Source of the DNA: Bradyrhizobium tropiciagri
GTDB taxonomy: Bacteria; Pseudomonadota; Alphaproteobacteria; Rhizobiales; Xanthobacteraceae
Assembly: GCF_001189845.1 (NCBI RefSeq)
Contig: NZ_LFLZ01000002.1
Location: 124,001-188,000 of the forward strand
Direction: 5' to 3'
Length of the DNA: 64,000 bases
The translations under genes were made by a program, and so were the position numbers. The notes below the pieces were generated by a model. The model ran no database searches. It was given only the letters and a program-made list of their open reading frames with translations, and was not told where the DNA came from. This document shows positions 1-64,000 of this stretch, piece by piece (within the stretch, counting starts at the first letter, position 1; each line of letters opens with the position of its first letter).

Positions 1-2726
1 TGGGCGTCGACATCGACGTTGAAGTCATTGACGATGAACGAGCCGCCGATCGCGGAGCCACCCTTCGAGCCAGAACCGGCGACTGCCAGCGACGTCACCT
101 CCGGCTTCACCACGTCGGGGATTTTCGGAACGTCGAGCTTGGTCGGCAGCAGGTGCGCATCGGCCTCGACCATGATGGCGCCGGCCGCATCGGCGTCACC
201 GCCTATGAATGCCGTCGTCGATGCGTGCAACACCGTCACGTCGACGGTGGCGCCGAATCCAGTGCCATCCTTGGAAACCGCTGCGGCCGCCGCCAGGGTC
301 TGGGGATCGAGATTCTCGTTCGCCGTCAGGTTCACCGTGCCGCTCGACTCGATGTGCGAGCCCGCGGCCGTCGAGGCTTCGGTGTCGAATTGATTGACGA
401 TGTTGATGCCGACCGACCCCGCGAAGGAGCCGACCGCGTTGTTGCCGGTCGTCGCCGCGACAGCCGCACCCCAGGCAATGAAATCGTCAGTGGTCCCGTT
501 GGGGGTGATTGCCTGAATGGTGACGCCGCTGCCCTTGATCAACGACGCACCGGTTACCCGCGCTTTGTTGGTGGCACTGACCACATTGACCGATACGCCG
601 GCGGCGATCTGGACGTCGGCATCCGTGGCGAGTGCCGCGCCGACGCCCTTGGCGATGGCACGGTTCTGGGCCTGCGCCGAAATCGTCACCGCCTTGTTCG
701 TCGCGGTGACGCCGGCGCCATGGCTGATCGTCGCGCTGTTGTTCGAGGTCAGCGCATTGACCGAAACCGCGGCGGCTAGCCCGATGCCGCTGGCATCGCT
801 GGCGCCGCCTTCCTTCGAGTTCTTGCCCTGCGCGTCGCCGGTGCTGTTGCTGGCCGAAGGCAGTGACTGGCCGCTGGTATTGGAGTTGCCCCCATTCACC
901 TGCTTGTTGGCCTGCCCGTCGGCATTCCCGCCGGAATCGTTGGAATCGGCGCCCTTGACCGTGGCGGTGGCTTCCGCGTCACTGGTCACGGCGGCGGTCG
1001 AGGTCAGCGTGAAAGCGCCGCCCGAAGTGGTGATCGTGCGTGCCAATTCGGCACTGACATTCTCCGCCACCACGGCGACCGAAACCGACGCGCCGAGCCC
1101 GACGCTTTTGCCGGCCGCATCGCCATCCGATTCGGTCTTGAAGTCAGTGGTTTGCGACGCCGTGATCGACACGTCGCCGGCGGCGCTGATGCCGTTGCCG
1201 CCCAGCGCATCGGTGCCAACGTAGGCGGTCGTCGTATCGTGTGCGACGATCACCGCAGCCCCGATTCCAATGGCAGCGCCGCCGCTGGACTTGGCAGCAT
1301 TCTCGCCATGGGTGAATGCGGAATCCGTTGCCGTCGCCGCGACCGTGAATTGACCGGCCGAGCCGGTCCATCCCGTGCCGTCAATGATCGTGGCGTTGAC
1401 GGTGTTGGTCATAACGTTGACACCGGCTGAACCGCCGATGCCCGCCTTGTCGCCGTCCGACTCGCCGTGAGGCTTGGCGGTGGCGAGGTTTGCCTCATTG
1501 GCGGTCGCGATGATCGACACGTCACCGCCAATCTTGAGCGCTGCGCCGCTCGGTCCAACCGGATCGGCATGACCGACCGATGTCGGGCTCAGGCCAATCA
1601 CCGCCTCGGTCTTGTTGTCGACGACATTGACCGCCACCGAAATCCCGATCCCGGCATCGGCGCCAGCCGCACCCGAGGTCGCGTCGGCACGGGACGAGTC
1701 TGCGAGATCATGCAGCACCTGGTTGTCGTTGCCGGCGCCGCTCAGCGCGATCGCCTTGCCGCTATAGGCGTCGCCGCGCGATGCCGCGAGTTGGTAGTGT
1801 CCATTGCCGAGGTCGATCGCGTAGTAGGTCGTCCCGCCGGTGCCGTCGAGACCGCCGATCGCGGCTCCGCCCTTGGCGTCGTAGGTGACGGGATCGCCGG
1901 CGCGCAACTGGCTGCCACCGAGATTGAGCAAGGTTACGGTCGCGCCGCCACTAGCGCCTTCATCGAATTTAGCGTCAGAGAACAGGTTCGGAATATCGAC
2001 GTTTTGGAACGTGATGATCGGCGCGAACCGCTGCGTCCCCTTGCCCTGCGACGTCAGCTTGACCAGGCCGGTATCACCACCCGCCTCGGCATCGGCCTTG
2101 TTGGTGTTGTAAAGACGTATCGTGCCGTCGCCGTTGACATGGACGAAGTAGGTCGTGCCGGTCGACAGGCCGCCGATGTCGTTGGTGAGAGGGTTGTCGC
2201 TGAAATATTGAACCTTGTCGCCGCTCTTGGGACCGAAATCCTTTCCGACGAAGATCGAATTGCGCTGGAACAGCGATGCGCTCGGGTCGTCATCCGTAGA
2301 CACGAGATTGGCCGCCGCGGTGCCGGCGGCACTGAACTTGAACGGATTTGCGCTATCGGGCGAGCCGTTGACATATTTAAGGAACTGCTGGGTGCCGGTG
2401 CCGGCCCCGGTCAATTTGTTGAAGTTGGCGCTGCCGAGTTCGGCGTCGATTAACCCGTTGTCATTGCCGCTGCCGTCGCCGTAGAAGCGGACGGTGCCGT
2501 CGCCCGCGACGTTGACAAAGTAGCTCTTGCCGTCGGTTAGCCCGGTGATCGCAGTGTTGTTCGCGCTGTTGGGATCCGCCTGGTATTTCACCTCGTCTCC
2601 GGTCTTCAGACCGGAATTGAAGCCGAGATAGATCGAATCCTTCTGGAACGTCGGGTCGGTCGAGCTGTCCAATGCGACGACGTTGGGCGTCCCGATCACC
2701 GGTGCCTTGACCACACGGTCGGTCAT
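1..2726 (-). CDS. Giant LEPR-XLL repeat exoprotein, distal part (frameshifted, runs off the left edge)
   Basis: This open frame of about 908 codons has no stop from 2726 to the window edge. It is the natural continuation of the protein encoded at 2723-5710, one frame away. Its ATG overlaps the upstream stop as ATGA, but this looks accidental: a single extra G in the coding strand would fuse the two frames smoothly (...GLDVEATMTDR...). The composition is that of a secreted repeat protein, rich in Gly, Ala, Ser, Thr, Asn and Asp with no Cys seen. Three related modules of about 55 residues lie at roughly 2475-2650, 2095-2270 and 1770-1935, each with a GD-x-V-x-Y strand and a T-x-YFV/YYA strand. 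Beyond them come repeats with short hydrophobic GVSVAVN-like strands and a low-complexity Asn/Ser/Gly linker near 860-960. It is probably a surface adhesin or biofilm protein (inference). The C-terminal secretion signal is outside the window. Confidence 0.8.
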   Translation of the reverse strand, partial: MTDRVVKAPVIGTPNVVALDSSTDPTFQKDSIYLGFNSGLKTGDEVKYQADPNSANNTAITGLTDGKSYFVNVAGDGTVRFYGDGSGNDNGLIDAELGSANFNKLTGAGTGTQQFLKYVNGSPDSANPFKFSAAGTAAANLVSTDDDPSASLFQRNSIFVGKDFGPKSGDKVQYFSDNPLTNDIGGLSTGTTYFVHVNGDGTIRLYNTNKADAEAGGDTGLVKLTSQGKGTQRFAPIITFQNVDIPNLFSDAKFDEGASGGATVTLLNLGGSQLRAGDPVTYDAKGGAAIGGLDGTGGTTYYAIDLGNGHYQLAASRGDAYSGKAIALSGAGNDNQVLHDLADSSRADATSGAAGADAGIGISVAVNVVDNKTEAVIGLSPTSVGHADPVGPSGAALKIGGDVSIIATANEANLATAKPHGESDGDKAGIGGSAGVNVMTNTVNATIIDGTGWTGSAGQFTVAATATDSAFTHGENAAKSSGGAAIGIGAAVIVAHDTTTAYVGTDALGGNGISAAGDVSITASQTTDFKTESDGDAAGKSVGLGASVSVAVVAENVSAELARTITTSGGAFTLTSTAAVTSDAEATATVKGADSNDSGGNADGQANKQVNGGNSNTSGQSLPSASNSTGDAQGKNSKEGGASDASGIGLAAAVSVNALTSNNSATISHGAGVTATNKAVTISAQAQNRAIAKGVGAALATDADVQIAAGVSVNVVSATNKARVTGASLIKGSGVTIQAITPNGTTDDFIAWGAAVAATTGNNAVGSFAGSVGINIVNQFDTEASTAAGSHIESSGTVNLTANENLDPQTLAAAAAVSKDGTGFGATVDVTVLHASTTAFIGGDADAAGAIMVEADAHLLPTKLDVPKIPDVVKPEVTSLAVAGSGSKGGSAIGGSFIVNDFNVDVDA

Positions 2727-2735
2727 GGTCGCTCG
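2723..2735 (-). other. Apparent one-base frameshift in the giant exoprotein gene
   Basis: The upstream frame reads ...GLDVERP then stop. The downstream frame begins with ATG overlapping that stop. Restoring one G in the coding strand (GTCGAGGCGACC instead of GTCGAGCGACC) gives an uninterrupted product reading GLDVEATMTDRVV. This would be a GG doublet read as a single G. A true mutation, a programmed frameshift or an assembly error are all possible; I favour assembly error because three other genes in the window show the same kind of defect. Confidence 0.65.
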
Positions 2736-5710
2736 ACGTCGAGGCCGCCGCCTGTAATCACCGTGTTATTGCCGATGAACCCTTGATTGGTGATTTCGTT
2801 GCGGTTGACCGCAACCGCGACACCGACCCCGGTGCCGCCGCTACTGGCCGAGGCGTCCGCCACCGCGTGGCCGTCGGAATTGTTGCTGGACTTGGCGGCG
2901 ACCATGTTGGTCGCGGTAACGTGGATGCCATCGGGAATCGACGCCACCGAGGACGCATTCTCAAGATTGATTGCGATCGCGCCGGCGACGCTCACGCCGC
3001 CATCGCCGCTGGTGGCCGACGGCGAGGATGCGTTCTTGGTGCTGTCACTCTTCTTCGCGCCATCGTTTTTCGCGGCGCCGGCGGCGAAGCCCTGCTGCGC
3101 GTTCTTTTTGTCGTCGGCGGATGTGGTGTCGCCACCATCTCCTGGATTTTCGCTCTTCTTCTGGCCGCCTTTGACGCTTGCCTTCGCGGTACTTTCGCTG
3201 CCCGAGAACGCGCTCGACACGAACGAGGCGACGCCCCCGGTGGTCAACCATTGCTTGGTCGTTGACGTCGAATCATCGTTCACAATCGACAGCGCGAGCG
3301 AAACGCCGATCCCGGTGTTGGCGTCGGTATTGCCGCTTGCGGTGGTGGATACGGTGTCGGTGAGCGTCGAGCTCGCCTTGAGATCGCCGCCAACCATAAG
3401 CCCGGTGCCGATGCCGATCGTCGTATAGGCGTCGTTGTTTGCGGCGGAAATCGCCACCACCGGCGTCAAGCCAGTGCCGGAACTCGCCGTGGCGCCGTTC
3501 TGCGCAAAGGTCGTCATGCCGTGCGCCGACGTCGCGTTCAGCGACAAATTCTTGGCGCCGGTCAGCGTCGCATTGTCGCCGATATAGGCCGCTGTCGTAT
3601 CCTCGCTGTAATCGACCGCCACGGAGGCGCCGACCCCGAGCTTGCCGCCGGTGGCACCACCGTCAACCGGCACCGCCTTGGCGAACTCCTTGATATTGGC
3701 ATCGGCCTCGATGAGGACATTGGGGCTGCCGGTCAGCGTCACGCTGGCGGCATTGTCGACATAGGCCTCGTTCTCGCCAATGATGACGTTGATCGCGAAC
3801 GCGCCGGCGACGCCATTGTCTTTCGAGCTGACGCCGGCGACCGCAATGGCGTTGAAGCTGCTCTGGGCAAGCGAACCCGGATCGGGCACGCCGTTGTTGA
3901 GCGCCCCCACGGCCACCGTCAGCGACCCGGCGGTGATGCTGCTCGATCCGCCGACAAACGCTGTATTATCGCGCTCGTCGGCGATATTGATCGCGACCGC
4001 GACCCCGACGCCGGTCGACGTGGTATTGTTGGTGAAACTGGCATCCGCCGCGGTCGTCACGACATCTACCGGGGTCGCCAGAATCATGACGCCGCCGCCG
4101 CCCGCGTTGATCGTGCTGCCGACCAGCGAGGCCGAGGTCTTGCCGTTGTCGACCGTGACCGCGACCGCCCCGGCGATGTTGATCGAGCCGTCGCTGGTCG
4201 CCGCCTTGTTGTTGCTGAGCGCGGTTTCGCTTGCGTTCTTGTCGCCGATGCTGGAGTCCGACCCCTGGCCCGAGGCATCGGCCGTCGTCGTGATCGTGCG
4301 GCTCGACGACGAGGCCAGCGTCACCGCGCTGCCGTCGATCTCGGCGCCGCCGGTCACCGACGCCGTCGTATCGCCAAGGACGACCGCAACCGCAACGCCA
4401 GCGCCGGCCGTGCCGCCGGTGCTGGCGTCGCCCTTCACCGTCATCGGCAATGTGCTGCTGGCGGTCAGCGTCGTCGCGCCGGTCGCGTTCAGCTTGGCGC
4501 TGTCCGAAACGTCCAGTGTGGCGCCGGCGTTGAACACCGAGACCGCGACCGCGCCGTCCAACTTGGTATCAGAATTGCCCTTCGAGGTTGCCGCAACATC
4601 GAACTTGGTGAAATTCGTCGTCGCGGTGGCGTCGATCTTGCCGCCCGCGGTCAGCAATGTGCCGAGACCGTGGATCGTCACGTTGGGATCGGCCTTTCCG
4701 GCGGTAACGGCAATCGTCACTGCCCGGCTCGCGTTGGCCGTGTTGGTCTCGATACTACCGTCGACCGAGGACAGGATCTTGATGTCACCACTCGTCGCGC
4801 TCAGCTGCGATCCGCCACCAATGTCGATCGTGGCGTGCGAGAAACTGGTGACCAGGGACACGCCGGTTTCGTTGGTGAGATTGCCGAGGTTGCTGTTGAT
4901 GAAGCCGACAATGGAGGCATCGCTGATGGAACTGGTGTCGCCGGTATGCGAGCCATCGCCGTCGGTCGGACTGACAGTGACGGTCGAGTCGCTGGTCAGG
5001 GTCAGGTTGTGGCTGGCGGTCAGCGTGGCACCGCTCAGGGTAATCCCGGTATCGGCATTGGCCAGAAGACCCGCGCCGGCATCAGCGTTCCCCGCGGTAT
5101 CCTTCGACTCCAGGGTCAAATCGCCGGTGACGTTAACGGAGGCGCTCGACGTGATATGCGAATTGGTGGTGACGGCAAGGTTGTAGCCGACGTACCCGCT
5201 CCCGGCCTCCCGGTTCTCGAGCGTGACGGTGTCTCCGTTGAAGCGTTGGTCGCCGCCATCGAACGAAATCGTCAGGGTGTGCCCGGCCCCAATGGTGCCG
5301 TCGAGCGTCGAAAGCATATCAACGTCGATGCGAATGATATCCTGGATGAAATCCCCTGTCGGCGACCGCGCGATGCTGACCGTGTTGTCGCCTGAGCCGA
5401 GCGCCTTGCTGCCTTCCGAAGCATTTGTCGCAGTATCGACCAGAGTGAGCGTATTGCCGACCGCCTTGAGCGTGAAATCATGAACGCTGAGCGACGAGTA
5501 GGAAATGTCGGCCGACAGCAGAAGACGTGGCTCCATGGCTTCCAGCGTGAAGGTCTGCCGCCGCGGCTGGGCCACCGGGCGCGATGCACCGCCCCGCCTG
5601 GGCTTCCTTTTGTATCGTTCGGGAAATAATTCGCGCACGACCTTGTCGAGCAGCGATTCGAACGGGGAGCGCTTAGAGGCTTCCTTGTTCCAGCGCCAAT
5701 GAATACCCAT
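2723..5710 (-). CDS. Giant LEPR-XLL domain exoprotein, N-terminal part
   Basis: 995 codons from ATG at 5710, with GGAG seven bases upstream. The N-terminus is basic and lacks a classical Sec signal. Residues 56-68 carry the LEAMEPRLLLSAD motif, the hallmark of LEPR-XLL proteins, very large repeat exoproteins of Proteobacteria and Planctomycetes whose N-terminus is thought to guide export. The rest is repeat-rich beta-structure: units ending in short hydrophobic strands such as GVGVAVAVN, separated by Thr/Ser/Asp-rich turns. A low-complexity Lys/Ser/Asp linker lies at about 3010-3190. The frame stops at TGA 2723-2725, but the same repeat grammar resumes at once in the neighbouring frame, so this is a split gene rather than a complete one. 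Function as an adhesin or matrix protein is inference. It is separated from the next gene by 664 bases and appears monocistronic. Confidence 0.85.
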   Translation of the reverse strand: MGIHWRWNKEASKRSPFESLLDKVVRELFPERYKRKPRRGGASRPVAQPRRQTFTLEAMEPRLLLSADISYSSLSVHDFTLKAVGNTLTLVDTATNASEGSKALGSGDNTVSIARSPTGDFIQDIIRIDVDMLSTLDGTIGAGHTLTISFDGGDQRFNGDTVTLENREAGSGYVGYNLAVTTNSHITSSASVNVTGDLTLESKDTAGNADAGAGLLANADTGITLSGATLTASHNLTLTSDSTVTVSPTDGDGSHTGDTSSISDASIVGFINSNLGNLTNETGVSLVTSFSHATIDIGGGSQLSATSGDIKILSSVDGSIETNTANASRAVTIAVTAGKADPNVTIHGLGTLLTAGGKIDATATTNFTKFDVAATSKGNSDTKLDGAVAVSVFNAGATLDVSDSAKLNATGATTLTASSTLPMTVKGDASTGGTAGAGVAVAVVLGDTTASVTGGAEIDGSAVTLASSSSRTITTTADASGQGSDSSIGDKNASETALSNNKAATSDGSINIAGAVAVTVDNGKTSASLVGSTINAGGGGVMILATPVDVVTTAADASFTNNTTSTGVGVAVAINIADERDNTAFVGGSSSITAGSLTVAVGALNNGVPDPGSLAQSSFNAIAVAGVSSKDNGVAGAFAINVIIGENEAYVDNAASVTLTGSPNVLIEADANIKEFAKAVPVDGGATGGKLGVGASVAVDYSEDTTAAYIGDNATLTGAKNLSLNATSAHGMTTFAQNGATASSGTGLTPVVAISAANNDAYTTIGIGTGLMVGGDLKASSTLTDTVSTTASGNTDANTGIGVSLALSIVNDDSTSTTKQWLTTGGVASFVSSAFSGSESTAKASVKGGQKKSENPGDGGDTTSADDKKNAQQGFAAGAAKNDGAKKSDSTKNASSPSATSGDGGVSVAGAIAINLENASSVASIPDGIHVTATNMVAAKSSNNSDGHAVADASASSGGTGVGVAVAVNRNEITNQGFIGNNTVITGGGLDVERP

Positions 5711-6374
5711 TGGAATGCTCCATTTGGAAATGGACTTGACGGCGCAGAAAGAAACTCACGCAACGACAACCCCTGGGCAAATACACGTCCGGGGGAAACG
5801 ACTTAGTGACTGACTGATTCCAGGAGATCGCCTCTGATTTTGAGGCTGTCCGATTCAACGTACGGCTGATGTCGGGATGAAAACCCGAGATCGGAAAAAC
5901 TGAGAAAAACATTCATAGCAGCGCCCTCTACGAACAACGAGCCGGCGGCTTTCAAATTTACTAAAAGTAGCAAAGCATAGAGTAGGACTAGCAACACGAG
6001 GCAACAAAACTATGACACGTCGCCTTCGCGTCCACAAGCACCGTTGCGCTCATCGAATTTTTTTCGCGCCAGTGAGAGGCAGTTCACACTCGAATTCACC
6101 CGAGCAAGACAGACGCACGGCAAGAGAGCCAGCTCGTCAGCAACGTGTCGCCGCTACTGCAGGTTTTAGAAGTTACTGTCGATCATTTGATTTTCTTGAA
6201 GTTCTCGATTGATCAAAGCGCTCAGTGACTCGTGATCACACAGTCACAACAGGTGCATGCGCGAAGTCTTCGGTTCCGGTACGACCCGCGATCGCAGCGG
6301 GGATCAGCGCATCTAGCGCAACCGCCGTTGTCACCCTCATCTCGGACGGCGCGCTGATCGAGCCCGACCGCTGA
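5711..6374. other. Intergenic region upstream of the giant exoprotein gene
   Basis: These 664 bases are richer in A and T than their surroundings, especially 5820-6240, and hold no open frame that I recognise. They should contain the promoter of the exoprotein gene and the 3' end of the transcript from the CitE-type gene. A perfect 6-base inverted repeat, CCATTT-GG-AAATGG, lies at 5720-5733 just upstream of the exoprotein ribosome-binding site. A poly-T run at about 6059-6065 stands out. I could not place a convincing promoter by eye. Confidence 0.5.
5720..5733. promoter_or_regulatory. 14-base palindrome just upstream of the exoprotein ribosome-binding site
   Basis: CCATTTGGAAATGG is a perfect inverted repeat (6-base arms, 2-base centre) between 10 and 23 bases upstream of the start codon at 5710. 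It overlaps the edge of the Shine-Dalgarno GGAG on the coding strand. It could be an operator or a small RNA hairpin that limits ribosome access. There is no direct evidence for either role. Confidence 0.3.
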
Positions 6375-7232
6375 CTATTTCCTGCGCGACGCCAGGATCT
6401 TCTCGGCGGCGCGAAGATGCGGCTTGTCCAGCATCTTGCCATCCATCTTGGCGACCCCCGATGGATTATCGGCGAACGCGGCGATCACCCGCTCCGACCA
6501 AGCGATCTCCTCGTCGGTCGGCATGAAGGCCGCGTTGACGACATCGACGTGCTTGGGATGGATCACGGCCTTGGCGAGGAAGCCGTCCTGCCGCGCAGCG
6601 ATCGCCTCCGCCTTCAGCGCGTCGAGATCGTTGATGTCGGTGGCGATGGTGTCGATCGCGACGACGCCGGCCGCGGCCGCGCCGACCAGGCAGAGATCGC
6701 GGGCAAGAATAAACGGCGAGTGATAGCGGCCATCGGTGCGGTTGCGGGTCGCACCGAGCGAAGCAGCCAGGTCTTCCGCGCCCCACATCATACCCCAGAG
6801 CCGCGGGCTCATGTTCTCGAAATCGAGGATCTTGAGAACCGCCCGCGCCGTCTCGGTCGCGACCGTGACGATCCGCGTGGTGCCCTGCTCGATGCTGGAG
6901 GCAGCCTCGAACGCATCGAGATAGAGCGCGAGCTTGTTGACGTCGGCGGCGCCGGCGCATTTCGGCAGCACGATGCCATCGGGCTTCCCGGGCATCACGG
7001 CGGCGAGGTCGCCGAGCGTCAGACCGGTGTCGAGCGCGTTGACCCGGATATAGAGCTTCTGCTCCGGATTGCGCGCATCGAGCATCTGCCGCGTGATTCC
7101 GCGCGCAACCACCTTCTGGTCCGGCGCGATGGAATCCTCGAGGTCGAGGATTAATGCATCGGCCGCGGTCTTCTTGGCGCTTTCATATTTCCGGGTGCTG
7201 TCGCCGGGAACGAACAGGAACGATCGCATCAT
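6375..7232 (-). CDS. HpcH/HpaI aldolase, CitE-type CoA-ester lyase
   Basis: 285 aa, typical for stand-alone CitE-like lyases (malyl-CoA, beta-methylmalyl-CoA or citramalyl-CoA lyases), which cleave a 3-hydroxyacyl-CoA into acetyl-CoA or propionyl-CoA and a 2-oxoacid. Family signatures are visible: the N-terminal FLFVPGD strand that positions an Arg/CoA site, LILDLEDSI at about residues 27-35 with acidic metal ligands, the ETARAV segment near residue 130 and WGAEDLA near residue 150. It is the last gene of a minus-strand operon; its start follows the stop of the MaoC gene directly (TAG then ATG ATG). The association with a MaoC hydratase and a class III CoA-transferase suggests the terminal cleavage step of an organic-acid pathway. 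Substrate not determined. Confidence 0.85.
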   Translation of the reverse strand: MMRSFLFVPGDSTRKYESAKKTAADALILDLEDSIAPDQKVVARGITRQMLDARNPEQKLYIRVNALDTGLTLGDLAAVMPGKPDGIVLPKCAGAADVNKLALYLDAFEAASSIEQGTTRIVTVATETARAVLKILDFENMSPRLWGMMWGAEDLAASLGATRNRTDGRYHSPFILARDLCLVGAAAAGVVAIDTIATDINDLDALKAEAIAARQDGFLAKAVIHPKHVDVVNAAFMPTDEEIAWSERVIAAFADNPSGVAKMDGKMLDKPHLRAAEKILASRRK

Positions 7233-7688
<456 letters not shown>

Positions 7689-8465
7689 CTATCGTCCCTT
7701 GTAGTTGGGCGCCCGCTTCTCGACGAACGCATTCAACCCTTCCTGGCAATCTTCTGTCGAGGCGACCACCACGAAACTTTCCGCCGTGTTCTCCACCGAG
7801 CGGCGGAAATCGGCATCGACCGCGCGCATGAAGGCATCGCGGCCGATCTTCATCACGATCGGCGATTTCGCCGCTAGCTTGCGCGCGATCTCGCGGGCCC
7901 GCTCCAGTGCCGTGCCCTTCGGCACCACTTCGCTGAGCAGCCCCATGCGAAAGGCGGTTACGGCATCGAAGGGCTCGCCGAGGAACAGCGGGCCGAACGC
8001 CTGGTGCTTGCCGACCAGCCGCGGCAGCTGCACGAAGTGGATCGCCGGGATCAGGCCGACATCGATCTCGGGATAGCCGAAGGTCGAGCTGTCGCCCGCA
8101 ACGATCATGTCGCAGGAGATCGCGATCGTCATGCCGCCGGCGCGCACCGCGCCGTCGATCGCGGCAATGGTCGGCTTGCCCATGCGGTACTGCGTATCGT
8201 TCAGCGCGAAATACAGCCGCTCGAGGAATGTTTTGGTCTCGATCGCGGGCTTGCCCCTGACGATGTCGAGGTCGAGGCCGGCGCAAAACACCTTGTGAGC
8301 ACTGCTGATGATGACGGCGCGCACCGCCTCATCATCGCGCGCCTTCGCCAGCGCCGCCAGCAACGCATCGATCAAGGGAATGCTGAGCGCATTGACCGGC
8401 GCGCGATCCAGCACGATCTCCGCGATCTGGTCGCTGACCGAGTAACGAACGAGTTCCGTGCTCAT
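7689..8465 (-). CDS. Enoyl-CoA hydratase/isomerase family protein
   Basis: 258 aa crotonase-fold protein. I start it at ATG 8465 (MSTELVRYS) because AGGAG lies upstream in the gap after the CoA-transferase gene; a longer frame to 8543 would run into that gene. Oxyanion-hole segments are visible at FCAGLDL (residues 60-66) and GAVRAGGM (106-113), followed by the FGYPEIDVGLIP segment that normally carries catalytic acids. The C-terminus has the KRAPNYKGR tail seen in many crotonases. It acts on an acyl-CoA thioester, most likely hydration or isomerisation in the same pathway as the adjacent MaoC and CitE genes. Substrate unknown. Confidence 0.88.
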   Translation of the reverse strand: MSTELVRYSVSDQIAEIVLDRAPVNALSIPLIDALLAALAKARDDEAVRAVIISSAHKVFCAGLDLDIVRGKPAIETKTFLERLYFALNDTQYRMGKPTIAAIDGAVRAGGMTIAISCDMIVAGDSSTFGYPEIDVGLIPAIHFVQLPRLVGKHQAFGPLFLGEPFDAVTAFRMGLLSEVVPKGTALERAREIARKLAAKSPIVMKIGRDAFMRAVDADFRRSVENTAESFVVVASTEDCQEGLNAFVEKRAPNYKGR

Positions 8466-8481
8466 GATGTCTTGACTCCTG

Positions 8482-9687
8482 TCATCGCTTGGCTTGCCGC
8501 ACCGCGCCCGACAGCAAGAAGCCGTCGATTTCGGCAGGACCAAATCCAGCCTCTGTCAGTATCCTCTGGCTATCCTGCCCGACATCCGGCGCGGGGCACA
8601 GGTGATCCTCGGACACGCTCGCGATCCCTGGCGTCCGCGGCGAATAGACCGCGCCGACGCCCGGCGTATCCTGACGGACCGACGCCCTGGTCGCCTCGAC
8701 ATGAGGGTTGTGCAGCCATTCGCCGGGATTGAGGATCCGTTCCGCGATGATATCGGCCGCGTGCAGCGCCGTAAGCCAGGCATCCGTCGGCTGAGTCAGG
8801 AACACCTCGCGCAGCTGCGGGATCAGCGTATCGGCCGCGTCGGCGCGCCGGGCAAAGTCGGCGAAGCGCGGATCGGTGGCGAGATCCTCGCGCGCGATTG
8901 CATTGCACAACCGTTTGTATTGCGGCTCGTTCACCAATGTCACCATCATCCAGCCGTCCTGCGTCTGGTAGGTGCCGGCCGGCACATTGAGCGCGCGCGG
9001 CGCACCGCCCTCCAGGATGAACTCGGCGACCTTGTGCCCGAGCAGCGCCGACGTCGACTGGCAGAGATTGACGTCGATCCAGCGGCCGGTGCCGACGGTC
9101 GCGCGCGCGAAAAGCGTCGTCGCGATGGCCTGGAACGCGTAGACGCCGGTGACCACGTCGGAGATCGTGGTGCCGACCCGGTGCGGCACACCATCGGTAC
9201 CGATATTGACCGAGACCAGCCCCGAGAACGCCTGCGCCACCGAGTCCGAGCCCGGCCGCTTTGAGTACGGCCCGCTCTGCCCGAAGCCGCTGACCGAGAG
9301 ATAGACGAGGCCGGGATTGTCACGCGACAGGCCCTCATAGCCAAGCCCGAGCCGCTCGGCGACACCAGGACGGAATCCTTCAATCAGCACGTCGGCCTCG
9401 CGCGCCAGGCGCTGCGCGATCGCGATGCCGTCCTCGTGCTTCATGTCGAGGCAGAGACTGCGCTTGCCGCGGTTGTAGACCGCTGACAAGGTCGTGTGAT
9501 TGCCATAAGTCGTGCCGAGATAGCGCGACCAATCGCCCTCGGGCGGCTCCACCTTGATGACGTCGGCGCCATAGACCCCGAGCAGCATCGCGCAATAGGG
9601 CGAGGCGATCCCCTGCCCGAAATCGAGCACTTTCAGCCCGCGATACGGCGCCTCGTGCGTCGGCGTCAGCCTGCGTTCGCCAGCCAT
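8482..9687 (-). CDS. Class III CoA-transferase (CaiB/BaiF family)
   Basis: 401 aa, normal for the formyl-CoA transferase/CaiB family, which moves CoA between carboxylic acids through an aspartyl thioester. The N-terminal CoA-binding region reads LDFGQGIASPYC with ADVIKVEPPEGD downstream, then the NRGKRSLCLD stretch. The likely nucleophile is Asp148 in the GPYSKRPGSD segment. The start ATG 9687 is preceded by GGGAGGAC. It sits between the Liv transporter genes and the hydratase genes, so it probably activates the imported or downstream acid. Members of this family carry out mesaconyl, succinyl and itaconate CoA transfer in known pathways; the acid used here is not known. Confidence 0.88.
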   Translation of the reverse strand: MAGERRLTPTHEAPYRGLKVLDFGQGIASPYCAMLLGVYGADVIKVEPPEGDWSRYLGTTYGNHTTLSAVYNRGKRSLCLDMKHEDGIAIAQRLAREADVLIEGFRPGVAERLGLGYEGLSRDNPGLVYLSVSGFGQSGPYSKRPGSDSVAQAFSGLVSVNIGTDGVPHRVGTTISDVVTGVYAFQAIATTLFARATVGTGRWIDVNLCQSTSALLGHKVAEFILEGGAPRALNVPAGTYQTQDGWMMVTLVNEPQYKRLCNAIAREDLATDPRFADFARRADAADTLIPQLREVFLTQPTDAWLTALHAADIIAERILNPGEWLHNPHVEATRASVRQDTPGVGAVYSPRTPGIASVSEDHLCPAPDVGQDSQRILTEAGFGPAEIDGFLLSGAVRQAKR

Positions 9688-9715
9688 TTGTCCTCCCCGT
9701 TAGTTTCGAAGGGCC

Positions 9716-10428
<713 letters not shown>

Positions 10429-10432
<4 letters not shown>

Positions 10433-11187
10433 GCGACCGCTCCGGCGTGGTCGTCGCTGCCGAGATAGGCCTCGATGACGGCTTCGTTGCTGCGGATCGC
10501 ATCCGGCGTCCCGGTCGCGAGAATTCTCCCGTAGCACAGCACGACGATCTCTGGCGCGATCTTGAACACAATGTCCATGTCGTGCTCGATGAAGACGACG
10601 GTGATCTTCTGCTTCTCCCAGAGCTCGCGCACCTTGTCGATCATGCGCCAGCGCTCCTCGGTGCCCATGCCCGCGGTCGGCTCGTCGAGCAGCAGCACCT
10701 TGGGCTCGAGCACCAGCGCAAGTGCGATATCGAGCAGCTTCTGGTCGCCATGCGACAACGTCGCCGCGGTCCTGTTGCGCTTGCTGGCGAGGCCGAGCAG
10801 CTCCATCGCATGCTGGGCGCGATCGCGCGTCTCGGCCAATGGAAAGCGGCGATGCATCACGGCGGCGCGGCGCTGATCGGCACCGACCGCAGCCAGCATC
10901 GTCTCCTCGACGGTGAGCGACGGAAAGATGCTCGCGACCTGGAAGGCGCGACCGATGCCATGGCGCACGATCTCCGGCGGCGCCTTGCCTGCCATGTCGA
11001 CGCCATTGAGCAGGATCTGCCCGGCGTCCGGTCGGAGCGCGCCCGTGATCAGGTTGAAGAAGGTGCTCTTGCCGGCGCCGTTGGGACCGATCACGGCAGT
11101 GAGGGAGCCGTCGGCGAAGTCGAGCGAGACATTATCGGTCGCCTTGACGCCGCCGAAGGATTTCGAGAGGGCGCGAATCTCCAGCAT
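10429..11187 (-). CDS. livG: Branched-chain amino acid-type ABC transporter ATPase LivG
   Basis: 252 aa ABC ATPase. Walker A GPNGAGKST, Walker B LLLDEPTAGMG, and the H-loop FIEHDMD. In place of the usual LSGG signature the gene reads LSHGDQK, the variant normal for LivG. Start chosen at ATG 11187 (MLEIRALSK), two bases beyond the livM stop. The stop overlaps the livF start. Partner of LivF in the inner-membrane importer; its position in the livK-like/H/M/G/F order is standard. Confidence 0.93.
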
Positions 11188-11189
11188 GG

Positions 11190-12209
11190 CTAGCCGCTCC
11201 CCTCGCCGCGTCGTTGGGCGAACCATTCGACGACGAAGTCCATCAGGCCCTTTCGCAAACCGATGGCAAAGAAAAGGATGACGATGCCGAGCACGATGCC
11301 GTGATACTCGGTCAGACGGGTGACGGTATCATTGAGGATCAACAGCAGCACCGTGCCGACCATCGGGCCGAGGAAGGTGGTCACGCCGCCGAGCATGTTG
11401 ATGAAGATGCCCTCGCCCGAGATCGTCCAATAGGCGAATTCGGGATAGGCGCCGGAGACGAACAGCGCCATGATCATGCCGCCGGTCGCGGCGAACAGCG
11501 CGGCCAGCACAAATATCGTCAGCTTCGCGCGCCAGACATCGATGCCGATGAAGCTCGCCCGCGTGGCGTTGTCGCGGATCATGCGCAGCGTGTAGCCGAA
11601 CGGCGACTGCGCGATCTGGCGCATCAAGTATAGCCCGATCACCAGTAGCGCGCAGCTCGTGATGTAGAGATGCAGATGGTTCGACAGGTCGATGCCGAGG
11701 AACGGCGGCCGCGGAATGCCGCCGCGCAGGCCCTGGTCACCGCCAGTGAGCGACTGCCACGACAGGATGGTCGAATGGATCAGCATCTGGAACGCCAGCG
11801 TGACGAAGGCGAAATAGATCTCCTTCAGCCGCACGCAGATCGCACCGATGACGAGGGCTACCACAAATGTCATCGCCAACGTGGCGACGAAGGCCACCGG
11901 GATCGCCACGCCGGTCTTCTGCATCATGAGGCCGAAGCCGTAGGCGCCGAGGCCGAAGAACATGCCGTGGCCGAAGGAGATCAGCCCGGTGTAGCCGACC
12001 AGCAGGTTGAGCGACGTTGCGAACAATCCGTAGGCCGCGCAGCGGATCACGAAGTCGAGCAGCTGCTTGCTGCCGAACATCATCGGCAGCAGCGCAAGCA
12101 CGACAAACGCCACCAGCGCGACCAGCACATCACGATAGCGCTGCGGCCTAGCGTCGATCCGCGGAGGCGCCATGGTTTGCGCGCCCTGCCCGGCCTGCAA
12201 CTCGGTCAT
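11190..12209 (-). CDS. livM: Branched-chain amino acid-type ABC transporter permease LivM
   Basis: 339 aa integral membrane protein with around nine to ten hydrophobic segments. It has the LivM hallmark region LNLLVGYTGLISFGHGMFFGLGAY near residues 65-88 (shown by its LVGYTGL and SFGHGMF parts) and the GIFINMLGGVTTFLGP segment near the C-terminus that contacts the ATPases. About 30 polar residues precede the first membrane segment. The start overlaps the livH stop (ATGA). Forms the transmembrane channel with LivH. Confidence 0.92.
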   Translation of the reverse strand: MTELQAGQGAQTMAPPRIDARPQRYRDVLVALVAFVVLALLPMMFGSKQLLDFVIRCAAYGLFATSLNLLVGYTGLISFGHGMFFGLGAYGFGLMMQKTGVAIPVAFVATLAMTFVVALVIGAICVRLKEIYFAFVTLAFQMLIHSTILSWQSLTGGDQGLRGGIPRPPFLGIDLSNHLHLYITSCALLVIGLYLMRQIAQSPFGYTLRMIRDNATRASFIGIDVWRAKLTIFVLAALFAATGGMIMALFVSGAYPEFAYWTISGEGIFINMLGGVTTFLGPMVGTVLLLILNDTVTRLTEYHGIVLGIVILFFAIGLRKGLMDFVVEWFAQRRGEGSG

Positions 12210-13117
12210 GCGACCTCCTTGCCGAACAGGCCGGTCGGACGCGACACCAGCACGATCACCATGAAGAGATACATCAGTCCCTCGGTGAACAGCGGGAAGC
12301 CGAGCGAACCGAACGAGCGGATCAGGCCGATCAGCAGCGCGCCGATCAATGCCCCCAGGATCGAACCCATGCCGCCGATCACGGTGACGATGAAGGACTC
12401 GATCAGAACAGAGAAACCCATGCCCGGTGTCAGCGAGCGCACCGGCGCGGCCAGCGCTCCGGCGAGACCCGCCAGCATGCCGCCGAGCGCGAACACGCCG
12501 CCATAGATCAGCCCGGTGTTGATGCCGAGCGCCGACACCATCCCGGGATTATGCGCAGCCGCACGGATCACCTTGCCGATCCTGGAGCGCGCCAGCCCCA
12601 GCCCGAGAACGACGGCAGCAGCCAACGCCACGCCGATCAGCAGCAGATAATATGGCGGCACCACGCCGCCGGCGATGAACAGCGGCGGCACCTGAAATGC
12701 AGCCGGCATGCCCATCGACTTGAATTCAGGCCCCCAGATCATGCGGACGACGTCATCGAAGATCAGCACGAAGGCGTAACAGACCAGGAGCTGCATCAGC
12801 ACGTCGCGGCCGTAGACCCGGCTCATGAACACGCGCTCGAAGATCAGGCCGAGGATCGCGGTGCCGGCGGCGCCAACCAGGATCGCCAGCGCAAAGCTGC
12901 CGGTGAGCTGGTAGGCCGTCATCGCGAAATAGGCGCCGAACATGTAGAAGGCGCCGTGGCTGAAATTGACCACCTTGAGTACACCGAAGATCAGCGTCAG
13001 CCCGACGGCGACGAGAAACAGCAACATGCCGATGATCAGCCGCTGGTGGTCTGCGTTACCAGACAGGCAGGGCTGGCGAGGCAACTGGCGAGCGCGTCGA
13101 GGTCCACGAGAAATCAT
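12206..13117 (-). CDS. livH: Branched-chain amino acid-type ABC transporter permease LivH (N-terminus probably misread)
   Basis: 303 aa from ATG 13117, with LivH features: GLTLIFGVLKVVNFSHGAFYM near the N-terminus and VIGGMGSILGALIGALLIG near the C-terminus. The first 25 or so residues from this start are Arg/Pro-rich and unlike LivH. Reading from ATG 13121 gives MDDF, then a second frame gives VDLDALASCLASPACLVTQTTSG, then the main frame continues IIGMLL. Restoring one G (plus strand) at about 13110 and one at about 13040 would fuse these into a normal LivH N-terminus. The first membrane helix is intact either way. Translationally coupled to livM. Confidence 0.85.
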   Translation of the reverse strand: MISRGPRRARQLPRQPCLSGNADHQRLIIGMLLFLVAVGLTLIFGVLKVVNFSHGAFYMFGAYFAMTAYQLTGSFALAILVGAAGTAILGLIFERVFMSRVYGRDVLMQLLVCYAFVLIFDDVVRMIWGPEFKSMGMPAAFQVPPLFIAGGVVPPYYLLLIGVALAAAVVLGLGLARSRIGKVIRAAAHNPGMVSALGINTGLIYGGVFALGGMLAGLAGALAAPVRSLTPGMGFSVLIESFIVTVIGGMGSILGALIGALLIGLIRSFGSLGFPLFTEGLMYLFMVIVLVSRPTGLFGKEVA

Positions 13118-13163
13118 CCATTACGGCGGGCCGCAACGCCGGCGCGACAAACATCAGATGAAA

Positions 13164-13192
13164 GGCGGAGACAGCTTGCGGCTCTCTCCGCC
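13164..13192. terminator. Hairpin between the binding-protein gene and livH
   Basis: GGCGGAGA and TCTCCGCC form an 8-base perfect stem. After one C-C mismatch the stem resumes with AGC/GCT around a TTGCG loop. No T-run follows, so it is more likely a transcript-stabilising or partially attenuating hairpin than a full terminator. Such an element between the binding-protein gene and its permease genes would keep binding protein in excess. The role is inferred. Confidence 0.55.
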
Positions 13193-13203
13193 GGACATGT
13201 GGA

Positions 13204-14463
13204 TCAGGTGTAGCCTTTGCTCTTCTTCCACTCGGCTTCGAGTTCGAAGATGGTCTTCCAGTCACCGGCCTTCACATCAGGCACATAAGGCTCCTGCGGG
13301 ATCGTGGTGCCCCAACCGATCGCGTAGCCGACCAGCGTGCGGTCGTCGGCCCGCATGGTGACGGTACCATCGGCGCCGAACGGACACTTGATGGTGAGCC
13401 CGGTGAGGACTTCCGCGACCTTCTTTCCGTCGGTCGAGTTCGCCTTCTTGACGGCTTCGTTGAGAAACATGACCGCCGTGGCGTTCTGCCAGGACCAGTT
13501 GGTCGGGTACTCGTTGTACTTCGCCTTGTAGGCATCGCCCCAGGCCGCATTCTCCGGCGTCGCCGGGAATGTCTTGATGTAGCGGTCGCCGGAGTGGATG
13601 CCCTTCGGCAGGTTCTTCACCACCGTGAGCGCGGTGTAGTCGGCCATGTTGACCGCGAACACCTCCATCTGGGTGAATAGCGCGTAGATATTGGCCTGGT
13701 CGATATAGGACGTGAGATCGCCGCCCCACAGGCAGGAATAGAGCGCCTGCGGCTTCGCCTGCAGGATCTTGGTCACCACCTCGGTGTAGTCGGGCTGGAA
13801 CAGTTTTGGCCAGGACTCGCTGATGACCTCGACGTCAGGCGCGAACTTCTTCAGGTACAGCACGAACTCGCCGGTGGTGTCGCGGCCATAGGCATAGTCG
13901 GGCGAACAGGTCGCCCATTTCTTCAGGCCCTTGGTCTTGGCGATCCCTGCCGCGTAGCCGGCACCGACGATCGAGTCGTGAATGCCCTGCCGGACGCAGC
14001 GGAAGGCATTCGGGATGTGCTGCTTTGGATCGGCCGTCAGCGACGACGCTTCCGAGCAGGTGTGGATGCAGAGCACGCCGAGATCGCGCGCCACCTCGTG
14101 AACCGCGAACGATCCCGACGACGCCTCGCCGTCGAGCAGCATCTCGCAGCCATCGGTGTTGACGAGCTCGCGCGCGATACGTGCGGCTTCCTGCGGCTGT
14201 CCCTTGGAGTCGCGGATCACCATCTCGATCTGCCGCCCGGCAAGGCCGCCGGCAGCATTGACCTTCTCGACTTCCAGCATCACCGCGTTGCGCGAGGACG
14301 TGCCGAGCTGCGCGACGCGACCCGACAGAATCGTCGGCATGCCGATCTTGATCGTCTTGGCCTCTGCGCGCGCCACCCATGGCGCGGCAAAGGTCACCGC
14401 ACCGGCGCCCATCAGCGCAAGCGTCGAGCGCCGGCTGATGCCCGGTTTCCGGGTCCTCGTCAT
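13204..14463 (-). CDS. Tat-exported Liv-type ABC substrate-binding protein
   Basis: 419 aa. The N-terminus carries a twin-arginine signal (SRRSTLALMG, RR at residues 11-12) with cleavage probably after VARAEA near residue 35. The mature part is a type 1 periplasmic binding protein of the Leu/Ile/Val family: KIGMPTILSG at the N-terminal lobe, NAAGGLAGRQIEMV and a long central region with DYAYGRDT. The start has a very strong ribosome-binding site (GGAGGGGAGT). First gene of the minus-strand operon, divergent from the acyl-CoA ligase gene. It presents the substrate to LivHMGF. The ligand is unknown; catabolic neighbours suggest a carboxylic acid or ketone. Tat export suggests the protein folds in the cytoplasm. 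Confidence 0.9.
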   Translation of the reverse strand: MTRTRKPGISRRSTLALMGAGAVTFAAPWVARAEAKTIKIGMPTILSGRVAQLGTSSRNAVMLEVEKVNAAGGLAGRQIEMVIRDSKGQPQEAARIARELVNTDGCEMLLDGEASSGSFAVHEVARDLGVLCIHTCSEASSLTADPKQHIPNAFRCVRQGIHDSIVGAGYAAGIAKTKGLKKWATCSPDYAYGRDTTGEFVLYLKKFAPDVEVISESWPKLFQPDYTEVVTKILQAKPQALYSCLWGGDLTSYIDQANIYALFTQMEVFAVNMADYTALTVVKNLPKGIHSGDRYIKTFPATPENAAWGDAYKAKYNEYPTNWSWQNATAVMFLNEAVKKANSTDGKKVAEVLTGLTIKCPFGADGTVTMRADDRTLVGYAIGWGTTIPQEPYVPDVKAGDWKTIFELEAEWKKSKGYT

Positions 14464-14567
14464 ACTCCCCTCCCTGTCGGGTTCGCGTTCCCAAAATCCC
14501 TTGCGGAGATCGTTCCGTCTCCATGCCCGTGATGTTTTCAGAGCAAGGGGGGTGACGTCAAGCCAAA

Positions 14568-14592
14568 GATGAACTACGACTCATAATTCATC
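14568..14592. promoter_or_regulatory. Candidate TetR operator in the divergent promoter region
   Basis: A 25-base imperfect palindrome with outer arms GATGAA and TTCATC and a partly symmetric centre. It lies between the divergent start codons 14463 and 14634, about 40 bases before the acyl-CoA ligase start, where a repressor could control both arms of the catabolic locus. The TetR-family gene at 16127 is the obvious candidate. The size and symmetry fit TetR-family operators; binding is inferred only. Confidence 0.45.
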
Positions 14593-14633
14593 TAGGGAGA
14601 AAACGGCGCCAGAATTGGCCCGACGAGCGGCAA

Positions 14634-16130
14634 ATGATCAATCTTTCCAGCTTCATCGCATTTCATGCCAGGCGGACTCCGGACCGCTGTGCGCTGAAAT
14701 ATCGCGGCGAGGACGTCTCATACGCCGACTTTGACCTGCGGATCCGACAGGTCGGCAGTTGGCTCGCGATGCGCGGGATTGCGCCCGGCGATGTCGTCGC
14801 CGTCCTGATGAAGAACAGCACCGCTTTTCTCGAGCTGGTGTTTGCGACGAGCCATATCGGCGCGGTTTTCCTGCCGATCAATTATCGCCTCTCCGCCGAT
14901 GAGGTCAGCTACATCGTCGGCAATGCCGGCGCGCGGCTGCTGGTTGCCGATGATGAATTCGCCGCGATCGCGACCGGTGGCGCGCCAGTGGTGCTGCTGG
15001 GTGAAGTCGCACAGTCCAGCATCACCAACCTCGCGCCCGACATCGCGCCGGCACCGATCCATGTGCGCCAGCCGCGCGATTTGATGCGGCTGATGTACAC
15101 CTCGGGCACGACCGATCGTCCCAAGGGGGTGATGCTCACTTACGAGAACATCTACTGGAAATCCGCCGACCAGACCTTGGTGCTCGGATTGAACGCCGAC
15201 ACCCGGCTGCTCGTGGTCGGCCCGCTCTATCACGTCGGCGCGCTCGATTTGCCCGGCATCGCCGTGCTCTGGCACGGCGGCATGCTCTGCATTCACCGCA
15301 GCTTCGAGCCCGAACTGGCGCTCGCCGCGATCGAGCGCGAGAAGCTGAACGCGTCATGGTTTGCGCCGGTCATGACCACGGCCCTCCTCACCTGTCCGAA
15401 CCGCGCGCGCTACGACGTCTCCAGCCTGCAATGGGCGATCGGCGGCGGCGAGAAGACACCGGAGGTTCGCATCCGCGCCTTCTCCGACTATTTCAGGAAT
15501 GCGCGTTACATCGATGCCTACGGCCTCACCGAAAGCTGCGGCGGCGACACCTTCATGGACGCCGGCCGGGAGATCGAGAAGATCGGCTCGACCGGCCGCG
15601 CCATCGCCCATGTCGAGATCGAGATCCGCGACGACACGGGCAAGCGCCTGCCCGCGGGCCAGGATGGCGAAATCTGCCTGCGCGGCCCGAAGGTCACGCA
15701 GGGCTACTGGAAAGATCCCGAGAAGACCGCGTCCGCGTTCTTCGGCGATTGGTTCCGCACCGGCGACATCGGCTATCTCGACGACGACGGCTTCCTCTAT
15801 CTGACCGACCGCAAGAAGGACATGATCATCTCCGGCGGCGAGAACATCGCCTCTTCCGAAGTCGAGCGCGTCATCTACGAAATCCCCGGGGTGCGCGAGG
15901 TCGCGGTGATCGGCCTGCCGGACACGCGCTGGGGCGAAAGGCCGGTCGCCATCGTGGTGCTGGCCGACGATGCAAGGCTCGACCTGCCCAACCTCACCGA
16001 ATTCTGCCGCGCACGGCTCGCCGGCTTCAAGGTGCCGCGGCAGCTCATCATTCGCGACAGCCTGCCGCGCAACCCATCCGGCAAGGTGCTCAAACGCGTG
16101 CTCCGCGCCGAACTCGAGGCCACCGCATGA
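14634..16130 (+). CDS. Long/medium-chain acyl-CoA ligase (AMP-forming)
   Basis: 498 aa member of the ANL superfamily: activates a carboxylic acid to an acyl-AMP and then a CoA thioester. The P-loop reads YTSGTTDRPKGV at about residues 155-166, with Asp replacing the usual Gly of TTGRPKG. Further motifs are YGLTES, FRTGDIGY and the hinge region DRKKDMIISGGENI near residues 388-401. The catalytic Lys lies in the C-terminal NPSGKVLKR. First gene of the plus-strand arm. The stop overlaps the TetR start as ATGA. It probably activates the acid released by the monooxygenase/SDR steps or the imported acid. Substrate unknown. Confidence 0.88.
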   Translation: MINLSSFIAFHARRTPDRCALKYRGEDVSYADFDLRIRQVGSWLAMRGIAPGDVVAVLMKNSTAFLELVFATSHIGAVFLPINYRLSADEVSYIVGNAGARLLVADDEFAAIATGGAPVVLLGEVAQSSITNLAPDIAPAPIHVRQPRDLMRLMYTSGTTDRPKGVMLTYENIYWKSADQTLVLGLNADTRLLVVGPLYHVGALDLPGIAVLWHGGMLCIHRSFEPELALAAIEREKLNASWFAPVMTTALLTCPNRARYDVSSLQWAIGGGEKTPEVRIRAFSDYFRNARYIDAYGLTESCGGDTFMDAGREIEKIGSTGRAIAHVEIEIRDDTGKRLPAGQDGEICLRGPKVTQGYWKDPEKTASAFFGDWFRTGDIGYLDDDGFLYLTDRKKDMIISGGENIASSEVERVIYEIPGVREVAVIGLPDTRWGERPVAIVVLADDARLDLPNLTEFCRARLAGFKVPRQLIIRDSLPRNPSGKVLKRVLRAELEATA

Positions 16131-16768
16131 CACCAGCGACACCTGCCAAGGTGACAAAGCTTAACCGGGTCGAGCGCAACGCCTGGACCAAGCAGAAGAT
16201 CTTCGACGCCGCGACCAAGATCGTCGGCAAGTATGGCTATGCCGAAGCCTCGGTCGCCCGCATCACCGAGGCCGCCGGCGTCGCGCAGGGCACCTTCTAC
16301 AATCATTTCGAGAACCGGCAGGAACTGCTCGATCAGCTGCTGCCGAAGATCGGCCTCGACATGGTCCGCTTCATCCATGCGCGCACCGGCACCGCCAGCG
16401 AGGCCCGGCAGGAGATCGAGCGCTTCAGCGCCTTCTTCGATTTCATCCGCGAGGTGCCCGAGTTTCTGCGCATTCTCAACGAGGCCGAGTTCTTCGCGCC
16501 GACCGGCTACCAGAAGCATTTTGACAACATCTCGAACGCCTATGTCCGTATCTTGCAGCGTGCGCGCGCTGCCGGCGCCACCAACATTTTCAGCGACGAG
16601 GAATTCGAGGCCATCGTCCAGGTGCTGATGGGCGCGCGCGGCTATCTCAGCCGGCGCTACTCATACTCCGAGCATGGTGTCACTGCCGTGCCCGATTATG
16701 TGATCACGGCCTATCAGAAGCTCGTCACGCGTGGCCTGTTCAACAGCAACGAAGGGAAGAAGCGATGA
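16127..16768 (+). CDS. TetR-family transcriptional regulator
   Basis: 213 aa. Start ATG 16127 overlaps the ligase stop; longer frames upstream are spurious. Residues 15-62 form the TetR DNA-binding domain: KQKIFDAATKIVGKYG, then the helix-turn-helix EASVARITEAAGVAQGTFYNHF (shown by its ASVARIT and GTFYNHF parts). The C-terminal part is an all-helical ligand-binding domain. Its location inside the plus-strand operon, overlapping genes on both sides, suggests local control of both arms through the palindrome at 14568-14592, with a pathway intermediate, perhaps an acyl-CoA, as inducer (inference). Confidence 0.9.
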   Translation: MTPATPAKVTKLNRVERNAWTKQKIFDAATKIVGKYGYAEASVARITEAAGVAQGTFYNHFENRQELLDQLLPKIGLDMVRFIHARTGTASEARQEIERFSAFFDFIREVPEFLRILNEAEFFAPTGYQKHFDNISNAYVRILQRARAAGATNIFSDEEFEAIVQVLMGARGYLSRRYSYSEHGVTAVPDYVITAYQKLVTRGLFNSNEGKKR

Positions 16769-17538
16769 GCGCCGACGGCACTATCCTCGTCACCGGCGGC
16801 AGCCGCGGCATTGGCGCGGCAACCGCAACGCTGCTTGCCGATCAGGGGCATCGCGTCGTCATCGTCGATGTCGCGCCGGAGCCGCTGGCCGGCACGAACG
16901 CCATCCTCTGGCCGGCGCCGTTCGATGTTGCGAGCGAAGCTGTCGTCGTCGCCGGCATCGCCGATATCGAGAACGCGCACGGCCCGATCGCGGGCCTCGT
17001 CAATGCGGCCGGCGTGTTCGGCAAGATGCACACGATCGATCGGGTGCGGATGGAGCAATGGGACCGCGAGGTCAATATCGACCTGCGCGGCACGTTCCTG
17101 GTCGCGCGCAGCGTCGGCATCAGCATGGCGAAGCGGCGGCACGGCGCAATCGTCAACGTCGCTTCCGTGGCCGGCATGACATCGGGCCCGATCCACGCGT
17201 ATACCGCAGCGAAGGCCGGCGTCATCCAGATCACGCAAACGCTCGCCGCCGAATGGGGCCGTAGCGGCGTGCGCGTCAACGCGGTGTCGCCCGGCTTCAC
17301 TCGCACGGCGGCGCTCGAAGCCGGCATCGCGTCAGGCGCGCTGAACAAGGACCTTCTGGCCAGCCCGACGGCGATGAACCGGCTCGTTGAGCCGATGGAA
17401 GTGGCGCAGGCGATCGCCTGGCTGCTCTCGCCGCAGAGCAGCGGCGTGACCGGTATCAACCTGCCGGTCGATGCCGGCTACATCGCGGGCACCACCTGGG
17501 CCGCCTATGGCGGCCTGCCGGAAGCACCACGCAGCTGA
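16765..17538 (+). CDS. Short-chain dehydrogenase/reductase
   Basis: 257 aa classical SDR. Cofactor motif TGGSRGIGAAT (residues 10-20), VVIVDVA strand with Asp suggesting NAD(H) preference, NAAG at about 79-82, catalytic Ser in VASVAG, and YTAAK with Tyr and Lys at about 150-154. The PG motif follows in VSPGFTRT. Start overlaps the TetR stop. It would oxidise an alcohol to the ketone used by the monooxygenase encoded next, or the reverse. Substrate unknown. Confidence 0.9.
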   Translation: MSADGTILVTGGSRGIGAATATLLADQGHRVVIVDVAPEPLAGTNAILWPAPFDVASEAVVVAGIADIENAHGPIAGLVNAAGVFGKMHTIDRVRMEQWDREVNIDLRGTFLVARSVGISMAKRRHGAIVNVASVAGMTSGPIHAYTAAKAGVIQITQTLAAEWGRSGVRVNAVSPGFTRTAALEAGIASGALNKDLLASPTAMNRLVEPMEVAQAIAWLLSPQSSGVTGINLPVDAGYIAGTTWAAYGGLPEAPRS

Positions 17539-17547
17539 GGACAACGC

Positions 17548-19470
17548 ATGAATATCGAGCTTCCGCGCCAACACCTCAACCTGTCCTCCGCCATTGCCGA
17601 GGGCGACATCCGCGTGCTGCTGATGGTGCTGGTGCACATGACCGGCGACGAGAAGTGGCTCGAGCCACCCTACAAGCCGAAGCGCGACGTCCGCCTGATC
17701 CCCGATCCTGATGCCGGCGTGCCGAAGGAGATCCAGGACGAGATCCGCGCGGCGGTCCTGAACCTGTTCGCGAACGGAACGCCGAAGCCCGTCATCACTG
17801 ATCCCGGCAATGAGCTGATGCTGCGGATGATGCGCGCGACGCTCGGCGAGAATGTCGCGCCGGAATACGCCCCGCTGATGCGGGAAGAGATGGGCTTCGT
17901 TCCCCGCGATGCCCACTGGCGCGAGCGCCCGTCCGGCGAGAAGCTGGCGCAGCAGCATGTGCTGATCGTCGGCGCCGGGGTCTGCGCGATTGCGCTCGGC
18001 GTTGCGCTCGGGCGGCTCGGCATTCCCTACACGATCGTCGAGAGGCAGGATGAGATCGGCGGCACCTGGTACGTCAACCGCTATCCCGGCTGCGGCGTCG
18101 ATACGCCGAACCACTCCTATTCGTTCTCCTTCGGTGCCCGCAATCCGTGGACCCGCTATTTCGCACAGCGACGGGAGTTGCTGGATTATCTGCTCAAGGT
18201 CGTGCGCGAACACGACATCCGCAGACACGTCCGCCTCTCGACCGAGCTCGTCGCCTCGCACTGGGACGAAGCCAAGCGCCGCTGGATCTCGACGCTCAGG
18301 ACCGCAAGCGGCGAAGAGACTTTCGAATCCACCGCGCTGGTCAGCGCGATCGGGCAACTCAACGATCCCTTGCCTGCCCGCTTCAACGGCGACGAGGACT
18401 TTAAGGGCCTGAAGGTCCATTCGGCGCTATGGTCCGACGACATCAAGCTCGACGGCAAGCATGTCGCCGTGATCGGTACCGGCGCGACTGCGATGCAGCT
18501 GGTGCCGTCGATCGCCGACCGCGTCGCCTCGGTCACCGTCTACCAGCGCACCGCGCAGTGGGCGCGGCCGGTGAAGGGATATTCCGATCCGATCACCGAG
18601 GGCGCCCAGTGGCTGCTGGCGCATCTGCCGTTCTACGTGCAGTGGTATCGCTTCAACATGTTCTGGCGTTACGGTGACGGCCTGTTGCCGTTCCTGCGCA
18701 AGGATCCGGCCTGGCCGCATCCCGACCGCGCCGTCAACAAGGGCAACGACCGGCACCGCCAGGAGCTGGCCGACTTCATCCTCTCCGAGCTGAAGGATCG
18801 CCCCGATTTGATCGAGAAGTGCATGCCGACCTATCCGCCCTACGGCAAGCGCATCCTGCTCGACAACAACTGGTTCAAGACGCTGACCAAGCCGAATGTC
18901 GAGCTGGTCACCGACAAGATCGATCATTTCGCAGCGGACGGCATCGTCACGGCCGACGGCACATCGCGGCAGCACGATGTCATCGTGATCTCGACCGGCT
19001 TCAAGGTCTCCGAGATGGCGGCGCGTCTCAACATCACCGGGCGCGAGGGCAAGAACCTGAAGCAGGCGTGGGAACACGACAATCCGACCGCCTATCTCGG
19101 TCTCACCGTGCCTGACTTCCCCAACCTCTTTCTGATGCTCGGGCCCAACTCGGGACCGGCGCATGGCGGCAGCGTGATCTTCCAATCGGAATGCCAGAGC
19201 CGCTACATCTCCGCCTGCCTGGTCGAGATGATCGAGAACGACATCGCTGCGATCGACGTCGATCCCGATGCGCATGACGAATACATCCGCAACGTCGATG
19301 CCGAGCACGAGCAATTGATCTGGACGCATCCGGGCATGACGACCTACTACCGCAACAGTCGCGGCCGCGTGTTCTCTGCAATGCCGTGGCGGTTCGTCGA
19401 CTACTGGAAGATGACGCACGATCCCGACTTCACGCAGTATCGAAAGACCAAGTCGCGACAGGATTCCTGA
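17548..19470 (+). CDS. Flavin-containing monooxygenase, Baeyer-Villiger type
   Basis: 640 aa, the length of 4-hydroxyacetophenone-monooxygenase-like BVMOs, which carry an extra N-terminal region of about 130 residues, as seen here. The FAD Rossmann motif is IVGAGVCA (near residue 139), with Ala where most have the third Gly; the NADPH motif is VIGTGATAM near residue 310. Between them at about residues 285-295 lies FKGLKVHSALW, which matches the BVMO fingerprint F-x-G-x3-H-x3-W. A second GGTWY-x-N-RYPG block is also typical. These enzymes insert oxygen beside a ketone carbonyl to make an ester or lactone. Last gene of the plus arm, 9 bases after the SDR gene. No esterase gene is adjacent, which is odd for a BVMO pathway unless the product is a lactone or is cleaved elsewhere. 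Confidence 0.87.
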   Translation: MNIELPRQHLNLSSAIAEGDIRVLLMVLVHMTGDEKWLEPPYKPKRDVRLIPDPDAGVPKEIQDEIRAAVLNLFANGTPKPVITDPGNELMLRMMRATLGENVAPEYAPLMREEMGFVPRDAHWRERPSGEKLAQQHVLIVGAGVCAIALGVALGRLGIPYTIVERQDEIGGTWYVNRYPGCGVDTPNHSYSFSFGARNPWTRYFAQRRELLDYLLKVVREHDIRRHVRLSTELVASHWDEAKRRWISTLRTASGEETFESTALVSAIGQLNDPLPARFNGDEDFKGLKVHSALWSDDIKLDGKHVAVIGTGATAMQLVPSIADRVASVTVYQRTAQWARPVKGYSDPITEGAQWLLAHLPFYVQWYRFNMFWRYGDGLLPFLRKDPAWPHPDRAVNKGNDRHRQELADFILSELKDRPDLIEKCMPTYPPYGKRILLDNNWFKTLTKPNVELVTDKIDHFAADGIVTADGTSRQHDVIVISTGFKVSEMAARLNITGREGKNLKQAWEHDNPTAYLGLTVPDFPNLFLMLGPNSGPAHGGSVIFQSECQSRYISACLVEMIENDIAAIDVDPDAHDEYIRNVDAEHEQLIWTHPGMTTYYRNSRGRVFSAMPWRFVDYWKMTHDPDFTQYRKTKSRQDS

Positions 19471-19973
19471 CCTGAATTCCCTTGTTCGTTAACTTGACAG
19501 CAGGCCATAACTGCCGCAGCATTTCGAAGGCTGCACCTGTTGGGGTGCTGGAGCGCCTGCTCCTCGCGTCGCAGGAATTGACGGACGATTATGGGATCGG
19601 CCGCCAGGCAGCAGAAGCGGACAGAGGTCCGTCGGCCCACCCTTGGAGAGGAGCATGACGCCACCGGCGCAAGCCAGCGACCTTGCTCAGCGGCAAGGTC
19701 TCGGTGCACGTTAAGGCGATAGCAGCTGCTAGCCGCGTGCGCTGCCGACAATCTGAACATATCCGCAGGACGAGAGCGCAAAGGCCAAGCGCTTTTGGAT
19801 CCCGAAACACCACTGGTCTATACCAGAGATCCTTCGCTAAAACGAAGTAGCAGGGCCCCGCGATGCTTGAATGCACCGGGGCCCATTCGTTTGCGCCGTC
19901 TCCCCTTCATCACGCCGCATTGCGCGATCGCACCGGATCGGGAACAATTGTCCTGACGGGATGAGGAACGCTG
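19471..19973 (+). other. Intergenic region after the monooxygenase gene
   Basis: 503 bases with no gene that I recognise on either strand. The minus-strand open frames inside it have no recognisable motifs and poor starts. It contains a small hairpin (CTTCG/CGAAG, about 19831-19846) and a strong one at 19853-19884. It may hold remnants of a decayed gene, but I cannot identify one. Confidence 0.5.
19853..19884. terminator. Strong GC hairpin, candidate terminator
   Basis: GGGCCCCG at 19853-19860 pairs with CGGGGCCC at 19877-19884, an 8-base perfect GC stem with a 16-base loop. No clear T-run follows. It lies 383 bases after the monooxygenase stop and 90 bases before the next start, so it may insulate the DsbA-like gene from the catabolic operon or act as a processing site. 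Confidence 0.45.
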
Positions 19974-20603
19974 ATGGAAAAGCCGAAGGTCAGGATCTAC
20001 ACCGACTACAAGTCTCCCTACGCCTATGTCGCCAACAAGCGGCTGTTTGAGCTCGAGGAAAGCTGTGGCGTCGAACTGGAATGGCTGCCCTACACGCTGC
20101 GCATTCCCGAGTTCATGGGCACGGTCGAAGGGCGCACGCCGCATTTCTGGCGCAAGGTGCGCTACTCCTACATGGATGCGCGGCGGTTCGCCAACGCGCA
20201 AGGACTGACCATGAAGGGCCCGCGCCGGATCTACGATGCCTTCTACTCGAGCGCCGGGATGCTGTTCGCGCAGCGCCATGGACTGTTCCGGCCCTATCAT
20301 GACATGGTATTCCGGAGGTTCTGGAACCACGAGCTGGAGATCGACGAGTTGTCGGAGATTGCCGGCGTGATTTCCGCGATCGGCGGCTCTGCCGATGCGT
20401 TCGAGGCTTATGTCAACGGCCCTGCCCGCGCCGAGCACGATCGCATCATCGACGAGGCCGAAGCGCTGGGCGTGTTCGGCGTTCCCAGCATGGTGTTCAA
20501 CGGCGAACTGTTCTGGGGCGGCGACCGCATCGACCTGCTGATCGAACGGATCAGAAATCCGCAATCGATCGCGCTCGCACTCGGGAGCAGACATCGAACC
20601 TAA
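19974..20603 (+). CDS. 2-hydroxychromene-2-carboxylate isomerase / DsbA-family protein
   Basis: 209 aa thioredoxin-fold protein of the kappa-class GST/HCCA isomerase type. The active-site region after the first strand reads DYKSPYAYVA (residues 11-20), with Ser in place of a CxxC pair, as in HCCA isomerases. The C-terminal GVFGVPSMVFNGELFWGGDR (seen as GVFGVPS and FWGGDR) has the conserved cis-Pro and the FWG-x-DR signature. These proteins bind glutathione and isomerise chromene or related aromatic intermediates. No other naphthalene-type genes are nearby, so the substrate is unclear. Convergent with the GST gene that follows. Confidence 0.82.
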   Translation: MEKPKVRIYTDYKSPYAYVANKRLFELEESCGVELEWLPYTLRIPEFMGTVEGRTPHFWRKVRYSYMDARRFANAQGLTMKGPRRIYDAFYSSAGMLFAQRHGLFRPYHDMVFRRFWNHELEIDELSEIAGVISAIGGSADAFEAYVNGPARAEHDRIIDEAEALGVFGVPSMVFNGELFWGGDRIDLLIERIRNPQSIALALGSRHRT

Positions 20604-20642
20604 GCTCACGCCGTTTTGAACCTGCTTGCCCTCCCCGGACGA

Positions 20643-21653
20643 TCAGCCTCCATCCAGGATGGCCCAGCATCCGGTGCGCTCCAGCACCGGCTTCAACGCA
20701 ATGCGATCGCCGGCACCAAGCGCGGTGAACTTCTCGCGCAACTGCTGCAGGCACTTGACCTGATATTTGAACGGCGCCAGCGCGTAAGGCAGTCCCCAGA
20801 CCTTGATCTCGAGGCGTTCAAGGCCCTTCGCGAATGCATCCGCATTGGCGGCGAGGAACGGCAGATAGAGTTCGCCCGCGATCCGCAGCAATGCTTCAGC
20901 GAACCCGCCAAGCGCCTGCTCGCGCGGATACCAGGCGCCCTCGACACCGGATGCGTCGTCGAGCCGCCGCACCCAGTGATCGGTGAACGGCGCGCGCTCG
21001 CGCATGATCCGCATCGGGGTCGGGTCGGTCGCCATCTCGCTGAGTTGTCCGAACCAGGCAAAGTCCGCTAGCGACGGGCGGCTGCCGAACAGATAGTTCG
21101 TCATGCCGACATGCGGCTCGAATGCTGCCAGCGTCCGCCGATAGCTCTCCTCGAGCAGCGGCCGGTTCTCATCCGTCGCACCGAGAATGACCATGCGCGA
21201 GATCTGCCGCTGCCGGAACTCCTCGATCTCCTCACGGCTGCCGGCTTCGGCTTCCGACGTCGCCCATTCCTCACCCGCCCAGCGCGAGACGTAGACCTGG
21301 TCTTCCGGATCCCACCAGCGATAGAGAAACAACGGCTTCACCGCCCATTCATCGGCGAGGTCCTCGAGCAGATCGCAGACGAATGCGACCGCCTTGTCCT
21401 CGGGGATCACCGAGCGCCCCTGGTGGCGCGCTTCCAGATCATAGGCGAGCGTCGTGGTCTCGCCGCGATAGCTGCCGTCGGGATATTGCAGCACCGGGAT
21501 CAGCATCGGCTTCAGATGCGCGGTTGCCGCGCGCAGCGCCTTGCTCATGATCACCCAGTCGTGCGGGATCCGCCGGTAGCGCATCAGTGCGCGCAGCTTG
21601 ATCGCATAGGGCGACGCGGTCGAACCGATCAGGCGATAGCGGTCCCCGGTCAT
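20643..21653 (-). CDS. Glutathione S-transferase family protein
   Basis: 336 aa, longer than the usual 200-220 aa GST. The N-terminal thioredoxin-like domain reads LIGSTASPYAIKLRALMRYR, here cited by its STASPYAIK segment where the glutathione-contacting Ser/Tyr lies. VLQYPDGSYRGETTTLAYDLE (with the E-T/S pair near residues 64-67) is the glutathione gamma-glutamyl contact. The rest is a helical C-terminal domain with a tail of about 100 residues beyond a normal GST. Its start overlaps the M81 stop (ATGA), so the two are co-transcribed and translationally coupled. Substrate unknown. Confidence 0.75.
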   Translation of the reverse strand: MTGDRYRLIGSTASPYAIKLRALMRYRRIPHDWVIMSKALRAATAHLKPMLIPVLQYPDGSYRGETTTLAYDLEARHQGRSVIPEDKAVAFVCDLLEDLADEWAVKPLFLYRWWDPEDQVYVSRWAGEEWATSEAEAGSREEIEEFRQRQISRMVILGATDENRPLLEESYRRTLAAFEPHVGMTNYLFGSRPSLADFAWFGQLSEMATDPTPMRIMRERAPFTDHWVRRLDDASGVEGAWYPREQALGGFAEALLRIAGELYLPFLAANADAFAKGLERLEIKVWGLPYALAPFKYQVKCLQQLREKFTALGAGDRIALKPVLERTGCWAILDGG

Positions 21654-23146
21654 GACGATGCCTCCGAAAACGCCGGATTGCCGTAGGGATAGAACCGCGT
21701 CAGGTCGACGTTCCGGTAAGGCAACTTGTCAAGACGCGTCGTGCCGAGGAACGGCTGCTCCGGTTCGACCAGCAGGATCGTCTTGGCAAAGCCATTGTCG
21801 TCGAAGCCGCGCCGGAAATGCACCCGCGACTTGATCGCCATCACCTCGAACGCGCCGATGTCAGGCACCAGCGCTTTCAGCGAAAACGGCTCCATGATCT
21901 GCACCAGATAGGTGGAGAGGATCAGCACATTGTTGCGACCGAAGCGCACGCAGACCCAGAACTGGCCGTAGCCCTCGCCAGCAGCCGATATCGTGCCTTG
22001 AATACGAACCGGATCGCCCGCCGACTCGTCGGCACGACCGCCGATCTCCATGTCGAAAGCATCGCCGGCCTTGGCGCCGGCCGCCTTCAGGCTTGCGGTC
22101 GCCCTGGCATCGGCGATGGTCGCGATCACGGTGTTGGCGAGGTCCTGCGCGATGATCTCGCGCAGCAGCCAGGTCGCCGATCCCGAGCGGTCGCTGTGAT
22201 CGGCCAGCACCACCGGCGTGCTGCCGTCAGCGACGGCCTGCTTCGCCAACGCGACGCCTTCGGTGATGCTTTGGAGTTTCGTCGATTGCAGCAGCGCCTC
22301 GCGCAGCCGCCAGATCGTGCCCGCGAGATCGCGCGCGATTTGCTCGGCGAGCTTCGGGTTGTCGTTGGTCAGCACCTGCACGGTCATGCCAACATCGGGA
22401 ACATCGGCGAACGGGAAACCGAAGAAGATATTGACGTAGACGTCGACCTCGCGGGCCTCCCACACCAGCGCGCGCTGCACAAGATCCATCCAGGGCCGCG
22501 CCCCGGTCCATTGCAGCACCGTGGGTGAGATCACCGGAACCTTGATCGTCCTGTGCACCGGCTTGTAGTCGCCGCGGATCGCCCGCACCAGCATGCGCGC
22601 CGCGCGCTCGCCCTGCAGATGCGCATCATAATGCGGGAAATATTTCACGGCGAACGCCATGTCCGCCTGTTCGAGGAACGCCTCGTCCTCATTGCCATGC
22701 GGGTCGAAGGTCGCGGCGATGAAGGCGGAACGGCCGACCACCTCACGCACCTGTCGGGCCAGATCGGCCTCCGGCCGCGGCACGTCGCGCACCGCCATGG
22801 CGCCATGCAGGCACAGATAGACGCCGTCGAACGGCCCCTCCTCCTTCAGCCCGGCGATCATCTTGCCGGTGAAGGTGCGATAGGCCTCCCGCGTGATCCA
22901 GCCCGATCCGGTGTAGGTCTTCGGCCAGAGCGGGGATTCGATGCCGACCAGTTCGACTTCGGAGAACTCGCGCGCAACTTGTACGAAGCCGCCCATGTAG
23001 TTCTTGGGATCGAACTGCAGCAGCGCCTCGCCCTTGGCCGGCGAGCCCGGATAGATGAAGTCGTCGAGGGTGGTCTCGTTCGGCAGGAACGAGACGGTTT
23101 CGTGGGAGAAATGCAGGACGGCGATACGTATCTTGCGATCGCTCAT
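21650..23146 (-). CDS. M81 family metallopeptidase (MlrC-like)
   Basis: 498 aa, normal for MlrC-type proteins. Start ATG 23146 (MSDRKIRIAVLHFSHET); a longer frame to 23314 lacks family similarity. The N-terminal GLCL-like FSHETVSF motif, LCLHGAM near residue 120 and ATFDPHGNED near residue 148 carry the presumed zinc ligands of the family. VLADHSDRSGSA near residue 300 begins the C-terminal domain. MlrC was first described in microcystin degradation, but most relatives occur in unrelated soil bacteria with unknown peptide or amide substrates. Divergent from the class II aldolase gene across 185 bases. Confidence 0.85.
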   Translation of the reverse strand: MSDRKIRIAVLHFSHETVSFLPNETTLDDFIYPGSPAKGEALLQFDPKNYMGGFVQVAREFSEVELVGIESPLWPKTYTGSGWITREAYRTFTGKMIAGLKEEGPFDGVYLCLHGAMAVRDVPRPEADLARQVREVVGRSAFIAATFDPHGNEDEAFLEQADMAFAVKYFPHYDAHLQGERAARMLVRAIRGDYKPVHRTIKVPVISPTVLQWTGARPWMDLVQRALVWEAREVDVYVNIFFGFPFADVPDVGMTVQVLTNDNPKLAEQIARDLAGTIWRLREALLQSTKLQSITEGVALAKQAVADGSTPVVLADHSDRSGSATWLLREIIAQDLANTVIATIADARATASLKAAGAKAGDAFDMEIGGRADESAGDPVRIQGTISAAGEGYGQFWVCVRFGRNNVLILSTYLVQIMEPFSLKALVPDIGAFEVMAIKSRVHFRRGFDDNGFAKTILLVEPEQPFLGTTRLDKLPYRNVDLTRFYPYGNPAFSEASS

Positions 23147-23331
23147 TTTGACGCGCCTCGGCTGTTTTCCGCATAGTGGCATCGAAGGCGCCGCGCGCCA
23201 ATCCGCATTCGGTTTTTGCCCGCCAGACCTGCAAATAAGCCGACGCGTCACGGTTTGCCGCCGCGCGGATTCTGCTATGTTTGGCCAACAATCGGGCCCC
23301 GGCCTCGCAGACATCTCAAGGAGAGAACGCC

Positions 23332-23364
23332 ATGAATCCCCCCGTCAGCTCGCCCGCGATCTAG
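23332..23364 (+). other. Apparent native start of the class II aldolase gene, followed by an in-frame amber codon
   Basis: AAGGAG sits ideally upstream of ATG 23332. From there the frame reads ten residues (MNPPVSSPAI) and meets TAG at 23362-23364, then continues in the same frame as VVKSVREQVSAEEW into the aldolase. The ribosome-binding site therefore belongs to a start that is cut off by a nonsense codon. Either a base substitution or an error explains it; a GTG restart at 23368 has no good ribosome-binding site. Confidence 0.7.
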
Positions 23365-23367
23365 GTC

Positions 23368-24126
23368 GTGAAATCCGTTCGCGAGCAGGTGAGCGCCGAG
23401 GAGTGGCAGGCCCGCGTCGATCTGGCCGCCTGCTATCGTCTCACCGCGATGTACGGCATGACCGAGATGATCGCGAACCACATCTCCTGCCGCGTGCCCG
23501 GCACCACCGACCAGTTCCTGATCAACGCCTACGGCATGCTGTATGAGGAGATCGACGCCTCCAGCCTGATCAAGGTCGACGTCGAAGGCAACACACTGCT
23601 CAACGCAACCGACTATGACGTCAACGTCGCCGGCTTCGTCATTCACAGCGCCATCCACATGGCCAAGCACGACATGGACTGCGTCGCGCATACCCACACT
23701 CCGGCCGGCATGGCGGTCTCGGCGATGGAATGTGGTCTGCTGCCGCTGGCGCAGACCTCGATGCGCTTCCTGCACATCGCCTATCACGACTTCGAAGGCA
23801 TCGCCGACAATGTCGACGAACGCGAGCGGCTGGTCCGCGACCTCGGCGACAACGAAGCGATGATCCTGCGCAACCACGGCCTCTTGGTGGTCGGCCGCAC
23901 CGTGCCCGCCGCCTTCAACGTACTGTTCCGGCTCGAGCGCGCTTGCCAGACCCAGGTGATGGCGCTGTCCTGCAACACCAAGCTGGTCTATCCGCCGCAA
24001 AACATCCTCGAAGACACCTATGAGCGGATGCTGCCCAAGCCCGGCCGCGCCGCGCGCAACGGCGAGCTCGCCTGGCCGGCGCTGCTGCGCAAGCTCGACC
24101 GGGCGGATCCGTCGTATCGGGATTGA
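23368..24126 (+). CDS. Class II aldolase/adducin family protein
   Basis: 252 aa from GTG 23368; the original product probably began at ATG 23332 (see the amber codon there). The zinc site is visible as HTHTPAG near residue 109 and the later RNHGLLVVG His near residue 171. The glycerophosphate-loop region reads ANHISCRVPG. Family members are aldolases, epimerases or decarboxylases for sugar phosphates and hydroxyacids. Many alphaproteobacterial relatives sit beside transport or peptidase genes and have no known substrate. It is divergent from the M81 gene and followed by a palindromic repeat, so it is probably monocistronic. Confidence 0.82.
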   Translation: MKSVREQVSAEEWQARVDLAACYRLTAMYGMTEMIANHISCRVPGTTDQFLINAYGMLYEEIDASSLIKVDVEGNTLLNATDYDVNVAGFVIHSAIHMAKHDMDCVAHTHTPAGMAVSAMECGLLPLAQTSMRFLHIAYHDFEGIADNVDERERLVRDLGDNEAMILRNHGLLVVGRTVPAAFNVLFRLERACQTQVMALSCNTKLVYPPQNILEDTYERMLPKPGRAARNGELAWPALLRKLDRADPSYRD

Positions 24127-24146
24127 GGCGCCACCCCCAACACCGG

Positions 24147-24270
24147 TGTCGTCCTTGCGAAAGCAGGGACCCATACGCCGCGGCGAGCGTTGCGAACGGG
24201 ACTCGTCGTTCCGACGCCGCTCAACAATAACGATTCGTGGTTATGGGTCCCTGCGATCGCAGGGACGACA
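24147..24270. repeat. Palindromic intergenic repeat with 29-base inverted arms
   Basis: The left arm 24147-24175 and the reverse complement of the right arm 24242-24270 match at 26 of 29 bases. The arms carry the GTCGTCC...GCAGGGACCCATA and ATGGGTCCCTGC...GGACGAC sequences and are separated by 66 bases. Elements of this design are dispersed in alphaproteobacterial genomes, including Bradyrhizobium. It lies between convergent genes and may act as a bidirectional terminator or a MITE-like unit. Confidence 0.75.
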
Positions 24271-24312
24271 GCGAGTGTGTGGCGCGGCTTTGTCGTAGGC
24301 CATCGCGCCGGC

Positions 24313-25245
24313 TCAAAGCTCCGCTGCGAGCTGGACCACCTGGTTTCGCAACCAGGCATGGGCCGGATCGTGATCGTAGGAGGCGTGCCACAGCAACGTC
24401 GCCGGCATCTCGTTCAGCTCCACCGGCGGCGGGCTGAGGCTGAGCCCGAGCTCGGCCGAGAAGCGCGTGGCCAGCCGTGATCCCATGGTGACGATGACGG
24501 GCGCCTGCGCCACCAGATGCGGGACGGTGAGGAAACGCGGCGTGGTCAGCGCAACCGTGCGCTGCAGGCCGAGCTGGTCGAGCGCTTCGTCAACGATGCC
24601 GCGCACGCTGCGGGCAGGCCGCAGGCTGGTCAGCACATGCGGAAGCCTTACGTAGTCCTCAAGCGAGATCGGAGGCGTGATACCAGTCTTCTCGGCATTG
24701 AACATGCACAGGAAGCGCTCGGTCAACAGCGTGCGCCGCTTGTGATGGAATTGTCCCTGCGGGAGCGGCCCATGAGCGACGGCGAGATCCAGCTCGTCGG
24801 CGTCGAGGTCATCGAGCAGCCGGGACGAGTCAACATTGTAAAGCCGGAAGTGAACGCCAGGTGCGATCGCGCGCATGCGCGCCAGCAAAGCCGGCATGAT
24901 CAGGATTTCCATACTGTCTGACAGTCCGAACCTGAACGTCCGTACCGCCGTGGCGGGATCGAACGCCTGATCGCGCAGCACCACCGCCTCGACCTGCGCA
25001 AGCGCGCTCCGCACCGGCTCGCGCAGGGTTGCTGCACGAGGCGTGAGACGCATGCCGTCGGCCCCACGCGTCAGAAGCTCGTCATCGAACAGCTCACGCA
25101 AGCGGGCAAGGTTGTGGCTCATCGCGGATTGGCCGATCCCGACGCAAGCCGCCGCCCTGGTCACGCTCCGTTCGGTCAGCAGCGCATCGAGATGAACCAG
25201 CAGATTCAAGTCGATACGACCTAAATTAGCAATATCGATGGCCAT
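24313..25245 (-). CDS. LysR-family transcriptional regulator
   Basis: 310 aa. N-terminal winged helix-turn-helix: LNLLVHLDALLTERSVTRAAACVGIGQSAMSHNLARLRELF (its core is SVTRAAA and QSAMSHNL), residues 14-54. It is followed by the substrate-binding effector domain. The NodD-like layout, with DLNLLVHLDALL and FRFGLSD, places it near the NodD/LeuO-type branch. No dedicated target is obvious; the divergent neighbour at 25357 encodes a small secreted protein and an inverted repeat lies between them. Confidence 0.9.
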   Translation of the reverse strand: MAIDIANLGRIDLNLLVHLDALLTERSVTRAAACVGIGQSAMSHNLARLRELFDDELLTRGADGMRLTPRAATLREPVRSALAQVEAVVLRDQAFDPATAVRTFRFGLSDSMEILIMPALLARMRAIAPGVHFRLYNVDSSRLLDDLDADELDLAVAHGPLPQGQFHHKRRTLLTERFLCMFNAEKTGITPPISLEDYVRLPHVLTSLRPARSVRGIVDEALDQLGLQRTVALTTPRFLTVPHLVAQAPVIVTMGSRLATRFSAELGLSLSPPPVELNEMPATLLWHASYDHDPAHAWLRNQVVQLAAEL

Positions 25246-25246
25246 T

Positions 25247-25270
25247 ATCGATCCTATCTGTTTGATCGAT
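25247..25270. promoter_or_regulatory. Inverted repeat ATCGATC-N10-GATCGAT upstream of the LysR gene
   Basis: Perfect 7-base arms separated by 10 bases, immediately upstream of the LysR start at 25245 and 87 bases before the divergent gene. This is the position and form expected of a LysR-type self-regulatory site that also controls the divergent gene. Confidence 0.45.
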
Positions 25271-25356
25271 GATCATAGCCTGACCATCTCCTCCGACAAG
25301 GGAGCGACGGGCGACCGCCCGCCGCCCAAATCCACCCCAAGCCTACGGAGGATCCC

Positions 25357-25683
25357 ATGTCGATCCGCAGCACAATTCTTGCCGCCGCCTTCAGCCTGGC
25401 CTCGCTGGGAGCCGCGCACGCAAGCACGCTCAGGCCGATCGAGGGCCGAAGCGTTCATGTCGGCGACCTGTCCGGCGTCGTCTACTACACCGTCGAGCCC
25501 GACGGGTATCGCGTCGTAACCACGCTCGCAGAGGGCGCGGCCGGAGCGCCAATCCGCTTCGTATCGGTGCTGGCACCCGGTCAGCGCGCCCTGCTCTCGA
25601 CGCCGAACCAGGCAGATGCATTGGAGATCAGCCGAAGCGGCGACGGCCTGACCATCCGCACGTCAGGCCCAGCCTCCAATTAG
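25357..25683 (+). CDS. Small secreted protein of unknown function
   Basis: 108 aa with a clear Sec signal peptide: MSIRSTILAAAFSLASLGAAHAS, cleavage after AHA near residue 22. The mature 86 residues are predicted beta-rich, without Cys or metal motifs. I do not recognise a family. It is preceded by a plausible ribosome-binding site (GGAGG) and is divergent from the LysR gene, which may control it. Confidence 0.7.
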   Translation: MSIRSTILAAAFSLASLGAAHASTLRPIEGRSVHVGDLSGVVYYTVEPDGYRVVTTLAEGAAGAPIRFVSVLAPGQRALLSTPNQADALEISRSGDGLTIRTSGPASN

Positions 25684-25729
25684 TTCCGACACCGGCGCCG
25701 TGTTTCCGTCACTTGTGCAGGAATCCCAG

Positions 25730-26203
25730 ATGTCCACGATCCGCCTTCATCGAACGACGAGCCTGACGCCCGAGCAATACGTAGCCGGTCTCACCGACTT
25801 CGGCCCGGGCCGCTCCAAAGTCTTTGGCAACAGCGCCGATGCCTATCTCAAGGTGCATGATCGCGGCCCCTCCGACGCCGACGTGACGGAAGGCTCGAGC
25901 GGCATCTGGGAGCGCTTGTACTACGATTGGTCCGACCCCGATCACGTCGTCCTGACGACGATCGACTCCAATGTGTGGGGCGGCGCGTCGGGCCACACCT
26001 ACAACTTCACGCGCCGGCCCGACGGCACCACCGACATCGACGTGATCGTGGTGCGCGACGGCAAGAACCTGAAGGGATGGGTCCTCGGTCTCGTACTTCG
26101 AACCATCGGCAAAGGCGTGCTGGTGAAGGCGTTCGAAAACTCCGTCAAAGCCATCGAGCAGCGACATGCAGATGCGCTTCGGCGGGGCGGGATTGCCGCC
26201 TAG
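25730..26203 (+). CDS. SRPBCC-type (polyketide cyclase/START-like) protein
   Basis: 157 aa; start placed at ATG 25730 (MSTIRLHRTTSLTPEQY) where similarity to ligand-binding SRPBCC proteins seems to begin. The layout is beta-strand, helix (TPEQYVAGLTDFGPGR), then a series of strands including the VWGGASGHTYNF hairpin, ending with a long amphipathic C-terminal helix. These proteins form a hydrophobic pocket for lipids or polyketides. Ligand unknown. It follows the small secreted protein by 46 bases and may share its transcript. Confidence 0.6.
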   Translation: MSTIRLHRTTSLTPEQYVAGLTDFGPGRSKVFGNSADAYLKVHDRGPSDADVTEGSSGIWERLYYDWSDPDHVVLTTIDSNVWGGASGHTYNFTRRPDGTTDIDVIVVRDGKNLKGWVLGLVLRTIGKGVLVKAFENSVKAIEQRHADALRRGGIAA

Positions 26204-26334
26204 AGGCAGAGCAATCGGAGTATTGCACCGAGATCAATGTTTCTATTGTACCGCTTTTTGTATCGGATCATATCTAGCTCATTGAACGAATTGCACCGGA
26301 GAAAGCCGATGCAATGTAGATGGAGGCAACTGAG

Positions 26335-26472
26335 ATGGACGTGAACTATCTCGATACGTTCCTGGCATTCCTCGGGATGACGTTCGGACTGGTCTCCGCG
26401 CTACCTGGCCTCTTCTTCCAACCCAAGGCCGAGGTGCGCAGCGCGACAAGGCCGGCCTCGAGGCGCGACTGA
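26335..26472 (+). CDS. Microprotein (45 aa) with one membrane segment, related to the one at 27709
   Basis: Start ATG 26335 has GGAGG eight bases upstream, which is strong for this window. Residues 9-31 are hydrophobic and include LG-x2-FGLVS. The first 21 residues match the microprotein encoded at 27709 at 10 positions. The rest of the gap from 26204 to 26535 is AT-rich around 26230-26290 and probably carries the promoter; I see nothing else in it. It lies just upstream of the AraC gene. Function unknown. Confidence 0.55.
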   Translation: MDVNYLDTFLAFLGMTFGLVSALPGLFFQPKAEVRSATRPASRRD

Positions 26473-26535
26473 CCGACACGCGGACGCGCGTCACGCGCGC
26501 CGGGAGACACCCATCGACGTCACCAGGACTGCTCC

Positions 26536-27537
26536 ATGTCCACGCACAGCGCGCATCCCACCGCCGAGAGACGACAAGAACCGCAGCCCTACTGCGACTT
26601 CTGGCAGGGCCGCGGCCCGACAAGACTGATACTGTCCTCGATCGATCGAGGCTGGTCGGGCCTGTCGGCCGAGCTGCGGGCGCATGGCAAGAGCGAGATC
26701 CCCTGGCGGGGTACGCAATCCGACACCGAAATCTGTGTCGATGTTCACGGCAACGGATCGCCCGTCACCCGGCGGGCCACCGGAGTTTCGGATCGGACCA
26801 TCACCCGACGCGACACGATCTGGCTCACCCCTGCGGGATGGAAGGAAGGTTCACTCGATATCGGCGGCGATCTGCCGGGGATCGCACATATCTATCTTGA
26901 TCCGAGCCAGTTCTCCCCGGGCAAGCTTGGCGTCGAGGTCGATGCTTCGGCGCTCGGCGCGCTGCGATACGACAGCGCCTTCGAAGATCCGCTGCTGGGC
27001 GAAATGGCACGCGCCATCGCATCAGAGCTGCAGAGCGAAACTTCCGCCGGCAGGCTGCTGGTCGAGTCGCTGGCGAGCAGCATGGCGATACGGCTTATTC
27101 AAAAGTACACGAGCAGTCCGGCTGCGCGGCCGGCCGCCGTTTCTGCAAGCGGAGGCCTTGATCGGCGCCGGCTCTCCCGTGTGCTGGACTACATCGAAGC
27201 AAATCTGGAAGGCGATCTCTCGCTCGATCGCATCGCGTCGATTGCGTATCTCAGCCGATTTCACTTCGCCCGCGCCTTTCGGCAGGCCGTCGGCCATCCT
27301 CCTCACCGTTACGTCGCCGCGCGGCGCCTCGAGCGCGCGAAGGCCCTGCTGATCCAGGGCGACCGGCCGCTGGTCGATATTGCGCTTACGCTCGGCTTCT
27401 CCAACCAGGCCAATTTCACCCGCGCATTCAAGCAGGCAGCCGGCATGGCGCCGGGCCAGTATCGCCGCGGGTCCGGATTGCCGCAGCCGGCGATGTCGCT
27501 GGCCGATATCCGGGACGCGATTCCGATCCTCGCGTGA
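26536..27537 (+). CDS. AraC-family transcriptional regulator
   Basis: 333 aa. The C-terminal 100 residues form the double helix-turn-helix: LSLDRIASIAYLSRFHFARAF (core SRFHFARAF) and LVDIALTLGFSNQANFTRAF (core FSNQANFTRAF), then the AAGMAPGQYRRG end typical of the family. The N-terminal 200 residues are a ligand-sensing region of unknown type. Start ATG 26536. It lies between two related microproteins and upstream of a histidine-kinase-like gene and an efflux operon, which it might control (inference). A perfect palindrome follows its stop codon directly. Confidence 0.88.
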   Translation: MSTHSAHPTAERRQEPQPYCDFWQGRGPTRLILSSIDRGWSGLSAELRAHGKSEIPWRGTQSDTEICVDVHGNGSPVTRRATGVSDRTITRRDTIWLTPAGWKEGSLDIGGDLPGIAHIYLDPSQFSPGKLGVEVDASALGALRYDSAFEDPLLGEMARAIASELQSETSAGRLLVESLASSMAIRLIQKYTSSPAARPAAVSASGGLDRRRLSRVLDYIEANLEGDLSLDRIASIAYLSRFHFARAFRQAVGHPPHRYVAARRLERAKALLIQGDRPLVDIALTLGFSNQANFTRAFKQAAGMAPGQYRRGSGLPQPAMSLADIRDAIPILA

Positions 27538-27561
27538 TGCTGAAGGTCGCGACCTTCAGCA
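27538..27561. terminator. 24-base perfect palindrome immediately after the AraC stop codon
   Basis: TGCTGAAGGTCG and its exact reverse complement CGACCTTCAGCA abut at 27549/27550. As RNA it gives a 10-base stem with a tetraloop. No T-run follows. It may end or stabilise the AraC transcript, or serve as a protein binding site. The next 147 bases to 27708 hold nothing that I recognise. Confidence 0.45.
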
Positions 27562-27708
27562 ACGAATGACAAGACGACGGCATTCGACGCAAAGCGATTG
27601 GCCGCACGGATCGATATCTTGATCGGCAGCAAGCAACGAGGCGCGCATCCGCGGGAGAGCGGACGCGCCACCGAATTCGCTTGTCGATCAGCAAGAGAGA
27701 CCAACGTC

Positions 27709-27906
27709 ATGAACCTGACCGACCTTCAAACGCTCGCAACCCTGCTCGGACCAGCCTTTGGCTTGGTGTCGCTCATGGCCCACCGGCTGCAGCAGACCGG
27801 CGCGCTTCGCAAGGCAACAGTAGCGTTCGCCATCCGGCGTCGACAGCAAGCGATGACAACATCGCAGCAATCCGGGCAAAGCCTCAGAGGACCCGACTCT
27901 CCATAA
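27709..27906 (+). CDS. Microprotein (65 aa), paralogue of the one at 26335
   Basis: Starts at ATG 27709 after AAGAGAGA. Its first 21 residues share M-x4-L-x-T-x4-LG-x2-FGLVS with the 45-aa protein at 26335, then the two diverge. The N-terminal half is hydrophobic; the C-terminal half is basic and Gln/Ser-rich (IRRRQQ). It could be a membrane-associated peptide. No known family. It is followed 51 bases later by the kinase-like gene, so it probably shares that transcript. Confidence 0.5.
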   Translation: MNLTDLQTLATLLGPAFGLVSLMAHRLQQTGALRKATVAFAIRRRQQAMTTSQQSGQSLRGPDSP

Positions 27907-27957
27907 TTCGAGCCAAGCCGGAAACCCGCCCGGTCCAGCGAATGCCAGGAGGCCCGC

Positions 27958-28746
27958 ATGCCCACCGTTGCACCTGCTCACGAGTTCGATGTCCAGACGC
28001 TGCTGCGTGCGCTCACGCACCGCGTCCACAGCGACCTCGTCTCGTCGATCGATGCGGTCTCTGCCGCCGTGCTGCGCACAGATAACCCTGCGGTCAAGGT
28101 CGCGCTTGCCGGCGTCATCGAACTGCTCGAGCAGCATGCCGGCGTCCATCGCGTGCTGGCGATGCCGGATCGCGACGGACTGATCGACGCCGCCGAATCC
28201 GTCCGCAAGCTTGCGCTCGGCCTGAGCCGATCGTCGCTGGAGCCGATCGGGATTCGTCTCGCGCTGAGCGCCGACAGCCTGCCGCTCGAAGCAGAACGCT
28301 GCTGGCGCCTCGCTCTGGCCGTCCATGAGCTGGTGACAAATGCTGCACGGCACGCGCATTTCGAAAGCCGGGATGGTGCGATCAAGATCAAGCTCTCGCT
28401 CGCCGGGACCATCGTCAATTGCATCGTCGCGGACAATGGTTCGCGCTCGGAGCGCTTGCGGCCGGGGCGCGGTCTCCAGATGGTCAGCGATCTGGCCCAC
28501 AGCCTCGGCGGCCGGATCGAGTACGGCTTCGGCCCGCAATTCTCGTCGTTCCTCGTCGTGTTTCCGCTCCGCGCACGCGAGCATCGCGCCAACCGGATCG
28601 TCGCGTCGCGGCGCCTGCGTAACGCGCGTCAGACAGCGCCGCCGCGTGTGCGGCCGCGGCCGGCGCGCGCGCCTACTGTTGCCGTGCCGGACGGCCTGCG
28701 CAGCGATGTCCCCGCCACGACGGAAGCTGCACTGGAGCCGACATGA
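27958..28746 (+). CDS. Histidine kinase-like ATPase (HisKA_2/HWE type), no sensor domain
   Basis: 262 aa. Residues 10-75 resemble a HisKA_2 dimerisation/phosphoacceptor domain (LTHRVHSDLVSSID, with the candidate phospho-His in LTHRV). Residues 110-205 form the HATPase: N box HELVTNAARHAH, G1 DNGSRS and G2 GRGLQMV. There is no membrane segment or PAS domain, so it is a soluble kinase core. The last 50 residues are an Arg/Pro-rich tail without recognised function. Its stop overlaps the next start as ATGA. Partner response regulator not seen nearby. Confidence 0.75.
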   Translation: MPTVAPAHEFDVQTLLRALTHRVHSDLVSSIDAVSAAVLRTDNPAVKVALAGVIELLEQHAGVHRVLAMPDRDGLIDAAESVRKLALGLSRSSLEPIGIRLALSADSLPLEAERCWRLALAVHELVTNAARHAHFESRDGAIKIKLSLAGTIVNCIVADNGSRSERLRPGRGLQMVSDLAHSLGGRIEYGFGPQFSSFLVVFPLRAREHRANRIVASRRLRNARQTAPPRVRPRPARAPTVAVPDGLRSDVPATTEAALEPT

Positions 28747-28928
28747 AGGGCGTTCTCAGCCTCGCCCTGCTCGCGACCGGCGCGCTCGGCTTTGCGATGT
28801 TCCTGGCAACCCTGCGGCCGGAACCCATCGGACGCTCAACGCGCGTCGCCAGTGCCTTCACGCGATTTCTCATCTCAATCGAAGCCAACAATGGACCAGG
28901 AGAGAGCCATGATCACGAGCACAACTGA
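28743..28928 (+). CDS. Small membrane protein (61 aa)
   Basis: Starts by ATGA overlap with the kinase-like gene. Residues 4-23 form one hydrophobic segment (LSLALLATGALGFAMFLATL, by its LALLATGALGF part), followed by a polar tail ending HDHEHN, a His-rich end that could bind metal but may be chance. It overlaps the epoxide hydrolase start by 20 bases, so it may serve mainly to couple translation. Unknown function. Confidence 0.5.
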   Translation: MKGVLSLALLATGALGFAMFLATLRPEPIGRSTRVASAFTRFLISIEANNGPGESHDHEHN

Positions 28929-30231
28929 CGAAATCATTGACCTGCGTCGCCGCCGGCTGCTGGGCACCGCCGCGATCGGGATCGCCGCCGTCGGCGCGGC
29001 AACCGTGCTTCCGGCGGGAATCCGCACCGCGGCTGCCAGCGAAGCCGTCCGTCCCTTCCGCATCGACGTGCCGGAAGAGCAGCTGGTCGACCTGCGCCGG
29101 CGTGTCGCCGCGACGCGATGGCCCGACAGGGAGACCGTCACCGATCCATCCCAAGGCGTGCAGCTCAAGACCGTGCAGCAGCTCGCCCAATACTGGCAGG
29201 ACGGCTACAGCTGGAGAAAGATCGAGGCGCGGCTCAACAGCCTGCCGCAGTTCATCACCGAGATCGACGGGCTCGACATTCACTTCATTCACGTTCGCTC
29301 CAGGCATCCGAACGCACTGCCGATGATCGTGACGCACGGCTGGCCTGGCTCGATCATCGAGCAGATCAAGATCATTGATCCGCTGACCAACCCGACGGCG
29401 CATGGCGGGACCGCCGCGGATGCGTTCGATCTCGTGATTCCGTCGCTGCCGGGTCACGGCTTCTCCGGAAAGCCGACCGCACCCGGCTGGACTCCGGTTC
29501 GTATCGCGCGGGCCTGGACCACCCTGATGCGCCGCCTCGGCTACAAGCAGTTCGTGGCGCAGGGTGGCGATTGGGGCAACGCCGTCTCGGAGACGCTGGC
29601 GCTGCAAGAGCCGGTCGAGCTGCTCGGCATCCACACCAATATGGCGGCCACCGTTCCGGCCGACATTTCGAGGGCCCTCGCGTTCAATCTGGCGCCGCCG
29701 GTCATTCTTGCGGCCGACGAGCGCCGTGCCTGGGATCAGCTGCGCTTCTTCTACGACAACGGGCTCGGCTACGCCAACGAGATGTCCAATCGCCCGCAGA
29801 CCCTCTACGGGCTGGTCGATTCGCCGATCGGCCTCGCCGGCTGGATGCTCGATCACGATGCGCGCAGCCAGGATATGATCGCCCGCGTCTTCGACGGCAA
29901 GACGGAAGGGCTGTCGCGCGAGGATGTGCTCGACAACATCTCGCTGTACTGGCTGACCAATACCGCGATCTCCTCGGCGCGGCTCTATTGGGACACCCAT
30001 CAGGTGTCGACGGGCGGCTTCTTCGACGTGCGCGGCGTCAAGATCCCGGTCGCCGTAAGCGCGTTCCCCGACGAAATCTACACGGCGCCCCGGAGCTGGG
30101 CGGAGCAGGCCTATCCGAAGCTGATCCACTACAACAAGCTCGACAAGGGCGGGCACTTCGCGGCGTGGGAGCAGCCCGAGCTCTTTGTCGCCGAAATGCG
30201 TACGGCGTTCCGCGCGCTTCGCAACGCCTAG
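28909..30231 (+). CDS. Tat-exported epoxide hydrolase-like alpha/beta hydrolase
   Basis: 440 aa. ATG 28909 has AGGAG seven bases upstream; the first 45 residues form a twin-arginine signal (LRRRRLLGTAAIG). The mature part starts with the EHN domain of epoxide hydrolases (FRIDVPEEQLVDLRRRV, seen as VPEEQLVDL). Catalytic elements: HGWPGS oxyanion segment near residue 147, nucleophile Asp in QGGDWGN near residue 222, and His in KGGHFAAWEQP near residue 418. It opens epoxides to diols with water. Periplasmic export is unusual for this enzyme and suggests detoxification of incoming epoxides. A cytoplasmic relative lies at 43609. Confidence 0.85.
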   Translation: MITSTTDEIIDLRRRRLLGTAAIGIAAVGAATVLPAGIRTAAASEAVRPFRIDVPEEQLVDLRRRVAATRWPDRETVTDPSQGVQLKTVQQLAQYWQDGYSWRKIEARLNSLPQFITEIDGLDIHFIHVRSRHPNALPMIVTHGWPGSIIEQIKIIDPLTNPTAHGGTAADAFDLVIPSLPGHGFSGKPTAPGWTPVRIARAWTTLMRRLGYKQFVAQGGDWGNAVSETLALQEPVELLGIHTNMAATVPADISRALAFNLAPPVILAADERRAWDQLRFFYDNGLGYANEMSNRPQTLYGLVDSPIGLAGWMLDHDARSQDMIARVFDGKTEGLSREDVLDNISLYWLTNTAISSARLYWDTHQVSTGGFFDVRGVKIPVAVSAFPDEIYTAPRSWAEQAYPKLIHYNKLDKGGHFAAWEQPELFVAEMRTAFRALRNA

Positions 30232-30233
30232 TC

Positions 30234-32342
30234 ATGCTGCCGGCGGTGCGCACGAAGATGCGCGCCGCCATTCCTTCCGGCCTTGTGATGAACCAGCCTT
30301 CCTCATTCCTGTCGCGACATTCCGCTTCCGTCTTCGCGGTGCGGACGTTTGCGGCAGCCATGGTGGCCCTTTCGATCGCGCTCCTGCTCGATATGCCGCG
30401 CCCCTACTGGGCGATGGCGTCGGTCTACATCACCTCCAACGAGCTGACGGGGGCGACGTCGTCGAAGGCGGTGTATCGCGTGCTGGGAACGCTGATCGGA
30501 GCCACCGGAACGATCGTGCTGATCCCGAATCTCGTCAACGCACCCGAGCTGCTCAGCCTTGCCATGGCGCTGTGGGCCGGCGTTTTCCTGTATTTTTCGC
30601 TGATCGACGGCACCCCGCGCAGCTACGTGTTCCTGCTGTCCGGCTACACTGTCGCCCTGCTCGGCTTCCCGATCCTTTCGACGCCCGAATCGACGTTCGA
30701 CATCGTCTCTACCCGCGTGCAGGAAATCCTGCTCGGCATCGCTTGCGCGAGCATCGCATCAAGGATCGTGCTGCCGCGCACTGTCGCCGACACAATCGCC
30801 GCCCGCGCGGAGGCCTGGCTCGCCAACATGCGCCAGCTCACCGTGGACGTCCTCACCGGCCACAGCAGCGATCAGGAGCACGATGGCGAACGCATGCGGC
30901 TTGCCGCTGCCGCCGCCGAGATCGACCAGCTGAGCCGGCATCTCGGCTTCGAAACCGTGACATCGGCGAATACGGTACGAGGCCTGGAACTGCTCCGGCA
31001 ACGGATGCTGCTGTTGCACCCTCTGCTCGCATCAATCGAGGCCCGGAAGAACGCGCTCATCTCTCACGGCGGTGTGCCGCCAGCGATCGCCGATGTCAGC
31101 CTGCGGATTGCAAGCTGGCTTGCGAACGGCGATCAGGACGGACAGGACGCTGACCGATTGCGCGCAATACTCGATGAAGTCCAGCCGCAGCTTGCCACAA
31201 ATGCGAGCTGGACCGAGATATCCGCGGTCGGCCTCGCCGTTCGGCTGCGCAATCTCATCGACATCATGCGGGATTGCCGCCTGTTGCGCGAGGCAACTGC
31301 CGACGGCCGCGACCCGAGCTCGCTTGCGCTTGCCCTGACGCTTGATGGCCCGGAGCCCGGTGCCCGGCACCGCGACCACGGGCTCGCGTCGTGGGCTGCC
31401 GCGGCGACAGCACTCTCGGTTGTCGCCTGCTGCGCGTTCTGGATCGCCACCGGCTGGACCGATGGTGCATCTGCTGCGTTGTTCGCCGCACTTGTCGGGT
31501 CGTTTCTGGCCGGCCAGGACGATCCGCTGCCGGCATTCCGCAAGTTCTTCGGCGTCATCCTCGTCGTCATCGTGGTCACCGGAATTTACACGTTCGGCAT
31601 TTTGCCGCGCGTCACGACGTTCGAGATGCTGGTCGTCGCCCTCGCGCCGACGTTCCTACTGTTCGGCTGGATGACGGCACGGCCGGCGACCGGATCCACC
31701 GGCTCTTGGCTTGCCATCTTCACATCGGTGCAGCTCGCGCTGCAATCATCCTACTCGGCGGACTTCGGCGCCTTCGCCAATTCCAGCATATCCCTCATGG
31801 TGGGTGTCGCACTCACGGCCACGACCTGCGGGATCGTCCGCACGCTGGGCGCGGCCTGGATCGCAAACCGCCTGGTGCGGAGCAACTGGCGCACGCTCGC
31901 TGCGGTCGCCGGGCGCAGCTCGCCGCAGGATCGCGCCGCCATCGGCAGTCTCATGCAGCATCGCCTGGCTCTGCTTGCCGCGCGCATCACCGTGGTTCCA
32001 GCAGCGGCGCGGAGCGACGCCGCCAATCTTCTGCAGCTTCGAACGGCGCTGAACATCATCGATGTCAGGCACGCGAGCCTCGGCCTGTCACACGCTGCCA
32101 TGGCCGGCATCGACGCGCTGTTCAACCGTCTTGCATCGGCTGCGCGGACCCATACCGCCGGGCGGCTGCCGGATGAGCTGATCGGCCGGCTTGACGACGC
32201 GATTGCGTCGACGTTGCGAGAGCCCGCGAGCAAGAACCGCAGTGACGCGCTGATCGGCCTTTCCGGAATTCGCGCCGGCCTGTTTCCTGCCGCCGGGTCC
32301 TACCAGCCGCGCCTATCAGCACAAGGGAGCATAGCCGCATGA
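30234..32342 (+). CDS. FUSC/AaeB-family membrane efflux protein
   Basis: 702 aa from ATG 30234, two bases after the epoxide hydrolase stop; ATG 30288 is an alternative start. Two sets of about five to six membrane helices (residues 30-190 and 390-540) each precede a helical cytoplasmic region, the FUSC/AaeB layout. MPRPYWAMASVYITSN near residue 50 is the family signature, repeated as a weaker copy in the second half. With the DUF1656 protein and the HlyD-like subunit it forms an AaeXAB-like pump, which in E. coli exports aromatic carboxylic acids. Its stop overlaps the next start. Confidence 0.87.
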   Translation: MLPAVRTKMRAAIPSGLVMNQPSSFLSRHSASVFAVRTFAAAMVALSIALLLDMPRPYWAMASVYITSNELTGATSSKAVYRVLGTLIGATGTIVLIPNLVNAPELLSLAMALWAGVFLYFSLIDGTPRSYVFLLSGYTVALLGFPILSTPESTFDIVSTRVQEILLGIACASIASRIVLPRTVADTIAARAEAWLANMRQLTVDVLTGHSSDQEHDGERMRLAAAAAEIDQLSRHLGFETVTSANTVRGLELLRQRMLLLHPLLASIEARKNALISHGGVPPAIADVSLRIASWLANGDQDGQDADRLRAILDEVQPQLATNASWTEISAVGLAVRLRNLIDIMRDCRLLREATADGRDPSSLALALTLDGPEPGARHRDHGLASWAAAATALSVVACCAFWIATGWTDGASAALFAALVGSFLAGQDDPLPAFRKFFGVILVVIVVTGIYTFGILPRVTTFEMLVVALAPTFLLFGWMTARPATGSTGSWLAIFTSVQLALQSSYSADFGAFANSSISLMVGVALTATTCGIVRTLGAAWIANRLVRSNWRTLAAVAGRSSPQDRAAIGSLMQHRLALLAARITVVPAAARSDAANLLQLRTALNIIDVRHASLGLSHAAMAGIDALFNRLASAARTHTAGRLPDELIGRLDDAIASTLREPASKNRSDALIGLSGIRAGLFPAAGSYQPRLSAQGSIAA

Positions 32343-32548
32343 GATACGAACTTGATCTGTTTGGCGTGATCGTTCCCAGTTTCCTGCTGTGGGGTGTCGT
32401 CGCCTACATCCTCACGCGCGTAGCCGCCAGGGTGTTGGCGCGGGCTGGCCTTTATCGCCACGTCTGGCACGGCGCGCTGTTCAATTTCGCGCTCTACGTC
32501 TGTCTCGTCGCTGGCCTCAGCTTTATCTCCAGGGAGTTGGTCTCATGA
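32339..32548 (+). CDS. DUF1656 (AaeX-like) small membrane protein
   Basis: 69 aa with two hydrophobic segments (VPSFLLWGVVAYIL and LFNFALYVCLVAGLSF). The family always sits between FUSC and HlyD genes and is of unknown role in pump assembly. Starts by ATGA overlap with the FUSC gene, and its own stop overlaps the HlyD start, so all three are translationally coupled. Confidence 0.88.
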   Translation: MRYELDLFGVIVPSFLLWGVVAYILTRVAARVLARAGLYRHVWHGALFNFALYVCLVAGLSFISRELVS

Positions 32549-33519
32549 AATCCGTTCTCAACGCGCTGCGCCGCGTCTCCCTCACCACACTCGTGGTTCT
32601 GGTCGCGGTCTGGGCCGGTTACAAGCTCTGGGACTACTACATGAACGAACCTTGGACCCGCGACGGCCATGTCAGGGCTGACGTCGTTCCGGTTGCGCCC
32701 GATGTCTCCGGCTTCGTCACCGACGTGCTCGTCAAGGACAACCAGCCGGTCCGGCGCGGCGACGTGCTGTTCCGGATCGACCGGGCGCGCTACGAAATCG
32801 CGCTGAAGCAGGCGGAGGCGGTGCTGCTCGGCAAGGGCGCCCAGCTCGACGAGGCCAACGCGGACCTGAAGCGCTACAGCGCGCTGACGCCCGACGTGGT
32901 CGTCTCCAAGCAGCGGCTGGATCAGGTGATCGCGGCCCAGGGCGAGGCGCAGGCTGCCTATGACCAGGCCGTCGCGGACCTCAATCTGGCCAGGCTCAAT
33001 CTCGAGCGCAGCGAGGTTCGTGCCTCCATCAGTGGCGTCGTCACCAACGTGGATCTGCGGCCGGGGACCTATCTCACCACCGGCAAGGGCGTCATGGCGC
33101 TGCTCGATTCCGACACGCTGCGCGTCGAGGGCTATTTCGAGGAGACCAAGCTGCCGCGCATCCATCTCGGCGACCCCGTCAGTGTTCGTTTGCTCGGCGC
33201 GGACCACACGTTGCGCGGAACCGTGGAAAGCATCGCGGCCGGCATCGAAGATCGCGATCGCAGCTCCGGCTCAACACTGCTTGCCAACGTCAATCCGACC
33301 TTCAACTGGGTGCGGCTGGCGCAACGCGTTCCCGTCCGCATCGCGCTCGATCCCGCCATGCGAAGCGAGCTCGTTGCCGGCGCCACCGCGACCGTCGAGG
33401 TGCTCGGATTGCCGGCGCACGGCGGCCCGAGCGGAACCGGGGAGGCTCGCGACGGTTCACACCCAAGCGTGTGCCGGGCGGTGCAGGCCGCGTTCCGAGC
33501 CCGGCCGCAGTGTGGCTGA
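32545..33519 (+). CDS. HlyD-family efflux periplasmic adaptor (AaeA-like)
   Basis: 324 aa. One N-terminal membrane anchor (residues 13-31), then YMNEPWTRDGHVRADVVPVAPDVSGFV, recognised by its RDGHVRAD and PDVSGFV parts, the biotinyl-lipoyl half-motif of AaeA/EmrA adaptors. A coiled-coil hairpin spans about residues 90-160, with the second lipoyl half at IRGV-like ISGVVTNVDLRPG. The last 30 residues after LGLPAHG are basic and unlike family members, possibly extended by a frameshift. Links the FUSC pump to an outer membrane channel. Confidence 0.88.
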   Translation: MKSVLNALRRVSLTTLVVLVAVWAGYKLWDYYMNEPWTRDGHVRADVVPVAPDVSGFVTDVLVKDNQPVRRGDVLFRIDRARYEIALKQAEAVLLGKGAQLDEANADLKRYSALTPDVVVSKQRLDQVIAAQGEAQAAYDQAVADLNLARLNLERSEVRASISGVVTNVDLRPGTYLTTGKGVMALLDSDTLRVEGYFEETKLPRIHLGDPVSVRLLGADHTLRGTVESIAAGIEDRDRSSGSTLLANVNPTFNWVRLAQRVPVRIALDPAMRSELVAGATATVEVLGLPAHGGPSGTGEARDGSHPSVCRAVQAAFRARPQCG

Positions 33520-33555
33520 CGCCCCAATCGCGCGATAGCCGGCGTCGTCTGATTC

Positions 33556-33589
33556 TGATCCCGCCTTGTGGACTAGCAGGGTGGGATCA
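33556..33589. terminator. Bidirectional terminator hairpin between the HlyD and ialB genes
   Basis: TGATCCC at 33556 pairs with GGGATCA at 33583-33589. The stem continues inward through about six more pairs, two of them G-U, around a loop of eight bases. It lies between convergent genes, the place for a shared terminator, but has no long T-run. Confidence 0.6.
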
Positions 33590-33601
33590 CAGCGCGAACG
33601 C

Positions 33602-33642
33602 GCCGGTCAGCTTCCGAGTTGAATGGTACGCTCCAGCGCCGC
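33602..33642. repeat. Source segment A1 of a chimeric repeat (ialB 3' end)
   Basis: 41 bases covering the 3' end of the IalB gene. 38 of 41 match the left half of 40732-40814. Same orientation. Confidence 0.8.
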
Positions 33643-34236
33643 GGCAAAGCCGTTGAGCGGGACGTTGAAGACGACCGGCTGCGCGGTGTTGATGTTCTGC
33701 GCCGCAACGGTCAGCGTCTTGGCCTTGCTCATCGTGTCGGTCACGGCGCTGGGAAAGGATATCGGAAGCAGACAGCCTTGCGCGGGACATGTGGAGAAGC
33801 GGGTCTGCTCCAGATCCTTGCCGAGCTTGACGACCGCCCCGCTGTCAAGCTTCAGCCCGAACGGCATCAAGATATTGCCTTCGGTCTTTCCGTTTCTGGG
33901 TAGCAGTTCGATGGCGAAGACTTGCTGGTTGGTCTCCTTGGAGGTCTGGGTCCGACTGAGGGTGCACAGCCTCGCGCGGCCGTCGAGCTGACATTTGACG
34001 ATCCAGTCTCCGTAGGTCTCGCTGATCGCGGACGCGCCCTTGGGGAGCTGCACGGGGGGCCCCGCGCCATCCATCGCAGATGTCCGGCTCCGCGTGTCGA
34101 TCGGAACGGAGACGGTCCCTCCGCTAGCGTCCGACATATCGGGCGTCCGGGCGGCCTGCGCCGAGCCGACGCCGGCCATGATGGCGAGAGCGACGATTAC
34201 CCGAAGACGTCTGTCTGCTGCGCTGACCCTCACCAT
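33607..34236 (-). CDS. Invasion-associated locus B (IalB) family protein
   Basis: 209 aa; start ATG 34236 after GGGGTGA. A signal peptide spans residues 1-28 (RVIVALAIMAGVGSAQA). The mature part has the IalB core: YGDWIVKCQLDG near residue 75, Cys pairs at about 82/91 and 150/155, and the ILLPRNG-like and LPISFP strands. IalB-family proteins are periplasmic or outer membrane proteins, first named in Bartonella; in free-living rhizobia they have no established role. Its 3' end is duplicated at 40732. Longer frames upstream are spurious. Confidence 0.85.
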   Translation of the reverse strand: MVRVSAADRRLRVIVALAIMAGVGSAQAARTPDMSDASGGTVSVPIDTRSRTSAMDGAGPPVQLPKGASAISETYGDWIVKCQLDGRARLCTLSRTQTSKETNQQVFAIELLPRNGKTEGNILMPFGLKLDSGAVVKLGKDLEQTRFSTCPAQGCLLPISFPSAVTDTMSKAKTLTVAAQNINTAQPVVFNVPLNGFAAALERTIQLGS

Positions 34237-34333
34237 GCATTCACCCCGTCTCATCACGCCTCGAAGCCGATTTTGCCTTACGTGGGTAAAATTCCCACAT
34301 AGACAAAGCACATCTACTTGGAGAACCGCCGAC

Positions 34334-34447
34334 ATGCAAGAGATTATCGCCGCCAGCGTGATTGTTGCGATTGTTGCATTCTGCAGCGGGTATTTTTGGG
34401 CAATTGCGCGTGAAGTCAGGGCCTCGAACAGGCAGCGGCGGAAATGA
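34334..34447 (+). CDS. Small membrane protein (37 aa)
   Basis: MQEIIAASVIVAIVAF then SGYFWAI and a basic tail (NRQRRK) describe a single-span peptide with the basic end in the cytoplasm. GGAG lies about ten bases before ATG 34334. It sits between divergent ialB and the GNAT gene. A real small gene is plausible; the family is not recognised. Confidence 0.4.
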   Translation: MQEIIAASVIVAIVAFCSGYFWAIAREVRASNRQRRK

Positions 34448-34486
34448 CGCATGATGGGTGGAGCGCAGTCATGCCCATCCAGCGCG

Positions 34487-34528
34487 ATTTGCCCGCGAGG
34501 CGCGTTTTCAACTAAGCTCGCCGGATGG
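34487..34528. repeat. Source segment A2 of a chimeric repeat (GNAT leader)
   Basis: 42 bases ending at the GNAT start codon region. 38 of 42 match the right half of 40732-40814. Same orientation. Confidence 0.8.
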
Positions 34529-34989
34529 ACATGCTCGTCAAGCTCTATGCCCTGCCCGATTCCCGGCCCGCCTACGATCGATTGCAGCAGGCCGGAATTG
34601 TGATGCGCCGCGCGCTCGCCCCCGAAAAGCACAAGGTTACAGCCTGGGTACGGGAGACCTTCAGCGAGGCATGGGCCAGCGAAACCGAGGTCGCGTTCAG
34701 CCGCGAACCGGTCTCCTGCTTCATCGCGATCCAGCACAAGAAGATTGTCGGCTTTGCCTGCCATGACGCGGCCTGTCGCAACTTCTTCGGTCCGACCGGT
34801 GTCGCGCCGAAGGCCCAGCAGGGCGGTATCGGCAAGGCGCTGCTGTTCGCCTGTCTCGAGGACATGAAACACCAGGGCTTCGGCTACGCCATCATCGGTG
34901 GCGTCGGCCCGGCAGACTTCTATGCGAAGGCCGTCGGTGCCGTGGCCATCGAAGGCTCCGCGCCAGGCATCTATCGGGGACTGCTGTAG
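34525..34989 (+). CDS. GNAT-family N-acetyltransferase
   Basis: 154 aa. The acetyl-CoA site is visible as GVAPKAQQGGIGKALL near residues 91-106 (the QQGGIGKAL part matches R/Q-x2-G-x-G/A), followed by the helix ACLEDMKHQGFGYAIIGGVGPADFYAKAVGA whose core is GPADFYAK. It transfers an acetyl group to an unknown amine. Start ATG 34525. Its leader sequence is duplicated upstream of the AI-2E transporter gene at 40811. Confidence 0.82.
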   Translation: MDMLVKLYALPDSRPAYDRLQQAGIVMRRALAPEKHKVTAWVRETFSEAWASETEVAFSREPVSCFIAIQHKKIVGFACHDAACRNFFGPTGVAPKAQQGGIGKALLFACLEDMKHQGFGYAIIGGVGPADFYAKAVGAVAIEGSAPGIYRGLL

Positions 34990-35295
34990 GTGGCGGGTTG
35001 CGCTTCGCTCGACCGATAGCAGCCTCCTTCGAGCCCATCCTTGGCGGATTCAGGACGGAACCCGAAATCCGTTCAATCGCAATCGCTTACATACAAGTAA
35101 AAGTTGCACTGCGGTCGACGCCACCGCATCGCAGATGCACGCCACACGCTGCGCTTCCGTGATCCCGCTCCTCGCATCGAGGCCGCACAATTATTTGGCG
35201 CCGGTCGCCATCGACACGACATGAGGACCTTGCGCTTCACGTGCCGCCGATGGTCAACTCGCTGATCGGAATGTTCCTGCATCGTTGGGGGAAAC
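34990..35295 (+). other. Intergenic region upstream of the dipeptide-type transporter operon
   Basis: 306 bases with no supported gene. They must contain the promoter of the binding-protein gene. A moderately AT-rich stretch lies at about 35075-35105, but I could not assign -35 and -10 boxes with confidence. Confidence 0.5.
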
Positions 35296-36888
35296 ATGAA
35301 GTTCAAGTTGATTGCGATCGCGGCCAGCCTGGGGCTCGCACTCGCCGCCACGGCGGCGGCCGCCCAGACACCGCGCAAGGGCGGGACCATTCGCATGACG
35401 GCGCCGTACGGCTCCAGCTTCACTAGCATGGACATCCACACGACACCACGCGCCCAGGACGAGATCTACGCCAAGGCCCTGCACCGCTCGCTCTACATCT
35501 GGGACTCCACCGAGGGCAAGCCGGTTCTGGAACTTGCCAAGGAGGTCGCCGTCTCGGGCGGAGGTCTCGTTCATACCTTCAGGCTGCGCGACGACGCCTA
35601 TTTCCACAACGGCCGCAAGATGACGGCGGACGACATCATCTGGTCCTACAATCGCATCATGGACGGTACCAAGGCCTATCCCGGCGCACGCTTCGTCCGC
35701 ATCATCGAGGGCGCGGCCGAGGTCGAGAAGGGCCAGGCCAAGGAGATCTCCGGCCTGAAGAAGATCGACGACTTCACCCTCGAAATGAAGCTGACCGAAA
35801 AGGTCGATCCCGCCTTCTACTTCTTCACCGCGCTGACGTCGATCTATCCCGCCGACGAGGGCGCCATGGAGAGCTTCATCCAGAACCCGATCGGTCTCGG
35901 TCCGTTCAAGTTCGTCGAGCACGTGCCGGGCTCGCGTATCGTGCTGGAACGCTGGGACCGGTTCTACAAGCCCGGCAAGCCATATGCCGACAAGCTCGTC
36001 ATCTCGCTGATGGGCGAAGCCGCAGCGCGCGACGTCGCCTTCCGCAACAAGGAGATCGACACCTCGGTGCTGGGGCCTGCACAGTATGTCGCCTATCAGG
36101 CCGACCCCGACCTCAAGGGCACCATCGTCGAGGTCGCCGAGGTCTTCACTCGCTACATGGGGATGAATCCCGCCTTCAAGCCGTTCTCCGACAAGCGGGT
36201 TCGCCAGGCCATCAACTACGCGATCGATGCCGATCTGATCATCAACAAGCTGGTCAAGGGCAAGGCCTATCGCGCCACGAGCTGGCTGCCTTTGACCTCG
36301 CCCGCCTACGACAAGACGATGAAGCCCTACCCGTATGATCCCGCGAAGGCGAAGCAATTGCTGGCCGACGCGGGTTATCCCTCGGGCTTCGAATTCGAAT
36401 GGACCACCAGTCAGAATGAAAGCTGGGGCCTGCCGATCGTCGAGGCCGCGATCCCGATGCTGGACAAGGTCGGCATCAAGGTGAAGGTGAAGCAGGTCGA
36501 AACCGCGGTGCTGGCGGAGGTCATTCGCAAGGGCGACTTCCAGGCCTTCATCTATTCCCAGGCGACCGGCCCGGATCCACAGGCCGCGCTCAAATGCTTC
36601 CATTCGGCGACGCCGCAATCGGCCTGCAACTACACGACTTTCAAGAACGCGGAGTTCGACAAGCTGATCGATGAGGCCGGGCAGACCGACGACGCCGCCA
36701 AGCGCGTGCAGCTGCTGCAAAAGGCGAACGCGCAGCTCCGTGAGGAAGCGCCGGTCTGGTTCTTCAACTACAACAAGGCGGTCATGGCGGTGCAGCCCTG
36801 GCTCAAGGGAATTCAGTTGGACGCGACCGAACTGACACATCAGAATGTCGAGGACCTCTGGGTCGACGAGACCTCGCCCGCGAAGTGA
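35296..36888 (+). CDS. Family 5 (dipeptide/nickel-type) ABC substrate-binding protein
   Basis: 530 aa with a Sec signal peptide (KLIAIAASLGLALAATAAAAQT, cleavage near residue 23). The type 2 fold of SBP family 5 is seen in GGTIRMTAP, the TFRLRDDAYFHNGRKMTADD segment (core LRDDAYFHNGR), and DKRVRQAINYAID. Binding specificity cannot be read: members bind peptides, opines, glutathione or metals. A Cys pair (KCFHS...SACNY, residues about 434/444) may form a disulfide. First gene of a five-gene operon. Confidence 0.9.
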   Translation: MKFKLIAIAASLGLALAATAAAAQTPRKGGTIRMTAPYGSSFTSMDIHTTPRAQDEIYAKALHRSLYIWDSTEGKPVLELAKEVAVSGGGLVHTFRLRDDAYFHNGRKMTADDIIWSYNRIMDGTKAYPGARFVRIIEGAAEVEKGQAKEISGLKKIDDFTLEMKLTEKVDPAFYFFTALTSIYPADEGAMESFIQNPIGLGPFKFVEHVPGSRIVLERWDRFYKPGKPYADKLVISLMGEAAARDVAFRNKEIDTSVLGPAQYVAYQADPDLKGTIVEVAEVFTRYMGMNPAFKPFSDKRVRQAINYAIDADLIINKLVKGKAYRATSWLPLTSPAYDKTMKPYPYDPAKAKQLLADAGYPSGFEFEWTTSQNESWGLPIVEAAIPMLDKVGIKVKVKQVETAVLAEVIRKGDFQAFIYSQATGPDPQAALKCFHSATPQSACNYTTFKNAEFDKLIDEAGQTDDAAKRVQLLQKANAQLREEAPVWFFNYNKAVMAVQPWLKGIQLDATELTHQNVEDLWVDETSPAK

Positions 36889-36944
36889 CAGGTGCCATCG
36901 TCCTCCCTCCATCACGAGAATGGAGGGAGTGAGGAAAACGTCCA

Positions 36945-37880
36945 ATGCTCTCCTTCGCGATCCGTCGAGTCCTGCAAACCATTCCGACCGTGCTGGCCGT
37001 GGTGCTGCTGATCTTTGTGCTGTTCAGCGTCGTCCCGGGCAGCATCGTGTCGAGCATGGGCGACGACGGCCGGGGCCCGACGGATCCGCAGGTCGTGGAA
37101 CGCATGAAGAAGCAGCTCGGGCTCGATGATCCGGTTTACGTGCGCTTCGGCTCGTATATCGCCAAGCTCGCGACCGGTGATTTCGGCACCTCGTTCCGGA
37201 CCCGCGAGCCGGTCACGACCATGATCGCCAAACGGATGTGGCCGACGCTGCAATTGATCTTCGCAGCCCTGGCATTCGCGGTTGCGGTCGGTGTACCGCT
37301 CGGCTTCATCGCCGCGCTGAGGCCGGGCAGCCTCGTCGACACGATCTCGATGGTGCTGGCGGTATCGGGCCTCTCGATGGCCAAGTTCTGGCTCGGGCTA
37401 TTGCTGATGTATCTGTTCGCATTGAAGCTCGGCTGGCTGCCGAGTTTTGGCTATGGCGATGGCGGGCTCAAATATCTGCTGCTGCCCGCCGTGACGCTCG
37501 GCGTCTCGCCGATGGCGCTGCTGGCGCGGACGACGCGTGCCGCGGTGCTCGAGATCATGACCGCGGATTTTGTCCGCACCGCGCGCTCGAAGGGCATGAG
37601 CGAGACCCGGGTCGTGACTTGGCACGTGATGCGCAATGCCCTCGTCATCATTCTCACGGCGATCGGCCTGCAATTCGGCGTCGTGATGGGCCAGGCGGTG
37701 GTCGTCGAGAAACTATTCTCCTGGCCCGGCATCGGCTCGCTGCTGGTCGACAGCGTCCTGCAGCGCGACATTCCTGCCGTGCAGGGCACCATTCTGGTGG
37801 TGGTGCTGTTCTTCCTCGCCGTCAACACACTGGTCGACCTGCTCTACGGCGTGATCGATCCAAGGATCAGATACGCATGA
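36945..37880 (+). CDS. ABC transporter permease, DppB type
   Basis: 311 aa with six membrane helices. FAIRRVLQTIPTVLAVVLLIF starts the first helix (core RRVLQTIPT); the EAA loop reads VRTARSKGMSE near residue 208, contacting the ATPases. C-terminal VIDPRIRYA is the usual ending of DppB proteins. 56 bases after the binding-protein gene. Confidence 0.92.
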   Translation: MLSFAIRRVLQTIPTVLAVVLLIFVLFSVVPGSIVSSMGDDGRGPTDPQVVERMKKQLGLDDPVYVRFGSYIAKLATGDFGTSFRTREPVTTMIAKRMWPTLQLIFAALAFAVAVGVPLGFIAALRPGSLVDTISMVLAVSGLSMAKFWLGLLLMYLFALKLGWLPSFGYGDGGLKYLLLPAVTLGVSPMALLARTTRAAVLEIMTADFVRTARSKGMSETRVVTWHVMRNALVIILTAIGLQFGVVMGQAVVVEKLFSWPGIGSLLVDSVLQRDIPAVQGTILVVVLFFLAVNTLVDLLYGVIDPRIRYA

Positions 37881-37947
37881 GGGGCCGTCGGGTTCAGCAC
37901 ACCTGTGCACGATCGACCATGCAGTCCGCCATGGCCGGGTGGATGCG

Positions 37948-38765
37948 ATGAATCTTGGCACCAGCGCGATCATCGGCGGGATGCTGTTCGTGCTTGCGAT
38001 CTTCGTCGGCCTGTTCGCGCCCTGGCTGGCACATACCGATCCGGTCATGGGCGCCAATCTCGTGAATGCGGAGGAACCGCCGAGCTGGATCTGGTGGTTC
38101 GGCACCGATGCGCAGGGTCGCGATATCTATTCCCGCGTCGTGCACGGCGCGCGCATCTCGCTGACCGTCGGCATCGTCTCGCAGCTCGTCAACAGCGTCA
38201 TCGGCGTGACGCTGGGCTTGACCGCGGGCTATTGGGGCGGCTGGTGGGACGATGTCGTCAACGGGCTGACCAATGTCATGCTCGCGATCCCTTCGCTGAT
38301 CTTCGCACTCGCCATCATGGCGGTGCTTGGGCCCGGCCTGACGAGCCTGCTGATCGCGCTCGGATTGACCAACTGGTCCTTCACCTGCCGGATCGCGCGG
38401 GCCTCGACGCTGTCGCTCAAGAGCCAGGGCTATGTGCAGGCTGCACGCGTGCTCGGCTATGGAGATCTGCGCATCATGATCACGCAATTGCTGCCGAACA
38501 TGATCGGTCCCATCATCGTCATCGGCACGCTCGGCATGGGCGGCGCGGTGCTGGCCGAAGCCTCGCTGTCGTTCCTCGGCCTCGGCATCCGTCCACCCTA
38601 TCCCAGCTGGGGCAGCATGCTTTCGGAGGCGCGCGACCAGATCACCACGGCGCCATGGCTGTCGGTGTTCCCGGGCCTTGCGATATTCCTGACCGTGCTC
38701 GGCCTCAATTTGCTCGGCGACGGCTTGCGCGACGTACTCGATCCTCAGTCGCGGAGCCGGCGCAC

Positions 38766-38769
<4 letters not shown>
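37948..38769 (+). CDS. ABC transporter permease, DppC type
   Basis: 273 aa from ATG 37948; a GTG nine bases upstream is possible. Short N-terminus compared with DppC (usually about 300 aa), lacking the usual cytoplasmic lead. The TDAQGRDIYSRVVHGAR region (core GTDAQGRD) and YVQAARVLGYGD EAA loop are intact, as are six hydrophobic segments less the shortened first. Its stop overlaps the next start. Confidence 0.9.
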
Positions 38770-39738
<969 letters not shown>

Positions 39739-39746
<8 letters not shown>

Positions 39747-40752
39747 CCCCGCGGTGAGGCCTGGCGACGACGTCATCCTCAGCGTGAAGGATCTCGCGGT
39801 GCATTTTCCGCTTGGCGGCGGCCTGTTCGGCAGCGGCCACCGGCTGCTGCGTGCGGTCGACGGCGTCGATCTCGAGCTCAAGCGCGGTGAGTGCCTCGGC
39901 CTCGTCGGCGAATCCGGTTGCGGCAAGTCGACCGTCGCCCTTTCGCTGCTTGGGCTGCTGACGCCGACGCGGGGCAGGATCGTGCTGGACGGGCACGTGG
40001 TGACGGAGCGGCGGTCGGTCGATCGAAAGCGATTGGCCCGTATCGCCCAGATGGTGTTTCAGGATCCCTACGCCTCGCTCAATCCACGCCAGACCGTTCG
40101 CCGCACGCTTGAAGACCCACTGCGGCTGCATGGCGTGACAGCCCAGAGCGAGATCGACGGACGCGTTGCCGAGATGCTCAGGCATGTCGGCCTGCGGCCC
40201 GAACAGGCCGGCCGCTACCCGCATGAATTTTCGGGCGGCCAGCGCCAGCGCATCGGCATCGCCCGCGCGCTGATCCTCAATCCGAAGATCGTTATCTGCG
40301 ACGAGCCGGTATCGGCGCTCGATGTCTCGATCCGCGCCCAGATCATCAACCTGCTGCTGGAATTGAAGGAGAGCCTCGGCCTCTCCTACATCATGATCAG
40401 CCACGACCTCGGCGTGGTCGAGCATATGAGCGACAGGGTCGCGGTGATGTATCTCGGCCGCATTGTGGAGACGGGCGGCTGGCGCGACATCTTCGAACGG
40501 CCGGCGCACCCCTATACACAGACCCTGATCGCCGCGATTCCCGATCCGCTACGCCGCGCGCCGATAGCGACCGCAAGGGGCGAGCTTCCCAATCCTCTCG
40601 ATCCGCCGGACGGATGCGCCTTCAGTCCGCGCTGTCGTTACGCCGAAGCGGTGTGTCATCGCGAACCCGGGCCTTCGCTTGAAACGCGTCCGGACGGACA
40701 CGCAGTGCGGTGCTGGCGAGCCGACGAGATTGCCGGTCAGCTTCCAAGTTGA
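39739..40752 (+). CDS. ABC transporter ATPase, DppF type
   Basis: 337 aa. Walker [10 protein letters not shown] near residue 59, signature FSGGQRQR near 163, Walker B VICDEPVS near 183, and the C-terminal [14 protein letters not shown] Cys cluster. Start ATG 39739 inside the previous gene. The last few residues (IAGQLPS) and the stop codon are supplied by the duplicated ialB segment at 40732-40772, so the native C-terminus was probably replaced when the repeat arrived; family members usually end near this point, so function should be kept. Confidence 0.92.
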
Positions 40753-40814
40753 ATGGTGCGCTCGAGCGCCGCATTTGCCTGCGGGGCGCGTTTTCCACTA
40801 AGGTCGCCGGATGG
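40732..40814. repeat. Chimeric repeat: ialB 3' end fused to the GNAT leader
   Basis: Bases 40732-40772 match 33602-33642 at 38 of 41 positions; bases 40773-40814 match 34487-34528 at 38 of 42. The two source segments are 844 bases apart and in the same orientation. Both carry AGCGC at the join, so the copy looks like a duplicate of the ialB-GNAT locus from which the middle was lost at a short shared sequence. It provides the stop of dppF and the start region of the AI-2E gene. Confidence 0.8.
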
Positions 40815-41848
40815 TGACAGGCGGGTTGAAGATCACGACCGGCATCATTGCCGCAGTACTGGTCACTGCGGCGGTGGCTCAGGCGCGCAGCGTGCTGGCC
40901 CCGCTTGCCGCCGCCCTGTTCATCATTGCGATCGTCTGGCCCGTTCAGGAGCGGCTGCAGTCATGGCTGCCGAAACTCCTCGCGCTCGCCATCACCGTCG
41001 TCGTTACGACCACTGTCTGCATCGCATTCGCCTCGCTCGCGGCGTGGGGATTCGGCCGTGTCGGGCGCTCCTTGATTGCGGATGCGGCGCGATATCAAGC
41101 CTTCTACGACGCCGTGGTGATATGGCTGGACGGCCACGGCATCTCGTTCGCAGGCCTTTGGGCCGAACATTTCAATGTCGGCTGGCTGCTGCGCGTCACC
41201 CAATACGTCACCGGCCGCGTCAACACCACGTTGAGTTTCTGGCTCATCGCGCTGGTCTATGTCGTGCTCGGACTTCTCGAGGTCGAAGACGCCCGTCGAC
41301 GAATCCAGCGATTGAAGAATCGCACAGCCGCGGACGTCTTGCTCAAGGGCAGCAAGGCCACGGCGGCCAAGTTCCGCAAATACATGCTGGTGCGGACGCA
41401 GATGAGCGCGGTCACGGGTCTCCTGGTCGGCCTGTTCGCCGCCGTGACCGGACTGCCATTCGCGTTCGAATGGGGCGTCATCGCCTTTGTCCTCAACTAC
41501 ATTCCTTTCATCGGCCCCTTCATCGCGACATTGTTTCCCACGCTGCTGGCCATGACGCAGTTCGGGAGTTGGCCAGCGGTGTTTGGTGTGTTCGCCTGTC
41601 TCAACGTCATCCAGTTCGTGGTTGGCAGCTATATCGAACCGCGGGTGGCCGGCTCGACGTTGTCGATCTCGCCGTTCCTGGTGCTGTTTGCGATCTTCTT
41701 CTGGAGCTCGCTTTGGGGCCTGTTCGGGACTTTCATCGGCGTGCCGATCACGCTCGCCATTCTGACCTTCTGTGCCGAGAGTCCGTCGGCCGCATGGATC
41801 GCTGATTTGTTCGGCGGAACGCACGAAGAAAGGCCGGAAACGTCTTAG
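40811..41848 (+). CDS. AI-2E family transporter (PerM-like)
   Basis: 345 aa. Layout: two N-terminal helices, a soluble loop of about 100 residues, a helix at about 140-160, then a C-terminal bundle with NYIPFIGPFIATLFP (core IPFIGP), the family hallmark near residue 233, and VVGSYIEPRV near 273. Named for a proposed autoinducer-2 exporter, but members also act as Na+/H+ antiporters or are unassigned. Its ATG aligns exactly with the GNAT ATG in the duplicated leader. Stop codons overlap with the convergent phosphoesterase gene. Confidence 0.85.
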   Translation: MVTGGLKITTGIIAAVLVTAAVAQARSVLAPLAAALFIIAIVWPVQERLQSWLPKLLALAITVVVTTTVCIAFASLAAWGFGRVGRSLIADAARYQAFYDAVVIWLDGHGISFAGLWAEHFNVGWLLRVTQYVTGRVNTTLSFWLIALVYVVLGLLEVEDARRRIQRLKNRTAADVLLKGSKATAAKFRKYMLVRTQMSAVTGLLVGLFAAVTGLPFAFEWGVIAFVLNYIPFIGPFIATLFPTLLAMTQFGSWPAVFGVFACLNVIQFVVGSYIEPRVAGSTLSISPFLVLFAIFFWSSLWGLFGTFIGVPITLAILTFCAESPSAAWIADLFGGTHEERPETS

Positions 41849-43602
41849 CTTCCGGCAATTTCCACCCGCTCGGGCTCGGCGAGGCAGAGCTTCCGGTCCG
41901 GCCCGACCACCATTCTGTGGATATAGAAATAGGTGGCCGCATCATCGGCCGCCCCCATCACCGGCGACGGGGCCGAGACGATCTTCGACGCACCGCATGT
42001 GCCGATCCAATCGATATGTCGGTGACCGTGCATCACGACCGAGCGATCGGAAAATTTTTGCAACCTGCGTACAAACCAACTGCCGTTGATCAGGGCCGTC
42101 CCGATGCGTTCAGCAAACGTCTTGACCGGCATCGGATACTCCATCAAGTGATGATGCAGCGCGATGATCCAGCATGCCGTGGGGAAATCACGGATTGCAG
42201 CCTCCAATCGCCGCGTTTGCGCTTGCGAAACCAGACCGAGCGCGTTGGTGAAGGAAAAGTGGGTTTCTGCGTTGGAGTTGAGAATGGCGATCCCGAGGCC
42301 GCCATCCCGGTCCGGCGGCAGGATCATTGGGAATTGGTCATCGAACAAGCCGCGGACCGCCACTGCACGGCGCACACCCCCGTGCTGCGCAAATTGCACT
42401 ATCCGGTCTTGGTAAGGTGCCAGCGCCTGGTTCAGCGTAGCCGATGGTTTGCCGGAACCGTCGATGACACGCACGCGATCGCCCTGGACGGCCGCAATCG
42501 CCGACAGGGTACGCATCTGCCGTAGCCGCTTGCCTGGGCTGAACGGCAGGTCGAGGCGCGCGGGATTGGCGCGATCAACGACGTTAACGTCATGATTGCC
42601 CGGAAGCATGATGATGCGTGCTGCAAGCTCGGGATGACCTGCCAATGCATCGAGAAACTCCGCCCATTCGCCGGGCCGGCCGGCATCCGTCATATCGCCG
42701 CTGATCAGCACATGGTCGAGTGGATCGACGGCGTGAATTTCGGCGAGGCGAGCCAGCACGCGATGGAAGCGCTGGTTTCCCCGCGGACCGGCCGTCCCGC
42801 TTTCGATGCGGAAACCGTATCGCTCGCCGACCACGTGAAGATCCGACAAATGCGCAAGGCGCCAACAGCGGCCTCCGGACGGCGTCGCGTCGAAGGCGGC
42901 AAGGTCGGCCGGTTGATCCATGCTGGCGTCGGCCACACTCCAGGCCAGTGATGCGACCGCAAGATAGCCGGACACCAGCACCACGGCGTTCGCGAACGTC
43001 GGCACCACAAGACGATGGATCAGAACAAGGTCATTGACGGTCGCAGTCCATTGCGAAGCAGGCCAGGACAGGACCGCGATCAATGCCGCACCTGCAGAGA
43101 GCAGCATGCCGGCGCCGATTGAGCAATTGCGGCGCAGCCTTATGCGAGAAGCAGGAGTTGCGCCGGTTCGCCAGAGCAGTTCCGCCAGATGGCTCAGCGC
43201 CTCGCGCGTGAAGGTGTAGCTCGGTTGCACCGCGAGCGCATTCAATGACCAGAAGTTTGTTTCTGCGATTTGAAACAGCGGTCGCCCGCCGAGCCACCCT
43301 AACGCCGCGATCACAACCAATGCCAGCACGGCCCCCACCTCGGACAACGCCAGAGCTTGTTGCGAAAGGCTCGAGATCCAGGCGGACGCGACCAGCGGCG
43401 CAAGGCCGAGCAGCAGGCCCGGAAGCAGAAGTGAAACCGTCCAGGCGAATAACAGCTTCGCCGGGCTTATCTCAACCAGAAGGCTGCCCACGATCGCGAA
43501 CAACGAACGCTGTTCGGGACTGGCGGCATTGTCCTCAAAGTCGCCATCGCGGGGATCAAGCAGCACGCCGACGTTCCTCCGTTGCGCAGCGTATTGACAC
43601 AA
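41845..43602 (-). CDS. Membrane-anchored metallophosphoesterase
   Basis: 585 aa. The N-terminal 230 residues contain several hydrophobic segments (about residues 42-75, 85-105, 165-185, 200-225). The C-terminal calcineurin-like domain has all metal-binding motifs: LSDLHVVGERYG, GDMTD, LPGNHD, ALHHHL and MHGHRH. It should hydrolyse a phosphoester with two metals, on whichever side of the membrane the domain lies. The combination of a multi-span region with this domain suggests a lipid or cell-envelope substrate (inference). Six bases after the epoxide hydrolase gene, same operon. Confidence 0.85.
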   Translation of the reverse strand: MCQYAAQRRNVGVLLDPRDGDFEDNAASPEQRSLFAIVGSLLVEISPAKLLFAWTVSLLLPGLLLGLAPLVASAWISSLSQQALALSEVGAVLALVVIAALGWLGGRPLFQIAETNFWSLNALAVQPSYTFTREALSHLAELLWRTGATPASRIRLRRNCSIGAGMLLSAGAALIAVLSWPASQWTATVNDLVLIHRLVVPTFANAVVLVSGYLAVASLAWSVADASMDQPADLAAFDATPSGGRCWRLAHLSDLHVVGERYGFRIESGTAGPRGNQRFHRVLARLAEIHAVDPLDHVLISGDMTDAGRPGEWAEFLDALAGHPELAARIIMLPGNHDVNVVDRANPARLDLPFSPGKRLRQMRTLSAIAAVQGDRVRVIDGSGKPSATLNQALAPYQDRIVQFAQHGGVRRAVAVRGLFDDQFPMILPPDRDGGLGIAILNSNAETHFSFTNALGLVSQAQTRRLEAAIRDFPTACWIIALHHHLMEYPMPVKTFAERIGTALINGSWFVRRLQKFSDRSVVMHGHRHIDWIGTCGASKIVSAPSPVMGAADDAATYFYIHRMVVGPDRKLCLAEPERVEIAGS

Positions 43603-43608
43603 ACGCAG

Positions 43609-44754
43609 CTAGCGCAGCTTCCCGAAGAACTCCCGCACCTCGCCAACGAACAGCTCGGGCTGCTCGAACGCGGAGAAGTGCCCGCCCTTCGGCATCTCGC
43701 TCCAGTGCTGGATGTTGGTGAAGTTGGTCTCCATCCATTTGCGGACCGGCGTGACGATCTCCTTGGGAAACACGGCAACGCCGGTCGGCACACTGACCTT
43801 GTGCGGAGTTCGCTTGCCCGGACCGAAGCTCTCCCAATAGAGCCGCGCCGACGATGTCGCCGTCTCGGTGACCCAATACAGCATGACATTGTCGAGCAGT
43901 TCGTCACGGCCGAGGATGTTTTCCGGATGCCCGTCGCAGTCGGTCCAGGCCCAGAATTTCTCCAGGATCCAGGCCGCCTGCCCGCTCGGTGAATCCGTCA
44001 GCGCATAGCCGAGCGTCTGCGGCCGGGTCGCCTGCTGCTTGGAATAGCCGGAATCCCAGTCGGCATAATATTTAATGCCGTTGAGCGCGCGGGTTTCCTC
44101 CGGCGTCGGCTGCCCCTCGACATTGGGCCGCGTCGACATCGCAAGCGTGATGTGGATGCCGGCGCAATGCGCCGGATCCTGCCCGCCGATCGCGGTGGTG
44201 ACCGCGGAGCCCCAATCGCCGCCTTGCGCGAAATAGCTGGTATAGCCCAGCCGTTCCATCAGGACGGCCCAGGCCTTGGCGATCCGGTCGACGCCCCAGC
44301 CGGTCTCGGCCGGTTTGGCCGAGAAGCCGAAGCCGGGCAATGACGGGCACACCACATGGAAGGCATCGGCAGCGCTGCCGCCATGCGCGGTCGGATCGGT
44401 CAGCGGTTCGATTACCTTGTGGAATTCGACCACCGATCCCGGCCAGCCATGGGTGACGATCAATGGCCGGGCCTCCGGATGCTTTGAGCGGACATGGATG
44501 AAGTGAATGTCGAGCCCGTCGATCTCGGTGGTGAACTGGCTGAAGCGGTTGAGCCGCGCCTCGCGCTGCCGCCAATCATAGGTCTCGGCCCAATATTGGC
44601 AGATGTCCTTGATCCATTTCAGCGGCGCGCCCTGGCTCCAATCGTCGACCAGCTCGGCCTCCGGCCAGCGGGTCCGGCGCAGCCGGGTGCGCAGATCCTC
44701 GAGGACATCGTCACTGACGGCGATGCGAAACGAGCTGATGGCGGCGGTATTCAT
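43609..44754 (-). CDS. Epoxide hydrolase (EHN/alpha-beta hydrolase)
   Basis: 381 aa without a signal peptide, thus cytoplasmic. EHN domain from residue 8 (FRIAVSDDVLEDLRTRL, core SDDVLEDL). HGWPGS near residue 102, nucleophile QGGDWGS near 177, His in KGGHFSAFEQP near 360. Two Tyr of the lid are likely in KYYADWDSGY. It shares the domain plan with the exported enzyme at 28909 but is clearly divergent. Converts epoxides to diols; natural substrate unknown. Confidence 0.9.
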   Translation of the reverse strand: MNTAAISSFRIAVSDDVLEDLRTRLRRTRWPEAELVDDWSQGAPLKWIKDICQYWAETYDWRQREARLNRFSQFTTEIDGLDIHFIHVRSKHPEARPLIVTHGWPGSVVEFHKVIEPLTDPTAHGGSAADAFHVVCPSLPGFGFSAKPAETGWGVDRIAKAWAVLMERLGYTSYFAQGGDWGSAVTTAIGGQDPAHCAGIHITLAMSTRPNVEGQPTPEETRALNGIKYYADWDSGYSKQQATRPQTLGYALTDSPSGQAAWILEKFWAWTDCDGHPENILGRDELLDNVMLYWVTETATSSARLYWESFGPGKRTPHKVSVPTGVAVFPKEIVTPVRKWMETNFTNIQHWSEMPKGGHFSAFEQPELFVGEVREFFGKLR

Positions 44755-44829
44755 GGCGTCTCCCCAGGATACAGAGCTTTCCGGGGAAGATAGGGGCGGA
44801 CCGTCAGCCGAGCAAACCGTCGCGTGAGG

Positions 44830-45783
44830 CTATTTGCCGATCGCCGTCTCCAGCAGCGCCTGGGCCTGCTTGGTGGCTGCGGCGAATGCCGGCTGCTCCG
44901 GGGCGTGCTGAACGAAGCAGCGCTTGAAGGCGTCCTCGCCCTGCTGGCGCAGGTCGCCGAGCTTGTCATAGGCCGCCCGCGTGATCTGCTTGCGCTCGAG
45001 CTTCTCGGCCGCCGCGTCGGCCTTCTTGTTGTAGTCGGCGCGGATCGCGGTGCAGGCCGGCACCTGCACGGTGGGCGCGATCTCGCCATAGGCGATGTAG
45101 AACTTGCCGTCGTCGAGCGCCGCGACGAACACCTCGTCGGCTGCCTCTGGGAACGAATCCTGGGTGCGGCCGGCCAGGAAACCGTAGGCAAGCGTGGCCG
45201 ACGCCGGCTTGGCGACCGGCAGCTCGTTGAAGTTGATCACGGCCGCATCGGTCGAGATCGCCTGGGTGTAGAGGCCCTCGAACTTCAGCGCCGGCTCGAT
45301 CTGCTGCGGTACGTTCTTGCTGCCCTTGTCCCACCAGGCCTTGTGCTCGTGCAGCCAGCGGGTGAACAGGGATTCGGTGGTGACGATGATATGGGCCTTC
45401 GGCTCGACGAAGCTGCCGTCGGCACGCTTCTCGCCGATCTTGGCGCCGTCCCTGCCAGTGTCGGCATCGAAGCGCAGGCCGTCGAGCATGCCGAACCCCA
45501 TGTCGCCTTTATATAGAGTGTCGAGATTGAGCTGGGCGGGCGCAAAGCCCGGCCGGGCGGGCTGCGACAGGATCGCGGCCAACTGGCCCTTGAGCTCGTC
45601 GCGCGCGGCCGCCTCGGCCTTGTCGACGGCCTCGTTGATCTTGTTGTCGTTCGACAGCTTGGCGAATTTGGCGATCGCGGCGTCACGCGTCGCGATGTAG
45701 CGGTCTTCCGGCGACGCGGCGCGGGCCGGCGACAGGATCAGGATGGGGGACAGGACGAGGGCAAGGCGGAAAATAAAATGCAT
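44830..45783 (-). CDS. Secreted protein of unknown function
   Basis: 317 aa from ATG 45783 (MHFIFRLALVL); signal peptide to about residue 23 (SPARAA). The mature protein is rich in Ala/Lys/Asp with coiled-coil-like N-terminal part (residues 25-75) and two or three Cys near the C-terminus. I do not recognise the domain. The start codon lies inside a perfect 10-base-arm hairpin (45780-45809), so translation initiation may be controlled by RNA structure, or a different start is used. Confidence 0.65.
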   Translation of the reverse strand: MHFIFRLALVLSPILILSPARAASPEDRYIATRDAAIAKFAKLSNDNKINEAVDKAEAAARDELKGQLAAILSQPARPGFAPAQLNLDTLYKGDMGFGMLDGLRFDADTGRDGAKIGEKRADGSFVEPKAHIIVTTESLFTRWLHEHKAWWDKGSKNVPQQIEPALKFEGLYTQAISTDAAVINFNELPVAKPASATLAYGFLAGRTQDSFPEAADEVFVAALDDGKFYIAYGEIAPTVQVPACTAIRADYNKKADAAAEKLERKQITRAAYDKLGDLRQQGEDAFKRCFVQHAPEQPAFAAATKQAQALLETAIGK

Positions 45784-45809
45784 GCCCTGTGGTCGCCCGC
45801 AGGGCATGC
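45780..45809 (-). terminator. Hairpin with T-rich tail at the start of the secreted-protein gene
   Basis: On the minus strand GCATGCCCTG and CAGGGCATGC form a perfect 10-base stem with a 10-base loop, followed by ATTTTATTTT. That is an intrinsic terminator for the gfa operon. The 3' arm and tail also hold the likely start codon of the next gene, so the hairpin may both end the gfa transcript and cover that start. Confidence 0.7.
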
Positions 45810-45842
45810 AAGGTTCAAGGTCACGGGTACTACCAGCATATC

Positions 45843-45871
45843 CGTCGCCGGCAGGCCCTCTGCCGGCGACG
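45843..45871. terminator. Perfect 12-base hairpin downstream of gfa
   Basis: CGTCGCCGGCAG at 45843-45854 and CTGCCGGCGACG at 45860-45871 pair perfectly around the loop gccct. No T-run on either side. With the hairpin at 45780 it forms a double barrier after gfa. Confidence 0.65.
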
Positions 45872-45935
45872 AATCTCTTCAGGACGGACCGGTCAGGCCG
45901 GCCTTGTCGGCTGCCTTGGTCAGCCCGCGCCCCTG

Positions 45936-46499
45936 TCAGGCCGCCTTGGAATTCGCCACGTGGGTCGCGATCGCGTCCATTAGCGCCGGCGACAGGCAGT
46001 CATACGGCTCGAGCCCAAGCTCCTTCAGCCGCGACCTGATCCCGGCCATCTCGGCCGGCTTGACGCCGGACTCGATCACCGACGACACGAAGGCCGCAAA
46101 CCCCGGAGCCGCCGAGCCGGACTCCTGGAACAGCTCGGGATGGATGAAGTCGAGGCCATAGAACGGATGGCCCTTGTTCTCGATCCGGCCGTACATGTGG
46201 GTGCCGCATCCGGTGCAGGCATGACGCTGGATCACCGCTGCGCTATCCACGATCTTCAGCTTGTCGCCGTTCTCCAGCACGGTGACGTTCTCGCGCGGGA
46301 CGACCGCGACCACCGAGAAGGTGGCGCCCGAAGGCTTCCAGCACTTGGTGCAGCCGCAGGCGTGGTTGTGGGCGACGTCGCCCTTGACCCCGACCTTGAC
46401 TTTCTTGTCCGCGCATTTGCAGACGAGCGTGCCGCCCGCAAAACTGCCGGAGCCTTGTTTGACGCCATTGTCGACCGACGGGTGGATATGAACAGTCAT
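45936..46499 (-). CDS. gfa: S-(hydroxymethyl)glutathione synthase
   Basis: 187 aa Gfa family protein. Gfa (first described in Paracoccus) speeds condensation of formaldehyde with glutathione; later work questioned whether it is enzymatic or a glutathione carrier. Zinc ligand motifs: CKC (residues 27-29), CGCTKC (48-53) and CTGC (95-98). The fold is beta-rich with a [20 protein letters not shown] strand (core NKGHPFYG). Gene order gfa - class III ADH matches formaldehyde detoxification units next to xoxF in rhizobia. 33 bases after the dehydrogenase. Confidence 0.92.
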
Positions 46500-46532
46500 T
46501 GGTCTATCCTCCTAGTGCTTGGTGTTTTGATT

Positions 46533-47642
46533 TCAGAATACGACGACCGAACGGATCGATTTGCCCTCGTGCATCAGGTCGAAGCCCTTGTTGATCTCGT
46601 CGAGCTTCAGCACATGGGTGATCATCGGATCGATCTGGATCTTTCCGTTCATGTACCAGTCGACGATCTTCGGCACGTCGGTGCGGCCGCGCGCGCCGCC
46701 GAAGGCGGTCCCCTTCCAGACTCGCCCGGTGACAAGCTGGAATGGTCGGGTCGCAATCTCCTTGCCGGATTCCGCGACACCGATCACGACCGAGACGCCC
46801 CAGCCGCGGTGACAGGCTTCCAGCGCCTGGCGCATCACGTTGGTATTGCCGGTGCAGTCGAAGGTGTAGTCGGCGCCGCCGTCGGTCAGGCCCACCAGGT
46901 GCTGGACGATATCGCCCGTCACCTTGGTCGGGTTGACGAAATGCGTCATGCCGAACTGCTTGCCCCACGCTTCCTTGGAGTCATTGATATCGACGCCGAT
47001 GATCTTGTCGGCGCCGACCATCTTGGCGCCCTGGATCACATTGAGGCCGATGCCGCCGAGGCCGAACACGACGACGTTAGCGCCCGGCGTCACCTTGGCG
47101 GTGTTGACGACCGCACCGACGCCTGTGGTGACGCCGCAACCGATGTAGCAGCTCTTGTCGAATGGCGCGTCCTCGCGAATCTTGGCGACCGCGATCTCGG
47201 GCAGCACGGTGAAGTTCGAGAAGGTCGAGCAGCCCATATAGTGGAAGACTGTCTTGCCCTTGTAGCTGAAGCGCGAGGTGCCATCCGGCATCACGCCCTT
47301 GCCTTGCGTCGCGCGGATCGCGGTGCAGAGATTGGTCTTCTGGCTCAGGCAGCTTTTGCACTGGCGACATTCAGGCGTGTAGAGCGGGATCACGTGATCG
47401 CCCGGCTTCACCGACGTCACGCCGGCGCCGACCTCGCGCACGATGCCGGCACCTTCATGCCCGAGGATCGAGGGGAAGATGCCTTCGCTGTCGAAGCCGT
47501 CGAGCGTGTAGGCGTCGGTGTGGCAGATGCCCGTCGCCTTGATCTCGACAAGGACCTCGCCGGCCTTGGGGCCTTCCAGGTCGAGCTCGACGATCTCAAG
47601 CGGCTTCTTGGCTTCGAATGCGACTGCGGCGCGGGTCTTCAT
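46533..47642 (-). CDS. flhA: S-(hydroxymethyl)glutathione dehydrogenase (class III alcohol dehydrogenase)
   Basis: 369 aa, exactly the usual length. Start ATG 47642 with GGAG six bases upstream; a GTG at 47654 covers that site. Catalytic zinc: ATGICHTD (Cys near 40), GHEGAG (His near 62), GCGVTTG (Cys near 170). Structural zinc: four Cys in [20 protein letters not shown] site [10 protein letters not shown] near residue 196. Arg and Thr contacts to the glutathione carboxylates fit class III. It makes S-formylglutathione from the formaldehyde adduct and passes it to FghA (54125). Symbol follows the Paracoccus name; adhC/frmA are synonyms. Confidence 0.95.
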
Positions 47643-47692
47643 CTTGGTCTCCACAAAACATCAAACAGGTTTGTCATTCGCGCCGGTCACGC

Positions 47693-48226
47693 TCACTTCT
47701 TGTCGTTGTGGCCCATGCAGGCGTCTTCCGCCTTGCCGTAGGCTTCCGATTTGTCTTCGTGCTTGGCCGGCCGTACGCGCTCAACCGCATCATTGGAACG
47801 AGCGCGCAGGTACACATAGAGGTCGTCCATGTAGCAAGCAACGTTCGGATTGTCGCCGAACGCCGGCATAACGTTCTCCTGCGACGTCGAGACGTTCTTG
47901 CGTCCGCTCGCGACCACGCCGAGAAAATCGGCATAGTTCATGCTCTTCAGCGAGTCCTTCAGCGCAGGCGCGTACGTCGAACCCATACCATCGGGCCCGT
48001 GGCAAACGTGGCATTCCGAATGGTATCGGCGATATCCAGAGTAAGTGTACCAATCGACGGTCCCGTCAGGTGCAACCTTGTAGGTCGGGTTACCGTCCTT
48101 ATCGAGATACTTGCCGTCCTCGGATTTGACCGCCGTCGGGTCGCCGGGAGCTTCGGCAGAGGCAACTCCTCCCATTGCCACGACGAAGATCGCAGCAGTC
48201 ACAAACCAGATCTTACGCAAAAGCAT
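47693..48226 (-). CDS. xoxG: Cytochrome c partner of XoxF (cytochrome cL type)
   Basis: 177 aa. Signal peptide to about residue 24 (GGVASA). Heme motif C-H-V-C-H at residues 72-76; the likely Met ligand is in ENVMPAFG near 114. Start ATG 48226; longer frame spurious. A polar Lys/Asp-rich tail ends CMGHNDKK. It accepts electrons from PQQ of XoxF and passes them to the respiratory chain. Located directly downstream of xoxF with a strong hairpin between. Confidence 0.9.
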   Translation of the reverse strand: MLLRKIWFVTAAIFVVAMGGVASAEAPGDPTAVKSEDGKYLDKDGNPTYKVAPDGTVDWYTYSGYRRYHSECHVCHGPDGMGSTYAPALKDSLKSMNYADFLGVVASGRKNVSTSQENVMPAFGDNPNVACYMDDLYVYLRARSNDAVERVRPAKHEDKSEAYGKAEDACMGHNDKK

Positions 48227-48252
48227 ATCCTCGCGTGCGGATGGAAGACGGA

Positions 48253-48282
48253 CCGGCGCATGGAGATCGCCCCATGCGCCGG
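48253..48282. other. Strong hairpin between xoxF and xoxG
   Basis: CCGGCGCATGG at 48253-48263 pairs perfectly with CCATGCGCCGG at 48272-48282, loop of eight bases. No T-run. It probably protects the abundant xoxF mRNA 3' end or reduces read-through to xoxG, allowing unequal amounts. Confidence 0.65.
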
Positions 48283-48299
48283 AACGAGGCTTGCTCAGC

Positions 48300-50105
48300 T
48301 CACTGCTGCGGCAGCGAGAACACGGTGAGCGTTCCACCGAGCGCGGTGTAGTTGCTCAGCGCCGCATAGCCGCCGACTGCGCCAAGACCGGCCGTCGGAT
48401 CAGTCAGACCGGCCGCGAGGCCGATGCCTGCCCAACCACCAACACCTGACAGAACTGCGACGTACTGCTTGCCGCCATTCTCATAGGTGGTGACGTTGCC
48501 GATGATGCCGGACGGAGTCTTGAACTTGTAGAGCTCCTTGCCCGTCTTCGCGTCGACCGCCTTCAGGTAGCCTTCCAGCGTGCCGTAGAACACCACGCCG
48601 CCGGCGGTTGCGAGCGCACCCGACCAGACCGAGAACTGCTCCTTGTTCGACCACACGATCTTGCCGGTCTTGCCGTCCCAGGCAATGAAATTGCCCATGT
48701 TGGTCTCACCGGGAGGCGGATACATCGACAGCGTCGCGCCGACATAGGGCTGACCTGCGGTGTAGCTCACCTTGAACGGCTCGTAGTCCATGCAGACGTG
48801 GTTGGTCGGCACGTAGAACAGTTGCGTGTCGGGCGAGTAGGCCGCCGGCTGCTCGTCCTTCGAACCCAGCGCCGCCGGGCAGATGCCCTTGACGTTGTGG
48901 TCTTCGCCGGCCTTGTCGGTCGACGCTGCATCGAGAACCTTCGGACGACCATAGGTCGGCGAGCTCTTGTTCATATCGACGCCGGAGGTCCAGTTCACCT
49001 TCGGATCATACTTGTCGGCGACCAGCAGTTCGCCGGTGGCGCGATCGAGCGTGTAGCCGAGGCCGTTACGATCGAAGTGCGTCAGCAGCTTGCGCGGCGT
49101 GCCGTCGATCGACTGATCCGAGAGGATCATCTCGTTGACGCCGTCATAGTCCCATTCGTCATGAGGCGTCATCTGGTAGACCCACTTGGCGACGCCGGTA
49201 TCCGGGTTGCGCGCCCAGATCGTCATCGACCACTTGTTGTCGCCGGGACGCTGCTTCGGATTCCAGGTCGAGGGATTGCCCGATCCGTAATACACGAGGT
49301 TCAGTTCAGGATCGTAGGAGATCCAGCCCCAGGTCGCGCCGCCGCCGATCTTCCATTGATCGCCTTGCCACGTCTTCAGGCTGGAGTCCTTGCCGATCGG
49401 CTTGCCGAGCTCGGTGGTCTTGTCGTCGACCAGGATCTGATCATCCGGACCTTCCGAGAAGCCGCGCCAGACCAGCTTGCCGGTCTTGAGGTCGTAGGCC
49501 GTCATGTGGGCCTGAACGCCGAACTCGCCGCCGGAGATACCCACCAGGACCTTGTCCTTGATGACCATCGGCGCCGAGGTACCGGTCGATCCCTTGCTCG
49601 GATCGCCGTTCTTGACGCTCCACTCAACCTTGCCGGTCTTCGCATCGAGCGCGACCAGCGTGGTGTCGGCCTGATGCAGGATGATCTTGCCGTCGCCATA
49701 GGCGACGCCGCGATTAACGGTGTCGCAGCACATCACCGGAATGACGTTCGGATCCTGCTTCGGCTCATACTTCCAGACGATCTGATTGTCCTTGGAAAGG
49801 TCAATAGCGTAGACCTTGTTCGGGAACGGGGTGTGCACGTACATCATGTTGCCGATGATCAGCGGTCCGCCTTCGTGACCGCGCAGCACGCCGGTCGAAA
49901 ACGTCCAGGCGACCTGCAACTTTCCGACGTTCTGGGCGTTGATCTGATTCAGCTTCGAGTATCGCTGATTGGTGTAGTCGCCGGTCGGCATCACCCAGTC
50001 TTTCGGGTTCTGCGACATCTTGTGGAGTTCGTCATTGGCGCTGGCAGCTCCGACGGCAAACACCGCCATTGCCCCAAGGCCAGTCGCGTAAAGCATCTTG
50101 CGCAT
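48300..50105 (-). CDS. xoxF: Lanthanide-dependent PQQ methanol dehydrogenase XoxF
   Basis: 601 aa. Signal peptide to residue 23 (GAASA). Eight-bladed quinoprotein propeller with repeated tryptophan-docking motifs (e.g. [13 protein letters not shown]-like blades). Adjacent Cys126-Cys127 form the ring disulfide over PQQ. Metal ligands by motif: Glu194 (SGGEFG), Asn277 (GSGNPS), catalytic Asp319 and Asp321 in EWDYDGVNE. The second Asp (D-x-D) is the mark of lanthanide enzymes; calcium MxaF has Ala there. Start ATG 50105 with AGGA 9 bases upstream. Oxidises methanol to formaldehyde or formate in the periplasm. No mxaF in the window. Confidence 0.96.
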
Positions 50106-50525
50106 CGTGGATTTCCTCCCAGGTTCAAGAGCTCAAGGGTTTCCGCCGAAACGGCCCCACTTCTTCCATTTTGGTGCCCCAGTCGTAGTCCGATCGAACC
50201 CTGCTGACTTGCCCAATAGAGAAGAGCCGTTTGCTCAAAAGCGAAGCTGCGACAGATTTTTGCAGGCCCGCCCCCAATGGCTGGCAAAGGTTGCTTCATG
50301 TTGCAGGGCATCAATCGCGGCCGGCACATTCGAAGCGCCAGATTGACGCGTTCTAAGGTTGCGCTTGACGAGCCCAGAACTAAGTCGGAGGATCACCCGA
50401 CATTAACCGGGAAGAAATCCCGCCACCTCCCTAAGCTGTTCAGAATCAGGGAGAAGGCGCATCGTCCCGGGCCAGATTGAGCTCGGTGAGCAGTCACGTT
50501 GGGGATCGAATCGGTGGCTGGAAAG
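50106..50525. other. Divergent promoter region between xoxF and the AraC gene
   Basis: 420 bases (393 if TTG 50499 were the AraC start). It must carry the xoxF promoter and the AraC promoter. AT-richer around 50215-50260 and 50395-50420. No convincing operator palindrome or sigma-54 site found by eye. Confidence 0.55.
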
Positions 50526-51500
50526 ATGTCCGATACAGTCCATTCACTCAGCACGAACGGATTGACGCCCAAGCGGCAAATCCAGCGCTGGTCGGATGCG
50601 CTCACTGATCTCTGTGGTCAGTTCGATGTCGATGCGCTGGAAGGATCCTCGCTCGAGGGCCGCATCAATTTCACGACGGTCTCGCGATTGAAGCTGTGCC
50701 AGATCGAGGCAAGCCAGCACCGGATCGCGCATACCATCTCACGCATCAAACTCAGCGAGCACCCCTACATCAAGATCGTTTTCCAGACCCACGGCGTCTC
50801 GCATTTCGAGCAGGACGGTCTGCACTTCGACATCATGCCGGGCGACTGCTTCGCCTACGACGTGTCCTGTCCGCATACGATCATCAGCCCGTCCCTGACC
50901 CGTCACGAGGTCGTCATCGTGCCGAAGGACCTGCTCAAGGAGCGCGGCTTCCAGCTCTCGAAGATGGCGCCCTGCAAGCTCTCGGCGCGCAACGGCACCG
51001 GCCGCATCGCCTATGATTTCGTGCACGCCGCGTTCGGCGAGGCGCCGACGCTGACCCCGGTCAACGCGGTCGGTGTCGCCGATGCGCTGATCGATTTGCT
51101 GCTGCTGCCGCTGCGAGAAACCGGCGCGATGTTCGACCGCGGCAGCGCCGAGGCGACCTATGTGCGGGCCCAGGGCTTCATCCGCGAGCACCTGCGCGAT
51201 CCCGATCTCTGCATCGACCGCATCTCCGCGGCGCTCGGCTGCTCGAAGCGCTATCTGCACATGCTGTTCAGCGATCGCGGCATGACGGTCAGCGACTACA
51301 TCTGGAAGGCCCGGCTGCAGAATTGCCGGCAGGAGCTGGAATCCCAGAACGGCAAGACCATCACGGACGTGGCCTTCTCCTGGGGCTTCTCGAGTTCTTC
51401 GCATTTCAGCCGCGTGTTCCGGAAATATTTCGGCATCGCGCCCTCGTCCGTTCACAAGGGCCTGCACAGCGGCATGCCGGTGGACGTGGTGCTGGAGTAG
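50526..51500 (+). CDS. AraC-family regulator next to xoxF
   Basis: 324 aa from ATG 50526 (MSDTVHSLSTNG); TTG 50499 would add nine residues. N-terminal AraC-binding-like cupin domain up to about residue 200 (HYIKIVF-like strand EHPYIKIVFQTHG, core YIKIVFQ; GDCFAYDV). C-terminal double helix-turn-helix with CIDRISAALGCSKRYLHMLF (core SKRYLHMLF) and ITDVAFSWGFSSSSHFSRVF (core GFSSSSHFSR). Divergent from xoxF, so a local role in methanol or lanthanide response is plausible but unproven. Confidence 0.88.
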   Translation: MSDTVHSLSTNGLTPKRQIQRWSDALTDLCGQFDVDALEGSSLEGRINFTTVSRLKLCQIEASQHRIAHTISRIKLSEHPYIKIVFQTHGVSHFEQDGLHFDIMPGDCFAYDVSCPHTIISPSLTRHEVVIVPKDLLKERGFQLSKMAPCKLSARNGTGRIAYDFVHAAFGEAPTLTPVNAVGVADALIDLLLLPLRETGAMFDRGSAEATYVRAQGFIREHLRDPDLCIDRISAALGCSKRYLHMLFSDRGMTVSDYIWKARLQNCRQELESQNGKTITDVAFSWGFSSSSHFSRVFRKYFGIAPSSVHKGLHSGMPVDVVLE

Positions 51501-51530
51501 CGTTTCCGTCTGGCGTGCAGGCGTCACGCC

Positions 51531-51939
51531 ATGCTGTCGACCTTCAAATCCTCATCAATCAAGCTGACCTCAATCAAGGCTTGGGCGCGCAACCTCAAGC
51601 GGGACAGCGTCGCGCTCTATCTCGCGGCGCGTGACCCGCGCGTACCATGGTACGCCAGCGCTTGCGATCGCCATCGCGGCCTATGCGCTGTCTCCGATCG
51701 ATCTGATTCCGGATTTCATCCCGGTGCTCGGCTATCTCGATGATCTGATCCTGCTGCCGCTCGGCATCTGGTTCGCGATCGCGCTCGTTCCGGACGAAGT
51801 GATGGCGGAATGCCGCGCCAAGGCCGGCGCGGTATTGCAGCGACCGATCAGCCGCGCCGGGATGATCGCAATCGTCGTGCTCTGGATCGCCGGCGCATTT
51901 GCGCTGGTGTGGGCCGCTTTCAGATACTGGCCGCGGTAG
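51531..51939 (+). pseudogene. YkvA/DUF1232 family membrane protein, apparently frameshifted
   Basis: Frame one from ATG 51531 gives KAWARNLKRDSVALYLAARDPRVPWYA (core RDPRVPWYA). Frame two continues ALAIAIAAYALSPIDLIPDF (core SPIDLIPDFIP, the family hallmark) and then ends at 51939 after a membrane helix. The frames join at about 51655-51658, where GCCAGCG replaces an expected GCCAAGGCG: two doublets each read as single bases. The second frame alone (from GTG 51631) keeps most of the DUF1232 core. Role unknown; family members affect cell-wall and stress traits. Its end overlaps the convergent kinase gene by 20 bases. Confidence 0.7.
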
Positions 51940-53293
51940 CGGCCTTCGGCACCAGCGCCTCGACCGTCACGCCGTCATCGGTGGAGTTGATCTTGAGCGT
52001 GCCTCCGAGCGCGAGGATCCGCTCCTGCATGCCGGTCAAACCGCGGCCAAGCCTGCGATCGGCGAGCATGCCGCGGCCATTGTCGCGAACCCGCACCAGC
52101 ACGCCATCGCGGCTGCCGCGCAGGCCGGCCTGCCGCTCGACGGGCTCGATCGTGATAGCGACCGCCGTCGCGCCGGCGTGGCGGAACACGTTGGTGAGCG
52201 CTTCCTGGACGATGCGGTAGATCGTCAAATCGGCCATCTCGCCGGTCTCGCCGAGATCAGGCGACACGTTACTCTCGATCTCCACCTCCGGATGCGTCTC
52301 GCTCCACAGCCGCACCAGCGCACCGAGCGCTTCTGCAAGCCCGAGCTCGGCCAATCCCACCGGCCGCAATCGCTCAAGGATGCGGCGAGTGAACTGCTGG
52401 AGCGCGTTGACCTGCTCGAGGATGGCGTTGCCGTGCTTGCGCAATGCCGCAGGATCCGCCTTGTCCACCTCCGACAGCCGGGTCAGTGCGCCGGCATGCG
52501 CGCGCAGCGCAAACAGATAGGGCCCGAACTCGTCGTGCAGTTCGCGCGCGATTTCCTTGCGTTCGGAATCCTGCAGCGAGACCGCACGTTCGGCGAGTAG
52601 CCGCTTGCTGTCGACGGCCTCGCCAAGCGTCGCCGCCAAATGGTTCAGTTTGGCACAGATCGCGGCCAATTCGGGCGATCCGCCGGGCTCGACCCGTGCA
52701 TCGTAATCCCCGGCCTCGATACCGATCATGGCCTGCGACAGCGCCTCGAGCGGCGCCAGCGCGCGACCGACCACCAGCATGGTCACCAGCAGCAGCGCCA
52801 CCGCGATCGCGGAGCCGATCTCGAGCTGGGTAACGATGCCGTCCCAGATCTCGGCGATCTCGTCGTCGGGATGCGAGGTGATGACCAGCGACTGCGGTTT
52901 GCCGTGAACCGAGATCGGCACCCGCACCGAGGTCTGCTCGGGATGGACCAGCGCGACGAACCACTCCGGCGGGGCGCGCGGATCGCCAGCGTCCTGCGGA
53001 CGCTCGGGAGACTTTGCGGTCGCGTCATCCTGCCGCGTGATGCTGACATGACGCAGCCGGCTCAGATCCTCGACGATCTGATCAAGCCGCGCATCGGGAT
53101 CCGGCGCCTCGTCGAGGCCGGCCACGATCGCAGCAACAAACTCGCGCGCGAGCCGGATAACGCTTTGATCTTCTGCCTGAACGCGAGGTCCCGCCTCGAG
53201 CGCCAGCCGCGCGATATTGATGCCCAATCCAAGCGCCAGAATCAGCGCCAGCAACAGGTTGATCCGTGCGCGCAAGGATAGCTTTTGCCACAT
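51920..53293 (-). CDS. Sensor histidine kinase, NarL-partner type (FlhS-like)
   Basis: 457 aa; start ATG 53293. Membrane segments at about residues 12-31 and 160-182 enclose a periplasmic domain of about 125 residues. HAMP follows (RALAPLEALSQAM), then HisKA_3 with the phospho-His in KEIARELHDEFG near residue 255, then HATPase (QEALTNVFRHAGA N box, DNGRGM, GRGLTGM). Divergent from its response regulator. Position between xoxF and fghA resembles flhSR of Paracoccus, which controls methanol and formaldehyde oxidation; assignment by analogy. Confidence 0.88.
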   Translation of the reverse strand: MWQKLSLRARINLLLALILALGLGINIARLALEAGPRVQAEDQSVIRLAREFVAAIVAGLDEAPDPDARLDQIVEDLSRLRHVSITRQDDATAKSPERPQDAGDPRAPPEWFVALVHPEQTSVRVPISVHGKPQSLVITSHPDDEIAEIWDGIVTQLEIGSAIAVALLLVTMLVVGRALAPLEALSQAMIGIEAGDYDARVEPGGSPELAAICAKLNHLAATLGEAVDSKRLLAERAVSLQDSERKEIARELHDEFGPYLFALRAHAGALTRLSEVDKADPAALRKHGNAILEQVNALQQFTRRILERLRPVGLAELGLAEALGALVRLWSETHPEVEIESNVSPDLGETGEMADLTIYRIVQEALTNVFRHAGATAVAITIEPVERQAGLRGSRDGVLVRVRDNGRGMLADRRLGRGLTGMQERILALGGTLKINSTDDGVTVEALVPKAATAASI

Positions 53294-53473
53294 GACGTTG
53301 CCCCCGACCGCGATCCCTCCTCCGAGAGGATCGTTGACAGCCAAATTTGCCCGGCTATCTAATCGCACCCTATCGCAATCCCGTGCGAGGTGCACAACCG
53401 GTCGGAACCGAGGTGTTCTTCGCGCAAGCCGATGTGATGACGCGTGAATCGATGAGGTCGCCGGAACAACGCC

Positions 53474-54094
53474 ATGCGCATTCTGATCGTTGACGATCAT
53501 CCCATCGTTGCCTCCGGTTGTCGCACCGTGTTCGCCGACGATCCCGCGATCACCCTGCTCGAAGCAGCGGATGCCGAGAGCGGCGAGCGGGCTTTCGTTG
53601 CGGAGAAGCCCGATCTCTGCGTGATCGACATCAACCTGCCGACCGTCTCCGGCTTCGAGCTGGCCCGGCGCATCCTGAGCCGTGATGCGTCCGCGCGCCT
53701 CATCATGTTCAGCATGAACGACGACCCGGTGTTCGCCGCCCGCGCCATCGACATCGGCGCCAAGGGCTACGTCTCGAAGACCGGCGATCCCAACGATCTG
53801 GTGGAGGCGGTCCGCGAGGTCGGTAACGGCGGCGTCTATCTGCCGCCTGCGATCGCACGCAATGTCGCCTTTGCGCGGCCGGGCTTTGCGCAGAATCCGC
53901 TTTCCAAGCTGACCTCGCGCGAGATGGAGATCCTGCGCCTGCTCAGTTCCGGCAAGAGCCTGTCGGAGATCGCCTGGCTGGTCCATTCGTCATACAAGAC
54001 GGTCGCGAACACGTCATCGATCATGCGCCAGAAGCTTGGCGTGCGCACTTCGGCCGAGCTGGTGCGCCTCGCGATCGAGAGCGGCGTCGCCTGA
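53474..54094 (+). CDS. LuxR/NarL-type response regulator (FlhR-like)
   Basis: 206 aa. Receiver domain with acidic pocket VDDHP, phospho-Asp52 in CVIDINLP, Ser/Thr in FSMND and Lys in YVSKTGD. LuxR helix-turn-helix near residues 145-200: LTSREMEILRLLSSGKSLSEIA (core LTSREMEIL) and SYKTVANTSSIMRQKLG. Probably controls the fghA and xoxF genes in response to the divergent kinase (inference). 30 bases before fghA. Confidence 0.92.
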   Translation: MRILIVDDHPIVASGCRTVFADDPAITLLEAADAESGERAFVAEKPDLCVIDINLPTVSGFELARRILSRDASARLIMFSMNDDPVFAARAIDIGAKGYVSKTGDPNDLVEAVREVGNGGVYLPPAIARNVAFARPGFAQNPLSKLTSREMEILRLLSSGKSLSEIAWLVHSSYKTVANTSSIMRQKLGVRTSAELVRLAIESGVA

Positions 54095-54124
54095 CGCCGC
54101 GCACCAACACAGAGGAATACGACG

Positions 54125-54964
54125 ATGCAGACGGTTTCCCAGAACAAGTCGCATGGCGGCACACAAGGCGTCTACCGCCATCCCAGCCGCGAGACCAAGA
54201 CCGACATGACGTTCTCGGTGTTCGTCCCTGAGCATGCGGCGGGCACCAAATTGCCTGTCGTCACCTACCTGTCGGGCCTGACCTGCACGCACGCCAACGT
54301 CACCGAGAAGGGCGAATTCCGCCAGGCTTGCGCCGAGCTCGGCCTGATCTTCGTCGCTCCGGATACCAGCCCGCGCGGCGAAGGCGTCCCGGGCGATCCC
54401 GCCAATTCCTACGATTTTGGCCTCGGCGCAGGTTTCTATGTTGATGCGACGGAGCAGCCGTTCGCGACCAACTACCGGATGTGGAGCTACGTCACTGAGG
54501 AATTGCCCAAGCTGATCGCCGAGCAATTCCCGGTCGACACGACGCGGCAATCGATCCTCGGTCACTCCATGGGCGGCCACGGCGCGCTGACGATGGCGCT
54601 GCGCCATCCGGATCGCTATCGCGCAGCAAGTGCGTTTGCGCCGATCGTGGCACCATCGCAGGTACCGTGGGGCAACAAGGCGCTCGGCGGTTATCTCGGC
54701 AGCAACAAGCAGGCGTGGCGCAAGCATGATGCGGTCGCGCTGATCGAGGATGGCGCCCGCTTCTCCGACCTGCTGGTCGATTATGGCGATGCCGACGGTT
54801 TTCTCACCGAGCAGCTGCGGCCCGAGCTGCTGAAGGCGGCGTGCGAGCAGGCCAACATTCCCCTCACCTTGCGGCGTCAGCCGGGCTACGACCACAGCTA
54901 TTACTTCATCTCGACCTTCATGGCCGATCATCTGCGCTGGCACGCCGCGCGGCTGAAGGCGTGA
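54125..54964 (+). CDS. fghA: S-formylglutathione hydrolase
   Basis: 279 aa esterase-D family. Nucleophile Ser in GHSMGGHGAL near residue 148; Asp in the YGDADGFL segment near 222 and His in GYDHSYYF near 257 complete the triad. LSGLTCTHANVTEKG (core GLTCTHANV) is the usual family block near residue 52. Releases formate and glutathione from S-formylglutathione, the last step after Gfa and the class III dehydrogenase. Follows the response regulator closely, likely same transcript. Confidence 0.95.
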   Translation: MQTVSQNKSHGGTQGVYRHPSRETKTDMTFSVFVPEHAAGTKLPVVTYLSGLTCTHANVTEKGEFRQACAELGLIFVAPDTSPRGEGVPGDPANSYDFGLGAGFYVDATEQPFATNYRMWSYVTEELPKLIAEQFPVDTTRQSILGHSMGGHGALTMALRHPDRYRAASAFAPIVAPSQVPWGNKALGGYLGSNKQAWRKHDAVALIEDGARFSDLLVDYGDADGFLTEQLRPELLKAACEQANIPLTLRRQPGYDHSYYFISTFMADHLRWHAARLKA

Positions 54965-55041
54965 TACTTCCCGCGCCAAAGCGGCGTGATACCAAAATGT
55001 CGAAAACAACCCCATGCAAAGTAGCCGGTTCCGACGTTCAA

Positions 55042-55066
55042 CCAGACGGCTGTCGACCAGACGGCT
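55042..55066. repeat. Short tandem direct repeat after fghA
   Basis: CCAGACGGCT occurs at 55042-55051 and 55057-55066. It lies in the 165-base gap 54965-55129, which also has AAAACAACCCCATGCA and GACACGTCGGGCAA, sequences that I think recur between genes in Bradyrhizobium (memory, not checked). No gene is seen in this gap. Confidence 0.35.
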
Positions 55067-55129
55067 TGACACGTCGGGCAACTCAGGCGTAAACTTCTAA
55101 TATTCAGAAATCGTCCAAGCAACCGTCGC

Positions 55130-55647
55130 TCATCGTGCCTGCGGGGCGCCGTAGTTCGGCGCAAGCAGACGGTTGCGCACGAGGTAGTCGGTGGCACGCG
55201 ACCAGGATTCGTCGGTGTTGCCGCGCATGTCGGCACTCGCTGCGGCCACCAATTGCCCGGTATGCACGTCCCGCAGGTAGAGATTGATGTTGAGGATGAG
55301 GTTGGAGACCTTCTGCACCACGCCGGTCATCGCGAGGTCAGCGCCGAGCTCGCCGGCCAGCTTCACGTCGCAGCCGCCGCAGGCTGAAGATTGCTGCCGT
55401 GCGCCGCAACATTGACGGGCGCGATATCGAGCACGCGGAACTTGCCGGAGTCCGCAAGCTCCTTGCGCACCTGATCGCCGGCCCGGAGCAGCCGCGCCTG
55501 CTCGTCGGTGCGCGGCCCGTTCATCTCTCCCTGCAGGCTGGTGTCGATCATCTCGAGATCGAACACCGCGAGCTTGGGCGGTTCGGCTCGCACCGCCCCC
55601 GCCGACATCGCCAGCAACGATACGACCAACGCGAACGCTGTTCTCAT
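55130..55647 (-). pseudogene. DUF3280/DUF2380-like secreted protein gene, apparently frameshifted
   Basis: From ATG 55647 frame one gives a signal peptide (ALVVSLLAMSAGAVRA) and KLAVFDLEMIDTSLQGE, then HGSNLQPAAAAT and a stop. Frame two continues ACGGCDVKLAGELGADLAMTGVVQKVSNLILNINLYLRD (core VVQKVSNLILNIN) to 55130. Restoring one G (coding strand CAGGCCTGCGGC for CAGCCTGCGGC) near 55385 joins them as NLQACGGCDVK and makes a protein of about 172 aa. The AVFDLEMIDTS and QKVSNLILNIN blocks are typical of these families, which are found beside quinoprotein genes. Probably lipid- or protein-binding in the periplasm; function not known. Confidence 0.75.
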
Positions 55648-55784
55648 GATTGTGAACCAATCGAAATTTGTAACCTCGCAACGACAAAAAGCGGGGTTGC
55701 AAGCAAGGCCAATTCGGTCATCTTGCACGTCAACGCATGGTGCGACAATGCCATGCCGAGTGAGGAAAGACTGCGGGAGGAGTT

Positions 55785-56966
55785 ATGTTCCGATGGCTGA
55801 TCGGCACGATCGCGCTCAGCATGATGGCGGCCAGAGCGCTGGCGGCTGATCCCGTCGAGATCCATATCGGCTATCTCGGGCATGCCGGCGTCAAATCGAC
55901 GCTCTCGCTGGTCGAACAGCCGGCCGACAATGACGGCATCGCCGGCGCGCGGCTCGCGATCGAGGACAACAATACGACCGGCAAGTTCCTCAACCAGCGC
56001 TTCGCGCTCGACGAGGTCAAGGTCAAGGACAGTGACGATGTCGCCAAGGTCGCGACCGATCTCGCCGGCCGCAACGACTACATCATCACCGATCTGCCAG
56101 CCGACGCGCTGCTCAAGGTCGCCGATGCACTACGCGATCGCGGCACCATGCTGCTGAATGCCGGTGCGATCGACGACCGGCTGCGCGAGCAAGACTGCCG
56201 CGGCAATGTCGTCCATGTCGCGCCGACCCGCTCGATGCTGGCGGACGCGCTCGGCCAGTACCTGGTATGGAAGCAGTGGAAGCGCTGGCTGCTGGTGAGC
56301 GGCTCGCACGATCAGGACAAGCTCTACGCCGATGCGCTGCGCCGCGCCGCCAACCGCTTCGGCGCCAAGATCGTCCAGGAACGGACCTTCGAGGACACCG
56401 GCGGCGCGCGGCGCACCGACTCGGGCGTGACGCTGATCCAGCGCCAGATGCCGGTGTTCACCCAGCAGGCACCGGCCTACGACGTGCTCGTTGCCGCCGA
56501 CGAGAGCGAGGTGTTCGCGAACTATCTGCCCTACCGGACCTGGGACCCGCGGCCTGTCGCGGGCTCGGCGGGGCTGGTGCCGACCAGCTGGGACGCGGCG
56601 CATGATCAATGGGGCGCGGTCCAGATCCAGAACCGCTTCGTCAAGCTGAACATGCGCCGCATGACGGCGCTCGACATGCAGGCCTGGACCGCTGCCCGCA
56701 TGATCGGCGAAGCCACGTCCCGCACCAGCTCGGGAGACCCCAAGAAGGTCATCGCCTTCCTCAAGAGCAAGGATTTCTCGATCGCCGCCTTCAAGGGCAC
56801 GCGACTGACCCTGCGCGACTGGAATTGGCAGCTCCGCCAGCCGATCCTGCTGGCCGATGGTCGTATGGTCGTTTCGGTCTCGCCGCAGGAAGGTTTCCTG
56901 CACCAGGTCTCCGAGCTCGACACGCTCGGAGTTGACCGGCCTGAAACGAAGTGCAAGCTGCAGTAG
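55785..56966 (+). CDS. ABC substrate-binding protein of the PQQ-dependent alcohol dehydrogenase system
   Basis: 393 aa with a signal peptide to residue 20 (RALAA). Type 1 periplasmic binding fold: IHIGYLGHAG start, GARLAIEDNNTTGKFL (core LAIEDNNTTGK), and YDVLVAADESEVFANYLPYRTWDPRPVAGSAG (core WDPRPVAGS). This matches the family named for its association with PQQ alcohol dehydrogenases (TIGR03863). The ligand is unknown. First gene of a tight operon: SBP, beta-propeller, ATPase, permease, unknown. Confidence 0.88.
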   Translation: MFRWLIGTIALSMMAARALAADPVEIHIGYLGHAGVKSTLSLVEQPADNDGIAGARLAIEDNNTTGKFLNQRFALDEVKVKDSDDVAKVATDLAGRNDYIITDLPADALLKVADALRDRGTMLLNAGAIDDRLREQDCRGNVVHVAPTRSMLADALGQYLVWKQWKRWLLVSGSHDQDKLYADALRRAANRFGAKIVQERTFEDTGGARRTDSGVTLIQRQMPVFTQQAPAYDVLVAADESEVFANYLPYRTWDPRPVAGSAGLVPTSWDAAHDQWGAVQIQNRFVKLNMRRMTALDMQAWTAARMIGEATSRTSSGDPKKVIAFLKSKDFSIAAFKGTRLTLRDWNWQLRQPILLADGRMVVSVSPQEGFLHQVSELDTLGVDRPETKCKLQ

Positions 56967-56979
56967 GGAGATGAAACGC

Positions 56980-57948
56980 ATGAGGCGCCGCTGTCTGTTG
57001 ACCGGGATGCTCGTTTGGCTTGCCGCGACACCGGCGTCCGCCTTCGTTGCCTATGTCTCCAACGAAAAGGGCAATACGGTCACGGTGATCGACACCGACA
57101 GCTGGACGGTGACGAAAACCATCAAGGTCGGCCAGCGGCCGCGCGGCATCGAGTTCTCGCGCGACGGCAAGTTCGTGATGGTTGCGGTCGGCGACGACGA
57201 CACCATCCAGGTGATCGACACCAAGACCCAGGAGATCGTCGACACCCTGCCCTCCGGCCCCGACCCTGAGCTGTTCACGCAGGATGCCGCCGGCAAGACC
57301 ATGTACGTCGCGAACGAGAACGACAACACGGTCACCGTGATCGATCTCGAGAAGCGCGCCCGGCTTGGCGACATCCAGGTCGGCGTCGAGCCCGAGGGCA
57401 TGACGATCAGCCCGGACGGCAAGGTCCTGATCAACACGTCCGAAACCACCAACATGGCGCATTTCATCGACACCGCGACGCGCCAGATCGTCGGCAATGT
57501 GCTGGTCGATTCGCGGCCGCGCTTCGCCCAGTTCAAGCGCGACGGCTCCGAATTGTGGGTCTCCTCCGAGATCGGCGGCACGGTGTCGATCATCGATCCG
57601 GTCAAGCGCGAGGTAACCGGCAAGATCACCTTTGAAATCCCGGGCCTGCGCAACGAGGCGATCCAGCCCGTCGGCATCGGCATGACCAAGGACGGCAAGA
57701 CAGCGTTCGTCGCGCTCGGCCCCGCCAACCGCGTCGCGGTGGTCGATGGTGCGACCCACAAGGTGCTCAAATATCTGCTGGTCGGCCAGCGGGTCTGGCA
57801 CATGGATTTCACCCCCGACGAGAAATATCTGATGGTCACCAACGGCGTTTCGAACGATGTCTCGGTGATCGACGTCGCGGCCCAGAAGGTGATCAAGACC
57901 ATTCAGGTCGGCGAATTGCCTTGGGGGATCACGGTCGCGCAGCCATGA
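56980..57948 (+). CDS. PQQ-dependent catabolism-associated beta-propeller protein
   Basis: 322 aa. ATG 56980 is preferred over 56971 because GGAG touches the latter. Signal peptide to about residue 20 (TPASA). About seven YVTN-type repeats of about 42 residues, each with V-x-VIDT and a later YVAN/FVAL strand, make a propeller. Family TIGR03866. No heme or metal motif. It may dock the quinoprotein or bind a cofactor. Its stop overlaps the ATPase start (ATGA). Confidence 0.88.
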   Translation: MRRRCLLTGMLVWLAATPASAFVAYVSNEKGNTVTVIDTDSWTVTKTIKVGQRPRGIEFSRDGKFVMVAVGDDDTIQVIDTKTQEIVDTLPSGPDPELFTQDAAGKTMYVANENDNTVTVIDLEKRARLGDIQVGVEPEGMTISPDGKVLINTSETTNMAHFIDTATRQIVGNVLVDSRPRFAQFKRDGSELWVSSEIGGTVSIIDPVKREVTGKITFEIPGLRNEAIQPVGIGMTKDGKTAFVALGPANRVAVVDGATHKVLKYLLVGQRVWHMDFTPDEKYLMVTNGVSNDVSVIDVAAQKVIKTIQVGELPWGITVAQP

Positions 57949-58760
57949 CCGCAACCGACGCCCATATCGCGAGCCAATCCTCGCCGGATGCAAGTCCTGC
58001 AGCAACCGCGCAGCCGGCGTTGTCGATCGGCAATGTCAGCCACAGCTACGGTCCGCGGCGCGCCTTGATTGATGTCAATTTCACGGTCGCACCGGCGAGC
58101 TTCACCGCACTGCTCGGCCTCAACGGCGCCGGCAAGAGCACGTTGTTCTCGCTGGTGACGCGGCTGTTCGGCATCCAGAACGGCCAGATCAAGATCTTCG
58201 GCCACGACATCAGCCGGACGCCGGGTGAAGCGCTGCGTCTGATGGGCGTCGTGTTCCAGCCGCGCACGCTCGATCTCGATCTGTCACTGACGCAGAACCT
58301 GCTTTATCACGCCGCGCTGCACGGCATCTCGCGGCGCGAGGCGCGGCTGCGCAGCGCCGAGGTGCTCGGCCGCATCGGACTTGCCGACCGCGCCGGCAGC
58401 AAGGTGCGTGACCTCTCGGGCGGCCAGATGCGGCGGCTCGAGATCGCCCGCGCGCTGCTGCACCGACCGCGGCTGCTGCTGCTCGACGAGGCTACCGTCG
58501 GGCTCGACGTCAAGGCGCGCGCCGACATCCTCGACCACGTCCGCCAACTCGTCGCCGAGCAGGGCATCGGCGTGCTCTGGGCGACGCATCTGTTCGACGA
58601 GATCATGCCGGGCGACGACCTCGTCGTGCTGCATCAGGGCCGGATGCTGGCGCACGGCCCGATGTCGCGCGTGATCGCGGACGCAGGCGCCCAGGACGTC
58701 AACACCGCGTTCATGCGCCTGACCGGAACGGCAACCCTCACCGGAAAACCGCCAACATGA
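57945..58760 (+). CDS. ABC transporter ATPase, PQQ-dependent alcohol dehydrogenase system
   Basis: 271 aa. Walker A GLNGAGKST near residue 62, signature LSGGQMRR near 158, Walker B LLLLDEAT near 178, H-loop WATHLFDE. Q-loop FQPRTLDLDLS is the family's own form (TIGR03864). Start overlaps the propeller stop. Its closest general relatives are export-type (drug/NodI-like) ATPases, so the system may export something to the periplasm even though an SBP is encoded upstream. Confidence 0.9.
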   Translation: MTATDAHIASQSSPDASPAATAQPALSIGNVSHSYGPRRALIDVNFTVAPASFTALLGLNGAGKSTLFSLVTRLFGIQNGQIKIFGHDISRTPGEALRLMGVVFQPRTLDLDLSLTQNLLYHAALHGISRREARLRSAEVLGRIGLADRAGSKVRDLSGGQMRRLEIARALLHRPRLLLLDEATVGLDVKARADILDHVRQLVAEQGIGVLWATHLFDEIMPGDDLVVLHQGRMLAHGPMSRVIADAGAQDVNTAFMRLTGTATLTGKPPT

Positions 58761-59605
58761 GCAGCACGACGGTCACGCCCGAACGCAGCGGCTTCTCGGT
58801 GTCCGAATACATCGTCTGCCTGAACGGCATCGTGTGGCGCGAGGCGCTGCGCTTCCTGCATCAGCGCGAGCGGTTCGTCTCGGCGCTGGTCAGGCCGCTG
58901 GTCTGGCTGTTCATCTTTGCGGCCGGCTTCCGCCAGGTGCTCGGCATCTCGATCATCCCGCCCTATGAGACCTACATCCTCTACGAGGTCTATATCGCGC
59001 CAGGCCTGATGGCGATGATCCAGCTCTTCAACGGCATGCAATCCTCGCTGTCGATGGTCTATGACCGCGAGATGGGCAACATGCGCACGTTGCTGGTCAG
59101 CCCGCTGCCGCGCGGCTATCTGTTGTTCTGCAAGCTGCTCGCCGGCACCGCGGTGTCGCTGCTGCAGGTCTACGCCTTCCTGCTGATCGCGTGGTTCTGG
59201 GATATCACGCCGCCGACCATCGGCTACCTCACCGTGCTTCCGGCGCTGGTGCTGTCGGGCCTGATGCTCGGCGCGCTGGGCATGCTGATCTCAGCCAGCA
59301 TCAAGCAGCTGGAAAATTTCGCCGGCGTGATGAACTTTGTGATCTTCCCGATGTTCTTTGCCTCGTCGGCGCTCTACCCGCTCTGGCGAGTGCAGGAAGG
59401 CAGCCCGATGCTGTACTATGTCTGCCAGTGCAATCCGTTCACCCATGCGGTGGAGCTGATCCGGTTTGCGCTCTACGGCAAGATGAACTGGGTTTCGCTC
59501 GCGGTGGTCGGCGGCTGCACGGTGGTGTTCATGATCGGCGCGATCCTGGCTTACGATCCATCGCGCGGCCTGGTGCGCCGCGGACCCGGCGGAGGCGAGG
59601 CATGA
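58757..59605 (+). CDS. ABC-2 type permease, PQQ-dependent alcohol dehydrogenase system
   Basis: 282 aa with six hydrophobic segments. ABC-2/NodJ-like layout: VRPLVWLFIFAAGFRQVL (core RPLVWLFIF), YIAPGLMAMIQLFNGMQSS (core APGLMAMI), and LYPLWRVQEG near the last third. Family TIGR03861 (PedC-like). ABC-2 permeases are exporters as a rule. Start and stop overlap neighbours. Confidence 0.9.
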   Translation: MSSTTVTPERSGFSVSEYIVCLNGIVWREALRFLHQRERFVSALVRPLVWLFIFAAGFRQVLGISIIPPYETYILYEVYIAPGLMAMIQLFNGMQSSLSMVYDREMGNMRTLLVSPLPRGYLLFCKLLAGTAVSLLQVYAFLLIAWFWDITPPTIGYLTVLPALVLSGLMLGALGMLISASIKQLENFAGVMNFVIFPMFFASSALYPLWRVQEGSPMLYYVCQCNPFTHAVELIRFALYGKMNWVSLAVVGGCTVVFMIGAILAYDPSRGLVRRGPGGGEA

Positions 59606-60219
59606 CAGGCTTGCGAACGGGATTTGGCGCGCTGCTCGCGATGGCGCTGTCGAGCCAGGTCGCATTGGCTGCGGATCCGCGTTACCCGGACTGGCCCTGC
59701 CAACAAGCCAAGGTGCCCGAGATCTCGCTCGCCGCCGTCTGGGCCGGGCCGCCGCTCGGCGATGCCGAGACCAAGTGGAGGGACGATCCGAAGATCAGCG
59801 CACTCGCGACCAAGCTCGCCGCGCGCCGCGTCCCGCTCGAGGATGCACAGAAGCAGATCACCGAGTTCCTGCAGGCCGCCGCGGCGGACAAGGCCAATGC
59901 GGGAAAGCTGCTGTTCGCTGGCCTGTTCGATACGCTCAATGGGCAGCGTGCCTCGGTCATGAACGGGCTCGAGCGCGTGATGCGCAAGCAGCGCGAGGCC
60001 GCGGAGAAGATCCGCGACGATACAATCAAGCTGCAGGCGTTGCAGGATGCCACGCCGCCGGACCAGACCAAGGTCGACGAACTCGGCAACCAGCTGGTCT
60101 GGGAGACGCGGATCTTCGAGGACCGCGGACGGGTGGTGAAATTCGTGTGCGAGGTGCCGACCACCATCGATCAGCGGCTGTTTGCGCTCAGCCGCACCAT
60201 CCAGCAGGAGCTGGATTAG
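59602..60219 (+). CDS. Periplasmic protein of unknown function in the quinoprotein-associated operon
   Basis: 205 aa; signal peptide to residue 23 (SQVALAA). Mature part begins with DPRYPDWPCQQAKVPEIS, with the only Cys pair (Cys33 and Cys in KFVCEVP near 182), so one disulfide may link the ends. Otherwise strongly helical with coiled-coil potential at about residues 85-165. WPCQQAKVPEISLAAVW (core WPCQQ-x-VP) looks conserved. Last gene of the operon by ATGA overlap. No family recognised. Confidence 0.75.
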   Translation: MTGLRTGFGALLAMALSSQVALAADPRYPDWPCQQAKVPEISLAAVWAGPPLGDAETKWRDDPKISALATKLAARRVPLEDAQKQITEFLQAAAADKANAGKLLFAGLFDTLNGQRASVMNGLERVMRKQREAAEKIRDDTIKLQALQDATPPDQTKVDELGNQLVWETRIFEDRGRVVKFVCEVPTTIDQRLFALSRTIQQELD

Positions 60220-60247
60220 CCCTACTGCGGCACGGGTCTGCTTCCAT

Positions 60248-60334
60248 CGTCATTGCGAGGAGCGATAGCGACGAAGCAATCCATCTCACCCCGTTTGCGG
60301 ACAGATGGATTGCGTCGCTTCGCTCGCAATGACG
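60248..60334. repeat. Palindromic intergenic repeat
   Basis: Left arm 60248-60286 (CGTCATTGCGAG...GCAATCCATCT) and right arm 60303-60334 (AGATGGATTGC...CTCGCAATGACG) are inverted copies with a few mismatches and a gap in the longer arm. This CGTCATTGCGAG type is common between genes in Bradyrhizobium. Likely hairpin at the end of the ABC operon. Confidence 0.8.
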
Positions 60335-60454
60335 GCCGATGTGTTCGCAGCCTCACAGGACTGGCGGGAGGTGCTCCTTTGCGCAGCGCTGTTCCGGAAC
60401 CAAATGCGCCCCCCGCTCGTTGACCCCAACTATATCTGAAGTTGGGAGACCTTG

Positions 60455-60751
60455 ATGAGAGCAGCCAAGATCGTCATGACCAGCCTCGCCGCCGCGAGCC
60501 TGATCACCTCAGCGGCTTTCGCCCAGCAACCGATGACTGGAATAGTCACCAAGATTGACCGATTGAGTGGAACCATCTCGCTCCAGCAGACGCAAAGCGG
60601 AACGGTGGGCGCGGCCGGCGGCGCGATGCAGGAATACAAGGTACCCAAGGGACAGTCGCTGGAGGACTTCCACGCCGGCGACAAGGTAACGTTCACCACC
60701 TCAGACAGCGATGGCGGCAAAACCATCAACAAGCTCGACAAGCAGAAATAA
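60455..60751 (+). CDS. Small periplasmic CusF-like OB-fold protein
   Basis: 98 aa from ATG 60455. Signal peptide to residue 23 (SAAFAQ). Core GIVTKIDRLSGTISL and AGDKVTFTTSD match the first and fourth strands of CusF-type proteins. The Met/His/Trp copper ligands of CusF are not present, so copper binding is doubtful. Convergent with the CxxxCW gene. May be a general periplasmic metal or ligand carrier. Confidence 0.6.
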   Translation: MRAAKIVMTSLAAASLITSAAFAQQPMTGIVTKIDRLSGTISLQQTQSGTVGAAGGAMQEYKVPKGQSLEDFHAGDKVTFTTSDSDGGKTINKLDKQK

Positions 60752-60775
60752 TCGGCACGACGCGTGAGGACGGGC

Positions 60776-61330
60776 TCAATGCTCGCCCTCGCGCGGCTCG
60801 GGCTCCACATCCGCCAGCGGCAGCTTGGCCCGTTCCCACCCGTCGGTTCCCTCCGGATACCACGCCACGTTGCGGTAGCCGTAGGACAGCACGCGCTTGG
60901 CCGCGTTCCACGACATCCAGCAACTTTCCTGACAATAGATCACGAGCAATTTTGCTTGGTCGTCGCCGGAGGCACGCACCAGGCCGCGCCGGAGATAGTC
61001 CTCGGTTGAAGCGGCAAGTTTGCCGTAGCCGGTGTCGGGCAGCCAGATGCTGCCGGGAATGTCGCGATGCGGCCGCTCGCGCCACACCGTGCCGGCGGGC
61101 AGTTTCGGCTTCGGCGGGCGCGGCAGCACGTCGACGAAGGCACCGGACTTGTCGCGCCAGATCGCTGCCGCTTCCTCCGTCGTGAGCACGCGTGCGCCGG
61201 CAAGCGTGGCCGGTACAAGTGCGCGGTAATCCTCGGTGCGGTACCCCTCGGGCTCTGCAGGCTGGTCCTGCGCGCGGACAGGCGAAGCGGCGACCACCAG
61301 CACCGCCAGCATGGCCGCGAGCCTGATCAT
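60776..61330 (-). CDS. PQQ-dependent catabolism-associated CxxxCW motif protein (rhodanese-like)
   Basis: 184 aa; signal peptide to residue 20 (SPVRA). Rhodanese-like order: VLTTEEAAAIW, FVDVLPRP, DIPGSIWLP and the loop IYCQESCWMSWNAAKR with C-x3-C-W where rhodaneses hold the active Cys. The family (TIGR03865) tracks PQQ alcohol dehydrogenases. It could carry sulfur or act as a redox relay. Overlaps the end of the xoxJ-like gene's transcript; its start 61330 overlaps the xoxJ stop (ATGA). Confidence 0.9.
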   Translation of the reverse strand: MIRLAAMLAVLVVAASPVRAQDQPAEPEGYRTEDYRALVPATLAGARVLTTEEAAAIWRDKSGAFVDVLPRPPKPKLPAGTVWRERPHRDIPGSIWLPDTGYGKLAASTEDYLRRGLVRASGDDQAKLLVIYCQESCWMSWNAAKRVLSYGYRNVAWYPEGTDGWERAKLPLADVEPEPREGEH

Positions 61331-62208
61331 GGCGACTTGGTTGCGGTCTCCGGCCCGATCGGACGGTCGTTCTCGTCGAGCAGCGGAACGCCGAAGTCGA
61401 GCAGGATCTTGTTGATCGCCGGCTGGTTCTCCTGGATCAGTCGATTGAGCTGCCGCTTCCAGTTCTGGTCAGATCCGCGCACGCCCATGCCGATGCGATA
61501 CACCAGCTTCGGTCCCGTGGTCTCCTTGACCAGCGGCGTGATATGCAGCGGCGGGTTCGCCTTCTTGGCATAAAAGCCCGCCATCGGCCCCCACAGGATG
61601 CCGGCATCGATCTCGCCCTTTTCGAGATCGTTCATCATCGCCTCGGCCGAGGAATCGTAGCGCGTGTCGATCATCAGCGGATAAGGCTTGGCATTGCCCA
61701 TCAGCCCGTTGATGGCCATGTTGGTCGCCGGCGGCGTTCCGGCGACGATGCCGATATGCTTGCCCTTCAGCCGCTCATCCTCGAGCGTCGTGACCTCATC
61801 CAATCCGCTGCCCGGCTTGGCGACGATCGCATAGGCCGTGCGGTAATACGGATTGGTGCCCTGCGCGAGGTCGTCGCCTTGCGGAAATCCCATGATCACG
61901 TCGCAGCGATGCGAGCCGAGAGTAACCCGCACGAAACCGGTCGCCTGCGGAAAATACATGTAATCGAGCTTCTTCTGCAGCTTCTCGGCAAACAGCTCGC
62001 CGATCTTGTTCTCAAAGCCCTCGCCCTTGTCGTTCGAGAACGGCAGGTTGCGCGGATCGGCACAGATGCGGAGAACTTTGGGATCGACCAGCTCGATGGA
62101 GAGTTCGCCCTGCTCATTGACCTGCGCACGCGCGATGTCACGGCCGGCGAGACAGGCGATAAAGCCGACAAGCGCGAACAGGACAGGACGGCATCCGACA
62201 ACTCTCAT
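61327..62208 (-). CDS. xoxJ: XoxJ/MxaJ-like periplasmic binding protein
   Basis: 293 aa from ATG 62208 with GGAG eight bases upstream. Signal peptide to about residue 28 (DIARAQ). Type 2 periplasmic fold of SBP family 3: LRICADPRNLPFSNDKGEGFENKI (core ADPRNLPFSN) and GIVAGTPPATN. This is the quinoprotein dehydrogenase-associated family (TIGR03871) that includes XoxJ, thought to help activate or mature XoxF. Here it is 11 kb from xoxF but in the same cluster. Confidence 0.85.
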   Translation of the reverse strand: MRVVGCRPVLFALVGFIACLAGRDIARAQVNEQGELSIELVDPKVLRICADPRNLPFSNDKGEGFENKIGELFAEKLQKKLDYMYFPQATGFVRVTLGSHRCDVIMGFPQGDDLAQGTNPYYRTAYAIVAKPGSGLDEVTTLEDERLKGKHIGIVAGTPPATNMAINGLMGNAKPYPLMIDTRYDSSAEAMMNDLEKGEIDAGILWGPMAGFYAKKANPPLHITPLVKETTGPKLVYRIGMGVRGSDQNWKRQLNRLIQENQPAINKILLDFGVPLLDENDRPIGPETATKSP

Positions 62209-62375
62209 CACGCGGTCTCCTCTTGAGCGGACAGGTCACCGTGGTCAGGCAATTGCCCGGCGCGCCATGACGTGTAACAGGGATAATGATCGCGACGGCG
62301 CCGCGTTGCTTGTTGCAGCGCAAACGCACGTGAGACGACATCGTTCATGCGTCCCGGAAAAACTGAGGCGGAAAC

Positions 62376-63302
62376 ATGGCTCATGGCGGTTCGGTGCTTG
62401 CGCTGCTCCTGATGCTTTGGGCGCCGACCATAGCGCGGGCGCAAGAGGCGGAATTGCCTGTGAGCGAAGTCGCCCCCGGAATATTCGTTCACACCGGCGT
62501 CACTGCATTGATGACGCGCGAGAACGAAGGCGCCATCGCCAATGTGGGCTTCGTGATCGGCGACAGTGCCGTTGCCGTCATCGACACCGGCGGCAGCGTT
62601 CGCGAAGGACTGCAATTGCTCGCCGCGGTGCGCAGCCATAGCGACAAGCCGATCCGCTACGTCATCAACACCCACGCGCATCCGGACCACAGCTTCGGCA
62701 ACGCGGCGTTCGTCGGCGACGGGACCAGCTTTGTCGGCCACAAGGCCCTGCCCCGCGCGCTGGCGGCGCGCGGGCAATTCTATCTCGACGGATTTCGGCG
62801 GACCATGGGCGATGCCTTGGTCGACGAGGTGCGGATCATTCCACCAACCGTGCTGGTCGAGGACACGCTGAAGCTCAACCTTGGCGGACGGAGCCTCACT
62901 CTGAAGGCCTGGCCGCCCGCCCACAGCGACAACGACCTGACCGTCTTCGATGAACGCAGCGGGACCCTGTTCGCCGGCGACATGGTGTTCCTCGAGCATA
63001 TTCCGGTGGTCGACGGCAGCCTCAAGGGCTGGCTGCGCGCGCTCGACGACCTCGCCGCGATTCCCGCCGAGCGTGTGGTTCCCGGTCACGGACCCGTGAG
63101 CGCATGGCCTGCGGCGCTCGCCGACGAACGGCGTTATCTCGAGACGCTGGCCACGGACGTGCGCGCGCTGGTCAAAAGCGGCAAGCCGATCACGGCTGCG
63201 GCGGAGCACGCCGCGGCAGCTGAGCGGCCGCGCTGGCAATTGTTCGATGATTACAACGCCCGCAACGCAACTGCAGCATTCTCGGAAATTGAATGGGAGT
63301 AG
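62376..63302 (+). CDS. Quinoprotein relay system zinc metallohydrolase (SoxH-related MBL fold)
   Basis: 308 aa; signal peptide to residue 22 (TIARAQ). Metallo-beta-lactamase motif [10 protein letters not shown] near residue 103, second His in PPAHSDNDL near 183, Asp in FAGDMVF and His in VPGHGP near 235. Belongs with SoxH-like hydrolases seen beside quinoprotein genes. Possibly acts on a thiol-linked intermediate carried by the SoxYZ-like protein encoded next. Divergent from xoxJ. Confidence 0.88.
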
Positions 63303-63345
63303 CTGTTGGCCCTATAATGATGCGGCTGCATAGGATCTCGCGAAC

Positions 63346-64000
63346 ATGACCGGACATCGCGCCCGCCTGCTTTGCGTCGCCAGCCTTGTTGCGATCGCGC
63401 TGGGCACACCGGCCGCGCTCGCGGCCGAGACCTATGACCCCTGGCCGGGCCTCGTCCAGGACATCTTCAGCAATCGTCCGATGAATGACGGCAACGACGT
63501 CATCGGCATCGAGATGCCGGCGCGCGCGGAGGACGCCGCGATCGTTCCGGTGACGCTGCGCACCAAGCTGCAACCCAGCGACAGCCGCCGCGTCATCGCC
63601 ATCACCCTGGTCATCGACGAAAATCCCGCACCGATGGCCGCGAAATTCACGCTCGGGCCGGACGCCAATGTCACCGAGATCTCGACCCGCGTCCGCGTCA
63701 ACAATTACACCAACGTGCACGCCGTCGCGCAGCTCAGCGACGGCAAGCTCTATGTGAGCAAGGTCTACGTCAAGGCATCCGGCGGCTGCTCGGCACCGGC
63801 CGGCAAGAACGTCGAGGAAGCGAAGAACCGGCTCGGCCAGATGCGCTACCGGCAATTCACGAAGTCCGAACAGGGGCCGGCGACCAGCACGCGCGAAGCC
63901 CAGATCATGATCGGGCACCCGAACAATTCAGGCCTGCAGATGGATCAGGTCACGCAGCTCTATATCCCGGCCTTCTTCGTCAACGAGCTGCACATCTGGC
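63346..64000 (+). CDS. Quinoprotein dehydrogenase-associated SoxYZ-like carrier (partial)
   Basis: 218 codons are present; the gene runs off the right edge. Signal peptide to residue 25 (PAALAA). SoxY-like beta-sandwich with VPVTLRTKLQ and the GGCSAP motif near residue 146, where SoxY has its sulfur-carrying GGCGG; the Cys is kept although not at the protein end. A SoxZ-like domain should follow (starts near IMIGHPNNSG). 43 bases after the MBL gene. Family TIGR04557 by layout. Cargo unknown. Confidence 0.85.
   Translation, partial: MTGHRARLLCVASLVAIALGTPAALAAETYDPWPGLVQDIFSNRPMNDGNDVIGIEMPARAEDAAIVPVTLRTKLQPSDSRRVIAITLVIDENPAPMAAKFTLGPDANVTEISTRVRVNNYTNVHAVAQLSDGKLYVSKVYVKASGGCSAPAGKNVEEAKNRLGQMRYRQFTKSEQGPATSTREAQIMIGHPNNSGLQMDQVTQLYIPAFFVNELHIW

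Follow-up and report, generated by a model that had tools for sequence, protein, structure and literature searches.

What does an ABC unit that combines a substrate-binding protein with an exporter-type permease do near a lanthanide-type methanol dehydrogenase, and does it act together with the sulfur-carrier-like proteins encoded beside it? Many soil bacteria have lanthanide (Ln)-dependent enzymes, and there is no settled view of how Ln crosses or travels in the periplasm and is inserted into XoxF. The gene set described here helps bacteria to use rare-earth metals in a methanol-oxidising enzyme, and its sulfur-carrier-like part has a putative role. We analysed a stretch of 64,000 nucleotides from a Bradyrhizobium tropiciagri contig (the window).

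Gene content and identity of the ABC unit

The features of the locus are as follows (scores in bits, against the family cut-off).

47693..48337, minus strand: xoxG-type cytochrome c, start uncertain, named from place and sequence
48300..50105, minus strand: xoxF, Ln-type PQQ methanol dehydrogenase with vicinal VMCCDTV, by residue typing
55785..56966, plus strand: lutA/pedA1-type substrate-binding protein (TIGR03863, 488.5 vs 413.6)
56971..57948, plus strand: lutB/pedA2-type seven-bladed YVTN propeller (TIGR03866, 517.6 vs 287.3)
57945..58760, plus strand: lutE/pedB-type ABC ATPase (TIGR03864, 341.5 vs 302.25)
58757..59605, plus strand: lutF/pedC-type ABC-2 permease (TIGR03861, 413 vs 241.35; Pfam ABC2_membrane)
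59602..60219, plus strand: lutG-type exported helical protein, by synteny, alignments and structure model
60452..60751, plus strand: small CusF-like protein (PF11604)
60776..61330, minus strand: PQQ-associated CXXCW rhodanese-like protein, motif CQESCW (TIGR03865, 225.5 vs 128.05)
61327..62211, minus strand: xoxJ-type binding protein (TIGR03871, 299.2 vs 212.15)
62376..63302, plus strand: SoxH-like metallo-hydrolase (TIGR04559, 405.8 vs 280)
63346..64000, continuing beyond the window end, plus strand: SoxYZ-like carrier with a GGCSAP motif (TIGR04557, 226.5 vs 140)

All of the genes named in a preliminary description of this DNA were present as open reading frames where it had placed them, and all but the helical protein exceeded the curated NCBIfam cut-offs. 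Neither NCBIfam (E 0.001) nor Pfam (E 0.01) gave a match for the helical protein (59602-60219). For the propeller (56971 or 56980) and the ATPase (57945), the start given is an ATG codon chosen by us. The whole SoxYZ-like gene encodes 274 aa and scores 282.8 bits with TIGR04557, the 226.5 bits being those of the in-window part. The CusF-like gene, which lies between the two gene groups and was absent from the earlier gene list, was found in only 11 of 80 named loci, all 11 titled Bradyrhizobium.

The window XoxF carries DYD, the extra-Asp signature of Ln-type enzymes in alignment-based typing; the extra Asp is a published predictor of Ln-type PQQ dehydrogenases (PMC12628762). With the xoxG-type cytochrome profile, further copies were found adjoining xoxF genes in other loci. 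Neighbouring genes share 4 bases where one stops and the next starts: on the plus strand between propeller and ATPase (57945-57948), ATPase and permease (58757-58760), and permease and helical protein (59602-59605), and on the minus strand between XoxJ and the CXXCW protein (61327-61330). These overlaps on both strands suggest two operons. Positions 55785-60219 form a five-gene unit, and the accessory genes fill 60776-64000.

Four families of the ABC unit thus lie above curated cut-offs within one operon, and a LutG-type exported protein directly follows the permease, in family and place the same as in Methylobacterium loci. Of 17 loci titled Methylobacterium or Methylorubrum, 15 have the unbroken order A1-A2-LutC-LutD-ATPase-permease-helical protein; L154 has all seven genes with A1 displaced about 6 kb upstream, and in L156 no A1 or LutC was detected and the propeller match was weak. 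A LutH-type receptor comes next in 12 of the 17. This order is the published lut order (PMC7391723), which identifies the propeller as LutB and the helical protein as LutG. Compared with the M. extorquens lut cluster (lutA,B,E,F,G with lutC,D,H and lanM), the order of A, B, E, F and G in the window is identical; four proteins exceed their family cut-offs, and LutG is assigned by place and by alignment with Methylobacterium copies. In contrast, no lutC or lutD lies within the window, where the propeller and ATPase genes overlap instead, and xoxF lies about 5.7 kb from the operon. The LutH-type outer-membrane receptor of this genome is on another contig (G000:C69; 44% identity, 546 bits). P. putida is described as having no LutH (PMC12997753), so such a receptor is not strictly defining for a lut/PedA1A2BC unit. 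The four gene kinds are shared with PedA1A2BC of Pseudomonas putida KT2440, and the NCBIfam permease model is itself named PedC; unlike that system, the window has an additional lutG-type gene and serves a XoxF-like enzyme rather than the ethanol-type PedH.

The preliminary description held that these families are known only by their association with PQQ dehydrogenases. This is incorrect for the ABC unit, which is already known and has been studied elsewhere through mutants of both Pseudomonas putida and Methylorubrum extorquens (PMC6839425, PMC7391723). In these studies, loss of lutE or lutF prevents growth on methanol with La until suppressors appear, the growth rate of lutA, lutB and lutG mutants is 0.02-0.03 per h versus 0.16, mutants in lutA, lutE and lutF accumulate periplasmic La, and La granules form in the cytoplasm (PMC7391723); without pedA1A2BC, PedH-dependent growth needs about 100-fold more La (PMC6839425). 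Bradyrhizobium homologs of lutA/B/E/F/G have also been published (PMC12628762). The window locus is an ordinary member of the known Ln gene set, in a rhizobial copy.

The locus is thus probably a lut/ped-type lanthanide module serving XoxF, together with a quinoprotein accessory set. The LutH-type receptor would bring Ln chelates to the periplasm, where LutA and the LutB propeller may bind Ln or its chelate; the LutE-LutF pump, assisted by LutG, would move Ln onward with ATP, into the cytoplasm according to published work, and XoxJ would assist apo-XoxF. In the LutA-type protein, the two Cys and three Asp that were checked are invariant (43/43 aligned genes). The basis here is gene content, lutABCDEFGH synteny, distribution with Ln-type enzymes, residue conservation and fold matches; which ligand the individual proteins bind, and all that concerns the carrier adduct, we infer.

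Distribution across genomes and the carrier set

The preliminary description proposed one covalent carrier cycle that includes the exporter. The distribution of both parts was surveyed in 329 Pseudomonadota genomes, a single phylum with lineages unequally represented (53 Ln-type, 24 with another PQQ-ADH and 252 without PQQ-ADH). At most four PQQ-ADH candidates were scored per genome, and typing covered every listed ADH of 31 permease-negative genomes and part of those in the 46 positive ones. The permease was found in 46/53 Ln-type genomes and in none of the others (0/24 and 0/252). The SoxYZ-like gene occurred in 36/53, 1/24 and 0/252 genomes of the three classes, and the CXXCW gene in 32/53, 1/24 and 0/252. 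At genus level, Ln-type versus other PQQ-ADH, the difference was significant for the permease (27/32 vs 0/20, p = 4e-10), SoxYZ (20/32 vs 1/20, p = 3e-5) and CXXCW (16/32 vs 1/20, p = 7e-4). Neither SoxYZ nor the permease is obligatory, since 17 and 7 of the 53 Ln-type genomes, respectively, are without them.

CXXCW always occurred with SoxYZ (33/33 CXXCW genomes). In the count of Ln-type genomes that preceded the typing of G111, 32 had both SoxYZ and permease, 3 SoxYZ only, 13 permease only and 4 neither, and the link was not significant (Fisher p = 0.20). SoxYZ and CXXCW therefore follow Ln-type enzymes but do not strictly follow the ABC unit, and a joint exporter-plus-carrier cycle is not supported. 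The carrier itself fared better: its Cys is invariant in 45/45 aligned SoxYZ-like genes (floor of 200 bits, set by us), which makes a covalent carrier plausible. Permease, SoxYZ and hydrolase genes are consecutive on one strand in three genomes (G328, G019 and G231), an arrangement in favour of the exporter-carrier idea. G054 has SoxYZ, CXXCW and hydrolase, yet no Ln-type enzyme is among its two listed ones.

In the window, the accessory families are all over their cut-offs, and the carrier Cys, the CxxxCW motif and the hydrolase ligands (all seven metal-ligand positions checked) are kept. Both Cys and the Trp of the CXXCW protein are kept in 35/35 aligned genes. In the alignment of SoxH-like hydrolases (our floor, 290 bits), in contrast, the zinc ligands are lost in several lineages; with its invariant Cys beside a ligand-losing hydrolase, the carrier protein is the constant member of the set. 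Like thiosulfate-oxidising SoxYZ, the window protein has SoxY and SoxZ domains, here fused, and a Cys after GG. However, its motif is an internal GGCSAP, the C-terminal GGCGG arm is not present, and the true SoxY cut-off was not reached (72.8 vs 125 bits). The same three protein kinds are encoded in the P. putida ped cluster (PP_2666, rhodanese-like; PP_2677, SoxYZ-like; PP_2678, SoxH-like; PMC12997753); relative to PP_2678, the window hydrolase belongs to the TIGR04559 (type 2) form. When P. putida was assayed by RB-TnSeq in the absence of rare earths, the accessory genes showed little phenotype (PMC12997753).

The SoxYZ-like Cys may carry a covalent adduct from, or to, a non-haem (mostly Ln-type) PQQ dehydrogenase, which the CXXCW protein and SoxH-like hydrolase would load or release. 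The role of the set can be explained in more than one way. The three proteins could rid PQQ or the periplasm of sulfur nucleophiles (sulfite, thiols), by adduct formation on the SoxYZ-like Cys and subsequent hydrolysis. This published idea (PMC12997753) agrees with the family matches to SoxY, SoxZ and rhodanese and with the Hyphomicrobium Sox(YZ)/SoxH genes near YeeE-like pmpAB (PMC11582611), although the authors of the latter find no evidence of a sulfur role for pmpAB. All PQQ enzymes would need such clearance, yet the genes track mainly the Ln-type ones, and hydrolases have lost zinc ligands; we consider it possible but do not favour it. A second proposal of PMC12997753, that the set makes or repairs the vicinal disulfide of the dehydrogenase, fits the conserved Cys of the accessory proteins. 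However, the vicinal Cys pair is present in 113/117 typed PQQ-ADH rows, Ca-type and quinohaemo-type included (3 of the 4 rows without it are gapped there, and one G217 gene is counted twice), and 23/24 non-Ln PQQ genomes have no SoxYZ-like gene. The disulfide was therefore rejected as a discriminating target, and we give this role little credence.

A strict rule that absence of CXXCW goes with a zinc-ligand-poor hydrolase held in the four such genomes of a first sample; it was rejected because Azospirillum thermophilum has a CXXCW gene and a ligand-poor hydrolase. In 110 genomes of the order of G328, no CXXCW match exceeded the cut-off and 4 fell below it, a whole SoxYZ-like gene was present in 26, and intact hydrolases were common. 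Clustering of SoxYZ neighbours (44 chosen loci, judged by eye) gave mostly antisense shadows and known genes, and no pmpAB-like family was recognised among them.

Permease fold and the role of the ABC unit

The permease is of the Pfam ABC-2 class, and its model matched chains of KpsM, Wzm, TarG, ABCG, ABCA, NosY and CcmB, which have exporter-type or type V folds. The best 50 fold matches of this low-pLDDT LutF model (75.5; Z 14.8 to 19.0) were ABC-2/type V chains, and type I/II importers were not among them. The combination of binding protein and ABC-2 permease, earlier described as unusual, is real. ABCA4, an importer, shares the fold of the permease model. The exporter-like fold fits import badly and counts against our best explanation. 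LutG-type proteins have two invariant Cys, and the LutG model is predicted to contain a 71-residue single helix (79-149) and further helices (155-182, 185-204). Its fold search gave no match at E 0.001, and the best Z of 8.8 is within the chance range for helical bundles.

The lut operon has an ABC-2 permease fold and a periplasmic cofactor context in common with NosDFY and CcmABCD. In NosD's place it has a propeller and a type I binding protein; a search with NCBIfam and Pfam found no NosD-type partner in the operon, the partners being these two and the helical protein. The ABC unit could accordingly be imagined as a periplasm-acting machine of this kind, in which ATP strokes of LutE/LutF would act via LutG and LutA/LutB to load Ln (or Ln-PQQ) for the dehydrogenase, or to release it. 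The permease matches argue for it, and so do propellers that stand alone in four Ln-type genomes and two sphingomonad plasmids. However, the cytoplasmic La granules and the periplasmic La build-up in lut mutants are directly explained by import (PMC7391723), NosY is one among many equal matches, and the operon searches revealed no NosD-like protein; we therefore regard such a machine as rather unlikely. A role in exporting a small molecule such as PQQ would suit the permease fold and Pfam class, but the permease was not found in 24/24 non-Ln PQQ-ADH genomes, which also need periplasmic PQQ, and the ABC unit includes a binding protein. This makes export very improbable. A tie to NosDFY through the NosR-like/ApbE pair of some PQQ-ADH clusters was also considered. 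No such gene was found in the window (E 1e-3), and the NapH-like link to alcohol oxidase is already published as an electron-transfer route (PMC8238504), so the pair was not used for the mechanism.

Propellers outside the ABC unit

In 44/44 aligned propeller genes (floor of 380 bits, set by us), 7 Glu and 5 Arg are invariant, and in the structure model they sit on one predicted face. LutB-type propellers without permease or LutA were found in four Ln-type genomes (G223, G229, G250 and G283) and likewise on two named sphingomonad plasmids, where they adjoin a dehydrogenase and a TonB receptor. The lone propellers keep the same Glu/Arg positions, bar one Glu in a second copy. The propeller therefore seems able to act without import. 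Conceivably, LutB/PedA2 is a periplasmic chaperone that binds Ln or Ln-PQQ on its Glu/Arg face and, together with XoxJ, passes it to XoxF, LutE/LutF being a NosDFY-like machine acting on the periplasm, and the SoxYZ-like Cys and intact hydrolase, in some lineages with a ligand-poor twin, a covalent relay for the repair of XoxF; we hold this combined picture to be doubtful. We found no open-access report of the lone propeller, of ligand loss in the hydrolase or of the survey numbers, and the accessible parts of PMC5934484 and PMC8969499 hold nothing contrary. The stand-alone propeller marks Ln-enzyme users seemingly without the ABC unit. In G283, its gene is flanked by the dehydrogenase gene on one side and xoxJ on the other.

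Gene layout and identity of the ABC unit

The genes named in the preliminary description were all present at the right end of the window (G000:C2:124001-188000; genome size 9.77 Mb), with families over curated cut-offs except the helical protein, which had no family match in NCBIfam/Pfam-type profile searches of the window proteins. The features are as follows.

48300-50105: xoxF, with the extra Asp typical of lanthanide (Ln)-type enzymes and a vicinal Cys pair by residue typing
50499-54964: AraC-type regulator, histidine kinase/LuxR-type regulator pair and S-formylglutathione hydrolase-kind esterase, between xoxF and the lut operon
55133-55728 (-): DUF3280 gene (PF11684), split over two reading frames (profile positions 2-64 versus 60-138)
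55785-60219: lut operon of binding protein, propeller, ATPase, permease and helical protein
60452-60751: CusF-like small protein, between the lutG and CXXCW genes
60776-64000: CXXCW, XoxJ, SoxH-like hydrolase and SoxYZ-like carrier genes, the last extending beyond the window end (full protein, 274 residues)

Four-base overlaps join the propeller, ATPase, permease and helical protein genes, 3' of the binding-protein gene, and another joins xoxJ to the CXXCW gene on the opposite strand, marking what are likely two operons. The regulators and esterase fit a methanol/formaldehyde locus. The split DUF3280 gene may be a broken gene or a sequencing error; in Sinorhizobium meliloti (L234) an annotated DUF3280 gene adjoins the CXXCW gene. 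In locus L013 (genome G217), xoxF is read as two pieces, which may likewise reflect a gene break or a misassembly.

To identify the ABC unit, 80 named loci were compared through the permease alignment (the best 80 of 579). Among these, Bradyrhizobium loci had the gene order of the window, and the permeases of two aligned ones were 93 and 90% identical to that of the window. The CusF-like gene occurred in 11 of these best 80, all Bradyrhizobium, and its product has a possible metal role. Seventeen of the best 80 carried Methylobacterium or Methylorubrum titles. The order binding protein-propeller-LutC-LutD-ATPase-permease-helical protein was unbroken in 15 of the 17, followed by a LutH-type receptor gene in 12. 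The exceptions were L154, whose binding-protein gene lies ~6 kb upstream, and L156, where the locus profile scan gave no binding protein or LutC. This order matches lutA-lutB-lutC-lutD-lutE-lutF-lutG-lutH of M. extorquens, as given in PMC7391723, so LutB corresponds to the window propeller and LutG to the helical protein previously described as unknown.

The same paper reports growth on methanol plus La at 0.16 per h for wild type, 0.02 for a lutB mutant and 0.03, after a lag, for a lutG mutant, with zero growth of lutE and lutF mutants until suppressors appeared (PMC7391723). The P. putida counterpart is PedA1A2BC (PMC6839425, PMC12997753). For Bradyrhizobium and Sinorhizobium, homologs of lutA, B, E, F and G were described in 2025 (PMC12628762). 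Thus the ABC unit is already known, as is the gene set. Unlike the M. extorquens cluster, which has lutC, lutD and lutH adjoining, the 64-kb window gave none of the three; a LutH-type receptor (44% identity) is encoded on a separate contig of the same genome.

Distribution with predicted Ln-type dehydrogenases

Five families were sought in one set of 329 Pseudomonadota genomes. PQQ dehydrogenases were found in 77 genomes, the permease in 46 (E 1e-40), CXXCW in 33, and the hydrolase in 74 (E 1e-30), of which 24 passed the TIGR04559 cut-off. The SoxYZ-like gene was found in 37 by a strict count of matches over cut-off without internal stop, and any match in 111; the rows left out, with internal stops or in pieces, were taken for true SoxY and SoxZ neighbours. 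Typing by the residue two positions past the catalytic Asp gave 53 genomes with an Ln-type enzyme, whose Ln dependence is predicted and whose class takes in a few odd motifs (G256, G283 and one of G294), and 24 without.

The permease occurred in 46/53 Ln-type genomes but in 0/24 other PQQ and 0/252 remaining genomes. The corresponding values were 36/53, 1/24 and 0/252 for SoxYZ, and 32/53, 1/24 and 0/252 for CXXCW. At genus level, permease, SoxYZ and CXXCW were in 27, 20 and 16 of 32 Ln-type genera versus 0, 1 and 1 of 20 others. The exception, G054, has the carrier genes but no Ln-type enzyme among its two listed dehydrogenases; one of these is Ser-type, presumably Ca-type, and the other Thr-type, taken for quinohaemo partly by its length.

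Predicted conserved propeller face and the pump

Seven Glu (15, 83, 99, 123, 125, 141, 183) and five Arg (39, 41, 165, 167, 257; alignment numbering) were identical in 44/44 propellers, and Asp58 was kept in 42/44. The YVTN repeat register puts the invariant Glu and Arg in the loops that lead into strand A and link strand B to strand C. These loops lie on the same face, and the residues are thus predicted to line one face.

Four genomes (G223, G229, G250, G283) had an Ln-type enzyme and a propeller over cut-off, and genome-wide profile searches found no permease or LutA in them. The LutA search gave zero matches in any genome or control, although in other scans the same model recovered the LutA of the window and of pME152. 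Of the 12 residues, the five propeller copies of these genomes had lost only one Glu, in the second G223 copy (L278). The G294 propeller, below cut-off, had lost one Glu and carried one Arg to Lys change. Consistently, Sphingobium indicum pSRL2 and Novosphingobium ES2-1 p1 have, by annotation, dehydrogenase, binding protein, PedF, propeller, porin, TonB receptor, hydrolase, SoxYZ and rhodanese-like genes, with no ABC genes seen within ~25 kb, and their propellers keep the Glu/Arg residues. These results indicate that the face is not conserved for the pump alone. Ln, an Ln chelate, PQQ or the enzyme would be likelier partners, and a possible role of the propeller as cofactor chaperone has become easier to test, as has the function of the carrier set. 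In G249 and G256, which have Ln-type enzymes, permease, LutA and propeller were all not found.

The permease model (pLDDT 75.5) matched, among the matches listed, ABC-2/type V proteins only (ABCH, KpsM, ABCA4, ABCA1, NosY, ABCG, TarG, Wzm, CcmB), including NosY (7o12_E; Z 16.4, rmsd 4.2, 225 aligned) and ABCA4 (7m1p_A; Z 17.2, rmsd 4.2, 245 aligned); by sequence, the best match of solved structures to the permease profile had E 0.055. Since ABCA4 is an importer with the same fold, the fold does not fix the transport direction. LutG was modelled as a long helical protein (confidence 93.2) without clear relative in sequence and structure searches; its two Cys were invariant in 23/23 and 47/47 sequences of two alignments.

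Carrier set and other loci around PQQ dehydrogenases

SoxYZ accompanied CXXCW in 33/33 genomes of the 329-genome survey, where CXXCW was never seen without it; SoxYZ without CXXCW occurred in G019, G231, G246 and G328. The carrier Cys was invariant in 45/45 aligned SoxYZ-like genes and the CxxxCW residues in 35/35. All seven checked metal-ligand positions were complete in the window hydrolase, and altered in 5/40 genes (G019, G231, G328 and both aligned G246 copies). In the order of G328, a whole SoxYZ-like gene was found in 26/110 genomes (43 genes), CXXCW over cut-off in 0/110, and two hydrolase matches within 2.3 kb of the SoxYZ-like gene for 10/43 genes. Six such pairs, drawn from 30 loci listed of 43 matching genomes and typed at seven positions, each comprised one intact and one ligand-poor hydrolase (G347, G353, G362, G384, G389, G394). 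The carrier Cys is invariant and the hydrolase ligands vary, so the Cys is the constant part of the set, whereas hydrolysis by zinc may not be required in every case. A simple rule relating CXXCW to the ligand-poor hydrolase was contradicted by Azospirillum thermophilum, which has both. Three of the seven positions were also missing in L243, L245 and L249 (over the TIGR04558 cut-off) and in L230 and L231 (so annotated); the name 'quinoprotein relay system zinc metallohydrolase 1' therefore overstates the chemistry of some members.

A single periplasmic carrier cycle joining these parts to an exporter had been proposed. In G328, G019 and G231 the permease, SoxYZ and hydrolase genes are consecutive on one strand, which is the strongest indication that the ABC unit and the carrier set are functionally connected. 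Against one cycle, SoxYZ and CXXCW do not track the ABC unit strictly, and the proposal is supported only in part. The carrier set can also occur apart, as on the plasmid of Sphingobium sp. RAC03, typed conjugative, where the SoxYZ/hydrolase/CXXCW trio adjoins a Tn3-family transposase and no PQQ dehydrogenase is annotated in the 24.7 kb viewed.

A NosR-like iron-sulfur protein was observed near PQQ dehydrogenase, PedF or lutA/lutB genes in eight loci (L281, L283, L284, L285, L286, L060, L063, L067), reaching 449-645 bits against NosR in the copies that were scored (cut-off 1000) and accompanied by an ApbE gene in 7/8. Variovorax boronicumulans has a one-strand run of pqqBCDE, ATPase, propeller, binding protein and permease, then the NosR-like gene; a related alcohol-oxidase cluster has been published (PMC8238504). 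In L283 (Variovorax), a high-potential iron-sulfur protein adjoins the dehydrogenase in place of the cytochrome c found elsewhere, which suggests a different electron acceptor.
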